DNA from: a virus
DNA length: 64,000 bases
Direction: 5' to 3' (one strand)
Virus record (IMG/VR): IMGVR_UViG_3300012017_000779
Location: 1 to 64,000 of that record
Shown: positions 1 through 64,000 of the stretch, one piece after another
How positions within the stretch are numbered: position 1 is the first letter of the stretch
Layout of the letters: every line of letters begins with the position of its first letter
The notes under the pieces: generated by a model
Database searches by the model: none
Told to the model about the DNA's origin: nothing
Seen by the model: the letters and a program-made list of their open reading frames with translations, nothing else
Made by a program: the position numbers and the translations under genes

Positions 1-281
1 TATCTGGTCATATCAAAGACAAACAGGTAGATGATAAAGGAGAAATGGTAATGGCAGCTAACATAGATTTAACTGGTAAAATTAAATCCTTAATATGTGC
101 TAATGCTGATGCAATAGGATATATGTTTAGAAAAGGAAATAAAACAATTTTATCTTTTAAAACTAATGAAGAAGTAACTTGTGGTGCAAGACCAGAGCAC
201 TTAAGAAATGAAGAGATAGTAGTTTCTGAAATGAATGACAAAGGTGAAATTATTTTTCACTGGGATAAAATATATGTGTAA
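1..281 (+). CDS. Sak4-like RecA/AAA-family ATPase, C-terminal end (5' truncated by window)
   Basis: The reading frame is open from base 3, so the real start lies left of the window; the in-frame ATGs at 39 and 45 are probably internal. About 92 residues are visible. The phrases DIDLTGKIKSL-like, ADAIGYMFRKGNKT, the TCGARPEHLR stretch and a final FHWDKIY resemble the C terminus of Sak4-type single-strand annealing/RecA-like ATPases of Bacteroidota phages, which load on ssDNA with a phage SSB. The Walker motifs would be upstream and are not visible. The SSB-like gene starts 20 bases downstream, which fits a recombination pair. The family call rests on remembered similarity of the tail region only. 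Confidence 0.6.
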   Translation, partial: SGHIKDKQVDDKGEMVMAANIDLTGKIKSLICANADAIGYMFRKGNKTILSFKTNEEVTCGARPEHLRNEEIVVSEMNDKGEIIFHWDKIYV

Positions 282-301
282 CAAATAAAAACAAAATAAA
301 A

Positions 302-982
302 ATGGGATTAAGTACAACAGACTTGGGCACAGGCTCAGGAGGAGTAAAAACAATTGCACCAGGCAATCATTTATTAAAAATTAATAGTCTTGTATTAGAA
401 GATTTTAGATTTCTTGATAATGCTTATCATTTAATTTTAAATGTAGAAACTGAACCAATTGCAGGTTTTGAAGGATTTATGATTGATAAAGATGATGAGT
501 CAAAAGGACACTATGAAGGTCAAATTGGTAGAGTAAAAGCTAGTCAATATGCATTTGCAGATGGTTTAACTAAATCTGGAATTAAAATTCAGAGAGACAG
601 ATCAATATTAATTTTCTTACAAAATTTATCTAAAACTCTTGGTTTTAATGAATGGTTTGTAGGAGAAAATGATAAACATAAAACTATTGAAGATTTTGTA
701 AATGCTTTTAATAAAGCAGGTCTTTTTCAAGATAAGTATTTAGAATTTTGTGTAGCTGGTAAAGAATACTTAAACAAATCTGGTTATATCAATTATGATA
801 TGTATTTGGCTAAAGCAGAAAAAGGTAAATATGCTTATGGTGAAATTGAACAAGGTAAAGTTTTAGTATATGATGAAGCAAAACATCTTAAAAAACTAGA
901 AGTTACTGAAGTAAATAAATTTGGTGATGATGATGATTTTTCTACAACTACAAAATCAAGTTCTGATTTCAATTTAGACTAA
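302..982 (+). CDS. Single-stranded DNA-binding protein-like
   Basis: 226 residues. The body is a mixed beta-type sequence without recognised catalytic motifs. The last 20 residues are strongly acidic (FGDDDDF, then a Ser/Thr linker, then SDFNLD), the layout of SSB proteins that use an acidic tail to recruit partners. It sits between a Sak4-like ATPase and a primase-like gene, as crAss-like phage SSBs do. The leader is purely A/T-rich (AAAACAAAATAAAA before ATG) with no Shine-Dalgarno sequence, typical of Bacteroidota. A hairpin terminator follows 15 bases after the stop. The OB fold itself cannot be confirmed by eye; the assignment is from context plus the tail. Confidence 0.6.
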   Translation: MGLSTTDLGTGSGGVKTIAPGNHLLKINSLVLEDFRFLDNAYHLILNVETEPIAGFEGFMIDKDDESKGHYEGQIGRVKASQYAFADGLTKSGIKIQRDRSILIFLQNLSKTLGFNEWFVGENDKHKTIEDFVNAFNKAGLFQDKYLEFCVAGKEYLNKSGYINYDMYLAKAEKGKYAYGEIEQGKVLVYDEAKHLKKLEVTEVNKFGDDDDFSTTTKSSSDFNLD

Positions 983-997
983 TTAAAACTTAGTTAT

Positions 998-1026
998 AAG
1001 AGGAATCAGAAATGGTTCCTCTTTTT
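998..1026 (+). terminator. Intrinsic terminator after the SSB-like gene
   Basis: AAGAGGAATC (998-1007) pairs with GGTTCCTCTT (1014-1023) with one T-G wobble and a six-base loop, followed directly by a T tract. It separates the recombination/SSB genes from the primase-like operon. Confidence 0.8.
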
Positions 1027-1045
1027 TATTGTTAAAATTTATATC

Positions 1046-2029
1046 ATGATTTCAACTAAACACATAATTTCAGATTTAAAAGATGTACCAAGAGAATGGG
1101 TTTTTGAAAATTATTTAAATTTAAAAGAAAAACTCACAGGACAAGATGTAAAAATATTGTCTGCTTTTAATTCAAAAGATAAAGTACCTTCAATGTGTAT
1201 TTATACAGATACAATTTCAGGATATTATAAGTTTAAAGATTTTTCATCTGGTATTCAAGGAGATAGCATAGAATTAGTTAAAGCATTATATAATATGCCA
1301 ACTAGAGCTAATGCAGTAAATAAAATACTTTCTGATTATGAAGACTTTCTTGCTAATAATACTTTTTTTGAAAAAAGAGAGTTTAAGATTCATGATAAAT
1401 TTAAAGTAGTTGACCATGAAATAAGACATTGGAATACAATAGATCAACAATATTGGACAAGATTTAAAATTGGTTCTAAATTACTTGAGCATTATAATGT
1501 ATCACCATTGCAGTATTTTACAATGAAAAAAAAAGATATAGATGGTAATATACTTTTATTTAAATTTGAAAGACCATATACTTATGGTTATTTTAGAAAT
1601 GATGGTTCTTTGTATAAAGTTTACATGCCAAAAAATTCTGATAAAAAATTTATTAAAGTACAAAATTATGTACAAGGTTTTGATCAAGTAAGTTATGAAA
1701 AAGATTATTTAATTATAACTTCTTCTTTAAAAGATCTTATGGTATTTCAAAAACTTAGAATAGTTAATGCAGAATCTATAGCACCAGACAGTGAAAATAC
1801 TATGATTCCAGAGTCTACAATCAACAAACTTAGTAAAAGATATAAATCTATAATTATATTGTTTGATAATGATGAACCAGGAATAAAAGCTGCTGAAAGA
1901 TATAAACATAAATATAATTTTAGTTATGTTGTTCTCCCTATGGAAAAAGATTTATCTGATTCAGTAGCAAAACATGGTATTGATAAAGTTAGAGATATAT
2001 TATTACCTTTACTAAAACAAGCATTATGA
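1046..2029 (+). CDS. DnaG-like TOPRIM primase protein
   Basis: 327 residues. The N-terminal part contains YYKFKDFSSGIQGDSIELVKAL, cut here to its key FKDFSSG and GDSIELV elements, which match the end of the CHC2 zinc-finger fold of DnaG primases, but the zinc-binding Cys/His residues are absent. The C-terminal part is a TOPRIM domain: LIITSSLKDLM (about 222-232) is the first strand and turn, and LFDNDEPGIKAA places D274 and D276 in the DxD metal-binding motif. The usual TOPRIM glutamate (EG) is replaced by SS. It probably makes or assists primers for the family B polymerase encoded downstream. Its stop overlaps the next start (TTATGAG), so the next gene is translationally coupled. Confidence 0.65.
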   Translation: MISTKHIISDLKDVPREWVFENYLNLKEKLTGQDVKILSAFNSKDKVPSMCIYTDTISGYYKFKDFSSGIQGDSIELVKALYNMPTRANAVNKILSDYEDFLANNTFFEKREFKIHDKFKVVDHEIRHWNTIDQQYWTRFKIGSKLLEHYNVSPLQYFTMKKKDIDGNILLFKFERPYTYGYFRNDGSLYKVYMPKNSDKKFIKVQNYVQGFDQVSYEKDYLIITSSLKDLMVFQKLRIVNAESIAPDSENTMIPESTINKLSKRYKSIIILFDNDEPGIKAAERYKHKYNFSYVVLPMEKDLSDSVAKHGIDKVRDILLPLLKQAL

Positions 2030-2451
2030 GTTGGATTTACCAGGGTAAAAAGTTTACTGAAACAAATATACCAGAAAATGGTATTGGATTTATCTATCAC
2101 ATGTCAGTGATATTAAATGGAAATACTTATGCCTATATTGGTAAAAAGAATTTCTTTTCAAATGTAAAAAAGAAACTTGGTAAAAAAGCTTTAGCATTAG
2201 TTACTGATAAAAGGTTAAAGAAATATACTAAAGAACAAAAAGCTAATTTTGAAAATTACTATAGTAGTAATCAACAATTAAAAGAAGCTCACAAAGCAGG
2301 AGTTATTATTAAAAGAGAGATCTTGTTAATTTGTTATTCTGCTACAGAATTAACTTATCAAGAAGTAAAGCACCAGTTTAAATATGAAGTGCTTGAGAAA
2401 GAAAATTATTTAAATGCCAATATCCTTGGCAGATTTTACAAAACAAAATAA
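2026..2451 (+). CDS. GIY-YIG family nuclease-like protein
   Basis: 141 residues. GFIYHM (Y24) followed by YAYIGKKNF (Y37, I38, G39) gives the paired tyrosines and YIG of the GIY-YIG fold. A middle segment ending in YYSSNQQLKEA and the late ELTYQEVKHQF segment, with its glutamate, match the layout of small T4-like phage GIY-YIG proteins, as does the ending NANILGRFYK. Such proteins cut DNA as homing or host-degrading nucleases. The gene overlaps the primase-like stop by four bases. The fold is fairly secure; the biological role is not. Confidence 0.65.
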   Translation: MSWIYQGKKFTETNIPENGIGFIYHMSVILNGNTYAYIGKKNFFSNVKKKLGKKALALVTDKRLKKYTKEQKANFENYYSSNQQLKEAHKAGVIIKREILLICYSATELTYQEVKHQFKYEVLEKENYLNANILGRFYKTK

Positions 2452-2453
2452 TT

Positions 2454-2861
2454 ATGAATGAAAATGAAATGACAGACCTTCTATTAAAGTTGGCTGACCT
2501 TGGTGTGACCGGAATTAAAATATTCTACTCAGGTAGTGGAGATTCAGGAGATATTGATGATGTTGTATATACTACAATTAAAGAAGCTAGTTTTTATGAT
2601 ATTATGAATTTAAGTAATTATGGACAAGAAAACACTCTTTATTTAGCAGATCTTGATGGTTATCTTAGAGATGACTTAATAGACTTTGCAAATGAAAAAA
2701 TTCTAAATGGTATAGAAGATTGGTGGAATAATGATGGTGGTTATGGAGTAATGCTTATTAAAATTCCTTCAGGTGAATATGAAATCAGTAATACTATTTA
2801 TGTTACTGATACTGAAGAATTTGCACATGATGGAGATTTAATTAGTAAAAGTTTACAATAA
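2454..2861 (+). CDS. DUF6878-like protein
   Basis: 135 residues, acidic. LGVTGIKIFYSGSGDSGDID followed by WWNNDGGYG resembles the DUF6878 family of unknown function found in phages and bacteria. No catalytic motif or membrane segment is seen. The gene starts two bases after the GIY-YIG stop. Its own stop (TAATG) overlaps an ATG that opens a seven-codon frame reading MAHPNK, which I interpret as a stranded fragment of the DUF6915-like gene found 680 bases downstream. Confidence 0.5.
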   Translation: MNENEMTDLLLKLADLGVTGIKIFYSGSGDSGDIDDVVYTTIKEASFYDIMNLSNYGQENTLYLADLDGYLRDDLIDFANEKILNGIEDWWNNDGGYGVMLIKIPSGEYEISNTIYVTDTEEFAHDGDLISKSLQ

Positions 2862-2881
2862 TGGCACATCCAAATAAATAA
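2861..2881 (+). pseudogene. Stranded start of the DUF6915-like gene (MAHPNK-stop)
   Basis: ATGGCACATCC here matches ATGTCACATCC at the start of the DUF6915-like gene (3545) at 10 of 11 bases, and the ATG overlaps the preceding stop as is usual for coupled genes in this operon. The frame ends after six codons. The HNH endonuclease gene lies between the two copies, so this looks like the original start displaced by the HNH insertion. The match is short, so chance is possible. Confidence 0.4.
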
Positions 2882-2907
2882 ATATATTTTGTAATATGAT
2901 TATTTTA

Positions 2908-2930
2908 TAGTACATTTACAATATATTTAA
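2908..2930 (+). promoter_or_regulatory. Putative promoter of the HNH gene, resembling the late-unit element
   Basis: ATTTACAATATA at 2914-2925 lies 15 bases before the HNH start. The same 12 bases occur on the minus strand 14 bases before the start of the 999-codon gene at 39388. It sits in the only sizeable early gap (2882-2940), consistent with the HNH gene carrying its own promoter. Confidence 0.35.
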
Positions 2931-2940
2931 TTATAATCTT

Positions 2941-3543
2941 ATGAGCAAATTTAAAAAAACAATGGTTTTTACTTCAGGAGAAGTTTTAAAAACTACAAAA
3001 GGTGTATTAACAGATTGGACATTTATTAGTGAATCTCATTCTAATCCAATTACTGGTAGAAGATATATAAATGCTAAGTGTAAGTGTGGTAGAGAAAAAA
3101 CTATTTGTATTAACAATATTAGATGTGGTAATAGCATATGTTGTGGAAAAACACCTTGTGGAAAAAAAATAACTAAAGAAAGAGATATAGAAGTAGGTTA
3201 TAGATGTATTTTGTATGTATATAAAAAACATGCAAAAGATAGAGGATTTACTTTTGATCTTGATTATGATTATTTTAAAAAATTAACAAAAGGTAACTGT
3301 CATTATTGTGGAATAGAACCTATTCAGGTTTATCAATTAAAAAACCCTAAAACTGGTAAAATTAGATCTGGTGTACCTGTAATATATAATGGTGTAGATA
3401 GAGTTGATTCAACTAAAGGTTATTTTAATAATAATGTAGTTACTTGTTGTAAAATTTGTAATAGAGCAAAGAGTAATTTACCTCTTGATGATTTTAAAGA
3501 GTGGATAAGTAAAGTTTATTTAAAAACAATTAAAACTAATTAA
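2941..3543 (+). CDS. HNH homing-type endonuclease
   Basis: 200 residues. Cysteines in KCKCG, then CHYC (C120, C123) and a late CCKICNRAK form the zinc-binding pairs of phage HNH enzymes; between them lies NGVDRVDSTKGYFNNNVV, the beta-beta-alpha metal nuclease core, followed by LPLDDFKEWI. The N-terminal half (GVLTDWTFISESHSNP, KCKCGREKTI) resembles the DNA-binding part of such proteins. The gene has its own 5' gap with a promoter-like element and is followed one base after its stop by the DUF6915-like gene, whose first 11 bases are echoed just upstream at 2861. This is the pattern expected of a selfish gene inserted at a gene start. Confidence 0.85.
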   Translation: MSKFKKTMVFTSGEVLKTTKGVLTDWTFISESHSNPITGRRYINAKCKCGREKTICINNIRCGNSICCGKTPCGKKITKERDIEVGYRCILYVYKKHAKDRGFTFDLDYDYFKKLTKGNCHYCGIEPIQVYQLKNPKTGKIRSGVPVIYNGVDRVDSTKGYFNNNVVTCCKICNRAKSNLPLDDFKEWISKVYLKTIKTN

Positions 3544-3544
3544 T

Positions 3545-3892
3545 ATGTCACATCCGGTACTGCATGCAAAATCAGCTGCAAAGAAATTTGGTGGAAAATG
3601 GGAAGATTACATAGCTATTGAGGAGTGGTTTGATGAAACTAAGGCTTGGATAGGACACAGTAAGCATAGAATGTTTAGACATCATAGTGAAGGTATATTT
3701 GAATGTGAAAAAGTATTTGGTAACTCATTTATAAATTCAGATGGTAAAACTGTATACACTAGATATGTTGGAGAACAACATGTAAAAGAAGATTGTAATA
3801 ATTACATTCCTACTGCTAAAGAATGGGTTGATATGATATCATCAGGTAAACCTAAAGAATGGGCAATTAAAACACTTAAAATAGAAGACTGA
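3545..3892 (+). CDS. DUF6915-like protein
   Basis: 115 residues. HAKSAAKKFGG, the RHHSEGIFECEKVFG segment and YVGEQHVKEDCNNYIPTAKEW match the DUF6915 family, rich in conserved histidines, of unknown function. Most members begin MAHP, whereas this copy reads MSHP; the MAHP version sits upstream at 2861. The C terminus KTLKIED is repeated almost exactly at the end of the next gene. The stop overlaps the next start (TGATG). Confidence 0.55.
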   Translation: MSHPVLHAKSAAKKFGGKWEDYIAIEEWFDETKAWIGHSKHRMFRHHSEGIFECEKVFGNSFINSDGKTVYTRYVGEQHVKEDCNNYIPTAKEWVDMISSGKPKEWAIKTLKIED

Positions 3893-3895
3893 TGA
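3866..3895 (+). repeat. Gene-boundary repeat, copy 1
   Basis: Spans the stop of the DUF6915-like gene and the start of the next. The core AAAATAGAAGACTGATGA recurs with few changes at 4085-4116 and more weakly at 4228-4253, 4981-5010 and 5511-5530. It encodes the tail KTLKIED and supplies the A-rich translation start region of the next gene. Confidence 0.6.
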
Positions 3896-4113
3896 AAACT
3901 TTCAAAGAGATAAGAAATGAGTATGGTTATGTTGGATTAGTTCAAATTGTAGAACCAGAATATGGTGGTGATTATGGTTATGTAATTTATTATAAACCAA
4001 CTCATTTAGCTGTATTACATTGGAACAAAGGATTTGAAACCTATGAAGAAGCTGAAGAAGCTTGTTTAAAAGAATTAAATGAAATTGTAAAAACTTTAAA
4101 AATAGAAGACTAA
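3892..4113 (+). CDS. Small conserved-looking hypothetical protein
   Basis: 73 residues with many aromatic residues (YGGDYGYVIYYK) and a helical C terminus (YEEAEEACLKELNEIVK). No family is recognised. It ends in KTLKIED like the preceding protein, because both genes end in the same boundary repeat. It is coupled to its neighbours by TGATG upstream and TAATG downstream. Confidence 0.65.
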   Translation: MKTFKEIRNEYGYVGLVQIVEPEYGGDYGYVIYYKPTHLAVLHWNKGFETYEEAEEACLKELNEIVKTLKIED

Positions 4114-4116
4114 TGA
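4085..4116 (+). repeat. Gene-boundary repeat, copy 2
   Basis: Core AATAGAAGACTAATGA across the stop of the 73-codon gene and the start of the 45-codon membrane gene; closest partner of the copy at 3866-3895. Confidence 0.6.
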
Positions 4117-4250
4117 AGATTATTGGAATAATAGTATTGGTTATACTAGGAATCAGTTTATTACTGTTAACATGCATGGGTTTGTATGCTCTTTGGTTTA
4201 TGGCTTTTCCTGAATTTATTAATAAAATAAAAACTAAAATTAAAGACTAA
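4113..4250 (+). CDS. Small single-span membrane protein
   Basis: 45 residues, MKIIGIIVLVILGISLLLL at the start, then TCMGLYALWFMAFPEF and a basic tail KIKTKIKD. One long hydrophobic helix (about residues 3-33) with a positively charged C terminus predicts an inner-membrane peptide. Start and stop overlap the neighbouring genes by one base each (TAATG), strong evidence that it is a real translated gene in the coupled operon. Possible roles include a holin-like, superinfection-exclusion or membrane-anchor peptide; nothing in the sequence decides. Confidence 0.7.
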   Translation: MKIIGIIVLVILGISLLLLTCMGLYALWFMAFPEFINKIKTKIKD

Positions 4251-4960
4251 TGGAAAAAATAATAAAATGGTCAGGATATGATTGGATAACTCAAGAAAGA
4301 TGGGGAAATATTCATCCAGATAAACTATATAACTGGTATGATTCAAGTGCTGTAGAAATTGTAGGAGAAAACTTAGTATTAAAAACTCATTACAATCCTA
4401 AAAAGTTTACAGTTAATAACAAGAAAATTATAAGTAACTATGGTGTCGGGTTAGTTTCTAATACAACCAAATTTGAGTATGGCTATTTTGAAATAGAAGC
4501 AAAATTACCAACAGGTAAAAATTTATGGCCTGCTTTTTGGATGTGGTCATTTGATGCTTGGCCTCCAGAAATAGATATTCTTGAAGCTTATAGTTCTATA
4601 AAAAAACCATCTTATTTTAAATTTTATTTAGACTCATTGTTTGGTTTTTGGAATGTTCAAACAAACTATCATTATGAGACAAAAGATAAAAAAGGATCAG
4701 TTGGAGGTAAAACACATTGGTTTGGATTTAAAAATCCACAAAAAAACTTTATTAAATACGGATGTTTATGGGAAGAACATCAAATTGTTTTTTATTACAA
4801 TGAAAAAGTAGTTAGAATTATTAAAGATAAAGCAATACTAAGCAACCTTAAAGGTGCTAAAATGAATGTTATAATAAACAATCACATTAGAAAAGATATT
4901 GGTAATGTTGGCTCATCTGAGTTTATTATAAAAAGCTTTAAGTACACAAAAAATATGTAA
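4250..4960 (+). CDS. Glycoside hydrolase family 16 (GH16)-like enzyme
   Basis: 236 residues. FEYGYFEIEAKLPTG, then WPAFWM and the catalytic signature E107-I-D109-I-L-E112 are diagnostic of GH16 beta-glucanases and related galactanases: E107 is the nucleophile and E112 the acid/base in the family scheme. Later aromatic segments (KTHWFGF, YGCLWEEHQIVFYYN) fit the beta-jelly-roll substrate cleft, and all key residues are present. The length matches a bare catalytic domain. There is no signal peptide, so the enzyme would act in the cytoplasm, leave at lysis, or be packaged. Its place among early accessory genes rather than among tail genes is unusual for a depolymerase. Confidence 0.85.
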   Translation: MEKIIKWSGYDWITQERWGNIHPDKLYNWYDSSAVEIVGENLVLKTHYNPKKFTVNNKKIISNYGVGLVSNTTKFEYGYFEIEAKLPTGKNLWPAFWMWSFDAWPPEIDILEAYSSIKKPSYFKFYLDSLFGFWNVQTNYHYETKDKKGSVGGKTHWFGFKNPQKNFIKYGCLWEEHQIVFYYNEKVVRIIKDKAILSNLKGAKMNVIINNHIRKDIGNVGSSEFIIKSFKYTKNM

Positions 4961-4980
4961 TAAGTTATATAAAACATTAA

Positions 4981-5010
4981 TTAAAACATTTAAAATAGAA
5001 AAATAATGAC
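4981..5010 (+). repeat. Gene-boundary repeat, diverged copy
   Basis: TTAAAACATTTAAAATAGAA then AAATAATGA leads into the 40-codon gene. It matches the copy at 3866 over most of its length but lies in the gap after the GH16 gene rather than inside an upstream coding region. Confidence 0.45.
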
Positions 5011-5128
5011 AGAAGAAGAATTATATAAGTGGATATACAATTTAAAATTGCAAACACTTACAGATGAACTTAAAGATACTATAGTTGAAAAAATTCAAGA
5101 TGTAGTTTGGACTTTAACAAATAAATAA
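5006..5128 (+). CDS. Small hypothetical protein (40 residues)
   Basis: Reads MTEEELYKWIYNLKL and onward to a tail WTLTNK; amphipathic, acidic, probably two short helices. It follows a boundary-repeat leader and ends one base before the next start, so it fits the tightly packed operon. No family is recognised. Confidence 0.55.
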   Translation: MTEEELYKWIYNLKLQTLTDELKDTIVEKIQDVVWTLTNK

Positions 5129-5129
5129 T

Positions 5130-5534
5130 ATGATTTTAAACAAACAAGAAATTAAAAACATATTGAATATGTTACTTTCTGAAGATAAAGAAAATGCTAT
5201 AATTGCTTTTTCTTGTCTTAATAATTATGCTAGTAAAAAATATTTAGGTGAATTATTAGTATTATATCAATTTGGTAAAACATCAACTGAAGAATGGGAA
5301 AAAGAATGTAAAAAAGTTTTTAAACTTATAAAAAATGTTTTAAAACTTAATAGTACAAACTATAGATTTCCCTCTTCTACAGTATTTTCTGCTTTAATAG
5401 ATAATAAATGTAGTAAAGAATCAATAGAATTATATTTAGAATTATTTACTAATCAACTTTCTAATAATTTATATAATATGGGTTACCCTACAGATAAAAT
5501 AGAAATTAGTGTAAAAATAAAAGACAATGACTAG
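5130..5534 (+). CDS. Hypothetical helical protein
   Basis: 134 residues, Lys-, Asn- and Leu-rich, predicted largely helical (LNMLLSEDKENAIIAFSCL, YLELFTNQLSNNLYN). No motif or membrane segment. It ends with TAG inside the start of the following metallopeptidase/VWA gene (eight-base overlap), so the two are probably co-translated. Unknown function. Confidence 0.65.
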   Translation: MILNKQEIKNILNMLLSEDKENAIIAFSCLNNYASKKYLGELLVLYQFGKTSTEEWEKECKKVFKLIKNVLKLNSTNYRFPSSTVFSALIDNKCSKESIELYLELFTNQLSNNLYNMGYPTDKIEISVKIKDND

Positions 5535-6714
5535 AGAAGATACCTTAAGTAAAACAGGAAAAGATTTAATGTTGAAAGAGCCCTATTATGGGTTCTTTCT
5601 CATTAAGCTAAATAAAATTTGGAATAAAAGAATACCAACTGCTGGTGTTTGTAAAAATGGTATTAATTACCAATTAGCAATAAATGAAGATTTTTGGACA
5701 AATTTATCTGAAGATCATAGATTAGGCTTACTTAAACATGAGCTTTTACATATTGCTTTTGGTCACTTAACTACAGTATTTAAATTTAGTGATAGAAGAT
5801 TAGCAAATATTGCTATGGATATGGAAATAAATCAATATATTAGTGATGACTTACTACCAGAAGGTGGTATTGATATTAATAATTATCCTGATTTAAATTT
5901 AGAAACTAAAGCAGGTTGTAGATATTATTATGATAAGCTTAAAGAAGCTAAGAATGAGAAAGATACAAATGGTACAAGTGGTGATGAAAAATATGATGAT
6001 CTTTGTGATCAAATGGATGCTGGTGATGGTGCTGATCTGCCTGACCATAGTACTTGGGATGAGTTTGAAAATCTTACAGAAGCTGAACAAAAACTTATTG
6101 AGAAACAAGTACAGAAAATACTCTCAGATGCAAAAGAAGACACAATTAAGAAGAGAGGTAATGTACCTGGAGAAATAGAAGGTGTTCTTATACTTGAAGA
6201 AGTTGTTGCTGCTAAGTTTGATTGGAAAGGATATATCAGAAGATTTAATGGAATTTCAACTAAAGTTTATACTAAAAAAGTTAGAAGAAAAGAAAATAAA
6301 AGATATGATGCAAATCCTGGCCTTAAAATTAAGATGAAACAGCATATGTTATTGGGTATTGATACTTCTGGTTCAGTAAGTGATCATGAACTACAAGAGT
6401 TTATGAATGAAATACATCATATACATAAATCAGGTGTAGATATTACAGTTATACAATGTGATACAAGAATCAATTCTATTGAAGCTTACAAAGGTAAATT
6501 AGAAATGACTGTATCAGGAAGAGGAGGAACAGAGTTTGATCCTGTCTTAAATTATTATAATGAAAATCAAGGTTTATATACAAGTTTAGTATATTTTACT
6601 GACGGTGAATGTAATACATCTGTAACACCAAAAGGAAATGTTCTTTGGGTTTTGTCAGAACAATCATATATGAATGAAGATCTTCCAGGTAAGGTCATTA
6701 AATTAGAATTATAA
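5527..6714 (+). CDS. Metallopeptidase-like plus VWA-like protein (DUF2201 type)
   Basis: 395 residues. The N-terminal half has H71-E-L-L-H75 within HELLHIAFGH, a zincin-like metal site, followed by DMEINQYISD, as in the putative metallopeptidase domain of DUF2201. After an acidic linker (about 145-200) the C-terminal half is VWA-like: D279-T-S281-G-S283, a downstream GRGGTEFDP threonine and VYFTDGE complete a MIDAS metal site. Proteins of this class work with a MoxR-type AAA+ ATPase, and one is encoded ten bases downstream. The pair probably forms a chaperone or remodelling complex; in a phage it might act on replication proteins or on host targets. The start overlaps the previous gene. Confidence 0.8.
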   Translation: MTREDTLSKTGKDLMLKEPYYGFFLIKLNKIWNKRIPTAGVCKNGINYQLAINEDFWTNLSEDHRLGLLKHELLHIAFGHLTTVFKFSDRRLANIAMDMEINQYISDDLLPEGGIDINNYPDLNLETKAGCRYYYDKLKEAKNEKDTNGTSGDEKYDDLCDQMDAGDGADLPDHSTWDEFENLTEAEQKLIEKQVQKILSDAKEDTIKKRGNVPGEIEGVLILEEVVAAKFDWKGYIRRFNGISTKVYTKKVRRKENKRYDANPGLKIKMKQHMLLGIDTSGSVSDHELQEFMNEIHHIHKSGVDITVIQCDTRINSIEAYKGKLEMTVSGRGGTEFDPVLNYYNENQGLYTSLVYFTDGECNTSVTPKGNVLWVLSEQSYMNEDLPGKVIKLEL

Positions 6715-6724
6715 AAAGAAAATT

Positions 6725-7894
6725 ATGAGTCAAGTACAATTAAATGTTGAAGAATTAAAAGGATTTATTAAGCACATGGTTAACAATAACCAACATATTC
6801 AAAAGGAAGGTAAGGTTCCTGTAGCTATTAATATTGAAGGAGATGCAGGTCTTGGTAAAACTTCTGCTATTATGCAGTTAGGTAAAGAACTTGATATGCA
6901 AGTAGTAAAACTTAATCTATCTCAGTTAGAAGAATTAGGTGACTTAGTTGGTTTTCCTGTAAAAGAATTTGAAATAACAAATGCTGAAGGTAAAACTACC
7001 TGGATTAATGAATCTCAAATAAATGCAGCTACTGCAAAAGGTTATAAAGTATCAGGAAAAAGAATGTCTCATGCTGCTCCTGAGTGGATTCAAGGGAAAG
7101 GTGAAGGTGGTTTCTTGGTATTAGATGATTATACTAGAGCTGACCATAGATTCATGCAAGCTACCATGGAGATCTTAGATAGACAAGAATATGTTTCTTG
7201 GAAACTTCCTAAGAACTGGCATGTAATCTTAACTACTAATCCAGACAATGGTGACTATAATGTTACTAGTCTTGATGTAGCTCAGAAAACAAGATTTATC
7301 TCATGTGAGCTTAAGTATGATGTAAAAGTATGGGCTAAGTGGGCTGAGACCGCAAATATTGATGGTAGATGTATAAATTTTATGTTAATGCATCCTGAAT
7401 TAGTCACACAAAAGATTAATCCAAGATCAGTAACTACATTCTTTAATGCTATTAGTTCTATTTCTAAGTTTGAAAATGACTTACCTTTAATCCAAATGAT
7501 TGGTGAAGGTTCAGTTGGTCCAGACTTTAGTTCTATGTTTACTATGTTTATTAATAATAAATTAGATAAGATTATTTCTCCGGAAGATATCTTGACTAAA
7601 GATGAAGCATATGTAATGGGAGCATTAGATGCTTCTGTAGGTAAAGATGATGATTTTAGAGCAGACTTATCTAGTATTATTGCTACCAGAGTAATAAATT
7701 ATTCTTTGGTTTATTCTGAAAAGAATACAATTACAGATGCATTTACTAATAGATTAATTAAACTTACTACAGATTGTAATGCATTTACTGATGACCTTAG
7801 ATATTATATGATTAAGGAAATTGTAAATGGCAATAAACTTAAGTTTAGTAAGTTGATGATGAACAGTGATGTTGTTAAAATGGCTGTAAAATAA
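6725..7894 (+). CDS. MoxR-like AAA+ ATPase
   Basis: 389 residues. Walker A is G39-D-A-G-L-G-K45-T46; Walker B is FLVLDDYTRA (about 130-140), with Asp-Asp where Asp-Glu is usual; sensor 1 is in LTTNPDNG. QKTRF carries the arginine-finger region and INPRSVTTFFNAI the sensor 2 helix. This is the MoxR/CobS-type clade that acts with VWA partners, here the product of the preceding gene. A hairpin follows the stop. The two genes form a self-contained ATP-driven module inside the replication block. Confidence 0.82.
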   Translation: MSQVQLNVEELKGFIKHMVNNNQHIQKEGKVPVAINIEGDAGLGKTSAIMQLGKELDMQVVKLNLSQLEELGDLVGFPVKEFEITNAEGKTTWINESQINAATAKGYKVSGKRMSHAAPEWIQGKGEGGFLVLDDYTRADHRFMQATMEILDRQEYVSWKLPKNWHVILTTNPDNGDYNVTSLDVAQKTRFISCELKYDVKVWAKWAETANIDGRCINFMLMHPELVTQKINPRSVTTFFNAISSISKFENDLPLIQMIGEGSVGPDFSSMFTMFINNKLDKIISPEDILTKDEAYVMGALDASVGKDDDFRADLSSIIATRVINYSLVYSEKNTITDAFTNRLIKLTTDCNAFTDDLRYYMIKEIVNGNKLKFSKLMMNSDVVKMAVK

Positions 7895-7910
7895 ATTAAT
7901 TATTAATCAT

Positions 7911-7938
7911 AATAAGGGAGGGTAAAACTTCCCTTATT
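7911..7938 (+). terminator. Hairpin after the MoxR-like gene, probable terminator or attenuator
   Basis: AATAAGGGA (7911-7919) pairs perfectly with TCCCTTATT (7930-7938). The following tract is TTTAATAT rather than a pure T run, so termination may be partial. Confidence 0.6.
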
Positions 7939-7952
7939 TAATATAAAACAAA

Positions 7953-9227
7953 ATGGCATATTTATATTTAAATTTTGACTACACATATTCAGATACAACA
8001 TTAAATAATGTTGATGTAAGAATTGAAACTACAAATTATTTTGACCCGAGTACTGATGCTTTTAATATTGTTAAAAATGAATATATTCCTATGAAAGGAG
8101 ATAAGCTTTATTTTTTACCGGGGGTTAATATTCCTAGAATAAAACTTAAAGATTTGGCTACTAAATTTGGTATCCGTACAGTAAGAGATATAAATGAAGC
8201 AACTATAATATTTGGTTCATCAAAAACAAAAGATAAAATGACAGGTTCTTCATGGAAATATAAAATTCCAACAACTCTTGTACAATTATTTTTTGAAACA
8301 TATAAAAATGATATGGATGATTATCAATTCAGTAAAATAGATAATGCATTAGAATTTTATACAGAAGAATATATTTTAACTGATTGGTCTACTGCAAGAA
8401 ATTTTACAGATACTGATTGTCCACAATTTAATAGTTATTCTTTACAACCAGCATACATAGATTATGTAAATAACAAAAAAAGTAGTTCTGAATATGTTTA
8501 TGATATAACTACAGATTATTTAAATCTTTTTAAAAGTATTCAAGGAAAAGAAATTATAGATGAATCTTGTTTATTAGATCAACTTAATGGTGATGATGCT
8601 ATTATAATTGATGCTGATATGTTTACACAATTATCTACAATGTTTAATAGTTCAGATGATGATAATCATATTCTTGCTATGGAGATATTAGCTAATTCTA
8701 AGTATAAAGAAAGTTTATTATATATTGAAATGTTATTTAAAGATTATTCATATAAAATAGGAAATTGTCATACTAAAAATCATGTTAATTTTAAATCTTT
8801 ATTAAGTTATTTAGGTAAAGCTAATAGATATATTGACACTAGTTTAGATAATATAATGGAATCTTTGATATCTAAAAAAGTTTTAACTAAGGATAAAGTA
8901 GATATATTACTTTATAACTATGGTGATGAAATAAAAAATAGAGGAGACTCAAATTACTTTAAAGTGCAGACAATAACAGTAAATGAAGATACTCTAAGTT
9001 TATTAAATGAAAATTATAATTATAAAGTTATTAAAGACTATGAGCCTTTAATTGTTGAAAACTTAGAAGAAGAAGAATTAGATGAAGTTATAGAAGATGA
9101 ATTAATAACTGAAATTGTTAATGAACCTATAGAAATTGAAATAATAATTGAAGAGGAAAAAGAATTAGAAATATTAACAGAATCTAAAGCAGAAAATAAT
9201 GAATCTACAGATATCGACTGGTTCTAG
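7953..9227 (+). CDS. Conserved-looking phage protein of unknown function
   Basis: 424 residues. Begins MAYLYLNFDYTYSD and contains WSTARNFTDTD-type segments; no catalytic motif was recognised. The last 85 residues are extremely acidic (EELDEVIEDEL, EIEIIIEEEKELE) and end STDIDWF, which resembles the acidic, aromatic-ended tails of SSB proteins. It lies between the MoxR module and a PD-(D/E)XK nuclease and overlaps the latter by 29 bases, so a role in replication or recombination is plausible by context only. It ends with TAG. Confidence 0.6.
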   Translation: MAYLYLNFDYTYSDTTLNNVDVRIETTNYFDPSTDAFNIVKNEYIPMKGDKLYFLPGVNIPRIKLKDLATKFGIRTVRDINEATIIFGSSKTKDKMTGSSWKYKIPTTLVQLFFETYKNDMDDYQFSKIDNALEFYTEEYILTDWSTARNFTDTDCPQFNSYSLQPAYIDYVNNKKSSSEYVYDITTDYLNLFKSIQGKEIIDESCLLDQLNGDDAIIIDADMFTQLSTMFNSSDDDNHILAMEILANSKYKESLLYIEMLFKDYSYKIGNCHTKNHVNFKSLLSYLGKANRYIDTSLDNIMESLISKKVLTKDKVDILLYNYGDEIKNRGDSNYFKVQTITVNEDTLSLLNENYNYKVIKDYEPLIVENLEEEELDEVIEDELITEIVNEPIEIEIIIEEEKELEILTESKAENNESTDIDWF

Positions 9228-10209
9228 TGAACTAGATAATTTTTATAAAAAAGAATTTAATTTTAGTTATAGCAGTATAAATAAATTATTATTTTCACCA
9301 AGGATGTTTTACAATCATTATGTTTTAAATCAGAAAGAAGACAGTACAGACTCTCACCTAGTAATAGGAAGGGTCTTACACTGTCTATTATTAGAGCCTG
9401 CAAATTTTGATAATCAGTTTGCAGTAATGACTAGTAAGATTCCAAGTGAAAACAATAAAAAAATAATTGATAATATTTTTAAAAATTATTTGGTAAATCA
9501 AAATAATATACTAACTTTGGAAGACTATTCCAAAGAGATACTTACACATTTACTTACAATCAACTTACATCAATCTTTAAAAACAGATCAACAAAGACTT
9601 GATAAAATTCTTACTGATGAAAACAATGAGTATTTTGAATTTTTAAAACTAAGCTTAGGAAAAACAGTAATTGATCAAATAATTTTAGATAACTGTAAAA
9701 AAAGTTTAGATGTTATAAAAGCTAATGATGATGTTAGAGCTTTATTACAACTTGATAAAATTCAAGAAGATGATGAGATAGAAGTATACAATGAATTAAT
9801 TGTATCTATGTCTGATAAAAATTTACCATTTGGTTTCAAAGGAGTTTTAGATAATGTTGTTGTTGATCATAACTCAAAAACTTTATTTATTAATGACTTA
9901 AAGACATCAGGTAAGTCTATACAAGATTTTCCAGAATCTGTTGACTATTACAAGTATTGGATACAAGGTACCATATATGTAATGTTAGCTTCTGAAAAGT
10001 TTTTAAAAGACAAACAAGATTGGAATGTTCAACTTACATTTATTGTAATTGACAAGTACAATCAAGTTTACCCATATCAAGTGTCTTCAGAAAGTCTAAG
10101 CAAATGGAAAATTGATTTTGAAAAAATAGTAACACAGATTAGATGGCACTATGATAACAAACAATATGATCTTCCATATGATTTAGCATTAGGTAATGTA
10201 AAATTATAA
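9199..10209 (+). CDS. PD-(D/E)XK superfamily exonuclease (Cas4/RecB-like)
   Basis: 336 residues. FSYSSINKLLFSPRMFYNHY followed by GRVLHCLLLEP gives the N-terminal helix and conserved histidine of phage RecB/Cas4-like exonucleases. D218 (GVLDNVV) and D233-L-K235 (INDLKTSGKS) form the D...DxK metal core, and the following YKYWIQGTIY supplies the motif with the conserved glutamine. It probably resects DNA ends for the annealing system (Sak4-like protein and SSB). The chosen start lies inside the previous gene; the conserved FSYSS region begins at about residue 21, so a start slightly further downstream cannot be excluded. Confidence 0.78.
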   Translation: MNLQISTGSSELDNFYKKEFNFSYSSINKLLFSPRMFYNHYVLNQKEDSTDSHLVIGRVLHCLLLEPANFDNQFAVMTSKIPSENNKKIIDNIFKNYLVNQNNILTLEDYSKEILTHLLTINLHQSLKTDQQRLDKILTDENNEYFEFLKLSLGKTVIDQIILDNCKKSLDVIKANDDVRALLQLDKIQEDDEIEVYNELIVSMSDKNLPFGFKGVLDNVVVDHNSKTLFINDLKTSGKSIQDFPESVDYYKYWIQGTIYVMLASEKFLKDKQDWNVQLTFIVIDKYNQVYPYQVSSESLSKWKIDFEKIVTQIRWHYDNKQYDLPYDLALGNVKL

Positions 10210-10212
10210 TAT

Positions 10213-10776
10213 ATGGCAATAAAGGCAATTTACAAAAAGTATTTCCAAAAATCTAAGATATTTATATATCCATTATTAGATATCAAAAGAGGAACTTTTA
10301 TTATTCCAAATGAAACTTATGTTAATTTGAATGATACTCACTCTTATAAAGATATGAAACTAATATGCTTATATGAAATGTCTGATACTAAAAATATGAA
10401 TTTAAACAAAGAAAAATTATTAAAACATAATAGACTAGTTGAACATATTGAATTAGACAATGATTCTAATTTATTTATATTTGATTTTTCAGATCTAATA
10501 GATGATTGGAAAAAATTTATAGATGGAAAATATAGTAAACTAGATGAAAAATTAAAACGTAAAATTTTAAATTATTTTGATAAAAATTCAGGAAACTATG
10601 CATATATTAAAAGTTATTTGTATCCAGAAAATTTTTTTAATGATTATGCTATATTATTAAATGTAGATAATGAAATGTTAGAAACAGTAGGAGAATTATG
10701 TGATAAACCTGATTTAGAAAAAGAAACTTTAACAATTTTAATAAATAATGTAACAGAATTAAAAGTTTTAAAATAA
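10213..10776 (+). CDS. Hypothetical phage protein
   Basis: 187 residues beginning MAIKAIYKKYFQKSKIFIYP, with YPLLDIKRG and a helical, acidic C-terminal half. No motif is recognised. It starts three bases after the nuclease gene, so it is operonic with it. The mixed beta N terminus and the KSYLYPENFFNDYAILL segment look like a folded globular protein. Confidence 0.65.
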   Translation: MAIKAIYKKYFQKSKIFIYPLLDIKRGTFIIPNETYVNLNDTHSYKDMKLICLYEMSDTKNMNLNKEKLLKHNRLVEHIELDNDSNLFIFDFSDLIDDWKKFIDGKYSKLDEKLKRKILNYFDKNSGNYAYIKSYLYPENFFNDYAILLNVDNEMLETVGELCDKPDLEKETLTILINNVTELKVLK

Positions 10777-10806
10777 TTTATATTAACTTTATAAAAAATT
10801 AAAAAA

Positions 10807-11205
10807 ATGACAGAAAAAACAATGATGTTAGTCCAATCAACTTGGCAAGAGAAACAAACATTTAGAATGATCCCAATAGCTGATTCATGTCCTTATGTTG
10901 AATGTATTATGGATCCAGAAACAAAAGTATTTGTAGTGATTTCTAAAATTACTAAACAAAGTTTACATATGTTACCAAGAATGGATGACAATGGAGACCC
11001 TATGTTTACTAAAAGTACAAGACCAAATGGTAGACAAATTAAAGAAGAACGTCACAAAATTGAAGTATTTCAAGAATTTTATATTGAAGACAAAATAGCA
11101 ATTAAAGATTTAATACATCTTTTTGCTGTTAATGCTAAAACATTTGATTATGAAGCATTTATGATTAAAACTGAAGTAGAAGATTTACCTGTAGCAGGAG
11201 TTTAA
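10807..11205 (+). CDS. Hypothetical phage protein upstream of DNA polymerase
   Basis: 132 residues. The N-terminal part is beta-rich (FRMIPIADSCPYVECIMDP, VFVVISKITKQ) and the rest is charged. No family is recognised. The gene is bounded by an A-rich leader of 30 bases and by an intrinsic terminator, so it ends a transcription unit just before the polymerase gene. Confidence 0.65.
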   Translation: MTEKTMMLVQSTWQEKQTFRMIPIADSCPYVECIMDPETKVFVVISKITKQSLHMLPRMDDNGDPMFTKSTRPNGRQIKEERHKIEVFQEFYIEDKIAIKDLIHLFAVNAKTFDYEAFMIKTEVEDLPVAGV

Positions 11206-11222
11206 ATTAAAAAACTAAAGTG

Positions 11223-11253
11223 AAGGGTGGATATTATTGTTCACCCTTTTTTT
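11223..11253 (+). terminator. Intrinsic terminator upstream of the DNA polymerase gene
   Basis: AAGGGTG (11223-11229) pairs with CACCCTT (11242-11248), with one adjacent G-T pair, and is followed by a T run to 11253. The polymerase therefore probably has its own promoter in the gap to 11293, but I see no clear promoter motif there. Confidence 0.8.
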
Positions 11254-11293
11254 ATTATCTAAATGGGGAAACAGCTTAACTGAATAATAGCCT

Positions 11294-13192
11294 ATGAGAA
11301 CACATTATGTGATGGATTATGAAACATTATCCAATTGTTTTTTAGCAGTGTTTGAAAGTATAAAATCAGAAGATAGACACATATTTGTATGTCATGAATC
11401 TAGAAATGATATATTATCTTTACTTACTTTTCTATGTAAAAACATAGAACAAAATGAATGGCATGTTAGTTTTAATGGTCTTGGTTTTGACAGTCAGATT
11501 ACTGAGTATATATTAAGAAATTCTAGTACTTTATTATTCATGACTGGAGAAGAAATTGCAGAGTTTGTGTATGAAAAAGCACAAAATGTAATTTACAAAC
11601 AAAACAACAAAGAATTCTTAGAGTTTAGTCAAAAAGATTTGCAAATTAAACAAGTTGATGTTTTTAAATTAAATCATTGGGATAATCCAGCAAAAAGAAG
11701 TTCATTGAAATGGATACAGTATACTATGGATTGGTTAAACATAAAAGATATGCCAATACACCATTCTAGTAGTATCACAGAAGACCAAATAGAAAGTATA
11801 ATAAGTTACTGTATAAATGATGTTAAGTCTACAAAAGCCATAATGCATTTAAGTAAAGAACAGATTGCTCTTAGAAAAACTTTAACTGAAGAATATAATA
11901 TTAATTTATTTAGTGCTTCAGAACCAAGGATATCTAAAGAGTTGTTTTTGCATTTCTTACATAAGCATACTGGTATACCAAAATGGGAACTTAAAAATAT
12001 GAGAACTAGTAGACCAAGTATAGTTGTTAAAGATATTATACTACCTTATATAAAGTTTAAGACAGCAAGTTTCCAAAATCTTCTTAGAAAATTCCAGGAC
12101 GTAGTTTTATATCCAGGAGAAACTAAAGGAGGATTTAAATACTCTGTTAACTATAAAGGTGTTAAAACTGATTTTGGTTTAGGTGGTGTTCACGGTGCTA
12201 GAACTAGTAAAGTATATAATTCTACTGAAGATACTGTAATTATGACATCAGATGTTACTAGTTTCTATCCAAATTTAGCAATTAGAAACAAATGGTCTCC
12301 TGCTCATTTACCAAGAGAAGAATTTTGTAACCTGTATGAATGGTTCTTTGAAGAAAGAAAAAAGATTCCTAAAAAAGATCCTAAAAATTATGTATATAAG
12401 ATTATATTAAACTCTACTTATGGGCTTAGTAATGATGCTAATAGTTTTCTATATGATCCTGAGTTTACTATGAGGATTACTATTAATGGTCAGCTTAGTC
12501 TTACTATGTTATATGAGATGATATGTGAAGGGATTCCCGAAGCTATTCCTATAATGCAAAATACTGATGGTTTAGAAACTATAATACCAAAAGATAAAGT
12601 AGATAAGTATAAGGAAATATGTGCTGAATGGGAAAAAATAACAATGCTAGAACTGGAGCATGATACTTATACTAAAATTGTTTTAGGTGATGTAAATAAT
12701 TATATAGCAGTTACAGCAGATGGTAAGTCTAAATGTAAAGGTAGATTTGAGTTTAAAGATTTAGCTCTTCATAAAAATAAAAGTTTCTTAATTATACCAA
12801 TAGCTCTTCATGAGTTCTTTGTAAATGGTGTTGAACCTATAGATACAATTAAAGCTAACAAAAACATATTTGATTTTTGTGGTGGTGTAAAAATAAAAGG
12901 AGATTGGAATTTTTGGGAACATGTGATTAAAGATGGAGACTACAGTGTAAATGAAATACAACACACTATTAGATATTATATGTCTAATGGGGGAAGTAAG
13001 ATTGTTAAGAAAAATAATACAGACAATAGAGAAATACAAATAGAAGCTGGAAAGTGGATGCAGAGTATCTTTATAAATTATGAAGAAAAAGAATTTTCTG
13101 AATATGATATTAATTATGATTATTACATACAAAAAGTAAAAAAAGAAATAGAAGGGCTTATGCCTAATAGAAACCAATTAAGTTTATTTTAA
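11294..13192 (+). CDS. Family B DNA polymerase with 3'-5' exonuclease and clamp-binding tail
   Basis: 632 residues. Exonuclease: D8-Y-E10 (Exo I), FNGLGFDSQ (Exo II) and YCINDVKST (Exo III). Polymerase: motif A around D320 (SDVTSFYPN), motif B K369 with N373 in KIILNSTYG, and motif C N423-T-D425-G, where the usual first Asp of DTD is Asn while the catalytic second Asp is kept. Motifs A and B are only 49 residues apart, so the fingers are compact and there is no phi29-style TPR insertion between them. The last five residues, QLSLF, are a textbook bacterial sliding-clamp (DnaN) binding motif, suggesting that the polymerase uses the host clamp. It replicates the phage genome together with the primase-like protein and SSB. 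The next gene starts one base after the stop. Confidence 0.9.
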   Translation: MRTHYVMDYETLSNCFLAVFESIKSEDRHIFVCHESRNDILSLLTFLCKNIEQNEWHVSFNGLGFDSQITEYILRNSSTLLFMTGEEIAEFVYEKAQNVIYKQNNKEFLEFSQKDLQIKQVDVFKLNHWDNPAKRSSLKWIQYTMDWLNIKDMPIHHSSSITEDQIESIISYCINDVKSTKAIMHLSKEQIALRKTLTEEYNINLFSASEPRISKELFLHFLHKHTGIPKWELKNMRTSRPSIVVKDIILPYIKFKTASFQNLLRKFQDVVLYPGETKGGFKYSVNYKGVKTDFGLGGVHGARTSKVYNSTEDTVIMTSDVTSFYPNLAIRNKWSPAHLPREEFCNLYEWFFEERKKIPKKDPKNYVYKIILNSTYGLSNDANSFLYDPEFTMRITINGQLSLTMLYEMICEGIPEAIPIMQNTDGLETIIPKDKVDKYKEICAEWEKITMLELEHDTYTKIVLGDVNNYIAVTADGKSKCKGRFEFKDLALHKNKSFLIIPIALHEFFVNGVEPIDTIKANKNIFDFCGGVKIKGDWNFWEHVIKDGDYSVNEIQHTIRYYMSNGGSKIVKKNNTDNREIQIEAGKWMQSIFINYEEKEFSEYDINYDYYIQKVKKEIEGLMPNRNQLSLF

Positions 13193-13193
13193 T

Positions 13194-14405
13194 ATGCCAA
13201 AGAAAATTAAAGATTGCACATGGGATTACCTAACAGGAATTCCTTTACCGGTACATGCTGATACATATACAGTTATAAGTCATGAAAATGTGATGGATTA
13301 CTCAAAAACAGCATTAATTAATGCAGGTTTTACAATTGAAAGAGAAGAATATAGAGCAACTGCTGATGGGCAGATTGCTCAGGGAGTTTTTAGATTACAC
13401 TATGGAACTGACCAAGAATTATCAATGATGTTTGCATGGACTAATAGTTATAATAAGCAAGTAAGATTTAAATGTGGTGTTGGTGCTTATATAAATACTA
13501 ACGGAACTGTGATGGTATGTGGGGACATGGGTAACTGGGCAAGAAAACATACAGGAACAGCTGACACAGAAACAATAGCTACAATTACTGAACAAGTAAC
13601 TAATGCTCACATGTATTATAATCAATTAGTATCTGATAAAAATGTTATGCAAACCATTAGCATGACTAAAAGAAAACAAGCACAATTATTGGGAATATTA
13701 TTTGCTGAGTATCAAATACTTACTACTGAACAAGCTAGTATAGTGAGACAACAGATGGATAAACCAAGTTATGTGTTTGCAGATAACAATAGTTTATGGG
13801 CATTCTATAACTATGTTACTTTAGCATTACAGCAGTCACATCCTAAAACATGGATGGAAGATCAAAGAATATTACATTATTTTATTAATTCTGTAAATAA
13901 TTTTCCAGTGAGCAGTCAACCTGCACAGGTTCCTGTAGAAGAAGTTATAGTTACTGAAGACATAATAAATACAATTGATCCTAATCAGATTAGTTTGTTA
14001 GATCAGATTGCTGACATGGAAGCTGATATGATGGATGAAGATGTTAGATATGCTGCAAATGATGAAGAAGAAATCTATAATGAAATAGAAGTAGAAGAAC
14101 TTACTATAGAACAACCTGAAGAATCTATATTGCAATATACCGATAAAGATGGTAATACATTTGAGTCTATAGAATTTCATAATGCAGTTGTAGAACCTTC
14201 ATTAGAAATTCATAAGCAATTTGAAAATGATATGGAAAAAGATATGTCTGAAGAAGAGAAAGAAAATCTACAAAACTCTGCAGATTTAAATTTGTTGGAT
14301 GAAAATCCTAACAAAACAAAAACTTTAGATTCAGATTTTGATTTAGATTTTATAGTTACTGAAGATAATACAAATAAAGAAGAAGATTTATCTGACTTTT
14401 TCTAA
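13194..14405 (+). CDS. DUF932-like phage protein
   Basis: 403 residues. The N-terminal 230 residues (YTVISHENVMDYSK, FAWTNSYNKQVRFKCGVGAY, GDMGNWARKHTG) resemble DUF932, a phage/plasmid family of unknown function often encoded near recombination genes. The remainder is disordered and strongly acidic and ends EEDLSDFF, again similar to an SSB-type recruiting tail. It is the last gene of the plus-strand block, directly downstream of the polymerase, so a replication-accessory role is inferred. The family call is moderate. Confidence 0.55.
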   Translation: MPKKIKDCTWDYLTGIPLPVHADTYTVISHENVMDYSKTALINAGFTIEREEYRATADGQIAQGVFRLHYGTDQELSMMFAWTNSYNKQVRFKCGVGAYINTNGTVMVCGDMGNWARKHTGTADTETIATITEQVTNAHMYYNQLVSDKNVMQTISMTKRKQAQLLGILFAEYQILTTEQASIVRQQMDKPSYVFADNNSLWAFYNYVTLALQQSHPKTWMEDQRILHYFINSVNNFPVSSQPAQVPVEEVIVTEDIINTIDPNQISLLDQIADMEADMMDEDVRYAANDEEEIYNEIEVEELTIEQPEESILQYTDKDGNTFESIEFHNAVVEPSLEIHKQFENDMEKDMSEEEKENLQNSADLNLLDENPNKTKTLDSDFDLDFIVTEDNTNKEEDLSDFF

Positions 14406-14418
14406 GTAAAAATAAATT

Positions 14419-14452
14419 AAGGGAGAAACATTATGTTTTTCCCTTTTTTTTT
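14419..14452. terminator. Shared terminator between convergent early and late blocks
   Basis: AAGGGAGAAAC (14419-14429) pairs with GTTTTTCCCTT (14435-14445), including one G-T pair, with a five-base loop. A run of T to 14452 serves the plus strand; on the minus strand an A/T-rich tract with TTTATTTTTAC follows. The stop of the 1159-codon minus gene lies within the T run (14451-14453), so the hairpin directly abuts both blocks. Confidence 0.8.
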
Positions 14453-17400
14453 AACGTTCTGATATAGACTTATATAATTTTGTAGCTTCTTCTGGATTAA
14501 AATTATAACCACTAAAGCCCATCATTCTTTTAAAATAAACCCATGCTTTATTATCTCCTTTTTCAACAACACCTGATTTTCTTTCATATACTTCAAAAGG
14601 AGAAGTTAGTTGACCAAGAAATTTTATAACTCTATCAACAGATGTTAACATTGCAGATGGACTTCTTACTTGACGGTAAGCATCTTTTATACTTACATAT
14701 GCTGCTGTTTCAGATTTCATTCTTGTAAGTTGATATACAAATAAATTCATAAAGTATCCTTTTTCATCATCATCATCATCTCCTGTAAGTAATGATAAAG
14801 CTAATATTAAAGATAATATTATTGATAGTTCCATTATTGCTTTTTTTATACTAGCTTTTTCAAAAGCACTGTAAGTTGACCAATTTTTTATTAAATTAAA
14901 TTTAAGTTTTTTTAAATCTCTTCCAGCAGTATCTAAAAATACTCTATAAAAACCTTCTGTCATACTATCAAGTTCAATGTCATATGATAATTTTTTAAAT
15001 CTCCTTTTAAAACCAGGAACCATATGTTTTCTATACATAAGTATTAATCTTCCTATGCTATATTTTTGAAATGTACTTTTATCAAATTTATTATAAATAC
15101 CTTGCATTCTTTTACTTAATGCATGTAATCTATTTTGAAAATCTTGTCTTCTTGCATCAGTAAAGGGTAATGTTTTATATTCAGTTCCTTCCATTATAGG
15201 TGCATTATAGGCATCTAGAATTACTATTTCTACTTTACCTTCTAAATTTGTACCTTCAGGAGAATTTATATATTTTTTATATGCTTCATATAGATCAATT
15301 ATTTTTTTAGATTCAATATCATAAACTTTTGTTCCATGCATTAATGCATACATATTACTAACTGCAATTTCATATTCACCCCAATGTTGATTAAAGAATA
15401 ATGTATTTGTACTCATAAGTTTACGGGCAACAGAAGCTGAAACTACTTTTCCATATTCATCTGTAAAATCACCTTGCATAGGTTCAAAAAGTTCTACTAG
15501 TCTTCCTTGAAAACTTTTAGGAGCTACATTACCTTGAAAAAAATCTCCAAGAGCAGCAGGTGTATCAGATATAAAATTTGTTTTTGCAGTTAAAAGATTT
15601 TTTTTAGTAAAAAATTCTCCAGAATTAGCTTCAATTATTAATTGAATATTTCCTTGTAAATTATTTGCAATACCTTTTAATAAGTCTCCAGCAATAGAAG
15701 TTAATGCAGAATATGCAATTCCTAAATTTGTTAATTTTCCTGAGTCAAATTTTGCACCAAGAGTTTCAAAACTAGATACTTGTTGAGATTCACCAAATAT
15801 AATCATATCAATGAAAGCATTTACATGAGCTTTACTATTATTATCAAATTGTCCTTTTGATATTATAGGAAGATTATATCCTAATTTCTTAGCAAAACTA
15901 TCTAAAATATTTTGTCCAGATGAGTCTGTTTTTTCAACAACTCTATCACCTATAGCAAATTTAAATAAATTAATTTCAGCATGTATTTTATTTAATGCAT
16001 CAAATTTATTAGACATAGCACTAAACTGTAATACACTAGCTCCTAAATCATATGATACAATATCAGTTGACATTTCACTTATAAAATATATAGGTAAGTT
16101 TTTATTTCCTTCACCTGCAATTGCAGAACTTTCAGATAAGTTACCAAAATCATCTTCATAATTTTGTACATTAAATGCTTCTTTAAATGTTTGTTTTGTA
16201 CCTTGAATTATATTAGTTTGTAATCTTTCATTAGTTGATTTTGGAATTGATGGTACATAATAACCAGGTCTTTTTGAAGATGGTAATTTTTCTTGTTGTT
16301 CAAAATATAATTTAGTCAACCCTTCATGCAATCTTCCTTTTTCATTTTTTGGTTTTCCATTTGTATCATACAAACTTGTCCAATTTTTATTTAAATATTT
16401 ATCTGCAGGTCTTGTAAATTCACTATTAAAATCTATACTAGAAGCCCAATTGTTAAATGTATCTTCATCAATAAATCCTTGTACTAAATCATTTTGTTTT
16501 TCTGCTATAGCAGCATCTTTTATACTTTGATCTACACTAGTAGTATTAGCTTTATACCAATCATTTTTTTTCTTTTTATATGCAGCTAATGCTACTGCTT
16601 CAGTAGGTATTTTTCCTAAATCTTTAAAAAATTTATATCTTTCAGTATTATATTTATTTATATCATATTTTTGTACAAAAGCAAGTCTTGTAGTTTTTAA
16701 ATAAGCTTCACTATCTTTTATATCTTCATCATAGTCTACATTTTTTTTAAAAGTATCTATTTCTTCATATATTCCAGAATATAAATTTTTAATTGATGTA
16801 GCTCTACTATAAGTTTTAAAATATGGTTCTAAATAATTTTTAAAAAGATCATTTTTAATTTTTATATCTTGTAATCTAGCAGTTTCCATTTCACTTTTTA
16901 TTGCTTTAGCAAACAATGCTATTACATTATCTTCTGAACTTATTAAAGGATCAACTAAATAATTAAAAAATGATTCATCAATATTTGTACTTGTTAGTTG
17001 ATCTATTAAAGTTTTTTCATCTAATGTAAAACCTAAAAGTTTATTTTTTTCAGCTTCTAGTTTTCTAACTCTATCAACAATAAATTCTGGTTTATTCTTA
17101 GGATAATTTCTAACATTTTCTATTCTTTTATCAATAGTTTCAATTTGATCTAAAATTTTTGCATTACCATATTCTGGTTTATATTTTAAAATAAAACTTG
17201 CTAATAATGGAATTGCACTTTTATTAAGATCTTTTTTCATCTTATCTCTAATTGCAATTGATTCTGTAATCCTTGCTTGAGGAGTCATTTTATTAATATC
17301 TATACCCATTTGAGAAAGAGTATTTTTATCTCCTTTAAAAAAGCTATCAATATCAGCTTTATCAATAGCATCTAGTATAGTATAGTTATTTATTCTAGTT

Positions 17401-17930
17401 AAAATAAGAGAAAAATCTTTCATTAAATTTTTCTTTTGAGTATCTGATAAATTTGGTTTTGCAGAAAGTTTTATCCAATCTTGAAAATCTTTATTTAAAA
17501 GTCTAAACTTTCTTAATGTATCATCAACAAATATTTCAAGAGATTTGATTTGTTGTATAGTATCTATGTCTTCATTTATTTTTTCTACTTTTAATTTTTC
17601 AATAGTTGTTTTTAAAGTAAAAAGTTCTTTTTCTTTTGATTTAAATTTTTGACCTGATAAAGCACTTAATTGTTTTTTAAGTTCAACTTCTATTTTTTCA
17701 ACTAAAGATTGTATTTCTATTTTTTGTTCAGCAGAAATATCTTTATTTTCTTTTACTTCTGTTTGATCTATAGTAGCACCTTCTTCCATTACTGAACTCA
17801 TATCAAATAAAAGTTCATCCTCATCTGCATAATTAAAGTATTTATCAGTAGCAGCTTGGTCACCATTATTTTCTGCTAACTTATCTATATACTCTTTTGA
17901 ATTTCTATTTATACAATTTCCTATTGACAT
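14451..17930 (-). CDS. Large virion cargo-type protein (1159 residues)
   Basis: Lys/Asp/Asn-rich, mostly helical; the first third contains coiled-coil-like stretches (QKIEIQSLVEKIEVELKKQL). Near the C terminus a hydrophobic helix (IMELSIILSLILALSLL) is followed by DDDDDE, then a conserved-looking tail (RQVRSPSAMLTSVDRVIKFL). This is the layout of the C-terminal regions of giant phage and mobile-element proteins injected into the host; membrane contact during ejection is plausible. The gene is last in a four-gene overlapping run and overlaps the RNA polymerase gene by ten bases. No enzymatic motif was found. By position it resembles the RNA-polymerase-associated proteins of crAss-like phages. 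Confidence 0.65.
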   Translation of the reverse strand: MSIGNCINRNSKEYIDKLAENNGDQAATDKYFNYADEDELLFDMSSVMEEGATIDQTEVKENKDISAEQKIEIQSLVEKIEVELKKQLSALSGQKFKSKEKELFTLKTTIEKLKVEKINEDIDTIQQIKSLEIFVDDTLRKFRLLNKDFQDWIKLSAKPNLSDTQKKNLMKDFSLILTRINNYTILDAIDKADIDSFFKGDKNTLSQMGIDINKMTPQARITESIAIRDKMKKDLNKSAIPLLASFILKYKPEYGNAKILDQIETIDKRIENVRNYPKNKPEFIVDRVRKLEAEKNKLLGFTLDEKTLIDQLTSTNIDESFFNYLVDPLISSEDNVIALFAKAIKSEMETARLQDIKIKNDLFKNYLEPYFKTYSRATSIKNLYSGIYEEIDTFKKNVDYDEDIKDSEAYLKTTRLAFVQKYDINKYNTERYKFFKDLGKIPTEAVALAAYKKKKNDWYKANTTSVDQSIKDAAIAEKQNDLVQGFIDEDTFNNWASSIDFNSEFTRPADKYLNKNWTSLYDTNGKPKNEKGRLHEGLTKLYFEQQEKLPSSKRPGYYVPSIPKSTNERLQTNIIQGTKQTFKEAFNVQNYEDDFGNLSESSAIAGEGNKNLPIYFISEMSTDIVSYDLGASVLQFSAMSNKFDALNKIHAEINLFKFAIGDRVVEKTDSSGQNILDSFAKKLGYNLPIISKGQFDNNSKAHVNAFIDMIIFGESQQVSSFETLGAKFDSGKLTNLGIAYSALTSIAGDLLKGIANNLQGNIQLIIEANSGEFFTKKNLLTAKTNFISDTPAALGDFFQGNVAPKSFQGRLVELFEPMQGDFTDEYGKVVSASVARKLMSTNTLFFNQHWGEYEIAVSNMYALMHGTKVYDIESKKIIDLYEAYKKYINSPEGTNLEGKVEIVILDAYNAPIMEGTEYKTLPFTDARRQDFQNRLHALSKRMQGIYNKFDKSTFQKYSIGRLILMYRKHMVPGFKRRFKKLSYDIELDSMTEGFYRVFLDTAGRDLKKLKFNLIKNWSTYSAFEKASIKKAIMELSIILSLILALSLLTGDDDDDEKGYFMNLFVYQLTRMKSETAAYVSIKDAYRQVRSPSAMLTSVDRVIKFLGQLTSPFEVYERKSGVVEKGDNKAWVYFKRMMGFSGYNFNPEEATKLYKSISER

Positions 17931-20900
17931 AATTTGTTATTTATTTCTGTTTCTATTTCAATTAAATCTTCTTTTGTAGTTGCATTATTTATTTTTTTAT
18001 AAACATCTTGTATATTTATATTAAATAAAGAAAGAAGTTCATCTAAATTATAAGCTATAACTTTTTGTTCAAAATCTTTAATAAAATCATTTTTTTGTTT
18101 TGCAGTTAATGGTATTGATTCTACAATATCTTCTTCCATTATACCAGTTACCATATTTACATTTTTTAATTGTACTTCCCCGGTATCTTGATCAATTAAA
18201 TCATAGTTAAAGTTTTTATTTAACTTCCATGTACTTACACCTACTGTAAAAGTTATTGGAGGTTTACCAGTAGCTATAAAAAGACTTTCATAAACTTCTC
18301 TAGCTTCATTAAGTCCTTCAAGTTCTTTTTTAATAGGAGCACTAGTAGATGGTTGAGACCAATCATATTTATTAATTAAATAATCTAAAGCTGTAGCATG
18401 AGACGGTTCTCCAAGTTCTGCATAATATTGAAGTTGTCTTCCTTTTAATTTACCTGATTTTAAAACATCTAGAATAAATGCTTTTCTTTTTGGTTTAACA
18501 TCTTTAAATTTATCAGTAGTTAACCAATCAATATAATTTATAACTGCTTCTTTAGTAGTATTAGTTTTTATAGTACCTGTTCTATTAAAAGAAGCCCAAG
18601 GATTACTAAAACTATTTACATCACTAACCACTTCCATAGTATAAACTCTATTGTTAGCTTTTGCTTCTTTTATATTAGCATCCCTATCATATTTACCATC
18701 TTTAGTTTTAATGTTAGAAATAACTACATTTTTATTTTCTAATTGAGAATATATATCATTACTATTAACACTAGTAGATGATTGAGTAGCAAGTGCAGTT
18801 TTAAGTTGTGCTCTCCAATTAGTATCAGCCATATTAATAGTTGGTATACCTTTTCTTCTAGCCATTTCAACAGCTTGTCCTGTTCCTCCTTTAGGTCTTA
18901 AAGGATCAGCTGTTTCTTTAGCATAGAATATTACAAAGTCTACTGGAGTATCAAGATTTTTACCAAATATTTGATTAGTATTTCTAGCCATTAAATTAGC
19001 TACAAATGCAGCAGATCTTTCAGGATCATTTCCTTTTGTTATAGCTTTTTTTCTAGTGCTATCTAACATTACATTCCAAGCAGGATGAATTTCTTCTGCT
19101 ATTTTAAGTTCTTTTTCTCCAGTTTTTACACTACCAATAAATATTTCTTTTAAAGATGTTACACCTTTTTCAAATGCAGCATCTGCACCAGCTGCTCCAC
19201 CACTTCTTAATGTATATCCTAAAGACTCTAAATATTTAGCAACTTCTGGCATAACATCAAGAACTTCTTGTGGAGTTTCTCTAGATCCTATACCTGCATA
19301 AGTCATAGTAGGTGTAGTAGATTTACTAGGAAGAGAATCAAATACAGGTCTATCACCTGATACAGGTGGTTGAGTAGGTTGACCAGTAGTAATTTTATAA
19401 CCAGTTTTTAAATCAACATTTTCAATAACAATTTCACCTCCATCTTTATCTACTAAATTATATAAATTATTTTTTTGTAAAATCCATGATGTACTATGTG
19501 GTGCTTTTTCATTTTTTCCTGTTTGTGAATTATAAAATTCTTTAAAAAATGTAGAAGGAGTAAAAAATTCTTTAGGTTTAACACCATTAGATTTTTCTAA
19601 ATATGTATTATATGCAGCAATATCATCATCTGATATAATTTTAGTTTTAATAATATTTTCTTCATTTTCTAAATCAAATTCTATTTCTATGCCATCATCA
19701 ATATCTTTTTTAACAGGATTGTTATATTGATCTGCATTTTCAGTATATTCAATAAACTGTCTATTTTTTACATCTATTACTTTACTAAAAATATTATTTA
19801 AAGTAACAAAAGAAAAATCTTTACTTTCTAAATCATTAATAAAAAATGTTGATGCATCAATCATTTCATCTGTAAATTTTTTAGCATCTAGAACTCTATT
19901 GATACTTAATTTACTATTTCCAAAACCATGTTGATAAAAAAGAATTAATGAAAAAGGTTTAAAAAATTCTAAAGATTTTTTATCTTTATTTATTGTAGGA
20001 TCTGCTAGATCTTTTAAGTTTTTATTATAAATAGAAGATATTTCTTTAGTTAATAAAGATTTGTTATTTAAACTTAATACTTTATTTATATTTCTTTTAT
20101 TACTTTTTAAAACTATATGATTTAAAACTGGAAAATTTACTTTTGTATCATCAAAGTTATTTATAATATTCATTATACTTTCTGAATATGAATATTTAGT
20201 TTTTCCCATTATGTATGGAGAATTAAAACTTTTTAATAAAGCAACTTCAGATAAGTATTCTTCAGTTACTTCAGTATCAATTAAAGAATCTCTTAGTACT
20301 TCTCTTTCCATTACATATCTTACATAACTTGAAAATGTTTGAAATGGATTTTTATTTTTTTCAAACACATCTAAAGCATCATCATTTAAAAATATTTTAT
20401 TATCAAAATCTGATTTTAATTTTTCTTCATTTACAATTATATTTTTTCCAACAATTACATCTTGTTGTATTGTATTATCAATTATAACATTTTTAGAACT
20501 TAAAGCTTTAGGAATAGTTATATGTTTTCCATTTACTGGATCAGTAAAATTAGACATATAGTTTTGATATATATAATCTACCACAGCATTATTATATGAT
20601 GAAGTAAAATATTCTTCACCTTTAACACCTTTACCAAATTTTCTTGTAATTCTAGCTCTTTCTTTTAATAACTTTTCAGAAATAAAAGAAGAAATATTTT
20701 TATCTAATCTTAATTTAAATAAAGGTTTGATTAAATCAATCATTAATGCATCCTGATTAAAAGATGAAAGCAAAGAATCTTTCATTAAAGCAGTAAGAAA
20801 CTCTTGATCTATTTTAGAATTTCTTTTTAATTTATCAAAAAGTTCTATTCTTTTTATAACTTGTTGTAATGTAGTAAGTTTACTAGTATCTGGTGCATAA

Positions 20901-23900
20901 ATCATTTGCAATGTTTCCAGACCTTCATATTGTTTTTCTAGTTCAATAAAATTTAAAAATAAAGCCAAAGATTTTAAAGATGCATCATTATTCATTGATT
21001 CTTTTAAATCAGATATGTTAATATCATCTTTAAATAATTCTTTAGATAAAACTTCTGATAAATAAACATAGTTGTTACTAAAATCATAAGTTTTAGTTTT
21101 ATTATCAAGAATTTTATTTTCAAGACTTTTTACTATATCATATACAACTTCATTATTATTACTTTTAATGCTGATAATATTTAATGGATTAATTTTTTTA
21201 TTATTTAATCCTTTTATTAATTCATTTAAAGTATAATAAAATGATTGTTTTTTATTATCTTTTATTAAATATTCATCATCAGCAGGATATATTTTTTCTA
21301 AAGACTTTATTGTAGTTCTTAATTTTAATAATGTAACACTATTAATAACTCTTTGTAATTCATCTGGTGCTAAAGTATTTAAAATTTTATTGCTTATTTC
21401 TGATGCAATATTATATTTATTACTTTTTTCAAATTGAGCATCTGTAGAAATTAATGGATTTAAAGAACTATTTTCTAATCTTTGTTTAAAAAAGTATTCT
21501 CTAATTAAAGGTTGAGTTACAAAATAAAAAACTTCTTCTTCATCTACACCTGCTTGCATTAAATAACTTATTACACCTATTCCTTCAGGAGTTAGTTGTA
21601 AAACAAAAGGGAAAGAATTTTTTGCTCTATCTAAAATACCGTTAAGCATGTGTGAATTAAGATCTGTAATTCTATTTCCTTTTTGAGACTTATTACCTGA
21701 TATAGAAATTACTTCATCACCATTTTTTGATTTTATAATGTTGTGTTTAAATCTTATAATAAAAGGAATGTCAATTAAACCATCTTCAAATTCACGTAAA
21801 TTTTTATTAAAAACAGAGTTTTTATATGACTTTGGCATCTTAGCACCCAACATTTTAAAGAGCACATGATTCTTTGTATTTTTAGCTTGTATTCCTAATG
21901 AAGGTTCTAAAGATAAATTAGCAGCAAACTTGTATAAATTATAGATATAATCATAATTTCTTGAAGGACTTATAATTTCTTTTTTTCCATCTGCACTTTT
22001 ATTTTTTTCACCAACTTTACTATCAGTATGAGAAACATTATCTAATCTATTATACTCATTTACAATATTATTTTCTAAAGATTTACTATATTTTTCTACT
22101 AAATATGTTAAATTAGGTTTTGTAAGTATTGCAAAGTTTTCAGGAAGAGTTAAAATATCTAAACTTATTTTAATGTATTGATTTTGTAAATACTTTTCTT
22201 GCTGTTTAATTAATTTATTAGATGTTAATGCACCTAATTCAAGTGTACCAGTAAACTCTTTATCTTTTGTTTCTTTTAATATTTTATTAAAGTTTTTTAT
22301 TGGAGTATTTATATAATTACCTTCTATATCAATATTAGGCATACTCATAAATAATTTATCACCATCATAATCAGAACCTGATTTAGCAACTATTTCTGTT
22401 GGAACAATAATAGCATTACCATAACTTTCATCTAGAAAATGCCATACCTCAGCTCCTTCAATTGTACTTAATGCATCATTAGGAATCCTTGGACCATATA
22501 AAGATATTGAAAGTCTATTTTTTTCTAACCAAGCATCATCTTTAATTAATTCATTTAATCTTGTTATAGTACCAATTTTATTACCTTGTAAGTCATTTCC
22601 ATTTAAAAGATTAATAAAGTCTCCTTGCAATGCAATAGCTACTTTCATTAAACCTGTTCTACCATTTTTATTTCGTATGTAAGAAGGCAGTGTATTTGTA
22701 CCTAATACTTTTTTAATTTCAGAAACTTTAGTAATTGTTTTATATTGAGTATTCCAAAGTCCATTTGTAAATGTAGAAGCAGCTTGAGTTAAAGGTTCAC
22801 CATTAATTGTTTGTTTAATTAATCTTGATTGAACAATACTCATTATAAGTTTTTCAATTGTTTGAGCTTCAGGATGTATAGAAAAATCCATAGATGCAGC
22901 ATTACCTTTTTTAGTTGCATTTAATAATCTAATTAAATGGTCAGGCACATCTCTTTCATCTAAGTTATCTCTGATAATTTTTATAAACTTTGAAAAATCA
23001 CCATTGCTTACATATTTTCCATCTTTTTCAGTAAAACCAATTTCATTAAGTAATTTTAATTTAAGTAATGCACTATAGTCATTTACTATTTTACTATAAC
23101 TATCTAATGTTTTTTTATTTTTTGGATTAATTAACTCTCCATTATCATATAATGTGTCTGTTAATATTACTCTTGTTTGTGTAGCAATTGGAAGACTTCC
23201 TTTAAAGGTGTCATTAATGACTGTAACTTCTTTTAAGTTAGCAAGGTATACTGGATTAATAGTAAATGTAAAATCATCACTGATGCCAGTATTTTCAGTT
23301 TTATCTTCAAAAATATCATCAGTTTCTTTATTACTAGTAAGTTCAGAACCTTTTGAACCTGATTTAAAAGTTACATACTGAACATTATCTTTTAACATTT
23401 TAAGATGCAACTTATATAGTTCAGATCCTTCTTTTGCATTCACTCCTGGTATTAAAGGACTAACAGCAAATTTATGCATAGCAATTGCTGGCAAATACTT
23501 ATTTTTTATAGCACCAAATAAATGTAACTTATATATAGGAAAAAATTGTTTAACTGTATTTGGATCAATAGTTTCTCCTTTAACAATTTTTTGATATAAA
23601 CTTTCTTGCTCCATTGACCAGCCTCTTCCACTTACTTTATGTAATATTCTATAGGCATCAATAGTCATAAAAGCCATACCATCACTTTCAACTATTTTTT
23701 CATAAGCTTCTCTATCTTCTTTGATTCTTTCTTCAGTCTCTGCTTCACTAAAAGTTTTTAAATAATCTTCTCTCCAAGCTTCAACTAAATCATCTATATA
23801 AATAGATTCTCTTGTAGCATCTTTAATAACTCCTGTATTTATTACTTCACTAAATACATATTTATTATAATCTATATTATCTTTACTTAAGCTTTTGTTA

Positions 23901-26900
23901 AGTTCAGAAGCATAAGTAGCATTTGTTTCTGTAGGTTTGTTAAATGTGTTATTAATAAAATTAATAGTTCCTTCATCAAATAAAAATCTAATACCATCAG
24001 AAGTACCACCTGGTATTCTTTTAGTCCAATCTTCTTTTGAATGATCCCATTGAGCTATATCTCCAAATAATAAAGTTGAGGTTTCAAATTTATATATCCA
24101 ATCATTATATAAAAAAGCTTTTAATAATACATCAGATAATTCTTCATTTTCATTAAGCATATTTAAGTCAGCTTGATTATTGACCTCCATACCAAGTTTT
24201 TTATATATACCTTTTGAGAATATATTTTTTTCTTTAATAGGATTATAATAATATTTTTTAAGCTCACTTACTTTATCATTAAAATATTTTTTAATTTCAT
24301 TTTGAATATTATTTTTTAAATCTGCATTATCTTTTTGTTTTAAAAGTTCAAGTAATGTTGATATTGTATCTTCTTTAACAGCTAACTTATATAATTCATT
24401 TTTAGTTTTATCAGATAATAAATTATCAAATGCTGAAAATACTTCACCTGCATAAACATCTTTTCCTTTTACTTTTTTTACTACTTGATTAAATCCACTT
24501 ATTTTTAATAATTCATCTCTATCAGGACCTTTGAATTTTTTTATTCTATCAAATTCACTTTCTATATATTTTAATAGATAACCTTCAATAGCATATGTTT
24601 CACCAGTATTTTCTTGAAAAGTAAACATTATTGGATCAACAAAAATATTATCATCAGTTCCTTTTGTTCCATCTGCAAGAGTTGGTTTAAGTAAACCTCC
24701 TTTCACTGTTAAACCAAAAGACATCTTCTTATCTGCTGTTCTTCCTAACTCAGCTTTACCATTAAGAAGCATCATATTAATATCCTGTATAAATTTACTA
24801 AAAGGGTCTAATTTAGTAGTTATTGTTCCTGAACCATCCATTTCAGAAGTACCATCTATTACAATTAAATTTAAATTTTTGCCTTTAATTTTAACTTTAT
24901 CAATACCAAATAAACTCTGAAACATTACAAGATTCTTAGTAAAAGCATTTATTTTTGGATCTAAAAAATTCATGTGATTAAGAATAGGATTTTTACCATT
25001 CCATAATTCATCTTGTTTAGATACAGAATTTATTGCATATAAGTTATTTGTAACTGAACTTGCATTCATTGTTTCATATGCAACATTACCATCAGCTCTA
25101 ATTACAGCATTAGTTGAACTATCAAATCCATATTGAGATTGAAGTTTTGCTAAATTTTTTATTTGTGTATTTTGTTTAATAACATTTACTTTATCTATCT
25201 CTGGTAAAATATTTTTAGGAATTTCTTCTTTTAATATTTTTATTGGATTTTCTTTAAAGTCTTTTATATATTTTTTTTGTAAAGCTGTTTTTTGTGGAAG
25301 TTTATCAACATTATTAAAGGCATTTAAAATTCTAAATATATATTTTAATCCATAAGGTGTAGAATTATTTTTTAATTCATCTTTAATATTATTATTATTG
25401 GCTAATCCTATTCCTATGGCATTTGCAAATTCTAATTGTTTATTAATATCAAGTTCATTTTCTTTTGTTTGTTTAAATTCACTAACAACTTTATCTAAAT
25501 TTAAATTAGGGACATTAGCTACAACATCTATAAACTCATTATAAATACTTAAACTATTAAATTCAGATATCCATTTCTCAATAATAGAAGAAGTTTCCAT
25601 AGAAAGTTCAATTACTTGAAAGTTTACAGTTTCATCACGGGATGCAACTAATTGTACATATTTAACATTAGGTTTTCCAAAATCATTAAAAAATGATACA
25701 CTTAAGTCATACTCAAAAGTATTTGTAGTGTTAGGTTCAGGATATTTTTCTTCAAAGAATTGTTTTAATTCTGGATATTTTTTATATTCTTTTTCTAATT
25801 TTTTATATGCTTCATCTCTATCTGATATATTACCAATTATTGCATATAACATATTAAATATATCTGAAAAATCAGCTCTTTCTTTAAATCCAAATCTATC
25901 AACAGGTGTGCTAATATCTCCATTTTTGTTTCTAACAACTTTAAATAAAGATTTTATTACATATATAGTTTCTTTAGATAACATGTCCTGAAGTGATATT
26001 TTTCCAGGTACAGCATCTATTGTTAATTCATCAACTCCTTCTTCTTGTTCTGTTTCTTCTTTTGCATCTACTGCAATATCATATACTTTTTTTGAAGTTT
26101 TAAAATCACTATTTTCTGAATGATATTTAATTACACCTGACCCTTTACTTCCCCAGTTATCAAGTGTTGTTTGTAGTATTCTTATATTATCAAGTATAAC
26201 AGATTGTTCCGGACTTAAAACAGTTTCTGATATAGAATCAGTAATTAATTCTGTATAATTTTCAGTTACACCTTCTATTTTATTAAATTTTTCTTGTTCT
26301 TTCTTAAGTTTATCTTCTAGAATTTTTTTAGTTTCTCTATACAAATATTCTTTTTGTTCAATACCTTTTAAAAATAAAACATTAGCTGCTTTTAAATTTT
26401 GTTTTCCAGCTGCTTTTCTTTTATTATATATGTCACTTAATAGTTCAGCCCATATATTATCTATTGTCATGGTTACTTCTAAAGAATCTTGATTACTTAA
26501 TATATCTATAGAAGGATTATTAACTTTTCTAATTCCACGGTCAAGTTCATATAAAATAGCATTTTCTATTAAAGGTTTATAACTATTAATCTCTCCTATA
26601 TATAACTTATTAAATAAGTCTTTTGCCATAGGAGAATTCATGCTATCAACAAGTATATCTTTTTTAGAAAAAACATTTAGTTTACCAAATAATGCTTTTA
26701 AAAAATTAAGCATTTTTCTAAACAAAGTATTTTTAACTGGTGTCTCAGGACTTGGCTTTTGATTTTTAGCATAGTTTCTAAAATCTTCAGCTAACATTTC
26801 TTCTAACTCTAAATAAGATTTATTTATATTTGGTTTATTCCCTTTTGAATCAGTATAATTTCTTAATTCAGTATATAATTTAATTTTATCTTGAGGAGTC

Positions 26901-29386
26901 AAAAACAATTGTGAAAATATATGCCATGCTTCATGATACAAAGTAAGATTTTGGAATATATCTCCTTGTTTTCTATTTACTGCTATAGTTGCTAAACTTC
27001 CATCTGGATTAGCTATTTTACTTGCATTAACTATAAATGTTGCATAAACATCTGAATTAACTAAGTTAAACACTTGTTTAAAAGAAATTACTTTTCTTAA
27101 TGGTTCAAGTGCTTTACTATTCCACCAAGTATTGATATCTTCAAGTTGTTCTTGAGTTATTTTTTCTTTTTTAAATCCTTTTCTATCAAGACCTTTAAAT
27201 ATATCATCATTTATATCAATACCGGTATCAGTATCATTTGGATTAGCTGCTCCTGGAACAATAGTATTTTGAATAACATCTGTTTCTGATTTTATTTCTT
27301 TAACTTCTTTAGTCTCAACTTTTTCTTTAGGTAAAGCTAAAAATTGACTTCTAAAAAATTCTCTTTGTTTATTAGTAATAGCTGAAGGTTGTCCATTATA
27401 ACTTGACATGTCTGTCCACTCATTTATAATTTTTGTAAATTGTTCTTGAGTATCAAATTCTCCTTTATCAAGAGCTGTTTTAATAACATTAAACAATACA
27501 AAACTTAAATTTTCATTAAAAGAAAATCCTTGACTATTAGTAGTAAAACCATCTGCAATTTTTTTTCTAGCTTTTTCTAAAAAATAATCATAAGATAATT
27601 CAGATTCAACTTCATCAGATTCTATACTTTCTTTTATATTATCAAAAGATACATCTTCTGCTGAAAAATTTACTACAAAATTAAAAACATCATTAGATAT
27701 GTTTTTAAAATCTATATTAGGATTTAAACTAATAATTAAATCTAAATAATCAGCTTGAACAATTTCTTTTGTTTCTGTATTATAATCATTATAAACATGA
27801 TTTCCTTTAATAAATTCATTATTATAAAAAAGATATGGAGGATTATTAAAGAAAATATTTTTAATTTTAGTTTCATAATCTTCAATACTATCATCAGATA
27901 TATTAGATACATTTAATTCTTCAATAATTTCTTTAGAATCTTTGTCAATTATTTTAAATATTAAATTAGAACCTTCTTCTTTAATTAAAAAGTTTCTATT
28001 ACCTTTAGAATCTAAGAATAAAAACTGCTTTACAAAATTTAATTTTACTTTATTTTTTAAATTTTTATTAGTTAAAACTTTAGCAATTTTTATTGCAAGT
28101 TGATCTGACATTTTCATTCTGTCAATTTCAACTTTTTCATTTTTAAAAGATATAGTTGCTTTTTTAGATGAAGCATCAATAGTTTTTAAACTCTCTTTAT
28201 TAAACAGTGTACTATCTATTAATTCTTTTAACTTATATGTATCACTAATTTTATTTTCTGTAATACCAGTTGATATATTTGTTATTGGTAATAATAAGTC
28301 TTCTGTATTTTTTTTATTTTTAATTTTATTTTGTAGAGCTAACAGTTGTTCTGATTCTTTTTTTAAAGTCTCTTTAATTTCTTTAAGAAATAAAGCCTGG
28401 TCTTCAGCTGTAGAACCATTTATTTCTGGATCATAAGTATTTTTGTATATAGTTTCTGCAGATTGTATAGTTATAGCTTTACCATAAAAATCTTTTACAA
28501 CTATTTTATTATTTTCAACAGAAGCATTTCTCATAAACTGATAAACAATTTTACCAGTTTCAGCTAAATTACCATCTTTGTCAAAATATAAAAACTTACC
28601 GTTTGTATCAGTGATTACTAAGATTATTTTTTCATCTGCCTGAATTACATTTTTTTGATTTTTTCCTTGTGATGATAAATGTCTAGAATCTTTAACTTCA
28701 GTTATAGTAGTTGGATCAAGTAAACTTTCATTCTTAGTAAAAAAATCATTTAAAATAAATGGTTTAAACATTAATTTTTTACCCTGATACATAACAGTAT
28801 ATACATCCTCTTCCATATTTTGAGAAGCTGATATGTTTTCAAGTGCTTTTACTATATGTGCTCTACCGGGATCATCTTCTTCTATGATTAACTTCTTATT
28901 AGGATCTTTAGATTTTAATGTTTGTAATGTTCCACTCAATGGAGAAGCAGTTAATAATCTTTTTGATTTACTAAAAGGTTTTGGTGGTTCATTTTCATCA
29001 TCTTCTTCTTCTTCAATTTCATTTGATTTTATTCTATCTATAATATCTTTTAAGTTTATTTTTTTATCTGATAAAGTATCAATTATTATATTGATTGCAT
29101 TATCTGACATATACTGCACATTTAATTTTCTTAAAGATGTTAAATCAACATCAATATTCATAAAAGATAAATTTGTATTTGCTACATCAATAATTAATCT
29201 TGGTACAGACTGTAAATATTTAGCTGCTACTTCAGGTGACGTAGCTTCAGCAAACTTTTTATATAAACTTTTTAAATAATTTTCATACTTAAAAACACCT
29301 TCTTTAGAAGATATTTTAAATTGAGCTGTTATGTGTGAATATAATAAACTAACAATTTCAGGATTATTAATTGAACAAGTAATCAT
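17921..29386 (-). CDS. Giant multidomain virion RNA polymerase (metalloprotease motif - RNAP - SLOG)
   Basis: 3821 residues. H818-E-A-W-H822 in LYHEAWHIFSQLF is a zincin metalloprotease motif. The RNA polymerase core centres on D2339-Y-D2341-G-D2343 (KSGSDYDGDKLF), preceded by SLYGPRIPNDAL and GNAIIVPTEIVAK. This matches the double-psi-beta-barrel catalytic loop of YonO/crAss-like single-chain RNA polymerases, such as phage phi14:2 gp66, which travel in the virion and transcribe early genes. Upstream segments (LPAIAMHKFAVSPLIPGVNA) belong to the same region. Residues about 3360-3520 are a SLOG (Rossmann-like nucleotide-binding) domain beginning YAGIGSRETP, followed to about 3690 by a DUF4326-like domain (PWASFNR, YYAELGEPSHATALDYLI). 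Similar 35-residue segments flank this pair. Such fusions fit the polyvalent-protein concept. The stop is TAG; the start overlaps the upstream stop (TAATG). Confidence 0.85.
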   Translation of the reverse strand: MITCSINNPEIVSLLYSHITAQFKISSKEGVFKYENYLKSLYKKFAEATSPEVAAKYLQSVPRLIIDVANTNLSFMNIDVDLTSLRKLNVQYMSDNAINIIIDTLSDKKINLKDIIDRIKSNEIEEEEDDENEPPKPFSKSKRLLTASPLSGTLQTLKSKDPNKKLIIEEDDPGRAHIVKALENISASQNMEEDVYTVMYQGKKLMFKPFILNDFFTKNESLLDPTTITEVKDSRHLSSQGKNQKNVIQADEKIILVITDTNGKFLYFDKDGNLAETGKIVYQFMRNASVENNKIVVKDFYGKAITIQSAETIYKNTYDPEINGSTAEDQALFLKEIKETLKKESEQLLALQNKIKNKKNTEDLLLPITNISTGITENKISDTYKLKELIDSTLFNKESLKTIDASSKKATISFKNEKVEIDRMKMSDQLAIKIAKVLTNKNLKNKVKLNFVKQFLFLDSKGNRNFLIKEEGSNLIFKIIDKDSKEIIEELNVSNISDDSIEDYETKIKNIFFNNPPYLFYNNEFIKGNHVYNDYNTETKEIVQADYLDLIISLNPNIDFKNISNDVFNFVVNFSAEDVSFDNIKESIESDEVESELSYDYFLEKARKKIADGFTTNSQGFSFNENLSFVLFNVIKTALDKGEFDTQEQFTKIINEWTDMSSYNGQPSAITNKQREFFRSQFLALPKEKVETKEVKEIKSETDVIQNTIVPGAANPNDTDTGIDINDDIFKGLDRKGFKKEKITQEQLEDINTWWNSKALEPLRKVISFKQVFNLVNSDVYATFIVNASKIANPDGSLATIAVNRKQGDIFQNLTLYHEAWHIFSQLFLTPQDKIKLYTELRNYTDSKGNKPNINKSYLELEEMLAEDFRNYAKNQKPSPETPVKNTLFRKMLNFLKALFGKLNVFSKKDILVDSMNSPMAKDLFNKLYIGEINSYKPLIENAILYELDRGIRKVNNPSIDILSNQDSLEVTMTIDNIWAELLSDIYNKRKAAGKQNLKAANVLFLKGIEQKEYLYRETKKILEDKLKKEQEKFNKIEGVTENYTELITDSISETVLSPEQSVILDNIRILQTTLDNWGSKGSGVIKYHSENSDFKTSKKVYDIAVDAKEETEQEEGVDELTIDAVPGKISLQDMLSKETIYVIKSLFKVVRNKNGDISTPVDRFGFKERADFSDIFNMLYAIIGNISDRDEAYKKLEKEYKKYPELKQFFEEKYPEPNTTNTFEYDLSVSFFNDFGKPNVKYVQLVASRDETVNFQVIELSMETSSIIEKWISEFNSLSIYNEFIDVVANVPNLNLDKVVSEFKQTKENELDINKQLEFANAIGIGLANNNNIKDELKNNSTPYGLKYIFRILNAFNNVDKLPQKTALQKKYIKDFKENPIKILKEEIPKNILPEIDKVNVIKQNTQIKNLAKLQSQYGFDSSTNAVIRADGNVAYETMNASSVTNNLYAINSVSKQDELWNGKNPILNHMNFLDPKINAFTKNLVMFQSLFGIDKVKIKGKNLNLIVIDGTSEMDGSGTITTKLDPFSKFIQDINMMLLNGKAELGRTADKKMSFGLTVKGGLLKPTLADGTKGTDDNIFVDPIMFTFQENTGETYAIEGYLLKYIESEFDRIKKFKGPDRDELLKISGFNQVVKKVKGKDVYAGEVFSAFDNLLSDKTKNELYKLAVKEDTISTLLELLKQKDNADLKNNIQNEIKKYFNDKVSELKKYYYNPIKEKNIFSKGIYKKLGMEVNNQADLNMLNENEELSDVLLKAFLYNDWIYKFETSTLLFGDIAQWDHSKEDWTKRIPGGTSDGIRFLFDEGTINFINNTFNKPTETNATYASELNKSLSKDNIDYNKYVFSEVINTGVIKDATRESIYIDDLVEAWREDYLKTFSEAETEERIKEDREAYEKIVESDGMAFMTIDAYRILHKVSGRGWSMEQESLYQKIVKGETIDPNTVKQFFPIYKLHLFGAIKNKYLPAIAMHKFAVSPLIPGVNAKEGSELYKLHLKMLKDNVQYVTFKSGSKGSELTSNKETDDIFEDKTENTGISDDFTFTINPVYLANLKEVTVINDTFKGSLPIATQTRVILTDTLYDNGELINPKNKKTLDSYSKIVNDYSALLKLKLLNEIGFTEKDGKYVSNGDFSKFIKIIRDNLDERDVPDHLIRLLNATKKGNAASMDFSIHPEAQTIEKLIMSIVQSRLIKQTINGEPLTQAASTFTNGLWNTQYKTITKVSEIKKVLGTNTLPSYIRNKNGRTGLMKVAIALQGDFINLLNGNDLQGNKIGTITRLNELIKDDAWLEKNRLSISLYGPRIPNDALSTIEGAEVWHFLDESYGNAIIVPTEIVAKSGSDYDGDKLFMSMPNIDIEGNYINTPIKNFNKILKETKDKEFTGTLELGALTSNKLIKQQEKYLQNQYIKISLDILTLPENFAILTKPNLTYLVEKYSKSLENNIVNEYNRLDNVSHTDSKVGEKNKSADGKKEIISPSRNYDYIYNLYKFAANLSLEPSLGIQAKNTKNHVLFKMLGAKMPKSYKNSVFNKNLREFEDGLIDIPFIIRFKHNIIKSKNGDEVISISGNKSQKGNRITDLNSHMLNGILDRAKNSFPFVLQLTPEGIGVISYLMQAGVDEEEVFYFVTQPLIREYFFKQRLENSSLNPLISTDAQFEKSNKYNIASEISNKILNTLAPDELQRVINSVTLLKLRTTIKSLEKIYPADDEYLIKDNKKQSFYYTLNELIKGLNNKKINPLNIISIKSNNNEVVYDIVKSLENKILDNKTKTYDFSNNYVYLSEVLSKELFKDDINISDLKESMNNDASLKSLALFLNFIELEKQYEGLETLQMIYAPDTSKLTTLQQVIKRIELFDKLKRNSKIDQEFLTALMKDSLLSSFNQDALMIDLIKPLFKLRLDKNISSFISEKLLKERARITRKFGKGVKGEEYFTSSYNNAVVDYIYQNYMSNFTDPVNGKHITIPKALSSKNVIIDNTIQQDVIVGKNIIVNEEKLKSDFDNKIFLNDDALDVFEKNKNPFQTFSSYVRYVMEREVLRDSLIDTEVTEEYLSEVALLKSFNSPYIMGKTKYSYSESIMNIINNFDDTKVNFPVLNHIVLKSNKRNINKVLSLNNKSLLTKEISSIYNKNLKDLADPTINKDKKSLEFFKPFSLILFYQHGFGNSKLSINRVLDAKKFTDEMIDASTFFINDLESKDFSFVTLNNIFSKVIDVKNRQFIEYTENADQYNNPVKKDIDDGIEIEFDLENEENIIKTKIISDDDIAAYNTYLEKSNGVKPKEFFTPSTFFKEFYNSQTGKNEKAPHSTSWILQKNNLYNLVDKDGGEIVIENVDLKTGYKITTGQPTQPPVSGDRPVFDSLPSKSTTPTMTYAGIGSRETPQEVLDVMPEVAKYLESLGYTLRSGGAAGADAAFEKGVTSLKEIFIGSVKTGEKELKIAEEIHPAWNVMLDSTRKKAITKGNDPERSAAFVANLMARNTNQIFGKNLDTPVDFVIFYAKETADPLRPKGGTGQAVEMARRKGIPTINMADTNWRAQLKTALATQSSTSVNSNDIYSQLENKNVVISNIKTKDGKYDRDANIKEAKANNRVYTMEVVSDVNSFSNPWASFNRTGTIKTNTTKEAVINYIDWLTTDKFKDVKPKRKAFILDVLKSGKLKGRQLQYYAELGEPSHATALDYLINKYDWSQPSTSAPIKKELEGLNEAREVYESLFIATGKPPITFTVGVSTWKLNKNFNYDLIDQDTGEVQLKNVNMVTGIMEEDIVESIPLTAKQKNDFIKDFEQKVIAYNLDELLSLFNINIQDVYKKINNATTKEDLIEIETEINNKLCQ

Positions 29387-32300
29387 TATTGACAGTTTTT
29401 AATTTTGGTTAATAAATCATCTTCAATTTTTGTAATATTATCTTTTAATCCTATTTCAGTTGCTTTATTTTTATCTTCAGTAGAATTTATAAAAGTATCA
29501 GTAGTATTTTGTACTTCTTTTAAAATAGTTTTTTCAGACTCATTTGCTTCATAAGTACTTTCTTCAGATTTTAAATTTTCAATATCTTCAGAAGTTAAAT
29601 AAAGGTCTTTATTTAATAAATCTTTTGTATTAACAATTGATTCTTTAGAATTTTTTCTATTTCCTTTTATAGTAATTTTATCTCCATCAACTTTCATAAC
29701 TGTAACTTGTGTATAATCTTTATTATTTTTAAAATATCTTGAATTAACTTCTATAGGACTAACAAATTCTTCTTTAACTTCACCATATAAAGATAGTAAA
29801 TTATCTTTTAAATTAGTTAACTTTTCAATACTTCCTAGAATATTCTTTTTTTGAAAATCAATTTTTGCATATTGTAGTTTATTTGTTAATTTTAAAATTT
29901 CATTAGTTAATAAAGAATTATAATTTGTCTTATTTAAATTGCCAAGTACATTAACTGTATCTTGTAAATTCATATGAAAAGAAGATTGACCCATATAAGA
30001 AAATAATGTTTTTTGATATACTTTAAATTCTTGTGCATTAGAAGTATCATTTGCAATTAAATATTCAATTCTTATTACAGCATTATGAATAAGTTCAGAA
30101 ACTTCTGCCATATTTAAATCTTGAGATTCTATTGATTGATATTCTACATCAGTAATAATTTTAGTAGCATTTAAAATTTTAGCTGCCATTAATTGATTTT
30201 CATGAGGAGGTTTTGTACTATCTTCAAATGATTTATGTTTATCATAATAATTTTTAAACTTATTATCTCCATCTTCAGATACTTTAAGTCTGTCAGCAAT
30301 AAAAGCATTACTAATTGCTATATTTGAAATATCAGGTATAGTAATTGATTTTAATATATTTTCTAACTTATCTAAAGATATTTGACTATTTTCTAAATCT
30401 TTTTTATAACTGTTAATAATAACTGCATTCTTATTTTTTAAAAGTTGTACTTCTTGTGATGTTTGTTTTATATCAGGACTTTCAAAAGAAAAAGATTGAG
30501 CTCCTTCATCATCTTTAGGTGCTAATAAATCATCTATTTCTTCCGCAACACTTTCTAATGAAAGAGGAATAAATACATCATTAATTGCATTATTAGGACC
30601 TGTTTTAAATATTTTTTCTTCAAAGTCTTTATCACCTTTAGGATCTTTAAACTTATTTTTCTTTACTTTACCATCATCATCAAATTCATAAATTACTTCT
30701 TTTGCTAAACCTGCTGCTAATGGTTTTTTAGCAGAAATAATTTGATCTGTTTCTTTATCAGATTCTCTTTCTATTGGCAATAATCCTATTTCTGTTTCAA
30801 CACCAGTTTGTCTTTTTAATAACTCTCTATACACTGCTTGTTGTAAAGTATATTCATTTCTTTTTGAATATTTTTTATTATCAAAACTATTTGTTAGTGA
30901 ATTAAAATTTGTCCATTTACTTTTAGAACCTGTTTTGATATCTATAATAAATGCATTACCTTTTTTATCAACTACAATTAAATCTATTTCTCCAGCAATT
31001 CTATCTTTTTTACCTTCTTCAGTAACAATATTAGAATCCCAAACAACTAAATTATTACCTACAATATAGTAACCTTCATCTTTAAATTTCTTACCTAGTT
31101 GAACTATATATCCAGTATCATCATTAAATAATTCTTCATATGCTTTTTTAGAAATTATTTTTTCATCAAACTCAGGTTTTTTTCCATATTGAAAATAATC
31201 TTTAATTAAATCTACATAGTTACCGGCAACTCTTCCATCTTCATAAGATTTTTCTGATATTAAATTTAATACTTTGTCAAAAAGTTCTTCATTGTTTATA
31301 TCAGTTTCAACAGTTGTATCTAAAGCAGCTAGTTCTGTATTATTAATTGTAAATATTGCAAATCTACCATCTTCTTTTACTTTTGTTAATAATCCTTTAT
31401 CAACAGCTTTATTATGCATTTTAATAGCACCTTCACCAGCAGATTCAGTTTTTAATGTTTTAACACCTTTTGCTTTTAAGTATCTTATTAAAGTTTCAAA
31501 CATTTTTGAACCTTGCCCTTTACCAACTTCATTAGCAGATATACCATCTATTCTAAATTCTGTAGGTGAAATCATTACTCCACTAATAAGACCATCTTTA
31601 GTTTTAAATTGATATAAATCCCCATTAATTACAATATTATTAATAGTTCCAATTTCAATTTTTGAAATTTCTGGAGTTCCTAAATATTCTATATCAGCTT
31701 TAGTATCTGTAGTACCTAAAGCAGTTAGTTTTGCAGTTAAAGTTTTTAAGTCTGCATTTAAAGTTTTAACTCTATCTTTATTTTTTGCTTTTTTAGATAA
31801 TGCAATATCTTCTTTTAAAGATTTAATTTGGTTATTTAAAGATTCAATTTTATTATTTACTACATTAGATGTTATAAAAGATTTTATATCTTTAGATAAC
31901 TCAGTAAATAATTTATCATTAATACCTGATGCACCACCATCTTTTAAAAGTTTAATAAAGGCATCTACAGAAGCTTCATTAAGACCATTTTTTCTAATAG
32001 TATCATCATATGATTTTTCTACTAGTTTATAACTACTATATTCATATTTTTCTAAATAAGCTTGTATAGCATTAGTAACACGTCTGTGTACTAAGTTATC
32101 TATTAAATAGGCTTTATCTCCTTTTTTAAGACCTGTTACCGGGTCATCTTCAGTTAGTACATAATCTTTTTGAACTGATTTATTTAATGCTATAAGTTTT
32201 TCTATTTCTTTAATTACCTTTTTTTGAGGAGTTGTTCTTTCCTGTAAACTTCTAGACTTATTAACTTTAAGTAATTTTTTTGTTTCTTCACTTAAAGTTT

Positions 32301-35300
32301 CAATTTCTAATTTTTTAATATTATAATTAGGATCATCTTCTTTAAGTTTAGATAATTCTTCTCTTAATTTATTTAATTCTTTACTTTTTTCATTAACAAC
32401 AGCTATTATTTGATTAGTACTTAAATCATTAGTGTTAACAGTTTTATCATTATTTTGAAAAGTAAATTCTGATATTAATTCAATATCTTTATTAAATTCA
32501 TCAATGATAGTTTTTGCAGAAGCATCAGTATTAACCCAATCTTGAAATGCTTTTGAAGAAGCATCAGGAGCATTTATTTTATCTTCAGTTGTTTTACTTG
32601 GTAATGTAGTTTGAAAATCTTTGTAAAGTTTATCTTTTAATCCATCAGACATAGCTTTAAAATCTGATTCACCTATAATATAAGGATCTTCAAATTCTAA
32701 ATCAGTTAAACTTTTAGAAGTTTCAAAGTTTTTAATAATATCTAATTTCTCTTTAGCATATCTATTTTCTATTTCAGTTACTTTTATTGGATCTGGAATT
32801 AATTCTTCAGAGTAAACTTTATTTTCAGTAAATCTAGTTTTGTCATTTAAATCATATACATCTCCTGTTTCATCATTATATCTTAATACTCCTTGATCAT
32901 CTTTGTATAATATTATTGTTGTTTCAGAATTTTTTGGAGTAAGTTCAATATAAGAATTATTATTTAATATTTCATCAACATTTTTAATACTGATTGATTT
33001 AGCATTTCCTTTTAATTCAATAGATTCTTCAGGAATTTGTGTAACTGTTTTTTCTAAAAGATCAAGTTCATTTTGTTTTTTTTCTTCTAATTTAACAAGT
33101 TCTTCAGTATAATCAGCTATTACATTACTTACTTCTGAAAATTTAGATTTTGCTTTTAGATCTCTATCTTTTGATAAATACTTATCATATATTTCATTAT
33201 ATTTTACAGTATCTATTTTATAAACTTCTCCGTCTATTGAATTAAAAAACTCAGAGGGTCTAGTTCTTAGTGTTTGCCAGTCAGAATAGTCATTAGCACT
33301 CATATAAAGGCCTTCATCAGCCATTGCATTTAATAAGGCATTACTTTCAATATTAGCAATTTCTTGTTTAACTAAATCTCTAAAATATTTTTTTCTATTT
33401 TTATATAATCTTTTAGACCATTCTGTATTTTTTCTAACTAATCCATAAAAATTTTCAGGATCACTAAGTAATTCTATATGAGATGCTAAATTTCTAGAGT
33501 CTTTATTTAATTTATAAAAGTCTACAAGTTGTACAAAAGCATCATCTAATTCTGTACTAAAAATATTAGTATCCTGAGCTTTTGCTAATGTACGTAAATA
33601 AGAGTCATGAGATTTTTTAAGATTACTTAATAGTTCAATCATTTTTTCTTCATCATCTTCTTTACCATATAACTTAGACATTTTTTCTTCAATATCTTCA
33701 GCAGTAATATCTTGTTCTGTATCTTGTTGAAGTTCTTCTTGAACTTCTTTAGTGTATTCTGATCTATTAGTAAATCTATTAAATGCATCATATGAAGTTT
33801 TAAACTCTTTTAAAGTTGAAATTTCTTCTTCTAAATCATTTATTTTAATTTTATCTGACTCTATAGTTGTAGAAGTTTTAGACTTAACTCCTTTTTTTAA
33901 CATATCTAATTCTAACTCAAAAGAATTAATACTATCAGCTAATAACTTAACTTGAAATAATGGTGAAATTTTTGAACTACTAACATTTTTTAAAGTACTA
34001 TTTTTTAAATAAGTTTGCTTAATACTACTAATTCTATTTGCAACATCTTTAAATGCTTCATTTGCATAAACAATATTTTTAACTGCAACATCCCAACCAT
34101 TTCTAAGAGCAGCAGCTTCTACATAATTAGGATCACTCCTATCAGGCATGTTGTCATTATTTATTGGATTTGGAAAATTTTCAGAAACAGTTTCATAAGC
34201 TTCTTTTATAGAATCAATTTTATTTATAGTCTTGTCTATTTTTAATCTATATCTTTCAGCATCTTTTAAATCATCAAACTTTAATTCTTCTTGTAATGCT
34301 TCATCAGAAACATCTCTTAATGATTTTAATTTATCTTGAAAAATTTCAGAAGAACCAGTTTTTATCATAGTAGAAACTTGGTTGATTAATGAATCTAACT
34401 CAGCATCTTTAGATTCTTTTGTATTTGCTTGTTCCTTTATTAAAGATAATGTATCTTGAGAACCTGCATTTACATATCTATTAGATAATAAATCATTTAT
34501 ATCAATCTTATTTAATTCATTTACCAAAGTATTTGTTACTGCTTCTTTTTGTTCTGTCCAAGCTTTATATCCTGCTTTATCAAAAATTCTTCCATAAGCA
34601 TTTTGTAACAATGAAAAAGTTTTGTTCATGCCTCCACCTAATGTTCCCATAAAAAAACCTGAAGCAAAAGTTTCAAATCCTTGTGCTGAAAACTCTTTAT
34701 TAAGTTCTTCATTGTAAATACTTAATGGTGTTCCTGAATTATTTTTTAGGTTAATACTATTAACAGCATTATTAAAAAGACTTGCTTTTAAATATGGACT
34801 ATTATAAGAATCAGTATACCATTTTTCATTAGCTCTTGCAATAATTTCTTGTGCATTTTCTTGAAATCCTTCAGAAAAATTAGATTTAAAATATTTAATA
34901 GAACCAAGTACTGATTTAGAAAGAGGTTGTTTCATCCAACTTTTTGCTAAATTTTTAAAACCTTGATATCCAACAGATGATTGATATAAAAATTGTTTAG
35001 CTGTTTTATCATATAATACTTTACCTATGGTACCAAAAGATTTATGTGAAACATTCATTATATCTTGAGTAGCATTTTTAAAGTAATTTTTTATACCACC
35101 TTTATTTAAAATGTTTCCAAAAGTTATTTTATTTGTTCCATATATTAATCCAGCATTTTTATAAAAAGTTTCTAAACCAGATTTTACAGAAACTTTAGTC
35201 ATATCCTCCTGTTCTTCATTAGTAGGGGCTCTTTTATTTCTTAAATAAAATTGATCATATTTATTATTATAAACTTTATCCTGAACCATTCCTGCTTCTA

Positions 35301-36402
35301 ATCTAGATTCAGATATGGCTGCATTTATACTTCTTACATCTTGATAAAATCCACCTGCAGTTTTAAAAGCTGTAGCTAAATTAGTAAGATTAGATGTTTT
35401 AGCATTTTGAAATGATCTTCTAGCATTATTTACTGGATTAAGAAAAGAACCTACTGGAGTATCTAAAAGATAATTTGCATCTTTCCAAAATGAATTTGCA
35501 CTTTTTAAATTATTTAAAGACTGTACAGTTTGTACTGTATTTTCTGCATCTTTAGCAAACTTAAGTCCTTTTGCTGCTTTATATACATTACTTAAAGAAT
35601 TTTTTGTAGCTCCTAAAAAACTTAAACCTCCTGTTACCGGAGCCAAAAGACCAGCAGCAATTTCTTCAGTTACTATTTCAGAAATAATTCCTGCAGTATA
35701 ACCAAAGTTCATAAATGTATTACTAAAAAAAGGAACTAAACCTTTTTTAGTAGATGTACCAATAGCAGCTGCTTCTTCATATTCTCTAGCATCATCTAAA
35801 TCACCACTAGTAAAATCACCATGAACCATTTTTAATAAACTTTTTGGTCCAGCTACAAAACCTCTTGTAAATAATGGTACAAAAGAATGTGTTAATTGTC
35901 TACCAAAGTCTTGCCATGCAGAAGTGTTTTCATTAAAAGTAGATTCATTATCTTTCATAGGATTAAATCCTATTTTATCAAATGTTTCTGTTCCATATGC
36001 ATAGTATCTTTTAAAGTGTGCATTTCCACTACTTCCAGCATTATAAGAATATAATTTTGCAGTTGAACCTTTTTGTTCATGTGATTTTGATAAAGATGTT
36101 AAATAATTCTTAATTAAAGAAACTTTTTCTCTAGGATCTATACCTTTACTATTATATGCAATACCACCTTTTTTTGGAGGTGTGCCTACAATATATTTTC
36201 TTACATTTTTTGATTGATTAACTAAACCTTTTGGAACTAATGGATTTTCTAAAGCAGGAGGATTTGCTTTACCAAAATCAATTGGATCACCTTCAAATGG
36301 AGTATAATTTTTAGCATCTGGATTAAGAGAATTTATACTTCCAACAGCAGGTCCTAATGTATCAAGAGGATTAAAACCTTCTTCATTGTTATTTAATGCC
36401 AT
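29386..36402 (-). CDS. Giant ejected-type protein with GNAT and PD-(D/E)XK domains
   Basis: 2338 residues. The N terminus is disordered; residues about 220-290 are rich in Ala, Gly and hydrophobics (FMNFGYTAGIISEIV, GGLSFLGA) and may meet membranes. The middle is coiled-coil rich. A GNAT acetyltransferase fold occupies about 1580-1690, with the acetyl-CoA loop in EVGKGQGSKMFETLIRYL at about 1620-1640 and a following GEGAIKMHNKA helix. A PD-(D/E)XK nuclease domain lies at about 1740-1880: GEIDLIVVD (Asp near 1806), IDIKTGS (D1819, K1821) and YTLQQAVYRELL with the conserved glutamine. It sits between the 999-codon gene and the RNA polymerase and overlaps both. Most likely it is co-packaged cargo whose enzymes act on host DNA or proteins after entry; the targets are unknown. 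Confidence 0.75.
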   Translation of the reverse strand: MALNNNEEGFNPLDTLGPAVGSINSLNPDAKNYTPFEGDPIDFGKANPPALENPLVPKGLVNQSKNVRKYIVGTPPKKGGIAYNSKGIDPREKVSLIKNYLTSLSKSHEQKGSTAKLYSYNAGSSGNAHFKRYYAYGTETFDKIGFNPMKDNESTFNENTSAWQDFGRQLTHSFVPLFTRGFVAGPKSLLKMVHGDFTSGDLDDAREYEEAAAIGTSTKKGLVPFFSNTFMNFGYTAGIISEIVTEEIAAGLLAPVTGGLSFLGATKNSLSNVYKAAKGLKFAKDAENTVQTVQSLNNLKSANSFWKDANYLLDTPVGSFLNPVNNARRSFQNAKTSNLTNLATAFKTAGGFYQDVRSINAAISESRLEAGMVQDKVYNNKYDQFYLRNKRAPTNEEQEDMTKVSVKSGLETFYKNAGLIYGTNKITFGNILNKGGIKNYFKNATQDIMNVSHKSFGTIGKVLYDKTAKQFLYQSSVGYQGFKNLAKSWMKQPLSKSVLGSIKYFKSNFSEGFQENAQEIIARANEKWYTDSYNSPYLKASLFNNAVNSINLKNNSGTPLSIYNEELNKEFSAQGFETFASGFFMGTLGGGMNKTFSLLQNAYGRIFDKAGYKAWTEQKEAVTNTLVNELNKIDINDLLSNRYVNAGSQDTLSLIKEQANTKESKDAELDSLINQVSTMIKTGSSEIFQDKLKSLRDVSDEALQEELKFDDLKDAERYRLKIDKTINKIDSIKEAYETVSENFPNPINNDNMPDRSDPNYVEAAALRNGWDVAVKNIVYANEAFKDVANRISSIKQTYLKNSTLKNVSSSKISPLFQVKLLADSINSFELELDMLKKGVKSKTSTTIESDKIKINDLEEEISTLKEFKTSYDAFNRFTNRSEYTKEVQEELQQDTEQDITAEDIEEKMSKLYGKEDDEEKMIELLSNLKKSHDSYLRTLAKAQDTNIFSTELDDAFVQLVDFYKLNKDSRNLASHIELLSDPENFYGLVRKNTEWSKRLYKNRKKYFRDLVKQEIANIESNALLNAMADEGLYMSANDYSDWQTLRTRPSEFFNSIDGEVYKIDTVKYNEIYDKYLSKDRDLKAKSKFSEVSNVIADYTEELVKLEEKKQNELDLLEKTVTQIPEESIELKGNAKSISIKNVDEILNNNSYIELTPKNSETTIILYKDDQGVLRYNDETGDVYDLNDKTRFTENKVYSEELIPDPIKVTEIENRYAKEKLDIIKNFETSKSLTDLEFEDPYIIGESDFKAMSDGLKDKLYKDFQTTLPSKTTEDKINAPDASSKAFQDWVNTDASAKTIIDEFNKDIELISEFTFQNNDKTVNTNDLSTNQIIAVVNEKSKELNKLREELSKLKEDDPNYNIKKLEIETLSEETKKLLKVNKSRSLQERTTPQKKVIKEIEKLIALNKSVQKDYVLTEDDPVTGLKKGDKAYLIDNLVHRRVTNAIQAYLEKYEYSSYKLVEKSYDDTIRKNGLNEASVDAFIKLLKDGGASGINDKLFTELSKDIKSFITSNVVNNKIESLNNQIKSLKEDIALSKKAKNKDRVKTLNADLKTLTAKLTALGTTDTKADIEYLGTPEISKIEIGTINNIVINGDLYQFKTKDGLISGVMISPTEFRIDGISANEVGKGQGSKMFETLIRYLKAKGVKTLKTESAGEGAIKMHNKAVDKGLLTKVKEDGRFAIFTINNTELAALDTTVETDINNEELFDKVLNLISEKSYEDGRVAGNYVDLIKDYFQYGKKPEFDEKIISKKAYEELFNDDTGYIVQLGKKFKDEGYYIVGNNLVVWDSNIVTEEGKKDRIAGEIDLIVVDKKGNAFIIDIKTGSKSKWTNFNSLTNSFDNKKYSKRNEYTLQQAVYRELLKRQTGVETEIGLLPIERESDKETDQIISAKKPLAAGLAKEVIYEFDDDGKVKKNKFKDPKGDKDFEEKIFKTGPNNAINDVFIPLSLESVAEEIDDLLAPKDDEGAQSFSFESPDIKQTSQEVQLLKNKNAVIINSYKKDLENSQISLDKLENILKSITIPDISNIAISNAFIADRLKVSEDGDNKFKNYYDKHKSFEDSTKPPHENQLMAAKILNATKIITDVEYQSIESQDLNMAEVSELIHNAVIRIEYLIANDTSNAQEFKVYQKTLFSYMGQSSFHMNLQDTVNVLGNLNKTNYNSLLTNEILKLTNKLQYAKIDFQKKNILGSIEKLTNLKDNLLSLYGEVKEEFVSPIEVNSRYFKNNKDYTQVTVMKVDGDKITIKGNRKNSKESIVNTKDLLNKDLYLTSEDIENLKSEESTYEANESEKTILKEVQNTTDTFINSTEDKNKATEIGLKDNITKIEDDLLTKIKNCQ

Positions 36403-39388
36403 AACTATTCATTTGTTGAAAAGTAGTAAAATAATCATCTTTAAGATTTGGAAAAAATTCATTAACTAATGAATTTCTAAATTCAGTTAATTGATTTCCA
36501 TAAACAGTTGAACTTTCAGTAAAAGTTTCAATTGTTTTTTTACCAGTATTAGGATCAATAAAAGGAAAAGTACCTGTTACAGTAAAATCACTTGGACCTC
36601 CTAAACTTTTATTAATTTGAAATTTATAATCATTATCTGTAAGATCTTCATATTTATATGGTTTACCTCTACTAATATTTGCAGCAAGAGGATCTTCAAA
36701 ATAATCTTTATACATTTGACTTTCCATTTCTTTATTTTTCATCATATATGTAATACCATTTTTTAACATTAAATCTGCTTGATTTTGACTTAATATTCCT
36801 GATTTTTTAACTGAACCATCAGTATTTAATTGACGAGTATTTTCAGTAATCCACTCTATATCAGGTTTTAAAATATAACCTCCTATATCACTTTTACTAC
36901 CTGCAGTAGGTAATACAGTAAGTTTAACTACTCCAAATTTACTTTTAGGATTATCAATATCTGCTCTAAACTTATTTAATATTTGTAAACCTAAGTCATT
37001 TCTTTTAAAATCAGATCCAGCTTTATCATAAGCATTGGCACTATAACCCATAAAAGAAACTCTATCAGTTTTAGAATTTTGCCAGTCAAATTTATCTAAA
37101 TCATACATGGCTTCTCCCCAATAAGTTCTACCAACAGGATTATTAGGATGTACAACAATTGAACTTAGTGCATCTACTGCTATTCCAGTACCAGTTCCAC
37201 GTAAACCAGCATCATTATTTTTTAAAAAGTCACTATCACTATATAATTTATTAGCTCTTGTATTAAAAAAGTCATACTCTTCATAATCTCCACCTTCAGA
37301 TCTACCAATACCTGGTATCATATCTTTAGCCTTTTCCCAATAAGATCTTCCATCATAAGTATATTTTCCTGCTTTTGCTAATGCAGCAAAGTATTCATCT
37401 TTTGTTCTTTTGTTGCCACTTTCATCAAATAAATATTGAACATTACCTCTATTTTCACCAGTAAGTTCATTCATTATTTTACTTTCAATAAGTTTTGATG
37501 TTTTTATTTTCCACTTTTCAGTTTCATCTAAATATCTAAAAGTGTCATCTAATACTAATTTACCAGCTACATACTGTTTATATGGTTCATTATCTTTTTG
37601 AAATGTAGTAAAAGTACTATCTCCTTTATGATTCGAAATATAATTATTAAATTTATTTACAATTTTTTTAAGATCATTGTCACCAATTCTATTTGTTAAA
37701 TACCAATTTATTGATTTATCATCTTTTATTTGTTTGTCAAATGCATCTAAAGTAACTTTTTTATTTTTACTATAACTTAAAATTTCAGTAGCTTCTGCTT
37801 GACTCATTTTATTACTAGAAACTAAATCATTTAACATATGAGTCATGTTCTTTAATACACCTTGAGCATTATTTTCACCAATAAGCATTTGTGTATCTAC
37901 TTTCATTTTTTGATAATACTTATTTGTTTCATCTGTAACACTACCAGTTTTAAGTGAACCTTTGGGTTCAGAAAAAGTTTGATTTTGATTTTTATATTTT
38001 GCAAAAACTATATTACCATCAGCATCATTAGTCATATAACCTTGTTTAGTATCAACTAAATATTTACCATAAGCAGCTTCTTTCTCAGCAGCAGCTTTAA
38101 TATTTGCTGCTTTTACTGTAGCATTAGCTCTTGTACGTGCTGCACTCATAGTTGCTGCATTTCTTTGAGCAACAAGACGGCTTTCTAATTGATTTTTATA
38201 ATCTGCAAGTTTATATTGATCAACTTTAACATCAGTCTTCATATTTTTTAAAGCAAATAAATTAGCATCTTCTAAAAATTGTTTTTGCATTAAAGCAGCT
38301 GCCATTCCATTATCTACTTTCCATTTTAAAGATTTTACATCACCATAAGGATTTTTAAATTTACCATCAGCATCAACAGTTTCTTTCATGATGTCAGCAT
38401 TTGTTTTTGCTCTATTTAATACTTTAGTATTTATGTCTTTATTTAATTTAAGTTGAGCAATTTCTTTATCAATATTTGGTCCTCCTTTATTTTCTTTTTT
38501 TTGTTTTTCTAAGTCTAGTAACTGAGCATCATAATTTGTATTGACTTCATTTAAATGATCATACTGAGCAATAGATTGATCTTTAAGAACAGTAAACTTG
38601 TCTTCTAAATATTTCATTTCTGCCTTATTCTTATCTCCTCCAAACTGTGCTGCATTAGTTACACCATATCTTTTTCTATCTACATATGCTTTAGTTCTAA
38701 ACCAATCTTGTACTCCTGGATCATCACCAAGACTAGCTTCATATAATTTATATAACGGTTCAACTAACTTTTCACCATTAGTTGTTGTTATTATATAACC
38801 ATTCTTAAACTCAGGTGCAAATTGTACATTTCCAAAGTCTTTAGTAATTTTACTAAGTTCTGCAGTAATATCTCTGTTAGGAGTATAGTTTGATATTTCA
38901 ATATTTCCAGCTTCTTCATCAGTAGCATCTTTAAATTCTTGTAATTCAAACTTAATTTTATCTACTCCTTCACTCCAATATTTTTTATTTTGTATTGGAT
39001 CAATTTTACTTAAGTAACCTTCACCAAGAGAAATTTGAGATTTAGCTTTTTTGGTTTTAACCATGTCAGACATTAAAGCAGCATCTTCATAAAAAGGTTT
39101 AAATATTTGAGAAGCTTGATTAACATTTTGTTCTAAAGATAAATCTAACTGTGATACTCTTTTTAAATTAAATTCAATGTCTTTTAAATATGTGTCTCTT
39201 TTTTTTATATTATTATCTCTTGTTAAATCAGCATTATAGTATTCACTATACATACTATTTAAAGCCTTCCAATTACTATCATATTGAGACTGTTTAGTCT
39301 GCATAATATTTTGATAGAAATTGTAGTCAGGCTCAAAAGGCTGAAATTGAGGAATGTAATCTGTGACACCTTGGATGTACGTTGCCAT
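36389..39388 (-). CDS. Cargo/internal virion protein, first gene of the RNA polymerase unit
   Basis: 999 residues. Starts MATYIQGVTDYIPQFQPFEP, then long charged helices (DYNFYQNIMQTKQSQYDSNW, KDIEFNLKRVSQLDLSLEQN) and an Ala-rich helix (ARTRANATVKAANIKAAAEK, about 415-440). The N-terminal pattern resembles a conserved protein next to the RNA polymerase genes of crAss-like phages, but no enzymatic domain is seen. A promoter-like element lies 14-40 bases upstream. It overlaps the 2338-codon gene by 14 bases, so it is co-translated with the rest of the cargo. Function inferred from position. Confidence 0.65.
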   Translation of the reverse strand: MATYIQGVTDYIPQFQPFEPDYNFYQNIMQTKQSQYDSNWKALNSMYSEYYNADLTRDNNIKKRDTYLKDIEFNLKRVSQLDLSLEQNVNQASQIFKPFYEDAALMSDMVKTKKAKSQISLGEGYLSKIDPIQNKKYWSEGVDKIKFELQEFKDATDEEAGNIEISNYTPNRDITAELSKITKDFGNVQFAPEFKNGYIITTTNGEKLVEPLYKLYEASLGDDPGVQDWFRTKAYVDRKRYGVTNAAQFGGDKNKAEMKYLEDKFTVLKDQSIAQYDHLNEVNTNYDAQLLDLEKQKKENKGGPNIDKEIAQLKLNKDINTKVLNRAKTNADIMKETVDADGKFKNPYGDVKSLKWKVDNGMAAALMQKQFLEDANLFALKNMKTDVKVDQYKLADYKNQLESRLVAQRNAATMSAARTRANATVKAANIKAAAEKEAAYGKYLVDTKQGYMTNDADGNIVFAKYKNQNQTFSEPKGSLKTGSVTDETNKYYQKMKVDTQMLIGENNAQGVLKNMTHMLNDLVSSNKMSQAEATEILSYSKNKKVTLDAFDKQIKDDKSINWYLTNRIGDNDLKKIVNKFNNYISNHKGDSTFTTFQKDNEPYKQYVAGKLVLDDTFRYLDETEKWKIKTSKLIESKIMNELTGENRGNVQYLFDESGNKRTKDEYFAALAKAGKYTYDGRSYWEKAKDMIPGIGRSEGGDYEEYDFFNTRANKLYSDSDFLKNNDAGLRGTGTGIAVDALSSIVVHPNNPVGRTYWGEAMYDLDKFDWQNSKTDRVSFMGYSANAYDKAGSDFKRNDLGLQILNKFRADIDNPKSKFGVVKLTVLPTAGSKSDIGGYILKPDIEWITENTRQLNTDGSVKKSGILSQNQADLMLKNGITYMMKNKEMESQMYKDYFEDPLAANISRGKPYKYEDLTDNDYKFQINKSLGGPSDFTVTGTFPFIDPNTGKKTIETFTESSTVYGNQLTEFRNSLVNEFFPNLKDDYFTTFQQMNSYGIK

Positions 39389-39401
39389 AATTTATCTTTA
39401 T

Positions 39402-39427
39402 CTATATTGTAAATATATTAAAATTTT
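39402..39427 (-). promoter_or_regulatory. Putative late promoter of the RNA polymerase/cargo unit
   Basis: Minus strand reads AATATATTTACAATATAG about 14 bases before the start at 39388. It belongs to the same class as elements at 46096-46120, 59166-59190 and 63540-63562, and shares 12 exact bases with the HNH upstream region at 2914-2925. Confidence 0.45.
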
Positions 39428-39429
39428 AT

Positions 39430-39444
39430 AAGTTTAATAAACTT
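39430..39444. terminator. AT-rich palindrome, possible weak terminator or regulator site
   Basis: AAGTTT-AAT-AAACTT lies between the 882-codon gene and the promoter-like element of the next unit. As RNA it would form a six-pair all-AU/GU-poor hairpin, too weak for a strong terminator; a protein-binding operator is equally possible. The same arrangement occurs at 46134-46148. Confidence 0.35.
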
Positions 39445-39459
39445 TAAAAATTTAGTTGG

Positions 39460-42108
39460 TTAATAATTAGGATATACTGTATAAACATAACCTCCATACT
39501 CAAAGGATTCACCACCATATTTATGATTGTCCATATAAATTTTAATACAATTGTTTAAAGCATTACCTGATTGATCTTTACAATGTTCTTCTGCATCTTC
39601 ATAAGTATTTTTTCTTTTTGTACTATCAAGTGTTTTATCAGTTGGAGTATATGTTACTCTTCCACCTGGTCCAGCATCAGTTTGATAGTTAGGATACATT
39701 TGATTAAGAGCATCAGTTTTCCATTTATTAGTTACTGCAGTATTATAAGCATTTCTTAAGTTTTGTCTACCTTGTAACTTAGCATTATCAAACTGTTGAT
39801 TAGCAATAGTATTTTTATCAAAAACTCTATTTGCCATTTGTTGGTTTAACATAGATTCTTGATTTCTTATACCTACTTGTGTACCTTCAAACTGGTTTGC
39901 TATGTTTACATTCTGATTATTTATATTACTCAAAGTATTTGCAGCTTGTGCAGCAGCATTTCCTTGAGTTGCAGCATTTCTGGCACCTAATCCTTGAGCA
40001 CCTGCAAAAGATGCAGAAGCTTGAGAAGCAATATTTGCTTGTTCAGATTGTGCACCTAATTCTCTTGTAGGATCTAAAAATGTAGGTCTTGGTTCTTCAA
40101 GATCAACTCTTGCTTCCCATGGCATATACTTTTTAATACTTGCTAAATCAGATACAGCACCCATAGTATTTACATTATCTTGTAACCACCATTCAGCAGG
40201 TTTTCTTTCACCAGGTACAACTTTATCAGTAGTTGTAGTAGTTGAATCTTCTTTAGTTTTTTCTTCTGTAGTTTTTGTTGTTTCATAACATGATGCATCA
40301 TCAGCTATACAATTTCCATCTTTATCTACTGGAGCTTTTTTAGTATTACCTTGAGCATCTTTATATATACTACCATCAGTTTTTTTACAAAGACAAGGAT
40401 CTTTTGCTTCATCTGGTAACTTTTCAAAATCAAAATTTATAGGTGTTCTTGAAGATGTAAAAGCTCCAAAATCAGAATCAATTCCTTGTCCTGATGTGTT
40501 GTCAAAACCAAAATCACTTATAAGACTAGACTTTAAATTAGTTAATTCATTTTCAGTATAGGCTGGTCTTCCAGAAGCAACTTTTTTAGCATTAAGTTCT
40601 TTTACTTTATTAGGTATATAATCATTATTAATCCAAGTTTGAAATTCTTTAACTTTAGGATTATTTTTTCCTGGTCCACCTGGCTTATTTATTTCTTCTA
40701 ATAATTCAGCATATTCTGGATATACTCCATCCCATTTAGCAAAACTTGTTAAGTTTTTTTCAGCATTTCCAAAACCTATTTTAGAAGGTTTTTGAACATC
40801 CTCATATTCATCAACACCAACAGCTTCATCATTAAGTTTAATACCATATTCTTTAGTATAATCAGTTTTTGACTGTTGTTTTGTTTTATTTTTTTTATCA
40901 CCAGGACCACCTACAACATACTTAGGCATACCACCATAAGCCATTTCATATGGATCATCATAAAAAGGCATATCATAGCCACCCATAGACATACCATAAG
41001 CTGCCATAGGAGCTTGTTGCATCTGTCTTGGATCTTGTTCTTGTCCACCTTGCATTTGTTGCATAACACCCATTACAAGTTGTTGTACTTGATCTTCAGG
41101 CATTCCTAATTCTACAAAAATTTGTGCAATTGCTTCAGGAGGAACTTGACCTTGCAATAACTCAACAGTTAACTCTTCAGGTTCAGCACCTTGTTGTAAA
41201 GCCTCTGCAACTTGTTGCATAATCTGCATCATTTGTTGATCTTGACCACCTTGTTGTGGTTGCTGTTGAGCTTGTTGTTGTTGCATCATCATCATTTCTT
41301 CTTCAGATGGTTGTTGCATTCCTTCTTGAGCTCTTCTTAATCTTCTCATTCCACCATATCTCATCATTTCTTCTTGTGATTGTGCAGTTGGTTCACCATT
41401 AGGCATTTCCATAACTTCTTCTTCCTCTTCTTGAGGCATGTTATTATTATTAGATTGCTGTTGACCTTTTGGATTTTCTTTTTTAGGAATTAAATCTTCT
41501 TCAGTAATACCATTAGCTTCCATGTATGGTTCAGATAATTTAGGGATTCCTTGAGGAAATCCTTTTTTAGATTCCTGAGCAAGAGCAAGAGCACCTAATT
41601 TAATAACATAATTTTTAATCATCATTTCAGCAGTTTTTATATCTAACTTATCTGAATTACGATCTTGTAAAATTTCTCTATATCTATTTATATCAAATTT
41701 TTTAGACATTTCTGCAGGAGTATAACCACCTTTTTTTGTAGGCATGTTAAACATTTTTAATAATACCGGATCATTAATCATCATAGCTTTGGTATCACTA
41801 AAAATAAAACTATCATCTGGAAGATTTAATGGTACACCACCTTTAGTATGTCTTGGACCTTCTATATTAAAAAATGAAGGAATTTTACTGCCATCTATAT
41901 TACCTATTACAGTTTCTCCACCTTCAGCTTCTAAGTTAGCATCTTTTCTAGGTACCGCAGTTATACTTTTAGTAACCTTGATATTAGAATGATCTTTAAA
42001 ATTAGTGTTGCTATCACCAAATGATGACACATCATTTTTTAAAGAACCATCTACTTGATAGCCAACTTTTGCTTTTGGTAAAGATTTTATTCTTACTTTA
42101 TAGTACAT
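39460..42108 (-). CDS. Low-complexity virion-like protein with GG-motif tails (882 residues)
   Basis: The N-terminal 100 residues (YYKVRIKSLPKA, EAEGGETVIGNIDG, GPRHTKGGVPLNLPDDSFIF) resemble a conserved crAss-like phage virion protein. Residues about 200-370 are very rich in Gln, Met and Glu (EEEMMMMQQQQAQQQPQQ). Short GG motifs recur: MRYGGMRRLRRAQEG, MAYGGMPKYVVGG and, at the end, KYGGESFEYGGYVYTV. An Ala/Asn/Gln-rich region (GARNAATQGNAAAQAANTL) near 720-800 looks like a helical rod. The gene follows the 1322-codon gene by ten bases, and the two share the GG motif. No enzyme domain is visible; a structural or internal virion role is inferred. Confidence 0.65.
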   Translation of the reverse strand: MYYKVRIKSLPKAKVGYQVDGSLKNDVSSFGDSNTNFKDHSNIKVTKSITAVPRKDANLEAEGGETVIGNIDGSKIPSFFNIEGPRHTKGGVPLNLPDDSFIFSDTKAMMINDPVLLKMFNMPTKKGGYTPAEMSKKFDINRYREILQDRNSDKLDIKTAEMMIKNYVIKLGALALAQESKKGFPQGIPKLSEPYMEANGITEEDLIPKKENPKGQQQSNNNNMPQEEEEEVMEMPNGEPTAQSQEEMMRYGGMRRLRRAQEGMQQPSEEEMMMMQQQQAQQQPQQGGQDQQMMQIMQQVAEALQQGAEPEELTVELLQGQVPPEAIAQIFVELGMPEDQVQQLVMGVMQQMQGGQEQDPRQMQQAPMAAYGMSMGGYDMPFYDDPYEMAYGGMPKYVVGGPGDKKNKTKQQSKTDYTKEYGIKLNDEAVGVDEYEDVQKPSKIGFGNAEKNLTSFAKWDGVYPEYAELLEEINKPGGPGKNNPKVKEFQTWINNDYIPNKVKELNAKKVASGRPAYTENELTNLKSSLISDFGFDNTSGQGIDSDFGAFTSSRTPINFDFEKLPDEAKDPCLCKKTDGSIYKDAQGNTKKAPVDKDGNCIADDASCYETTKTTEEKTKEDSTTTTTDKVVPGERKPAEWWLQDNVNTMGAVSDLASIKKYMPWEARVDLEEPRPTFLDPTRELGAQSEQANIASQASASFAGAQGLGARNAATQGNAAAQAANTLSNINNQNVNIANQFEGTQVGIRNQESMLNQQMANRVFDKNTIANQQFDNAKLQGRQNLRNAYNTAVTNKWKTDALNQMYPNYQTDAGPGGRVTYTPTDKTLDSTKRKNTYEDAEEHCKDQSGNALNNCIKIYMDNHKYGGESFEYGGYVYTVYPNY

Positions 42109-42118
42109 AATTAATTAT

Positions 42119-45100
42119 TTATAAAAATTCAACTTGTCCACCTTCTGCCATAAAAGCTCTAATTTGATCTTCAGACATGTATGTTATTTTTTCACCACCC
42201 TCAGCATAAGTTAATTCATCTTCTTCATCTTCTTCTGTATAAGGATCATAATATTCTTCTTCATCTATGTATCCACCATATTGTGCAGATCTACTGTTCC
42301 ACATTTGACCTTGTTCATCAGGTCTATATAATCCTGAATTAGTATCATAATCTCCTTTATCTCTACTAGGATCAGAAGCATAAAGATTATTAGAACTTAA
42401 GTTTTCATACATTTCATTTTCTTTTTTTCTACTTTCTATATTTTTTCTTATACCATCTATAACATCTACACCTGCATTAAATGTTTGTAGTCTTGCTTCA
42501 TTTTTTGATGTATCAGCATTAGCACCAAAAGCAAGGTCTTTTTTATTTTCTACATCAACAGCATACATATCATTAAAGGATGGTTTATCTTCATTTATTT
42601 GAAGATTTCCACTTTTATCTTTTATAACTCCAGGTTTTTCACCAGTCAATGGATTTCTATAATCTTTATCTATTACTCCTGGTTGTTTTATATCTTGAAT
42701 ATTATTTCCAAAGTCAGATCCTGTAGATCTTTTTTTAACAACTTTACCCATAAAATCTACACAATCTCCAGCTGCATTTTTAGTAGAACCCATTGGACAT
42801 TCTCCTGGACTCATAGAAGTTTGAAAACCATCTTCTGCTCTAGGAAGAAACATATCTAAATTACCACCATATTGCATTTCAGTATTTCTTGGTCCTGATG
42901 TATTAATTAATTGATCAGATGAAAAAGGAATTCCTTGTAATTCTTTTGATTGAGTATTTCTTAATTGATTCATTGTATCCTGATTAGATTTAATATCTAA
43001 TCTTCCTGTATTACGATAAGGATGATCTAAAGGAAAATCTGCATAAGGATCATATTTTTTAATTGGCTTACCACCTATTGGATTACCATATTCATCTAAA
43101 CCTTGCATTCTAAGTTTTAAATTATTTATAAAACCATAACCTTGTCTTCCAGATCTTTGATTTTTATTATTTTCTCTAGTATCTTCAGGATAATTATCTC
43201 TAACTGGTTTTTTTGCACCTTGACAATTTGGTGAATTAGGAAAATCTAAACAATATCTATCACGACCTCTTTGAGAAGCATCAGTACCTTTTGATGTAGT
43301 AATAGGTTGACCAGATTGACCATTAAAATACATAGTATATTTTTTTGGTCTACCTGACCAGAATCTAGTTTTATCTACATTTATACTAGATAAGTTACCC
43401 ATATTAATAGGCATAACAATTGTCTTTCCTGTTCTTGGATCATAAACTCTTTGAATTTCATTTCTATAAGTTCTTTGTGGACTTAATATATTTCCGGGAA
43501 AATAATTTTCAATAAATTTTCTAACTCCACCACCTCTTTGAAAATAAGGATCAGTTGTATCTATAGAATTTGAATAATCCATATCTTGTTGAGTAGGATC
43601 ATAACCACCTTGATTAAATTCATATAAATCAGGATTCTCACTATCTACAAAACCTCCATTTTCAAGATTAGGATCAAAAAATCTTCCAAGTCTTTCCATA
43701 AATGATGGATCTCTATAATAATAATCAGATTTCTTTTTTGTTTTTTTAGTAGTAGTTTTCTTTTTATTAGTAGTTGTAAATTTAGGAATTTGATTTTCAG
43801 GAATTATAACTTTATTTTTTTTAATTTCTATTAAAGTAGGAGAAGAATTTCTTTTTACTTCTGGTTTATAAACACTACTTATTATTGGTGTATTTGCTAC
43901 AGTTGCATTTGGATTAACTGTTGCTTGTGTAATTACTTCTTTAGAAGTACCCGTTGGTAAAGTTGAAAATTTTCCTGGTTGTAAATAATCAGGTATTTTA
44001 TCACTATTAGCATCTGTTGTAAAAAAACCATGAGGTAAAAGTGTACCTTGTTTTGGTAAGTCTGTACTTTGAGATTTATTTATTATAGTTGCAACAGTAC
44101 TTGACACTGTACTTTGTGAAGATTTAACAACAGGTTTTTGTGATACTACATCTGGATTATTTCCATTAGCAATATCTACAAGTGGAGAATATCCATAAAA
44201 ATCTATTCTATATTTACTTGGTTTTCCTGTTAACCAATTTGATTTTCTAACATCTACACTATAAGAAGGATGATCATAAGAATGCATTTCATTATTGCTA
44301 TTTTCATTTCTTCTTGGAAAACAATTTGTTTGTCCATTTTCATCTTCAAAACATGTATTGTTTCTTTCATTAAATTGTCCTTTAACAGCATAATCAGTTG
44401 CATCTACATAACCATCTTTATTATAATCTCCTTCTTCAAATGTTGTTGTAGGATAATCATTAACATTAAAATAATCTATATTATCTTCTCTATCTCTTCT
44501 ATTTTGACCTGTTATAAAATCTTTTAATTGGTTTGCTCTATATTTCAACTCATTACCACGAACAACTTTAGGATCTCTTGAACCTGCAGAACCACCTCTT
44601 CTCATCATATCATTTTGAGGTTGCATTTGTTGTTGCATCATTTGATCATATTCTTGTTCAGCTTGTTGTTTTAAGTTAAACATTTCTGTTTCTTTCTTTA
44701 AACTACTTATAAAATTATTTAGTTTTTGTTTTCTAATTTTTTTACCAGTAGGATCTCCTGCTTCAGGATCTTCATCAGATTTTTTTTCTTCACCACCTTC
44801 TGCTTTTTTTGCTAATTTTAAAATAGAATTAACATAAACTCTTTTATTTCTTTTATAATTTCCTCCCATTTTCATTTCAGGAGGTGCATCTAAAGCATAT
44901 TCACTAGATACATCAGATTCTTCTTCTTCTTCTTCAGAATTATCTTCATTTTCATATTCACTATTTTGATTTATATCTTTACTAGCATAATGATTATAAT
45001 ACATTCCTGTTGCAGGATCTACAGTTCCATTTAACATATCTGCCATATTATATGGTAAATAAGTTTCTATTTCTGGAAATACTATACCAGGAGCAGTAGG

Positions 45101-46087
45101 ATTAAAAGGATATGTAACTTGACCATTTTGTTGTATTTCTGTATCAACATCTTCTACTTCTTCTCCATCTTGAGCTTTATAAAGTCCACCATAAGCCATT
45201 TGTCCACCATACTTTTCTTCATCATCATCTTCCTCTTCTTCTTCATCTTCATCTTCATTTAATAACATATCAGATACAAAACTATTATTTTGAGTATCTT
45301 CAGCAGCATCTACTTCTTCTTGTGATTCATAAGGCTCTTCTTCAACAACTTCTTCTTCAACAACTTCTTTTTCATCTTCATCTTCATCAAAATCATATTC
45401 ATAATCAGAACCATTTTGTTCAGTTAAATAATTTTTTACTTGACTTACTAAATTTATAGCTTCCATTGGATCTACATCATAAAAGTTTGCTAATTTAAAA
45501 GCAATCTGTTGTTCATCAATATCATTATTTAAGTCATTAGAAATTATATTAACTAATTCATCTTGTGATAAATCTTTTTTTTCTTCTGAATTAGAACCAG
45601 GATAACCCATTTCACTAACATCAGGTACTCCACCTAATTGATATTTAGGAAAAGTACCATTTTTAATACGTTGTAAAGCATTATACTGACTTTGTGTTGC
45701 TAAATTATTATTTTTTATTACAGCTTCTATTATTTTTTCATGATACTTTCTAGTTGATGGACTTATATTAGATATATTTAATACATCTTGAAAAAATGCT
45801 GGATTTTTTATTTGAATTTTTGATGATGCTGTAGTTGCTTTTTTAATTCCTTCACCATATTTAATAGCTCCTGCAGCTCTAGCTGCATTATTAGATTTGT
45901 CTATAGCTTTTGCTAGTTCAGTTGCCTTTTGTATTTTATCAGATTCATCAAAATTCATAATAAGTTGTTTTCCATATTTTAAAACATCTTTTACAATTCT
46001 TCCTTTTTGAGCTTTTTCTAAAAACTGACCTGTCTTATTAAGATACTTACCATTTCCATCAGGTGATTTATAAATTCTAACTTTCAT
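42119..46087 (-). CDS. Modular virion-like protein with calcium-loop motifs (1322 residues)
   Basis: Starts MKVRIYKSPDGNGKYLNKTG, like other crAss-like structural proteins. Features in order: acidic disordered stretches (about 220-300); GG motifs (KYGGQMAYGGLYKAQDG, later MRRGGSAG, MQYGGNLDMFLPRAEDG, and the end MAEGGQVEFL); an EF-hand/dockerin-like loop D554-Y-N-K-D-G-Y-V-D-A-T-D565; a thrombospondin-3-like loop from D692 (TDANSDKIPDYLQ); and a duplicated module containing WLTGKPSKY (W618) and WSGRPKKY (W910). The segment YYRDPSFMERLGRFF recurs in the 1727-residue protein. A promoter-like element precedes it. Calcium binding is inferred from spacing of acidic residues only. Role: structural or assembly protein. 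Confidence 0.65.
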   Translation of the reverse strand: MKVRIYKSPDGNGKYLNKTGQFLEKAQKGRIVKDVLKYGKQLIMNFDESDKIQKATELAKAIDKSNNAARAAGAIKYGEGIKKATTASSKIQIKNPAFFQDVLNISNISPSTRKYHEKIIEAVIKNNNLATQSQYNALQRIKNGTFPKYQLGGVPDVSEMGYPGSNSEEKKDLSQDELVNIISNDLNNDIDEQQIAFKLANFYDVDPMEAINLVSQVKNYLTEQNGSDYEYDFDEDEDEKEVVEEEVVEEEPYESQEEVDAAEDTQNNSFVSDMLLNEDEDEEEEEDDDEEKYGGQMAYGGLYKAQDGEEVEDVDTEIQQNGQVTYPFNPTAPGIVFPEIETYLPYNMADMLNGTVDPATGMYYNHYASKDINQNSEYENEDNSEEEEEESDVSSEYALDAPPEMKMGGNYKRNKRVYVNSILKLAKKAEGGEEKKSDEDPEAGDPTGKKIRKQKLNNFISSLKKETEMFNLKQQAEQEYDQMMQQQMQPQNDMMRRGGSAGSRDPKVVRGNELKYRANQLKDFITGQNRRDREDNIDYFNVNDYPTTTFEEGDYNKDGYVDATDYAVKGQFNERNNTCFEDENGQTNCFPRRNENSNNEMHSYDHPSYSVDVRKSNWLTGKPSKYRIDFYGYSPLVDIANGNNPDVVSQKPVVKSSQSTVSSTVATIINKSQSTDLPKQGTLLPHGFFTTDANSDKIPDYLQPGKFSTLPTGTSKEVITQATVNPNATVANTPIISSVYKPEVKRNSSPTLIEIKKNKVIIPENQIPKFTTTNKKKTTTKKTKKKSDYYYRDPSFMERLGRFFDPNLENGGFVDSENPDLYEFNQGGYDPTQQDMDYSNSIDTTDPYFQRGGGVRKFIENYFPGNILSPQRTYRNEIQRVYDPRTGKTIVMPINMGNLSSINVDKTRFWSGRPKKYTMYFNGQSGQPITTSKGTDASQRGRDRYCLDFPNSPNCQGAKKPVRDNYPEDTRENNKNQRSGRQGYGFINNLKLRMQGLDEYGNPIGGKPIKKYDPYADFPLDHPYRNTGRLDIKSNQDTMNQLRNTQSKELQGIPFSSDQLINTSGPRNTEMQYGGNLDMFLPRAEDGFQTSMSPGECPMGSTKNAAGDCVDFMGKVVKKRSTGSDFGNNIQDIKQPGVIDKDYRNPLTGEKPGVIKDKSGNLQINEDKPSFNDMYAVDVENKKDLAFGANADTSKNEARLQTFNAGVDVIDGIRKNIESRKKENEMYENLSSNNLYASDPSRDKGDYDTNSGLYRPDEQGQMWNSRSAQYGGYIDEEEYYDPYTEEDEEDELTYAEGGEKITYMSEDQIRAFMAEGGQVEFL

Positions 46088-46095
46088 AACTACAT

Positions 46096-46120
46096 ATTAT
46101 ATATTTAATATACTAAATTT
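46096..46120 (-). promoter_or_regulatory. Putative late promoter of the 1322/882 unit
   Basis: Minus strand reads TTTAGTATATTAAATATATA ten bases before the start at 46087, identical over these 20 bases to the element before 59165. It lies in a 59-base gap, one of the few real gaps in the late block. Confidence 0.55.
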
Positions 46121-46133
46121 TAATTTATTCAAT

Positions 46134-46148
46134 AAACTTAATAAGTTT
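46134..46148. terminator. AT-rich palindrome between late units
   Basis: AAACTT-AAT-AAGTTT overlaps the stop of the 1727-codon gene by two bases and lies upstream of the promoter-like element, the same order as at 39430-39444. Weak as a terminator; may be an operator. Confidence 0.35.
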
Positions 46149-49100
46149 AATTAATACCTTTTGCTTTCATATAATTTAAAATACGTTTGTATTGATTATA
46201 AGTAATATCAGGTTTTGTTTCAAGACCTTTTTCATTAGCATGTTTTTTTATATAGGCATTTCTAATTTGCTCATGTGTAATAATACTTTTTAAATTTAAA
46301 TTATATTTTTTTGCAATTGGAGCATAATACTCTACAAATGAAATAACTTGTTGATCAGTTAATGGTTTTTTTTGTGTATCTCCTTGAAATTCTACACCAA
46401 TACTAAAATCATTAACATCTTCTCTTCCATTCCATTTTGATTTTCCTGCATGAAAAGAAACTTGTTCAGGAGATGCATATATAGTTCTAGAACCATCTTC
46501 TTCAATAACTACGTGAGAAGAATTTTGTCCAGGTGTCATAAATTGTTTTTTTACTTCAGCATTATTAGTAATAGGATCATTATAAGCAGTATGATGTAAT
46601 ACAAAGTTTTTAATTTCATTTTTTAATTTATGACCAGCTTTATAACTGTCATCTTTTTTTGTTCTTACATTAGGCATATCATATACATACGTTTCTTTAA
46701 ATTTGTTAACAGGAACATTATATTTTTTTATATATAAACCATTACCTCCAGAAGTATTTTCAGCATCATAATTAACCAACCTTTGTTTAGTTAACTTACC
46801 ATCTTTATAAGAAAGACCTCTTGCATATGTTCCATTATCAAGACTCCATGCTTCAAGATATTTACTGTTTCCTTTTAATCTTTTAAATTCTTTTTTAATA
46901 TGAGAAACACTTCCTGATACCAATGTTTGTTCTTTTGTTGTAGGATTAACAAAAACAACTCTACCTCCTAAAATAGAACCATAATAATCTTCTTCTGCTT
47001 TACCTTTTTTTGTTAAAATATTTAAAGCACCTTTTTTAAGTTTATTATTTTCTAATATTGTTATTTGAGGTTGCCAAAATTTTGGATTTCCAGATCTTGC
47101 TCCATCTAAAGATATGTCATCAATAGAAACAATTTTATTCATAAATGTTTTAGAAAATTTCCAATCTTTATTATTTTTTAAATTTTTATAAATACCAGTA
47201 TGTAATACTCCTTTGTTATCTAAAGCAAATACACTATTATCATCATTTATACCATTTACATTTGTTTTTTTATTATAAGGTTTTATATTAGCTGCCTTAC
47301 TAAATGGATGAAATGTTGTAAATTCTAATCCATCAGATTCTATATCTTGATATTGACCTCTATTTCTACTACCTAAAACTAAGTTAGATGTTGGAACAGT
47401 TTGTTGTTTAAACTGTCTATTTGGTTGATCATTTACATTTAATATAGTTTGTGATAAAGTTGGATTTTTATAATAATCTTTTACATTTATAGGTTCAGGT
47501 GATTCTATAACTTTTTTATCTTTAGTTTCTACTATACCCCAAGTTTGAAGTTTACGGTCTAAACCATTATTAAAAAGTTTTTTTTGATTATCCAACCAGT
47601 TATCAAAACTTTTTATTTCTTTATAAGTTGATTCAAAAAATGAATCTTCTGGTTTAACAATTTTATTTTTTATATTAGAATTATTATTTTTAGTTATTTG
47701 TAAACTATTTTTAATAGGTTCAACTTTACTTATATTTTTTTCTTTTAAAATATTTTCTTTTGCAATGTTTTGCAATTTATTTTTTAAATCTAATTCAAAA
47801 TTAGATTTAGTTTCAATAGTAGGTATTTTTCTAATAGTTTTTTTTATAGGTTCAGTTGTTTGTTTATATTTTTTTATATTTTTATCATCAACTTTTTCAT
47901 AAGCTATATCATCAATATCTTCCATACCAAAAAATCTTTTAAATCTTTCTGTATATGTAGGATCTCTTGTATAATCATAAGATTTACCTTTTTTATTAAA
48001 ACCACCATTTTGATAATTATCTATTTCCTCTACTATATAACCACCTTCTTTATATCTTTGTACTTCTTCTGGTGTTAGATCTAATTCTACATAATCATTA
48101 TTTTCTCCACCTTGTTTATATTGCCCTCTAAAACCTGTATTATAATCTTTTTTTAATTTTTCTAAATAGTTTTTATATTCTATTTGTTTGTTTCTATCTA
48201 AATTTTTATAATCCATAAATGGATAAGTTTCATCAACATCAAACATTTTTTGACCTTTTTTTCCTACTACAGTATTTCTATCTAATAATATTGGTAAATC
48301 ATAAGAATTATTAGGCATAAATTGAGAATTCCAATAACCATTATTAACTGCTAATTTATTCAATTTTCTACTTTTTAAATTATGATATTTATTAAACCAA
48401 TCTTGATAATTACCTGTACTATAATCTCTTGGTGAATGCAATTTAAACATATACTTTCCATAACCAGATGGTACGTCTGAAGTATATAAAGCATCTGCAT
48501 AACTCATATCTGGCATACCTGATCTATAACCATATTGTTGCATAGGTACATGAGTAGCTTGATATTTAGCAATTGAAATAGGATCATCAAAATTTACTCC
48601 TGCATTTTTCATATTTTCAAATTCAGATATTTTATTATTCCATGAAGGTTTTGACATATCATAAGGTCTATTAGTATAGTCCATAACTCCTTTACCATCT
48701 CTAGGTACTGAACCATCAACACCTCTAAATTTAGTTGCTTCTCTATTTAAAGCTAGTTTAGTTAACTTATTTGTTCTATCTGTACTTCTAGCTGCATAAT
48801 TTAAATCTTGAAAATCTTTACCTATAAGCTCTTCTTTTTGTAAGTTTTTAATAAATTGTCTTCTTGGTAAAAAACCAGAAATTTCTTTTAAATTTTTAGA
48901 AGAAAAATCATATTTAGAAAGGTCTATTTTAGGAGAACCTGATAATTGTTTAGGAACTCCTTTAAATCCTTTTATTAAATTTTTAGATGCATTATAAGCA
49001 GGTTTAAAAACTTGTTTACCTAAACCTAATCCTAAAAAACCTAGTGCATTAACTCCTGTTTCAAAAGAAGCATCTCCTAAAGTATTCCATGAAGGATTAT

Positions 49101-51330
49101 TAATAAAATTACTTTGAGATTTTACAACATCACTTTTTGAATCTCCTTGATTATAAAGAGCATCAGCTCCAAAATATGCTGCTACAGAATTACCAAGATT
49201 TAATTTACCTCCTGTTGCATCTGTAATTTTTTTACCTAATGGTAAAGGTGCTTTTACAGATGTTTTTGTTGCAGTCCATAAAGGTTTTAACCATTTTCCT
49301 GCTTGTAAAACCATTTTTGGTGCACCTCCTATTCCTGTCATTGGAGAATCTTCAAAAGGAGATCTACCTTTAGGTTGTGGTTTATAATTACTTTCTGGAG
49401 CATCTGTAAATAGTCTATTTAAAATATTAGAATGTTCCCAGTCATCTTGTCTTTTATTAAATTGACCTACTGTTTCTTTAATACCTTCATTATTAGCAAG
49501 ACCTTTCTTTATTTTACTATCTTCTTTTTCTTTTTGAATTGCTTTTTCTTTTTCTTCTGAACTTTTTTTAACAAAAGCTTGTATATTATTTTTATATTTA
49601 GGATCAAAAGACCAGTCTAAAGGTTTTTGATAAATATTATTTACTCTTGTATTATCAGAAGAATTAGATGAAACTTTAGACATACTATCATCAACAGGTT
49701 TAGCCATCTTATCTAAAACTGCTGTCCTAGCTTTAACATCTCCTTTATTTAAAGGTTGATATTTACCAGACCTATTCCAATCTACTTGCCACTTACCATT
49801 AACTTTTTTGTAATTACCCTTACTTCCTTTTACAGTGTATATACCACCATCTTGGTAATTATCTATTTCTTCTACTACATAACCACCTCTTCTATATTCT
49901 TCTATCTCATCTTCATCAAGATCAGCTTCTATAAATCCTGGAGAAACATCTTTATAATTTTCTGCAAAATAATTAGCATCTTCATTTGAATCAAATCTTA
50001 TAGCTTCATTAGATTCCGGACCATAGTCTCCAAGTTGTAGTACACCATTCTCATCTTGTATTTGTGGTACTGCATAATTATCCATGCTTGCCATGTAATG
50101 AGAACCAGTATCTCCATTATCAAATTGATAAGGATTGTCTGGTAGGTTAATCATTCTTTCAGCAGCAGGGTTACCAAACTCATTAGCATATGCTAGTCTA
50201 GCTTTCATCATACCAGTCATTGCATCTTTGTTACCACCATCTTGTTTTTTAGGAAACATAGATTTACCATCTTTTTCAAATTGTTCTTCACGGACTCTTG
50301 CTTCTCCTTCTTCTGTAGTTGGATCTTGATACATTAAAGCATTTGCACCTGGAAAACCTTCTGTAAATTCTTGTAATTTATTTCTTGGTATAAATTGTAA
50401 ATTAGGATCAGCTTTGATCATTGCATCTGTTTGTGCTTCTAATTCAGTATTTCTTCTGTCATAGTAATTACTTATTGCTTGATCTGATGCTACAGTATTA
50501 TTAGGTCTTTGACCTAAAAAACCAGCAGTACTTGCACCACCTCCTAAGTTTTGCAAATGGTGATACTTTTCATGTTCTGTCCACCAACCATTATTTTCTA
50601 TTGATCCAGGTCTTGTATCTTGACTTATTTCACCTGTTGCTGCATTATATCCTGTATTCTCATCAGTTTCAATTACTTCTGGTTCTTGCCATTCTACACA
50701 TTGACCATTATAAATAATATATCCTTCTGGACATTTTGATTCTCCACCATCTTGTGCATGTACTAATCCTTGACCACCACACTCATGACATGTAGTAATA
50801 TCTTTACCACCATCTTCAGCATCCCATTTCCAGCCACATTTTTTACATGTTACTTTTTTAGTAAGTAAAGCACCACCTTCTGCATAATACTTTGAGTTAG
50901 GATCAAATACTTTATTCTTTCTAGACTTAGGTTTTGCAAATAAAAAATTTTGTGTAAATAATTTATTAGTTGCACTAAGACTTCTTGAGTAACCTTTAGA
51001 ATTTTTTTTATTAGGCATTTTTAAAACAGAACCACCTTTACGCATAAAATCTTCAGGTTGTTCTAACTCAGGTTGCATTCTATAGTTAGTAGTAATTTCT
51101 TCTCCGGGTTTTAAATTTTTAGAAGCATAGATAAATCTTTTATTATCTATTTTTTTACTATAAGCTGTAGGATTTTTTTCATTATGATTATGATTTCTTC
51201 CAATTTCAGATGCGGGTTGATCATCAACATGAGCTAATCCAATTACCTCACCTTTTTTAAAAGGTGCTTTAGTAAATAAACCTTTACCAGCTCCTTTTAT
51301 ACTAGATTGTTTTGTTATATATTTTTTCAT
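46147..51330 (-). CDS. Multidomain tail lysin: SET - zinc ribbon - HExxH - amidase (1727 residues)
   Basis: Residues 1-85 form a SET domain: KGAGKGLFT (12-20), GRNHNHNEKNP (44-54) as the NH-containing substrate/cofactor motif, and LKPGEEITTNY (73-83). A zinc ribbon follows: C162-x2-C165, C181-x2-C184. WWTEHEKYHHLQ contains H253-E-K-Y-H257, a zincin-type site. Two copies of a 40-residue GG module occur at about 462-500 and 1076-1113. The C-terminal 160 residues are an Amidase_2/PGRP-type N-acetylmuramoyl-L-alanine amidase: NFVLHHTAYND (H1579, H1580), GVEFQGD and IITHEQIR. The amidase would cut peptidoglycan during DNA entry or at lysis. It is the last gene of the tail unit, overlapping the 1845-codon gene by one base. 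The SET domain's substrate is unknown. Confidence 0.82.
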   Translation of the reverse strand: MKKYITKQSSIKGAGKGLFTKAPFKKGEVIGLAHVDDQPASEIGRNHNHNEKNPTAYSKKIDNKRFIYASKNLKPGEEITTNYRMQPELEQPEDFMRKGGSVLKMPNKKNSKGYSRSLSATNKLFTQNFLFAKPKSRKNKVFDPNSKYYAEGGALLTKKVTCKKCGWKWDAEDGGKDITTCHECGGQGLVHAQDGGESKCPEGYIIYNGQCVEWQEPEVIETDENTGYNAATGEISQDTRPGSIENNGWWTEHEKYHHLQNLGGGASTAGFLGQRPNNTVASDQAISNYYDRRNTELEAQTDAMIKADPNLQFIPRNKLQEFTEGFPGANALMYQDPTTEEGEARVREEQFEKDGKSMFPKKQDGGNKDAMTGMMKARLAYANEFGNPAAERMINLPDNPYQFDNGDTGSHYMASMDNYAVPQIQDENGVLQLGDYGPESNEAIRFDSNEDANYFAENYKDVSPGFIEADLDEDEIEEYRRGGYVVEEIDNYQDGGIYTVKGSKGNYKKVNGKWQVDWNRSGKYQPLNKGDVKARTAVLDKMAKPVDDSMSKVSSNSSDNTRVNNIYQKPLDWSFDPKYKNNIQAFVKKSSEEKEKAIQKEKEDSKIKKGLANNEGIKETVGQFNKRQDDWEHSNILNRLFTDAPESNYKPQPKGRSPFEDSPMTGIGGAPKMVLQAGKWLKPLWTATKTSVKAPLPLGKKITDATGGKLNLGNSVAAYFGADALYNQGDSKSDVVKSQSNFINNPSWNTLGDASFETGVNALGFLGLGLGKQVFKPAYNASKNLIKGFKGVPKQLSGSPKIDLSKYDFSSKNLKEISGFLPRRQFIKNLQKEELIGKDFQDLNYAARSTDRTNKLTKLALNREATKFRGVDGSVPRDGKGVMDYTNRPYDMSKPSWNNKISEFENMKNAGVNFDDPISIAKYQATHVPMQQYGYRSGMPDMSYADALYTSDVPSGYGKYMFKLHSPRDYSTGNYQDWFNKYHNLKSRKLNKLAVNNGYWNSQFMPNNSYDLPILLDRNTVVGKKGQKMFDVDETYPFMDYKNLDRNKQIEYKNYLEKLKKDYNTGFRGQYKQGGENNDYVELDLTPEEVQRYKEGGYIVEEIDNYQNGGFNKKGKSYDYTRDPTYTERFKRFFGMEDIDDIAYEKVDDKNIKKYKQTTEPIKKTIRKIPTIETKSNFELDLKNKLQNIAKENILKEKNISKVEPIKNSLQITKNNNSNIKNKIVKPEDSFFESTYKEIKSFDNWLDNQKKLFNNGLDRKLQTWGIVETKDKKVIESPEPINVKDYYKNPTLSQTILNVNDQPNRQFKQQTVPTSNLVLGSRNRGQYQDIESDGLEFTTFHPFSKAANIKPYNKKTNVNGINDDNSVFALDNKGVLHTGIYKNLKNNKDWKFSKTFMNKIVSIDDISLDGARSGNPKFWQPQITILENNKLKKGALNILTKKGKAEEDYYGSILGGRVVFVNPTTKEQTLVSGSVSHIKKEFKRLKGNSKYLEAWSLDNGTYARGLSYKDGKLTKQRLVNYDAENTSGGNGLYIKKYNVPVNKFKETYVYDMPNVRTKKDDSYKAGHKLKNEIKNFVLHHTAYNDPITNNAEVKKQFMTPGQNSSHVVIEEDGSRTIYASPEQVSFHAGKSKWNGREDVNDFSIGVEFQGDTQKKPLTDQQVISFVEYYAPIAKKYNLNLKSIITHEQIRNAYIKKHANEKGLETKPDITYNQYKRILNYMKAKGIN
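48001..48053 (-). repeat. 53-bp coding repeat, copy 2 (GG module of the 1727-residue protein)
   Basis: Matches 49843-49895 at 46 of 53 bases and encodes YKEGGYIVEEIDNYQNGG, within the second GG module. Confidence 0.8.
49843..49895 (-). repeat. 53-bp coding repeat, copy 1 (GG module of the 1727-residue protein)
   Basis: Encodes YRRGGYVVEEIDNYQDGG; partner of 48001-48053, 1842 bases away in the same reading frame. A related segment (MSEDQIRAFMAEGGQVEFL) closes the 1322-residue protein. Confidence 0.8.
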
Positions 51331-54300
51331 TATCTTGGGGATACTTGGATTTTAGCATCAAATACTTTAATTATCATATTAACATCATTTACAACTCCAA
51401 CAGGTGCTGCATTTTTTGTTAAATTTAAAAAATTTAAATAACTTCTAAACTTTTTTCTTTGTAATGGTGGTTTAGCATAATTTAAATTTGTAGGAGTTAA
51501 TATTTTTTTATAACCACTAGCATCTGTTATCCATATATTTCTTTCAATATAATTTCCAGACAATACAGTTGTACCAGGAACTAATGGTCCTAATGGTGGA
51601 TAACCTGAACCTACAGGAAATTCACCACGGTCTGCAGTAATATCCCAAAATTGATTAAATTTATATTTACTTTCTTCTTTAGAAAACAATATGTCATAAG
51701 AAGCAAAATTTGTTGTGTTTAATTTAGGATATGTTAAACTTAAAGTTACATTATTTTTAGGAAATATATTTAAGTTTAAGTATCCAGAAACTTGTTCATT
51801 ATTAAATACAACTACTTTATCAAAGTTATAATCTAAAATTTTAAATTGGTCAACACAATTAATACTAGATCTTTTATAACATTCTAATATATATTCAAAT
51901 GATCTTATAGTAGTTACTGTTTGTCCAGTAATGTGAGGAAATTCAATTTCAAAAGGATATGGTGTATCATAAAAATTACAAAAGTTGTTACATATAAAAT
52001 TATGTTTCCATATTGTATTTTGCTTACCTAAGTCTCCGGTTGTTAAAAAATTATTTTTAGTTCCCATAGTTAAACTAGGATGCCAATCATGAAATGAAAC
52101 CCAAACTTGTGTCTTAGGATCATAACTTACTGTCCAAGAAGCATCTTCAAATAAGAAAGGATCTCCTAATAAATATCTACCTTGTCCATTTAATGTAAAA
52201 TAATCTCCTTTACCATTATCTTTACCATATGTTATTAAAGGTATATAAGCAACTGTACCAGGTGCTCTTGGAATTGGATCAGTAACTTCTCTTAATCTAT
52301 AATCTTTTTTAGAAAAATATAACATTGAGTTTTCACTATCATACATTGATTGACAACCTATACCTGCTACTGGATTATCCTGATATGGATAATCAGGAAA
52401 ATCTTCAGTAAGTTTATATGGTAAAAATAAATTAAACCACCACTTTAATCCTGCAGATGATATTTCTTGTAGTCCTTGACCATAAGTAAAAACCTTACCT
52501 TGATTTTGTGCTATATAAAATATACCAATAGGAGTAGATATAACAGATAATCTATTTTGTGATGAACCATATTCATATGATTTATCAGCATTTGTAACAG
52601 ATTGTCCAGGTTGTGAAAATAATCCACCATCTCCAATAGTTAATTTAGTTCCTAAATCAGTTTGTAACTGATCAGTACCTTGAAACATTAAAGGACTATC
52701 ATTTTTAAATGTAATTAATATACCACTTTTATTTACACTTTTTACACCACTTACTTGTGATTTAAATTCTTTATAATTATTTGCTAAATATATAAACCAA
52801 CTATCTTTAAATGATTCATCTTGTTGTTGTAAAGAATAATATATTCTATCAGGATAATAAGTATAACAAAGTTGTGAAACCTTTGGATTATAATATCTAC
52901 TTTGTAAAGTACCTTGAGAAAAATATTGAGTAAAAGCTTTAGATATACTTAAAGAATAATCATATCTATATTCATTACCTCTAGTTATAATTGCTGGATC
53001 AATATTAAACATACGTACAGTATCCGTATATCTATATGGATCATAATGTTTTTCTCCTTCTAGTATTCCTTGTTGTCTAAAGTCTACTAATACATCTGAC
53101 TCAACAAAAAAATCTTTAACACTAGAATTAAATATATAAAAGTTAGCATCAGGAACACTAATGTCTCGAGTAGAACCATAATTTCCTTCATCATCTACTA
53201 TATAATTATAACCTCTCCAATCAAGTTGATAATAATCTCTTGGCCAAGGACCTGTTCCTGGAGGGTTTGAATTAAATAAATTTCGTAAATCAGTTAAATT
53301 ACTTACTAAAACTGATGGGTCATATTCAATACTATTTATAAAAAATCTTGCATTAGGAATCATATTATACAATGTATAATTAAATTCATAACCATCAGGT
53401 TGTTGCCACAACCAATCATAAAAATAAAAAAATGTATTTTTTTCAGTATATCTATTTATAAAAGTATCTCCACCAAAAAATATAGGAGTTTGACCTAGTC
53501 TAAACCAAGATAAATTACTATTTCCTGTTGTAGGATTAAATATTGTAGGACAATCACGACCAGCATTTACAGTAACAAAATTATTTTCTGGTGTTGGATT
53601 AGCTGCTGTTGGTTGTACATTAAAAGTCATTTTTTGTTCACATGGAGTAATAGGTATTTGTTTGATACCTTCTAATTGTCCATATTGATTTCTAATTCTT
53701 ACTTTAATACCTGCATAGTGACTTGCTATTGTTCTATTAAAAGGAGTATCTATATTACTAAAAGAAGGTAATCCAGAAGAAGAAGTTGATTGTAGTAATG
53801 TACCTAATGTAACTAATGAATTATCAGCACCAGTTAAAGCCGTTGGAAGTGATGGAAGTGGAGGAATAGGACTAATATTTATAAAATCAGGACCATCTGT
53901 AACAGCTCTTCCTGTTTCAGTTCTTAAAACAACTGTATCAGATCTTTTTAAATTATTAATACTATATGATTTATAAACACCACTACTATTTTGATATAAA
54001 GGTACATCTTGTATATTATCTCTAATATAAAAAGCATCTTCTATACTATATCTAAAAATATTTGCAGAAGGTTCCGGAATAAAATTACCATAAAAACCAT
54101 AAGATATGCCTTGTAATGCATATTGTTTATATCTTATAACTGCTAATAATAATTTTTTAGCAGCGTCTGCTCCTCTAGAAAAATAATATGTAAGTTTTCC
54201 AACTGCATTAAAAGCTCCACTTAAAAGTTTACCAAGTGATTGTCTATCTCCTAATTCATTTTCATATTCAATTGATACTGTTTGAGCACCAGGTACAATT

Positions 54301-56867
54301 GATGCAGCTGCATTAACAGTAGAATTAATTGTATCAGGAGAAGCTACACCAAGAGATGTTAAATTTAAAAGACCACCTGGAGAAAGAAAATATAAAGGCA
54401 TACCAGGAATAAGAGGAGGTATACCAGTATTATATGGAACATTTACAGCTGTAGCATAAGCACCTGCACCTGCAGCATTAGGTATTTCAACAAGAGAACC
54501 ACTACCTAATGCTAAAGGAAGTATATATGTTCCACCATTAAGAGTAGGTTTACCTGTCTTTTTTTTAGTTTTTCCAATATTTGATAGTATAGCTTCAATT
54601 ATTCCACCTACAATCATAATTGTTACTGCTGTATCACTTAATAACTTAAACTGTGGATGATCACTTGGTACAATAAATTGTTGTTGAGAAGTTCCATTTA
54701 ATTGACCATAAAGTTTTAATTCACTAACTGATAAAAAAGGTGTTCTAAACATTGTATCAGGTGAATGAAAAGTCATTATATCTTTTGGCACAGTTTGATT
54801 TATAACAGGATCTCCATTATCTTGTGCACCTAGTGTTCTTGGTATTCTTATATATGGATCATTATAACCAGCCATATGTCCATTTTGAGTACTACTTGAT
54901 GGAATTATAGTATTAAATGGATAATTAGGATATAATCCTTGAGATTTATTTAAAGCTACAGAACCTTTTATTTCAAAAGTTCTAAGATTATTTAACATCC
55001 CTTTTGCAATAATAGATTTACTACCTTCTCTTGAGCCTCTTAGTATTTCATAACCAACTATTCCAGGAATATCATTTCCTTCATTATCTTTTGGATAAGT
55101 AATATTTTCAAAAAAAACTCCCATGAGTCTAATGTGATTATCATTATTTAATGTAGCAGTTGAAGGATTAGCTCTAAAATGATAAGTGTTTAGGTTTAAT
55201 GCATTATCTGGAAATTTATGATGTCTTATATTTTTATTACATAAATCAAATGCTGTAGTTGGTAAATTTGTTAAAGGATCAATTGGAAGAGGAGTCCAAC
55301 ATTGTGAAGTTGAGTTCCAAACATCATCTTTATTATCAGGATATTTTTCATTAGATTGCCAATAACCCATTTTACCTGTAGCAATTACTACACCACCATC
55401 AGGTAGAATAGTACCAGGATTACCTGTTTGTGATGCTGTATTAAATACTTCAAACAAATGATCATCAGTTGTTAAACTATTAATATTTGTTGCAGTAGCA
55501 TTAGATAATATAGTTGTACTTTCTGGTAATCCATTTTGAACAGGATAGTTTTCAGAAATTCTTCCAGGAATATGATATGATGAAGATTTATCTCCTGTAT
55601 CATAAACCCATCTAATAAAAAAACAATATACTTCATCTCTTAAATATGATCCTTTACCTCCTCCTTTAACATAATAATTTCCAGGATATTCAATAGAAGC
55701 CCATTTAGAAGTAATTAAATTTGCTAAAGGTTGATAATTAAAATCAAGTTTTGATGTTGGACCAACTCTTAACAAATAATTATTTACTTCTGATATCTGA
55801 TCTGATTTTTCAAATATAGGAGTTTGTATTGGTAAAAAAGATACAGGAACTGTAATTAAATCTTCTCTAATTTGATCTAACTCAACTACATTAGTATTAG
55901 TAGAATAAAAACCAATTTGTTTAGCTACAGTACCTTGATTAATATTTTGTACAACAACTAAAATAAATTCATCAAAATTTTCAGAATCTGCATTTATTGA
56001 AATTCTAATAGCTCCTTGTAAATCATCAGGTGACCATACTGGTTGTGTATTACTTGCAGAAAAATAATCAGTTACTTTTTGACCTTTAATAGCATATGCT
56101 ATACATGCATAATATGTTCCGTTTCTTAATGTACCTCCAGAACTTCCTAAAGTTACATTAATACAAGGTGTAGTCATAAATCTTGCTATTCTGATTTTAC
56201 TACAATCTAATACATTTGTATTAGTACAAATTTCACAATCATTAACTATTGGACAATCTTGAATCCATTGTACTCCTGGCCATAGTATAGGAGTATTTAC
56301 ACCATTACTATAATAGTTTACATTTACTGGTGCTGAAGAATTACCAAAATATGTATATGATGGTGGTATCCAAGTTTGAGGATCTCCAACATTTAAAAAT
56401 CTATCTGGATTTAAACCATCTGCAAAATATACTTGCCATGTACAATCTTCTTTTTCTCTTGATACACCTGATATTAAAAATCTTTTATCAAAACTTAAAC
56501 AAGCATCTTGTACAATTGGTTGATATATACATCTATTTTCTTGTAATAAACCAATTTCAGACATAATAGGTCTACCTTGATTATCATGACCTGCAGTAAA
56601 AATTATCCATTTATCAGAAAATAAATAAATACAACCTATAATGTATTTATCAGTAACTGCTGTTTGCATAGTTGCACCTGTTACAGCACATAAAAAATTT
56701 GATGCTTCATTTGATAATGTACCTAAGTCACCTTCAGAAGTATTATTAACAGCATTACGGGCATGTGTCCACATACCATCATTTACAAATGTAGGATCTG
56801 AATCTTTATTTAATCCTTTAGTAAATGTATGTGTTATATTTTGTCCTGAATTATCTGATTCTGCCAT
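51330..56867 (-). CDS. Large tail (muzzle/stabilisation-type) structural protein (1845 residues)
   Basis: Begins with a disordered MAESDNSG, then THTFTKGLNKDSDPTFVNDG and WTHARNAVNN, a signature I associate with the large tail-stabilisation or muzzle protein of crAss-like phages. The rest is beta-rich (many Tyr, Asn, Gly, Thr) with repeated loop-strand patterns, and cysteines cluster at CPIVNDCEICTNTNVLDC (about 210-228). Ala/Gly/hydrophobic segments near 750-860 (VTIMIVGGIIEAIL, TILPLALGSG-like) may be inserted helices. It follows the 351-codon gene by two bases and overlaps the lysin gene. It probably forms the tail tip or its shell. Confidence 0.72.
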   Translation of the reverse strand: MAESDNSGQNITHTFTKGLNKDSDPTFVNDGMWTHARNAVNNTSEGDLGTLSNEASNFLCAVTGATMQTAVTDKYIIGCIYLFSDKWIIFTAGHDNQGRPIMSEIGLLQENRCIYQPIVQDACLSFDKRFLISGVSREKEDCTWQVYFADGLNPDRFLNVGDPQTWIPPSYTYFGNSSAPVNVNYYSNGVNTPILWPGVQWIQDCPIVNDCEICTNTNVLDCSKIRIARFMTTPCINVTLGSSGGTLRNGTYYACIAYAIKGQKVTDYFSASNTQPVWSPDDLQGAIRISINADSENFDEFILVVVQNINQGTVAKQIGFYSTNTNVVELDQIREDLITVPVSFLPIQTPIFEKSDQISEVNNYLLRVGPTSKLDFNYQPLANLITSKWASIEYPGNYYVKGGGKGSYLRDEVYCFFIRWVYDTGDKSSSYHIPGRISENYPVQNGLPESTTILSNATATNINSLTTDDHLFEVFNTASQTGNPGTILPDGGVVIATGKMGYWQSNEKYPDNKDDVWNSTSQCWTPLPIDPLTNLPTTAFDLCNKNIRHHKFPDNALNLNTYHFRANPSTATLNNDNHIRLMGVFFENITYPKDNEGNDIPGIVGYEILRGSREGSKSIIAKGMLNNLRTFEIKGSVALNKSQGLYPNYPFNTIIPSSSTQNGHMAGYNDPYIRIPRTLGAQDNGDPVINQTVPKDIMTFHSPDTMFRTPFLSVSELKLYGQLNGTSQQQFIVPSDHPQFKLLSDTAVTIMIVGGIIEAILSNIGKTKKKTGKPTLNGGTYILPLALGSGSLVEIPNAAGAGAYATAVNVPYNTGIPPLIPGMPLYFLSPGGLLNLTSLGVASPDTINSTVNAAASIVPGAQTVSIEYENELGDRQSLGKLLSGAFNAVGKLTYYFSRGADAAKKLLLAVIRYKQYALQGISYGFYGNFIPEPSANIFRYSIEDAFYIRDNIQDVPLYQNSSGVYKSYSINNLKRSDTVVLRTETGRAVTDGPDFINISPIPPLPSLPTALTGADNSLVTLGTLLQSTSSSGLPSFSNIDTPFNRTIASHYAGIKVRIRNQYGQLEGIKQIPITPCEQKMTFNVQPTAANPTPENNFVTVNAGRDCPTIFNPTTGNSNLSWFRLGQTPIFFGGDTFINRYTEKNTFFYFYDWLWQQPDGYEFNYTLYNMIPNARFFINSIEYDPSVLVSNLTDLRNLFNSNPPGTGPWPRDYYQLDWRGYNYIVDDEGNYGSTRDISVPDANFYIFNSSVKDFFVESDVLVDFRQQGILEGEKHYDPYRYTDTVRMFNIDPAIITRGNEYRYDYSLSISKAFTQYFSQGTLQSRYYNPKVSQLCYTYYPDRIYYSLQQQDESFKDSWFIYLANNYKEFKSQVSGVKSVNKSGILITFKNDSPLMFQGTDQLQTDLGTKLTIGDGGLFSQPGQSVTNADKSYEYGSSQNRLSVISTPIGIFYIAQNQGKVFTYGQGLQEISSAGLKWWFNLFLPYKLTEDFPDYPYQDNPVAGIGCQSMYDSENSMLYFSKKDYRLREVTDPIPRAPGTVAYIPLITYGKDNGKGDYFTLNGQGRYLLGDPFLFEDASWTVSYDPKTQVWVSFHDWHPSLTMGTKNNFLTTGDLGKQNTIWKHNFICNNFCNFYDTPYPFEIEFPHITGQTVTTIRSFEYILECYKRSSINCVDQFKILDYNFDKVVVFNNEQVSGYLNLNIFPKNNVTLSLTYPKLNTTNFASYDILFSKEESKYKFNQFWDITADRGEFPVGSGYPPLGPLVPGTTVLSGNYIERNIWITDASGYKKILTPTNLNYAKPPLQRKKFRSYLNFLNLTKNAAPVGVVNDVNMIIKVFDAKIQVSPR

Positions 56868-56869
56868 TT

Positions 56870-57925
56870 TTATATAACTCTAGTGTTTCTAAAACTTCTT
56901 GGATGTTCATTATTTGGTCTATGACTTGTAAACATATCATAATATTTACTATGCATAGCTCTTCTATTTGTCCACCAAATTTCTTCAAGTTCACTAAAGT
57001 TTGGAGTATTAACTAAACTAAGTGCTTGATTTCTAGCAGCTTTTAATCTACCTTCTATTATCTGCATTCTTTGTGCAACATCTTCACCATTCATTAATAA
57101 GTTTTCAAGAATTCTTGCTTTAAATGCATATTCATAATATTCATTTATAAGATCATGATCAGGAACTAATAAGTTTCCATTATCATCTTCCATAGCTCCT
57201 TGATAATTTAAATAAACTTTACATGTGTCTAGTGTAGTAAATAAAAAACCACCTTTTATCCAACCTTCATCTAAAGTATTTACATATAAATTTGGACAGT
57301 CACAAGAAATTTCTTGACTAGTTTTCATTCTTAATGGAAGAAGTGTACTATAGGTTCTTGTTTGTCCAGTATTTACTATTTGAATAAGTTCAGATTTTTC
57401 TCCTTTACAGTTCATAAAAACTCTTGGCCTTATACAAGTATCTCCATAAGGATTAAGTGGATCATATGAGCTAGGAATAGTTGGTGTGGGACATTCTGCA
57501 GCACAAGAATTAGTAGGACATGCTGCAGTATGATTACATGGATTAGAATTACATGTAGAACAGTTAATTGTAATAGGTGCACATACATTTACATTAGCTG
57601 GAGTTTCAACATAAGGTACTTCTTGTATATTAGTTCCACCAACCATTCCATTGTATCCTATACTTTCAGTAAATTCACCACATAGTAATGCATAATTAAA
57701 TACATAAAAGTCATCTGGTAATTTTACTCTACCATGACATACTTCTAATACAACTTCTTTAGTTTGATTAATTCTTAAACCTAAATCATAGTTTAATTTT
57801 TTAGCTAACTTGATAAGCTGTTGAGGCTCTATCATGTTTTCTAATGCTAAAGTATTAAAGTCTATTGATACATCTTCTAAAACTGAGTCAAAAGTTCTGT
57901 ACCGTAGTGTATAATTAAAGTCCAT
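56870..57925 (-). CDS. Tail ring/adaptor-type protein with Cys-rich insertion
   Basis: 351 residues. N terminus LENMIEPQQLIKLAKKLNYD and VLEVCHGRVKLPDDFYVFNY resembles a ring protein of crAss-like tails. Residues about 112-148 are an unusual insertion with cysteines at short spacing (INCSTCNSNPCNHTAACP, then NSCAAEC). The C terminus is helical and ends ARNQALSLVNTP, NRRAMHSKYYDMF. It overlaps the 220-codon gene by one base (TAATG) and precedes the large tail gene by two bases. Confidence 0.68.
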   Translation of the reverse strand: MDFNYTLRYRTFDSVLEDVSIDFNTLALENMIEPQQLIKLAKKLNYDLGLRINQTKEVVLEVCHGRVKLPDDFYVFNYALLCGEFTESIGYNGMVGGTNIQEVPYVETPANVNVCAPITINCSTCNSNPCNHTAACPTNSCAAECPTPTIPSSYDPLNPYGDTCIRPRVFMNCKGEKSELIQIVNTGQTRTYSTLLPLRMKTSQEISCDCPNLYVNTLDEGWIKGGFLFTTLDTCKVYLNYQGAMEDDNGNLLVPDHDLINEYYEYAFKARILENLLMNGEDVAQRMQIIEGRLKAARNQALSLVNTPNFSELEEIWWTNRRAMHSKYYDMFTSHRPNNEHPRSFRNTRVI

Positions 57926-58587
57926 TATCTAAGTGTATTTTGACTATCATCAGGTCCATCTGTTGGAATTGACATAGTCATAGTTAATTCTTTTATTACA
58001 AATTGTTCTACTTCAGAAAATAAATATTCTGGTAATGAGAAAGGTTCATCTTGTCTTACTGTACATTCTTTTGTATCACATGTTTCAATAGTTCCTTCAA
58101 AGATTGCTTCCATTCTTATTGCTTCCCAATCTACATTAGGACAATATATGTAGCCATCTAAATACCAAAAATAAAAGTTTCTATTATATTTCCAAGTTGT
58201 AGTTTTAGTCATAGAAACCCAGGTACCTGGATCTGTTCTAAACATTTCTATACTACCATCTATTGAAGATGTGGTACGTATAATAGGTCCTGCCATTCCA
58301 TTTAATATTCCTGGAATCTTTTCTTTTGATCTTTTAAAATAACAACCTGAATATACTCCAAGACAACCAGCTTCTACTTTATCTACATCTATTAATTCTA
58401 TATAAGGAAGAACTCTAAATAAAGAACTAATTTTCATTAGTCTAAATTGATTGTCTTCTCTTTTAATTAATGTTTGTGAATATTTTAATAAAGATGAATA
58501 TATTATTCTATCAGTTAAAAAAGCATCTTCTTTAACAGCTTTTAATGTATTTCTTACTCTTGATATTGTTTCACCAATTGTTGTCAT
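57925..58587 (-). CDS. Tail ring/connector-type protein
   Basis: 220 residues. A helical N terminus (GETISRVRNTLKAVKEDAFL, then DRIIYSSLLKYSQTLIKRE) is followed by a beta domain (WKYNRNFYFWYLDGYIYCP), the usual build of head-tail connector or ring proteins in podoviruses. It overlaps the 193-codon gene by four bases (ATGA type) and the 351-codon gene by one base, so the three are made together. Exact ring assignment cannot be made by eye. Confidence 0.68.
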   Translation of the reverse strand: MTTIGETISRVRNTLKAVKEDAFLTDRIIYSSLLKYSQTLIKREDNQFRLMKISSLFRVLPYIELIDVDKVEAGCLGVYSGCYFKRSKEKIPGILNGMAGPIIRTTSSIDGSIEMFRTDPGTWVSMTKTTTWKYNRNFYFWYLDGYIYCPNVDWEAIRMEAIFEGTIETCDTKECTVRQDEPFSLPEYLFSEVEQFVIKELTMTMSIPTDGPDDSQNTLR

Positions 58588-59165
58588 AAGTTAGAGTCAT
58601 TATATTGTTTTAATGCTAATTCAGCTTCTTTATTTTTTCTATCTCTATATACAGCTTTACTGTATGTTAAGTTTAATTTTTTTGTAGCATCTACTACAAT
58701 ATACATATTCCAGTTTTCTGGATAAGTTTTAGCTACACTTCTTTTAAAATTTCTACATGCAGTAAATCCCCAAAACTCTCTATTCTTTATTTTATGTTTA
58801 GGAGCATGATTAGTAAAAAATATTTTTGCTAACTTACCATCAGTCTCCCAATTATTATTTGATACTGATACTCCGTACTTTAAAGATTTAGCATAGTTTA
58901 CATTTTGTTTTTTACTTTGTTGGCATGTTCCTATAAATAACCAACCTATTGATTCAGGTAATTGAACACCATCTCTTACATCAATTACTTTATTGTATAC
59001 AGCATAATTAAATTTTTTTATAATGTTTTTTAAATCAGAATTATCTAAGTCTTTATATTTACTATACTTTTTTTTAAAACTTTCAAAAAATTCTTTATTC
59101 AAAACATTATATACAGCTGGTCTAAATCTTGGAGCTGTAACATCTGGTTTTTTAAATTCTCTCAT
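58584..59165 (-). CDS. Conserved-looking tail-cluster protein (first gene of tail unit)
   Basis: 193 residues, strongly basic, with RFRPAVYNVLNKEFFESFKK, LPESIGWLFIGTCQQSKK, and NREFWGFTACRNFKRSV. No known enzyme motif. The basic charge may indicate contact with DNA or with the portal. It opens the tail transcription unit; the promoter-like element reaches almost to its start codon, which implies a very short mRNA leader. Confidence 0.65.
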   Translation of the reverse strand: MREFKKPDVTAPRFRPAVYNVLNKEFFESFKKKYSKYKDLDNSDLKNIIKKFNYAVYNKVIDVRDGVQLPESIGWLFIGTCQQSKKQNVNYAKSLKYGVSVSNNNWETDGKLAKIFFTNHAPKHKIKNREFWGFTACRNFKRSVAKTYPENWNMYIVVDATKKLNLTYSKAVYRDRKNKEAELALKQYNDSNL

Positions 59166-59190
59166 ACTATATATTTAATATACTAAAAAT
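59166..59190 (-). promoter_or_regulatory. Putative late promoter of the tail unit
   Basis: Minus strand reads TTTAGTATATTAAATATATA ending two bases before the start codon at 59165. Identical over 20 bases to the element before 46087. If a -10-like TATATT is used, transcription would start within about ten bases of the ATG. Confidence 0.55.
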
Positions 59191-59220
59191 TACTGACATG
59201 AACAAATGTAAAGATACTAT

Positions 59221-59251
59221 AAAAAAACAAAACCCCCACAAGTGCGGGGGT
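59221..59251 (-). terminator. Strong intrinsic terminator after the fibre genes
   Basis: On the minus strand ACCCCCGC-ACTT-GTGGGGGT forms the most GC-rich stem of the window and is followed by TTTTGTTTTTTT. It ends the fibre unit 54 bases after the stop of the 551-codon gene and about 30 bases before the tail-unit promoter. A second, weaker hairpin (TTGTTG/CAACAA around 59259-59280) lies between stop and terminator. Confidence 0.92.
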
Positions 59252-59304
59252 ATTGTCTTGTTGCCACAGTAACCAACAAACTGTAACTTCTTATAAAATT
59301 TTTA

Positions 59305-60960
59305 TTATCCTACTCTTCTAATAGCCCACTCTATATTATCACCAAGAGTACGTTGTTCAGTATAAGCCACACCTGTTAAATTTTGTATTTTTAATACTAT
59401 TTGAGTTCCTACAGATATAGGTACACCTTGCATACCACCTGTCATATAAATTTTATCATAATAAAATTCTTTTACAGCAGTAAAAGTATCAGCACAATAA
59501 ATAATTGCTGCACCTGTTATATCTGTTATACCAATAGTAAAAGTTCCTCCTACTTGACCCCACCCATATGTATTTGCAGGTGAACTTAAATATACATTAT
59601 AATTAAGATCATATTTGCCTGTTTGAGGACATGTCCAAACTCCAGTAATTTGATTATATTGTGAAGTAACATTTACTCCATTTTCTATTTCATATTGTAT
59701 AACACCATTAGTAGTATCAAATACTACAGTAGTACCTAAAGAAATATTTGAATTAGGTTTATTAAAAGTTAAACTAGGAAAACTATCAGGGCTAATATAA
59801 CCTCTAAAAGCTGTACCAAATAAACCTGCAGTAGTTTGAATAACATTTCCAAGTGCATCTGTAGATAAACTCCATGCAGCAGTACCTATAAAATTATTAG
59901 GAGTACCATAATTATTTAATTGTAATTGTCCAGTACTTTTTAAAGTTAGTTGATCTTGAAGTGTATTATTAGCAGATACTTTACTTTGAATAATAAATTT
60001 AGATGAAGTAGCAGTTACATTTGTATTAACAACTGTTTTAGATACTAATCTATTTGTTACAACAGGTTCTGTTAATGAAGATGGATTTCCAAATTCAATA
60101 GACACCCCAGATCCTGCTGTAGTATTACCTTTATTTTCAACACGTATTGCACATGCATTAGCATTTCCTGCTGAAGTAATAGATGTAGGTTGAATTAATA
60201 ATGTTGGAATAGTTGTTGCTGGAATACTTGAATTTTCTACATTAGAATTTGATATTAATCCTAAAGCTTGAGTTCCTGATCCTGCAGTATTAGTAGATGT
60301 AATTTGTACAACAGGTGTATTTAAACCAGAAACATTAGACTTTGCTAATATAGCTTGAGAATTTGTTACTGTATTATTAACTACTAATGTTGCACCAACA
60401 GAACCAGATTTATCTAATGTTAATGTAGGTACTGCACTACTATTTATCTTTAAAGCAAATCCATTATTAGTAATAGTTGTATCTTGAACTAAAGGACCTC
60501 CAAGTTGAATATTATTTACAGTTTTTGTTAATCCATTGTTTGCTGTTACTGGTGTTAAACTTACAATTGCATCACAAAAATATAATACTATTTGTTGTAA
60601 AGCTGAATTAACACCAGAACCAGCTGTTACGACTACATCTTCACTACATAATATTTCTGGCACATCACTATATGTAGTACAAAAATATTCAACTAAATCT
60701 TCTAATAAGTCTGTCCATGTAGAATCTGATGTTATAACAACATCTCCATTACACTCAATGTCTGGACCATTGTATATAATACAATCTGAACTTAATACTT
60801 CTTGACAAGGTATAGGATCCGGACATCCTGCAGGAGTTGGACATGGAGGAGGACTAGTTAAAAAACTATCCTTACATCCACATTTTGCACATTTGTTATT
60901 ACAACTACTGTAGTTATGATTACAACTTGTACAAGTACTATTAGTGTTATTACAGCTCAT
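59305..60960 (-). CDS. Fibre-like protein with Cys-rich N terminus and C1q/TNF-like head
   Basis: 551 residues. The first 60 residues contain 11 cysteines, several in CxxC pairs (C10/C13, C24/C27). The segment SSDCIIYNGPDIECNGD closely parallels SSNCVIWQGPDLHI in the next gene and looks like a shared virion-attachment module. The middle is Asn/Thr/Val-rich beta-repeat (NNTVTNSQAILAKSNVSG). The last 170 residues (YISPDSFPSLTFNK; WTCPQTGKYDLNYNVYLSS; GTQIVLKIQNLTG) fit a C1q/TNF-type jelly roll, a common trimeric receptor-binding head. It probably binds host-surface glycans or capsule. It lies 12 bases after the 852-codon gene and before a strong terminator. Confidence 0.72.
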   Translation of the reverse strand: MSCNNTNSTCTSCNHNYSSCNNKCAKCGCKDSFLTSPPPCPTPAGCPDPIPCQEVLSSDCIIYNGPDIECNGDVVITSDSTWTDLLEDLVEYFCTTYSDVPEILCSEDVVVTAGSGVNSALQQIVLYFCDAIVSLTPVTANNGLTKTVNNIQLGGPLVQDTTITNNGFALKINSSAVPTLTLDKSGSVGATLVVNNTVTNSQAILAKSNVSGLNTPVVQITSTNTAGSGTQALGLISNSNVENSSIPATTIPTLLIQPTSITSAGNANACAIRVENKGNTTAGSGVSIEFGNPSSLTEPVVTNRLVSKTVVNTNVTATSSKFIIQSKVSANNTLQDQLTLKSTGQLQLNNYGTPNNFIGTAAWSLSTDALGNVIQTTAGLFGTAFRGYISPDSFPSLTFNKPNSNISLGTTVVFDTTNGVIQYEIENGVNVTSQYNQITGVWTCPQTGKYDLNYNVYLSSPANTYGWGQVGGTFTIGITDITGAAIIYCADTFTAVKEFYYDKIYMTGGMQGVPISVGTQIVLKIQNLTGVAYTEQRTLGDNIEWAIRRVG

Positions 60961-60972
60961 TATATTTTATTT

Positions 60973-63531
60973 TTATAAATCTCTAAGTTTTACAATACCA
61001 ACTCTTATAGCATCTGCACTATTATAACCTCCACCAGCATAATTTGTTCCTGACAAATTTAATACTCTAAAAATTACTTCATCTCCAACATCTAATAGTA
61101 CTGTACATTGTGCATTAAGTATTATATTACTATCCATACTTGCAACAATACTTTTTGAACTACCTGTAAATATATTTCTTGAATTAGTACCTCCACTACA
61201 TATACCTATATCAAAACGTCCATCTGTTCCAGATGTTTTCCAATAAGTATTACTATTGTCATCTGCTTTTAAATAACAAGACATAGTTAATAAGTATTCT
61301 CCTTTTTTAGTTATTTCAAATATTCCAGTAGTATTATCAACAGTTACAAATGTAGAAGTTGGAACAGTTGATGCTGGAGTTGAATTACCAACATACTCAG
61401 TTCCTCCTCCATAAGTAGCACTATTAATATTTACAACAGTTCCATTTGAATCCATATAAGTATAATTTAATACATCTTGAACTCTATTTGATACTGAATA
61501 ATTATTTCCCCCAAAAGCTACTGTTTTACCGGGAGCATTTGCTACAGTATTTATTGTAGCTGTTGCAGTATTAGAACTATAAGCACCTCCAATAGTAACC
61601 TGTGCATTATAATAATCTAATCCTTTACTGTTAACAGCATAAGTAGTAGTAGTTCCTACAGTATTAGATGTAACATTTATATTTGTTCCACCCTCAACTA
61701 CTGATAAACTTCCTGGAGGAACTTCTACAGAAAGACATCCTTCAGAAGTTACACTTAAGTCTAAAGAACAAGATGTTATTTGTCTTAATACTAAAGACTG
61801 TGTAATAGGATCCCATGACTCAATTAAAGATTCTGAACTACAATTGGCTGAACCTCCACTTAATACAGAATTTAAATCATTTTCAAATTCTACAGTTGTA
61901 AATGTAAGCAATCCTGTTCCAGAATCTACTGCTTTATTAAGTATTGATCCCCATCCATAATTCCATAAACCTTGATTTGCAGCTATATAGGGATTAGATC
62001 CAGCTCCAGTAGGTGTTACACTTCCAAAAATTGGAATAGTATAATTTGCTCCAAATGCTCCACTTAAACCACCTAATGTAATATCTGTATTATTTGTAGC
62101 TGCATAAGCATGAAGTAAAAAATTTTGTTCAAGAACAGTACCATTATATGCTGGATATACAACAGCATTAAAACTAGTCCAATATGTAGTATAATCTGTT
62201 ACAAATGTATTGTAGTTACTAGTATATGTAGAAGTTGGTTGAGCAGGACTAAATAAAGAAGCAGGAGAAGCAGCACCATGATAGTCAGCTTCAGATTCAT
62301 TTACAAATGCTACAAATAATATTGCAGTAGGTCCAGCCCATCCAGGTCCATAACTTGGAGGAACTACAGCTCCTATTGTAGTACCATCTAAAGGATTTAA
62401 CCAAGTAAAAGCTGCAGCTGAAGTACCTGTTTTAATTATATTAGGGTGGTTTAAATAATTTTCAGTATACGATTCATAAATATAAATTTGACCAGTATAA
62501 CTTGGATTTGCTGCAGTATAATTTACCCACCACTGATAAAGTGCTGAACATACTATTTGTTTATTTTGTGCAGCAGTTGGACCAGATCCACTATATGGGC
62601 CAGAAGTAGTATCTATATAACCATAAACATCAGCATCATTTGAAATACCAAGTGCACAATCAGTTTCAGTAATTGTTAAACCAATTTGATTATCTAAATA
62701 ATTATAAATATCACAAAGTACTACCCAAACATTACTTAAAGAAGCTGCAAGATTATTTTCTGTAGTTTGCCAATATGAATTCCAATTTGGATTTGCAGAA
62801 TATGTAGTACCTGTAGATAATTGTATATCTGTATTTAAAATACATTGTGATAATACAGCATCAATTAAAGATGCTGGTAATGCAGTTGCATCTAATAAAG
62901 CACAATATCCATAATCATCATCATTAATAAGAATACTTAATAATTGATCCATAGGAACTGCTGGAGAACCCGTGCCTCCAATTTGCGGACTATTTTGTAA
63001 TATACAATCACTAGCAACAGTTGGTAAAGTAAATGTTGGTGGAGGAGTATTTTCTAATATTGTAACTCTTATATCTAATTCATTAAGTGTATTATTAATT
63101 ATAGCAATTTGATCTAAAATATTACAAATTTTTAATCCTATTGCTGTTACATAATCTATTAATGTCATTACAGTAACTCCATTAACTATAAAACAAGGTG
63201 CTACAGTTATTAATACATCATCAGATTTACCAGTTGTATCTGCACCTGTTAAAGACAATCCTTGTAATAAACAAATCTGTTCTATTAAAAATTGTAACAG
63301 TTCTTGATAAGTTTCTGGTTTACAACCAACTAAATTAAAACAAGAAAGATCATAATTTGTAATAGATAACTGATCCATTACTGTTGCTAATTCAGTTGCA
63401 AGACTTGCTATAACATCTGAAATAGTATCTCCTGTACATAATTTAATAATATGTAAATCAGGTCCTTGCCAAATAACACAGTTAGATGATATTGGACTAC
63501 ATGGTGAGTTATCGTAATTTAATGGTTTCAT
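60973..63531 (-). CDS. Fibre-like protein with C1q/TNF-like C-terminal domain (852 residues)
   Basis: N terminus NSPCSPISSNCVIWQGPDL matches the attachment module of the 551-residue protein; a second related segment (VASDCILQNSPQIGG) occurs near residue 175. Residues about 310-550 form an Ala/Tyr/Ser/Thr-rich domain (YLNHPNIIKTGTSAAAFTWL, ADYHGAASPASLF). The C-terminal 190 residues (GIFEITKKGEYLLTMSCYLK; GDEVIFRVLNLSGTNYAGGG) fit a C1q-like jelly roll. Likely a tail or head fibre for receptor binding. A promoter-like element precedes it. Confidence 0.7.
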   Translation of the reverse strand: MKPLNYDNSPCSPISSNCVIWQGPDLHIIKLCTGDTISDVIASLATELATVMDQLSITNYDLSCFNLVGCKPETYQELLQFLIEQICLLQGLSLTGADTTGKSDDVLITVAPCFIVNGVTVMTLIDYVTAIGLKICNILDQIAIINNTLNELDIRVTILENTPPPTFTLPTVASDCILQNSPQIGGTGSPAVPMDQLLSILINDDDYGYCALLDATALPASLIDAVLSQCILNTDIQLSTGTTYSANPNWNSYWQTTENNLAASLSNVWVVLCDIYNYLDNQIGLTITETDCALGISNDADVYGYIDTTSGPYSGSGPTAAQNKQIVCSALYQWWVNYTAANPSYTGQIYIYESYTENYLNHPNIIKTGTSAAAFTWLNPLDGTTIGAVVPPSYGPGWAGPTAILFVAFVNESEADYHGAASPASLFSPAQPTSTYTSNYNTFVTDYTTYWTSFNAVVYPAYNGTVLEQNFLLHAYAATNNTDITLGGLSGAFGANYTIPIFGSVTPTGAGSNPYIAANQGLWNYGWGSILNKAVDSGTGLLTFTTVEFENDLNSVLSGGSANCSSESLIESWDPITQSLVLRQITSCSLDLSVTSEGCLSVEVPPGSLSVVEGGTNINVTSNTVGTTTTYAVNSKGLDYYNAQVTIGGAYSSNTATATINTVANAPGKTVAFGGNNYSVSNRVQDVLNYTYMDSNGTVVNINSATYGGGTEYVGNSTPASTVPTSTFVTVDNTTGIFEITKKGEYLLTMSCYLKADDNSNTYWKTSGTDGRFDIGICSGGTNSRNIFTGSSKSIVASMDSNIILNAQCTVLLDVGDEVIFRVLNLSGTNYAGGGYNSADAIRVGIVKLRDL

Positions 63532-63539
63532 AAGTTTAC

Positions 63540-63562
63540 TATTAATATAATATACAAAATTT
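63540..63562 (-). promoter_or_regulatory. Putative late promoter before the 852-codon fibre gene
   Basis: Minus strand reads TTTTGTATATTATATTAATA eight bases before the start at 63531, a diverged member of the late element class, in a 59-base gap (63532-63590). Confidence 0.45.
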
Positions 63563-63590
63563 TATTAAGACTTGCAACTATTGTTTATTA

Positions 63591-64000
63591 TTAACAAGGA
63601 TTAGATAATATAGTAGAAGATAAACCTACTTGCCAAAATTGTCTTTCATCACATATAATATTTTTATTAGAACTTCCACCTACTGTTGTTACATAATCAA
63701 TAGATGCAGGATCTACAAAATTTTTATTTGTTCCATCCCATTCTTCTATACCTATTTCTGATGCAACATTATCAATTCTATTTGCATAACCAGTTTTTGC
63801 ACCAGTGTTCGAAGCAAAAACTAATCCTATAATTTTTCTAACTCCTCCAAAATCAGCAATTAATGCTGAACCTGAATCACCACCTATAATAGGATTAGCA
63901 CATAAAACACTTAAACTAGGATCATTTTCAGGTTTAACAAATTCAAGTTGATCTTGAAAATTTACATTAGTGAATGTACCTTGTTTTCTATATTGTATTG
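63591..64000 (-). CDS. Trypsin-like serine protease, C-terminal part (cut by window edge)
   Basis: The minus frame is open from the window edge to a TAA at 63591-63593; 136 residues are visible. CANPIIGGDSGSALIADFGG carries the serine-nucleophile motif GDSGS, with the Ser codon at 63873-63875. It is followed by KIIGLVFASNTGAKTGYANR and IDNVASEIGIEEW, the strand, oxyanion-pocket and C-terminal helix order of chymotrypsin-fold proteases. The His and Asp of the triad would be upstream, outside the window. The C terminus is Cys-containing (NIICDERQFWQVGL, ending SNPC). It precedes the fibre genes, so it may be a virion or maturation protease, or may act on host-surface or fibre proteins. Confidence 0.75.
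   Translation of the reverse strand, partial: IQYRKQGTFTNVNFQDQLEFVKPENDPSLSVLCANPIIGGDSGSALIADFGGVRKIIGLVFASNTGAKTGYANRIDNVASEIGIEEWDGTNKNFVDPASIDYVTTVGGSSNKNIICDERQFWQVGLSSTILSNPC

Follow-up and report, generated by a model that had tools for sequence, protein, structure and literature searches.

What a single phage polypeptide of 3821 residues does with a polymerase-like catalytic loop, a metalloprotease-like motif and a SLOG plus DUF4326-like pair, and which parts of so long a chain are constant, is the question raised by an open reading frame in a 64,000-nucleotide stretch of viral DNA (the whole stretch analysed, hereafter the window), itself part of an 82,178-bp IMG/VR record. A preliminary description had located the HEAWH and DYDGD motifs of this frame exactly where we find them (Table 1), had given no strand, which is the minus strand, and had called the product a polyvalent protein, a name that fits, since multiple unrelated enzyme domains lie in one phage polypeptide. 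It missed that the SLOG and DUF4326-like segments are, as judged from comparison with relatives, two cassettes within an exchange slot that has its own DNA boundary element. Our main conclusion, to which we assign a probability of roughly 75%, is that the gene belongs to a divergent crAss-like phage and encodes its virion RNA polymerase, with exchangeable C-terminal cargo that is traded in frame at a 21-bp element, ACTCAAYCATCTACTAGTGTT.

Table 1 Features of the giant polymerase gene and its neighbours in the window
Feature	Residues	Window position	Strand	Evidence or remark
RNA polymerase-associated protein		14451..17930	-	homologue of phi14:2 g065 and crAss001 gp49
Giant virion-type RNA polymerase gene, 3821 aa		17921..29386	-	ORF and profile homology to 6VR4 / phi14:2 gp66
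Module R2, right slot bracket	3715-3748	18143..18244	-	
Boundary element copy 2, degenerate, TCTCAACCATCTACTAGTGCT	3677-3683	18338..18358	-	3 mismatches; 0.00 expected in shuffles
Cassette 2, DUF4326-like	3541-3676	18359..18766	-	97.5-99.8% DNA-identical to cassettes of L061, L123, L109, L156
Boundary element copy 1, ACTCAATCATCTACTAGTGTT, TQSSTSV	3534-3540	18767..18787	-	exact; 0.00 expected in shuffles
Cassette 1, SLOG / DprA-like	3360-3536	18779..19309	-	phrog_768, E 1.3e-45
Module R1, left slot bracket	3296-3330	19397..19501	-	
gp66-like polymerase core	1129-2854	20825..26002	-	hhalign probability 100%, E 2.4e-43
Catalytic loop DYDGD	2339-2343	22358..22372	-	aligned to gp66 DFDID 1361-1365
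Putative zincin-like (HExxH) domain	~750-960	26507..27139	-	conserved block; homologues in cr118_1, cr108_1, crAss001 gp47
Invariant E863 and E867	863-867	26786..26800	-	candidate third metal ligand
HEAWH motif	818-822	26921..26935	-	H, E, H invariant, 54 sequences
N-slot region, low conservation	551-760	27107..27736	-	conservation dip; cassettes/elements there in some relatives
2338-aa homologue of crAss001 gp47		29386..36402	-	PD-(D/E)XK nuclease domain

Results

Sequence profiles place the giant protein among crAss-like virion RNA polymerases

Sequence profiles lend strong support to the single-chain RNA polymerase proposed in the preliminary description and to its likening to phi14:2 gp66. 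PDB 6VR4, the phi14:2 gp66 structure, was matched at E 1.7e-21 by a profile of residues 1450-2640 made from ten relatives, and when the profile was built from ~50 relatives hhalign extended the alignment with gp66 over 1365 columns; crAss001 gp50 was aligned too (E 4.1e-27, ~1274 columns). Because GSDYDGDK of the window protein is aligned with GSDFDIDK of gp66, D2339 corresponds to D1361 of gp66. Of 58 non-redundant relatives, only L086 lacked a match to the motif; in the others a DxDxD loop with its three Asp was present, in the variants DFDVD, DFDID, DFDGD and DYDGD. Two double-psi beta-barrels are expected in the window protein from its homology to 6VR4; they rest on that homology because the AlphaFold model of residues 1450-2640, computed with 10 sequences, was too poor to be used (pLDDT 44). 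A PDB search with the whole protein as a single sequence returned only designed PPR proteins through low-complexity-like matches, which were discarded. By these alignments the window protein is a crAss-like virion RNA polymerase and a new addition to the known family. Its core is homologous to those of phi14:2 gp66 and crAss001 gp50, the position of the catalytic loop is identical and the large genes are syntenic, whereas gp66 (2180 aa) has neither the HExxH domain, which in the window protein lies within ~900 extra N-terminal residues, nor the C-terminal cargo slot.

The rest of the 82,178-bp record carries crAss-type portal, major head protein and terminase genes (PHROGs). Because of these genes, and because homologues of g065/gp49 and of gp47 are the neighbours of the polymerase gene, the source genome is assigned on gene content to a divergent crAss-like phage, in which the transcription gene block adjoins other large RNAP-associated proteins. 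In crAss001, gp47, gp49 and gp50 were found in virions (PMC10172136), and by analogy the polymerase of crAss-like phages is probably carried within the particles.

Several other genes of the window were annotated in passing. The PD-(D/E)XK domain of the neighbouring 2338-aa giant protein gave a DUF3799 match (E 4.4e-7). In a 1727-aa protein (46147-51330), a weak SET-like stretch (E 0.0066) is N-terminal and an Amidase_2 domain (E 1.6e-16) C-terminal, a protein with VWA-like DUF2201 and putative metallopeptidase domains (5527-6714) adjoins an AAA ATPase, as in a MoxR/VWA-like pair, and a glycosyl hydrolase family 16 gene (4250-4960, E 1.1e-15) lies in the early/replication region of the phage.

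A conserved HExxH domain lies upstream of the core

The metalloprotease motif of the preliminary description proved genuine and of ancient origin, and gut crAss-like phages carry homologues of it, but the search for its fold matched nothing. HE[ASG][WF]H occurs at the same position in essentially all relatives, and H818, E819, H822 and the downstream E863 and E867 are invariant in an alignment of 54 sequences, so that the conservation of HEAWH exceeds chance. Foldseek with the model of the domain (pLDDT 71) found nothing below E 0.8 and matched no protease, and because of this negative search the name zincin rests on the motif and its conservation. In cr118_1 and cr108_1 the homologous domain is on the polymerase chain itself, as in the window; in crAss001 a profile match places it near the C-terminus of gp47, the product of a separate gene. 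Rudgehvirus encodes, just upstream of its catalytic subunit, a large protein annotated ZnMc_tr by the depositors, with an HExxH motif near the C-terminus that was not a profile match. The domain of the window protein thus sits just upstream of the gp66-aligned part, where in other crAss phages one gene ends and the next begins; this position fits a processing role without showing one. A second HExxH motif, HEYAH, was seen near the C-terminal end of certain long tails (L063, L067 and L070).

The C-terminal end varies as a slot for enzyme cassettes

Alignment of relatives showed that conservation drops sharply past about residue 3230, and the length of the tail ranged from 61 to 2062 aa among 77 relatives. 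The tails carry SLOG/DprA, NADAR, AlkB-like 2OG-Fe(II), ART-PolyVal, SF1 helicase, AAA/zeta-like kinase and RNase H domains (AlkB-like enzymes repair alkylated bases), and the cassette families include matches to NADAR at E 1.9e-17, 2OG-Fe(II) at 7.1e-8, cpYpsA SLOG at 4.8e-11 and DUF7831 at 2.5e-11. From these comparisons, the C-terminal end of the giant polymerase is a hypervariable plug-in slot for exchangeable enzyme-domain cassettes.

In the window the slot holds two of them. Cassette 1 bears out the earlier SLOG assignment as a SLOG/DprA-like domain by its PHROG match (Table 1), Pfam DprA being matched only below threshold. The DUF4326-like label of cassette 2 holds up less well: the window segment has no Pfam match, and a cassette in L049 that belongs to the same cassette family matched DUF4326 at E 0.025, which falls short of the cut-off. 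The closest relative, the sister phage L001/L021, matches the DNA of the window at 98.5% identity as far as residue 3341 and, starting again at residue 3677 with element copy 2, at 96%; between these points the sister lacks the SLOG cassette and has ~140 residues that are unrelated to the SLOG and DUF4326-like pair of the window.

In the clade of the window the slot is flanked on both sides by a 35-residue module R, and in several distant relatives R2 is found on a separate downstream gene of ~250-310 aa. Module R was considered as the exchange sequence and rejected, because its two copies resemble each other at the protein level only and because it is at the 21-bp element that identity starts and stops.

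A 21-bp element bounds the cassettes and keeps their frame

The edges of the cassettes coincide with the 21-bp element, which reads in frame as TQ[PS]STSV and is almost unchanging at synonymous positions; the peptide recurs between cargo domains and never occurs in the core of the relatives examined. The 18-base core of the element was found in 62 IMG/VR stretches, against none for the reversed control. Counted at up to 3 mismatches, the element has 120 copies, every one of them within an ORF of at least 150 aa and read in one and the same frame; the 45 cassettes that lie between neighbouring copies all have lengths divisible by 3. Sixty-eight copies were located in the C-slot, 11 in the N-slot and none in the core, and for the other 41 the fetched ORF fragments were too short to assign a position; about 10 of the 41 unplaced loci also carry crAss homologues.

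Since most copies were found with an exact DNA pattern, the apparent invariance is inflated, and this was partly corrected by examining codons of peptides instead: among relatives fetched by protein similarity alone, 15 of 17 TQ[PS]STSV peptides have one of two standard codon strings, each expected by chance at 0.2-0.3%. Eleven whole records were checked, and wherever a record carries copies, these lie together in one cluster. Arrays reach seven copies per gene, and within an array the one variable base of the element differs less between copies than expected (p 0.005). In L061 (6133-9540), six of the seven copies are exact in the 18-base core, all share one reading frame, and they separate DUF4326-like, 2OG-Fe(II), FGSN-type, NADAR and other cassettes. 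Many tails of the family have no recognisable element, and therefore exchange need not depend on it. Named phage records gave only weak partial matches to the element, none of them in a crAss-like record, and a search of GTDB genomes gave 3 chance-like matches.

A second region of low conservation, the N-slot, precedes the HExxH domain; in the window it has no 21-bp element. In L106, L107, L110 and L127, elements and cassettes were observed in the N-slot just ahead of the HExxH domain instead of at the C-terminal end.

Nearly identical cassettes occur in very divergent phages

Cassette 2 of the window is 98.6% identical in DNA to its counterpart in L061, 97.5% to that in L123 and 97.9% to those in L109 and L156, phages whose polymerases show 31.6-35.7% protein identity to that of the window. 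In L061 and L123 the identity starts at the left element and stops inside the right one, and in L109 and L156 divergence is seen at the cassette end. Cassettes are also shared between the two slots. One pair, 79% identical in amino acids, occupies the C-slot in L061 and the N-slot in L127; another segment, 90% identical in amino acids, is in the C-slot of L049, and in L107 it precedes the HExxH domain and has elements on its flanks. Read from these alignments, the cassettes have moved horizontally, with sharp edges, between very divergent phages.

Alternative explanations

The preliminary description suggested that the giant chain is a self-processing polyprotein in which the HExxH domain cuts its own chain and frees the polymerase. 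The location of the domain just upstream of the gp66-aligned region, together with the HExxH motifs that crAss001 and Rudgehvirus have towards the C-terminal end of another large protein, encoded beside the polymerase gene, is in keeping with such cleavage, but the domain may target host proteins instead and its predicted structure matched no protease, so we regard self-processing as doubtful. A related idea, which we think quite unlikely, is that the element matters as peptide and not as DNA, TQ[PS]STSV being a flexible linker or a cleavage site, for example one cut by the HExxH domain to free the cargo. The peptide always lies in frame between cargo domains, a conserved HExxH domain is on the same chain and in some phages directly follows the array, and processing by zincins has been suggested for polyvalent proteins (PMC5512222). 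A constraint on the peptide alone, however, would not freeze synonymous positions, and the codon string is nearly invariant, keeps two different serine codons (TCT and AGT) and contains the point at which transferred DNA identity ends.

If the element is read as DNA, a recombinase or a homing-type nuclease could recognise it, giving an integron-like array in one reading frame. For site-specific exchange of this kind speak the short, nearly invariant sequence with its palindromic ACTAGT centre, the multiple copies per gene, the homogenisation within arrays and the GIY-YIG genes in 4 of 11 records; yet a search of the 11 records, some of them incomplete, detected no tyrosine or serine recombinase (and hence no integrase of the integron type), resolvase, RecT or ERF, no attC-like site was found, and the window's own record had no GIY-YIG domain detected in this search, which makes such exchange unlikely. 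Finally, the shared cassettes could be chimeric assembly joins at repeats, as all element-bearing relatives are metagenome contigs and ~450-bp repeats can mislead assemblers. We consider this artefact very improbable, as every cassette between elements keeps the frame and the matches are inexact (97.5-99.8%), come from different IMG datasets and are seen again in many contigs.

Discussion

We therefore favour an exchangeable cargo slot on a virion RNA polymerase, and propose the following working model. The constant chassis consists of the N-terminal region, the HExxH domain and the gp66-like polymerase, followed by the C-terminal slot, which holds one or more enzyme-domain cassettes, in the window SLOG and DUF4326-like. 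As in crAss001, the virion probably contains the whole chain and injects the chassis along with its cargo, in which case the cargo would act in the first minutes of infection. Its most likely targets would be NAD/ADP-ribose defence signals or damaged nucleic acid, the targets predicted for several of the exchangeable effector domains being NAD/ADP-ribose signals or damaged DNA. The element would double as the DNA crossover point and as the peptide linker, serving as a short stretch of homology for cassette exchange, and co-infecting phages would most likely exchange cassettes by homologous or annealing recombination at this shared sequence. More tentatively, and at somewhat under even odds, crAss-like phages may share a dedicated, integron-like cassette exchange by which polymerases of ~30% identity trade injected anti-defence enzymes, loaded in series.

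The delimiting of exchangeable modules by a short conserved sequence is familiar from lambdoid 'boundary sequences' and integron gene cassettes. The delimiter described here is similar to these, but it lies within one ORF and the frame is kept.

Polyvalent proteins likewise combine many unrelated enzyme domains and a zincin-like peptidase on one chain, as set out by Iyer et al. 2017 (PMC5512222); that paper deals with architectures, and no conserved in-frame DNA element or sharp-edged cassette transfer was found in the passages searched. It also reports that N4-like polymerases are always fused to zincin-like peptidases (PMC5512222), and the combination of polymerase and peptidase-like domain is therefore not new; the fusion of a polymerase with such a domain and with effectors follows a known theme. 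A role in dealing with immune signals derived from NAD/ADP-ribose has been proposed for SLOG, NADAR and DUF4326 (PMC9503650). The phage effectors considered there share the domain set and the proposed role against diffusible ADP-ribose signals with the cargo described here, but they are mostly standalone proteins, whereas ours are exchangeable modules of a polymerase chain. No description of an element-bounded, in-frame, mobile cassette slot was found in the literature searched (open-licence papers only).

Such a slot would reveal a way in which abundant phages of the gut and the environment swap injected enzymes without rebuilding the polymerase. The element also provides a search tag that pulls out cassettes, many of them of unknown function, and cassettes tagged in this way would be good counter-defence candidates against NAD/ADP-ribose-based and DNA-damage-based immunity.

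Follow-up and report, generated by a model that had tools for sequence, protein, structure and literature searches.

A predicted NAL1-type serine protease among the fiber genes of a crAss-like phage, and a C-terminal tag on its upstream partners

Phage enzymes that cut host polysaccharides and peptidoglycan are well known, depolymerase tailspikes being those that cut polysaccharide. Among chymotrypsin-fold proteases, streptogrisins and alpha-lytic protease (peptidase family S1) are secreted zymogens with other pro-regions, and DegS/HtrA offer a precedent for reading the C-terminal peptide of a partner (the YxF of outer-membrane proteins), which HtrA does through a PDZ domain. Matched pairs of sorting tag and protease also exist in bacteria. 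In plant NARROW LEAF 1 (NAL1; PDB 7y77 and 8pmg; Pfam PF25608 and PF25819), an N-terminal domain precedes the double barrel, and plant NAL1 homologues have been reported to degrade TOPLESS-like corepressors (PMC12915138). The proteases of PHROG 20754, Alphaspiravirus and the jumbo-phage record LR756508 belong to other virus groups and are stand-alone. We found no report of a trypsin-fold protease as part of a crAss-like virion in a literature search confined largely to freely accessible papers, and the main texts of a gut crAss-like survey and of the crAss001 structure paper make no mention of proteases. The enzyme described here is a variant of the NAL1-like S1-fold protease; its new element is a portable C-terminal tag on unrelated fiber partners.

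The protease gene and its predicted fold

The window, i.e. the whole stretch of DNA that was analyzed, comprises bases 1-64000 of a source record of 82,178 bases. At its right edge, a minus-strand frame (63591-63998) is open up to the last bases and contains CANPIIGGDSGSALIADFGGVRKIIGLVFAS and GYANRIDNVASEIGIEEWDG, from which the initial annotation had read a GDSG-type serine protease. That frame is real. With the next 18 kb added, it becomes a single unbroken ORF of 416 amino acids with an ATG start (contig 63591-64841, minus strand), the window holding the C-terminal third (63591..64000). The triad motifs follow in sequence order as TNNHV (His143, codon at contig 64413-64415, minus strand), NKVDC (Asp205, contig 64227-64229, minus strand) and GGDSGSAL (Ser323, window 63873..63875, minus strand, placed by alignments of 9 and 60 family members); the first two, which the initial annotation had proposed to look for, lie beyond the window in the same frame. 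IIGLVFAS and IDNV are present as it described, although IDNV is not terminal, since approximately 60 residues follow it, the last of which form a C-terminal segment specific to the phage proteins (residues 364-416, GIEEWDG...WQVGLSSTILSNPC; 63591..63752 with the stop codon, minus strand). The PHROG 20754 'protease' profile matches the 416-aa protein at E 6.2e-14 (residues 22-362 on profile positions 28-312 of 324) and full-length homologues exist, so that the protease reading is far from chance. Single-sequence searches with the window protease gave no significant match in Pfam, NCBIfam or the PDB. Its sequence has no signal-peptide-like stretch, as expected for a virion part assembled in the cytoplasm.

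Profile-guided scans of viral contigs identified relatives on at least 126 IMG/VR stretches, apparently forming an undescribed phage family. Across an alignment of 60 distinct sequences, His and Asp are invariant (60/60) and the GDSG(S/T) serine motif is present in every member, including two very divergent sequences whose insertions cause them to misalign at Ser. A pseudoenzyme reading was rejected, as the triad is kept throughout the family, and the window protein is very probably an active protease. The equivalent of Asp189 (Ser-6), which defines trypsin sensu stricto with its Arg/Lys specificity, is Pro in 55 of the 60 members, and no preference for Arg or Lys would be predicted; therefore 'trypsin-like', the term originally applied, describes the fold and not the specificity.

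AlphaFold was run on the homologue from contig L098, which is 65% identical to the window protein, with 43 sequences. The model (pLDDT 86.9, pTM 0.87) has a confident chymotrypsin double barrel, the fold that the initial annotation had put up for checking, together with an N-terminal domain. NAL1 ranked first for this model (Foldseek E 1e-17; VIA-align 2 Z 30.3 over 316 residues, ~17% identity), with the two-domain architecture of NAL1 recovered across model residues 1-376, and the 43-sequence profile reached NAL1 directly (E 5.6e-8), making it the best solved whole-chain match by structure and by profile alike. Streptogrisin and alpha-lytic protease came next, with a match confined to the catalytic domain (residues 105-372; Z ~19, the streptogrisin type scoring 19.9 over 189 residues). 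The encoded protein is accordingly predicted to be a serine endopeptidase of the chymotrypsin fold with a NAL1-type N-terminal domain. The bridge to NAL1 came only via the viral-contig relatives and a bacterial homologue: the Pfam models PF25608 and PF25819 gave no match above gathering score with the window protein, and NAL1_N was matched weakly by 4 of the 43 relatives.

The bacterial homologue, from Anaerolineaceae (L087:2935-3945, 336 aa), shares the N-terminal domain (NNVQTDELC vs GNVQTDELC) and the triad context with the window protein at <30% identity. It connects to plant NAL1 (E 7e-4) and to alpha-lytic protease, while its own matches to Pfam Nal1_C and NAL1_N are just under the cut-offs or weak. 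A free-standing NAL1-type N-terminal domain of 89 aa (L087:3949-4218) is encoded directly 3' of it. By tblastn, LR756508 was the sole match in named phages; its protease shares the triad and the N-terminal domain with the window protein at ~30% identity and itself matches an Alphaspiravirus putative serine protease. The closest predicted viral structure is the uncharacterized A0A7S9XDX3 of Virus NIOZ-UU157 (TM 0.93 and 43% identity to the L098 model), which belongs to this phage protease family and already has a UniProt entry without a function.

Unlike NAL1, the phage members add a C-terminal Cys segment, extra cysteines and often adhesin-like domains. The segment (364-416) is missing from the bacterial and jumbo-phage relatives and was found in no other protein in which it was sought. 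Cysteines at six positions (84, 88, 269, 314, 397 and 416), which those same relatives lack, are frequent in phage members, Cys397 and Cys416 co-occurring in 45 sequences with one exception; such residues would suit a virion protein that is exposed. Approximately one third of the distinct members do not stop at the conserved WQVG...C segment and run on for ~160-850 residues of Thr/Ser-rich or Pro/Thr-rich linkers and adhesin-like modules, among them PKD plus DUF285 repeats (L006) and a PBP-like domain (L165).

Position among fiber genes and distribution

The portal (phrog_6547, E 3.5e-94) and the major capsid protein (phrog_11589, E 2e-31) mark the source as a crAss-like phage. The nearest portals in named records are those of Leptolyngbya phage Lbo-JY46 (33%), csAssE-Sib (28%), Cellulophaga phi17:2 (25%) and gut crAss phages (~22%), and we therefore assign it to an environmental crAss-like branch. 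Directly downstream of the protease gene lies a gene for an 852-aa fiber or virion structural protein (60973..63531, minus strand; PHROG 37948 virion structural protein, E 2.5e-18), homologues of which are the downstream neighbor in many related loci, followed by a 551-aa fiber gene (59305..60960, minus strand). The two C1q-ended fibers originally described are weak: the 551-aa C-terminus matches Pfam C1q below the cut-off (E 0.018), and that of the 852-aa protein resembles the 551-aa one (28% identity, E 6e-4). Upstream by 14 bp is a Cys-rich gene of 942 aa (contig 64856-67684, minus strand).

Gene order is constant among relatives with the same backbone, in which a gap of 4-90 bp separates the 942-aa Cys-rich gene from the 852-aa fiber gene downstream of it. 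The protease gene sits exactly between these two in the window, L006, L095 and L113. In L004 it comes after the Cys-rich gene, at the point where the contig ends. These positions bear out its original placement among fiber genes. Only L006 of the same-backbone contigs carries a protease gene anywhere; 24 of 25 are without one, some of them >100 kb in length. It is also absent from crAss001, phi17:2, csAssE-Sib and Leptolyngbya phage Lbo-JY46. The protease is an accessory gene and, as had been suspected, no standard part of crAss-like virions. Among 30 contigs with the protease, 20 also encode a crAss-like portal, the usual distance between the two being 12-20 kb. For the protease-partner pair on the L096/L097 contig and on L101 this distance rises to tens of kb, and L096/L097:4416-6984 encodes two tandem proteases, 47% and 62% identical to that of the window, behind one tagged partner.

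L006 and the window are 96% identical in a neighboring structural-module protein and only 57-59% in the protease, whereas for L098 the corresponding structural-module protein is 29% and the protease 63-65% identical. This mismatch indicates that the protease moves horizontally. A DUF285-type adhesin end also seems to be shuffled among three tail genes of the L006/L102/L086 contig and L010. It is carried by the protease in L006 and, by sequence resemblance only, by the 551-aa fiber homologue in L086 and apparently by the 942-aa homologue of the protease-less L010 (13900-17205).

The C-terminal tag of the upstream partner

The strongest clue to the role of the protease lies outside the region first annotated, at the C-terminus of the 942-aa partner, which reads NTIYTTFGTL (contig 64859-64888, minus strand). 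The partner gene is usually 1-26 bp from the protease gene, and partner bodies fall into 13 clusters that are otherwise unrelated between many phages, yet most end alike. The shared core is T-[IVL]-[YFW]-x-x-[FIV], with variants such as FNTIYTHFEAL, GVRTIFTKF, GVNTIFTYF and NTIYVHVP, and the tag often stands on a Thr- or Pro-rich tether at the partner's end. Of 54 upstream neighbors, 38 matched a regular expression for the tag within their final 28 residues, and ~47 of 52 are tagged if obvious variants are counted by eye (nine further). As a control, one chance match occurred among ~2,118 other ORFs, further copies of upstream genes having been set aside. The strict motif was found in 66 ORFs, all in protease-bearing loci, and the tag occurs once in the window genome (the window and the following ~18 kb). 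In a reverse scan of all viral contigs for two tag types, performed without regard to the protease, protease contigs accounted for 22 of 22 C-terminal tags of one type and for 7 of 11 of the other. Homologues of the 942-aa protein in protease-less relatives have Cys-rich ends with few exceptions, and never the tag.

The pairing has exceptions in both directions. Four contigs (L187-L189 and L191; two lineages, fragments of 4.7-26 kb) carry the tag without an adjacent protease, while L126, L127, L169 and L177 have the protease beside an untagged neighbor; in L006 the tag lies inside another fiber gene. The invariant Thr varies at the third base only and the aromatic position swaps among F, Y and W, which indicates selection on the tag peptide. 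A DNA element that would serve the protease gene as promoter or ribosome site was considered and disfavored, owing to this conservation at the amino-acid level and to the tags that have no adjacent protease. With partner-body distance corrected for, the divergence of the tags tracks that of the proteases (partial r 0.47, 0/2,000 permutations, a p value that is optimistic owing to sequence relatedness). The co-variation supports a tag-protease unit and would be compatible both with direct contact and with joint transfer. When the tag was read through into the protease in a single-chain AlphaFold model, it was left undocked (pLDDT ~30-47), the short 5-residue join hampering the test. In two highly diverged relatives of the protease (L178:6001-9120 and L181:5277-7904), a long insertion separates the Asp region from the Ser region; their upstream neighbors have another strand-like ending in common (SGNINII, SGRITII), which may represent a second type of tag.

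Possible roles of the protease and other genes of the window

The initial annotation had offered maturation of virion proteins, self-cleavage of a fiber or digestion of host-surface proteins as candidate functions. We hypothesize that the protease would be built into the virion by binding the C-terminal tag of its partner. On the particle, it would present its own C-terminal adhesin, as in about one third of members, or serve as a stand-alone catalytic subunit, and during adsorption it may cut a structure made of protein at the host cell or in its surroundings, the substrate being the least certain step. To this explanation as a whole, a virion-borne fiber protease held by a partner tag and cutting at the host surface, we assign a probability of about 0.45. 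The protease is probably a virion component, because its gene lies between those of the partner and the 852-aa structural protein and has a portal on most of its contigs, while the Thr/Ser-rich linkers and the PKD and DUF285 domains of its extensions point to attachment. It is equally probable that the tag physically meets the protease, and docking would be somewhat favored over cleavage; no PDZ domain was detected in the phage protease. That the target is a protein at the host cell or in its surroundings is a tentative suggestion. Just as tentatively, protease and tag may form a plug-in proteolytic fiber system, in which the protease, with or without an adhesin, is mounted on diverse fibers via the portable tag and both are swapped as a pair between unrelated phages. 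Unlike NAL1, the phage members are encoded in a fiber operon with a tagged partner, and the bacterial NAL1-like protease has no such partner. If so, this would be the proteolytic counterpart of polysaccharide-depolymerase tailspikes, and would extend the range of structures that phages cut at the cell surface to host or biofilm proteins. The tag would also provide a protein-protein rule open to testing, with one peptide and one protease for many unrelated fibers, and a marker for further fiber cargo in unannotated environmental phages.

A maturation protease, one that during assembly cuts either the partner's tag or the site joining it to its own adhesin, would leave the same picture: a single protease closely matched to a single linker-borne C-terminal peptide that co-varies with it, in a virion-structural gene context. 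The bacterial sorting-tag systems are comparable. We consider maturation unlikely, although it is the most serious competitor: the cut would free merely ~10-16 residues, an adhesin-fused protease must stay on the virion for its adhesin to be useful there, and the tag of L006 is internal to a fiber. It is improbable that the enzyme instead acts inside the infected cell, for example on a host regulator, and owes its place in the late operon to chance. A bacterial relative with neither signal peptide nor extracellular domains would suit this, as would the reported corepressor degradation by plant NAL1 homologues (PMC12915138), but the recurrent fiber-gene position, the fusions to PKD, DUF285 and Thr-rich modules, the phage-specific cysteines and the partner tag all speak against it. 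Somewhat less probable still is a functionless tag that travels because the recombination border of the cassette falls within the upstream gene, in its final 40 bp. This would explain why the same partner is tagged with the protease and untagged without it, and why the unit is transferred between backbones, but a passenger should decay, whereas the peptide is constrained at the protein level while the proteases diverge to ~40% identity, and it persists in another fiber (L006) and in the four contigs lacking an adjacent protease. Least probable is a fold that serves mainly as a fiber-adhesin joint with little or no catalysis, as the adhesin-like fusions and partner pairing might suggest, since a pure adaptor should have lost some of the His, Asp and GDSG Ser residues that every full-length member retains.

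Several other genes of the window were noted. A plus-strand gene block includes a glycoside hydrolase of family 16 (4250-4960; PF00722, E 1.1e-15) with no obvious signal peptide, possibly a beta-glucan or agar degrading enzyme. A DUF2201 metallopeptidase/VWA-like protein (5527-6714, plus strand) is encoded beside an ATPase-like ORF without a Pfam match (6725-7894). A 1,727-aa protein of the structural region (46147-51330, minus strand) carries an Amidase_2 domain at its C-terminus (E 1.6e-16) and, at its N-terminus, a SET-like match below the threshold (E 0.0066). A 3,821-aa ORF (17921-29386, minus strand) has no Pfam match at E 0.001; near its C-terminus, TYAGIGSRETPQEVLD...GGAAGADAAFE resembles, by eye, a SLOG/DprA-type nucleotide-binding fold.
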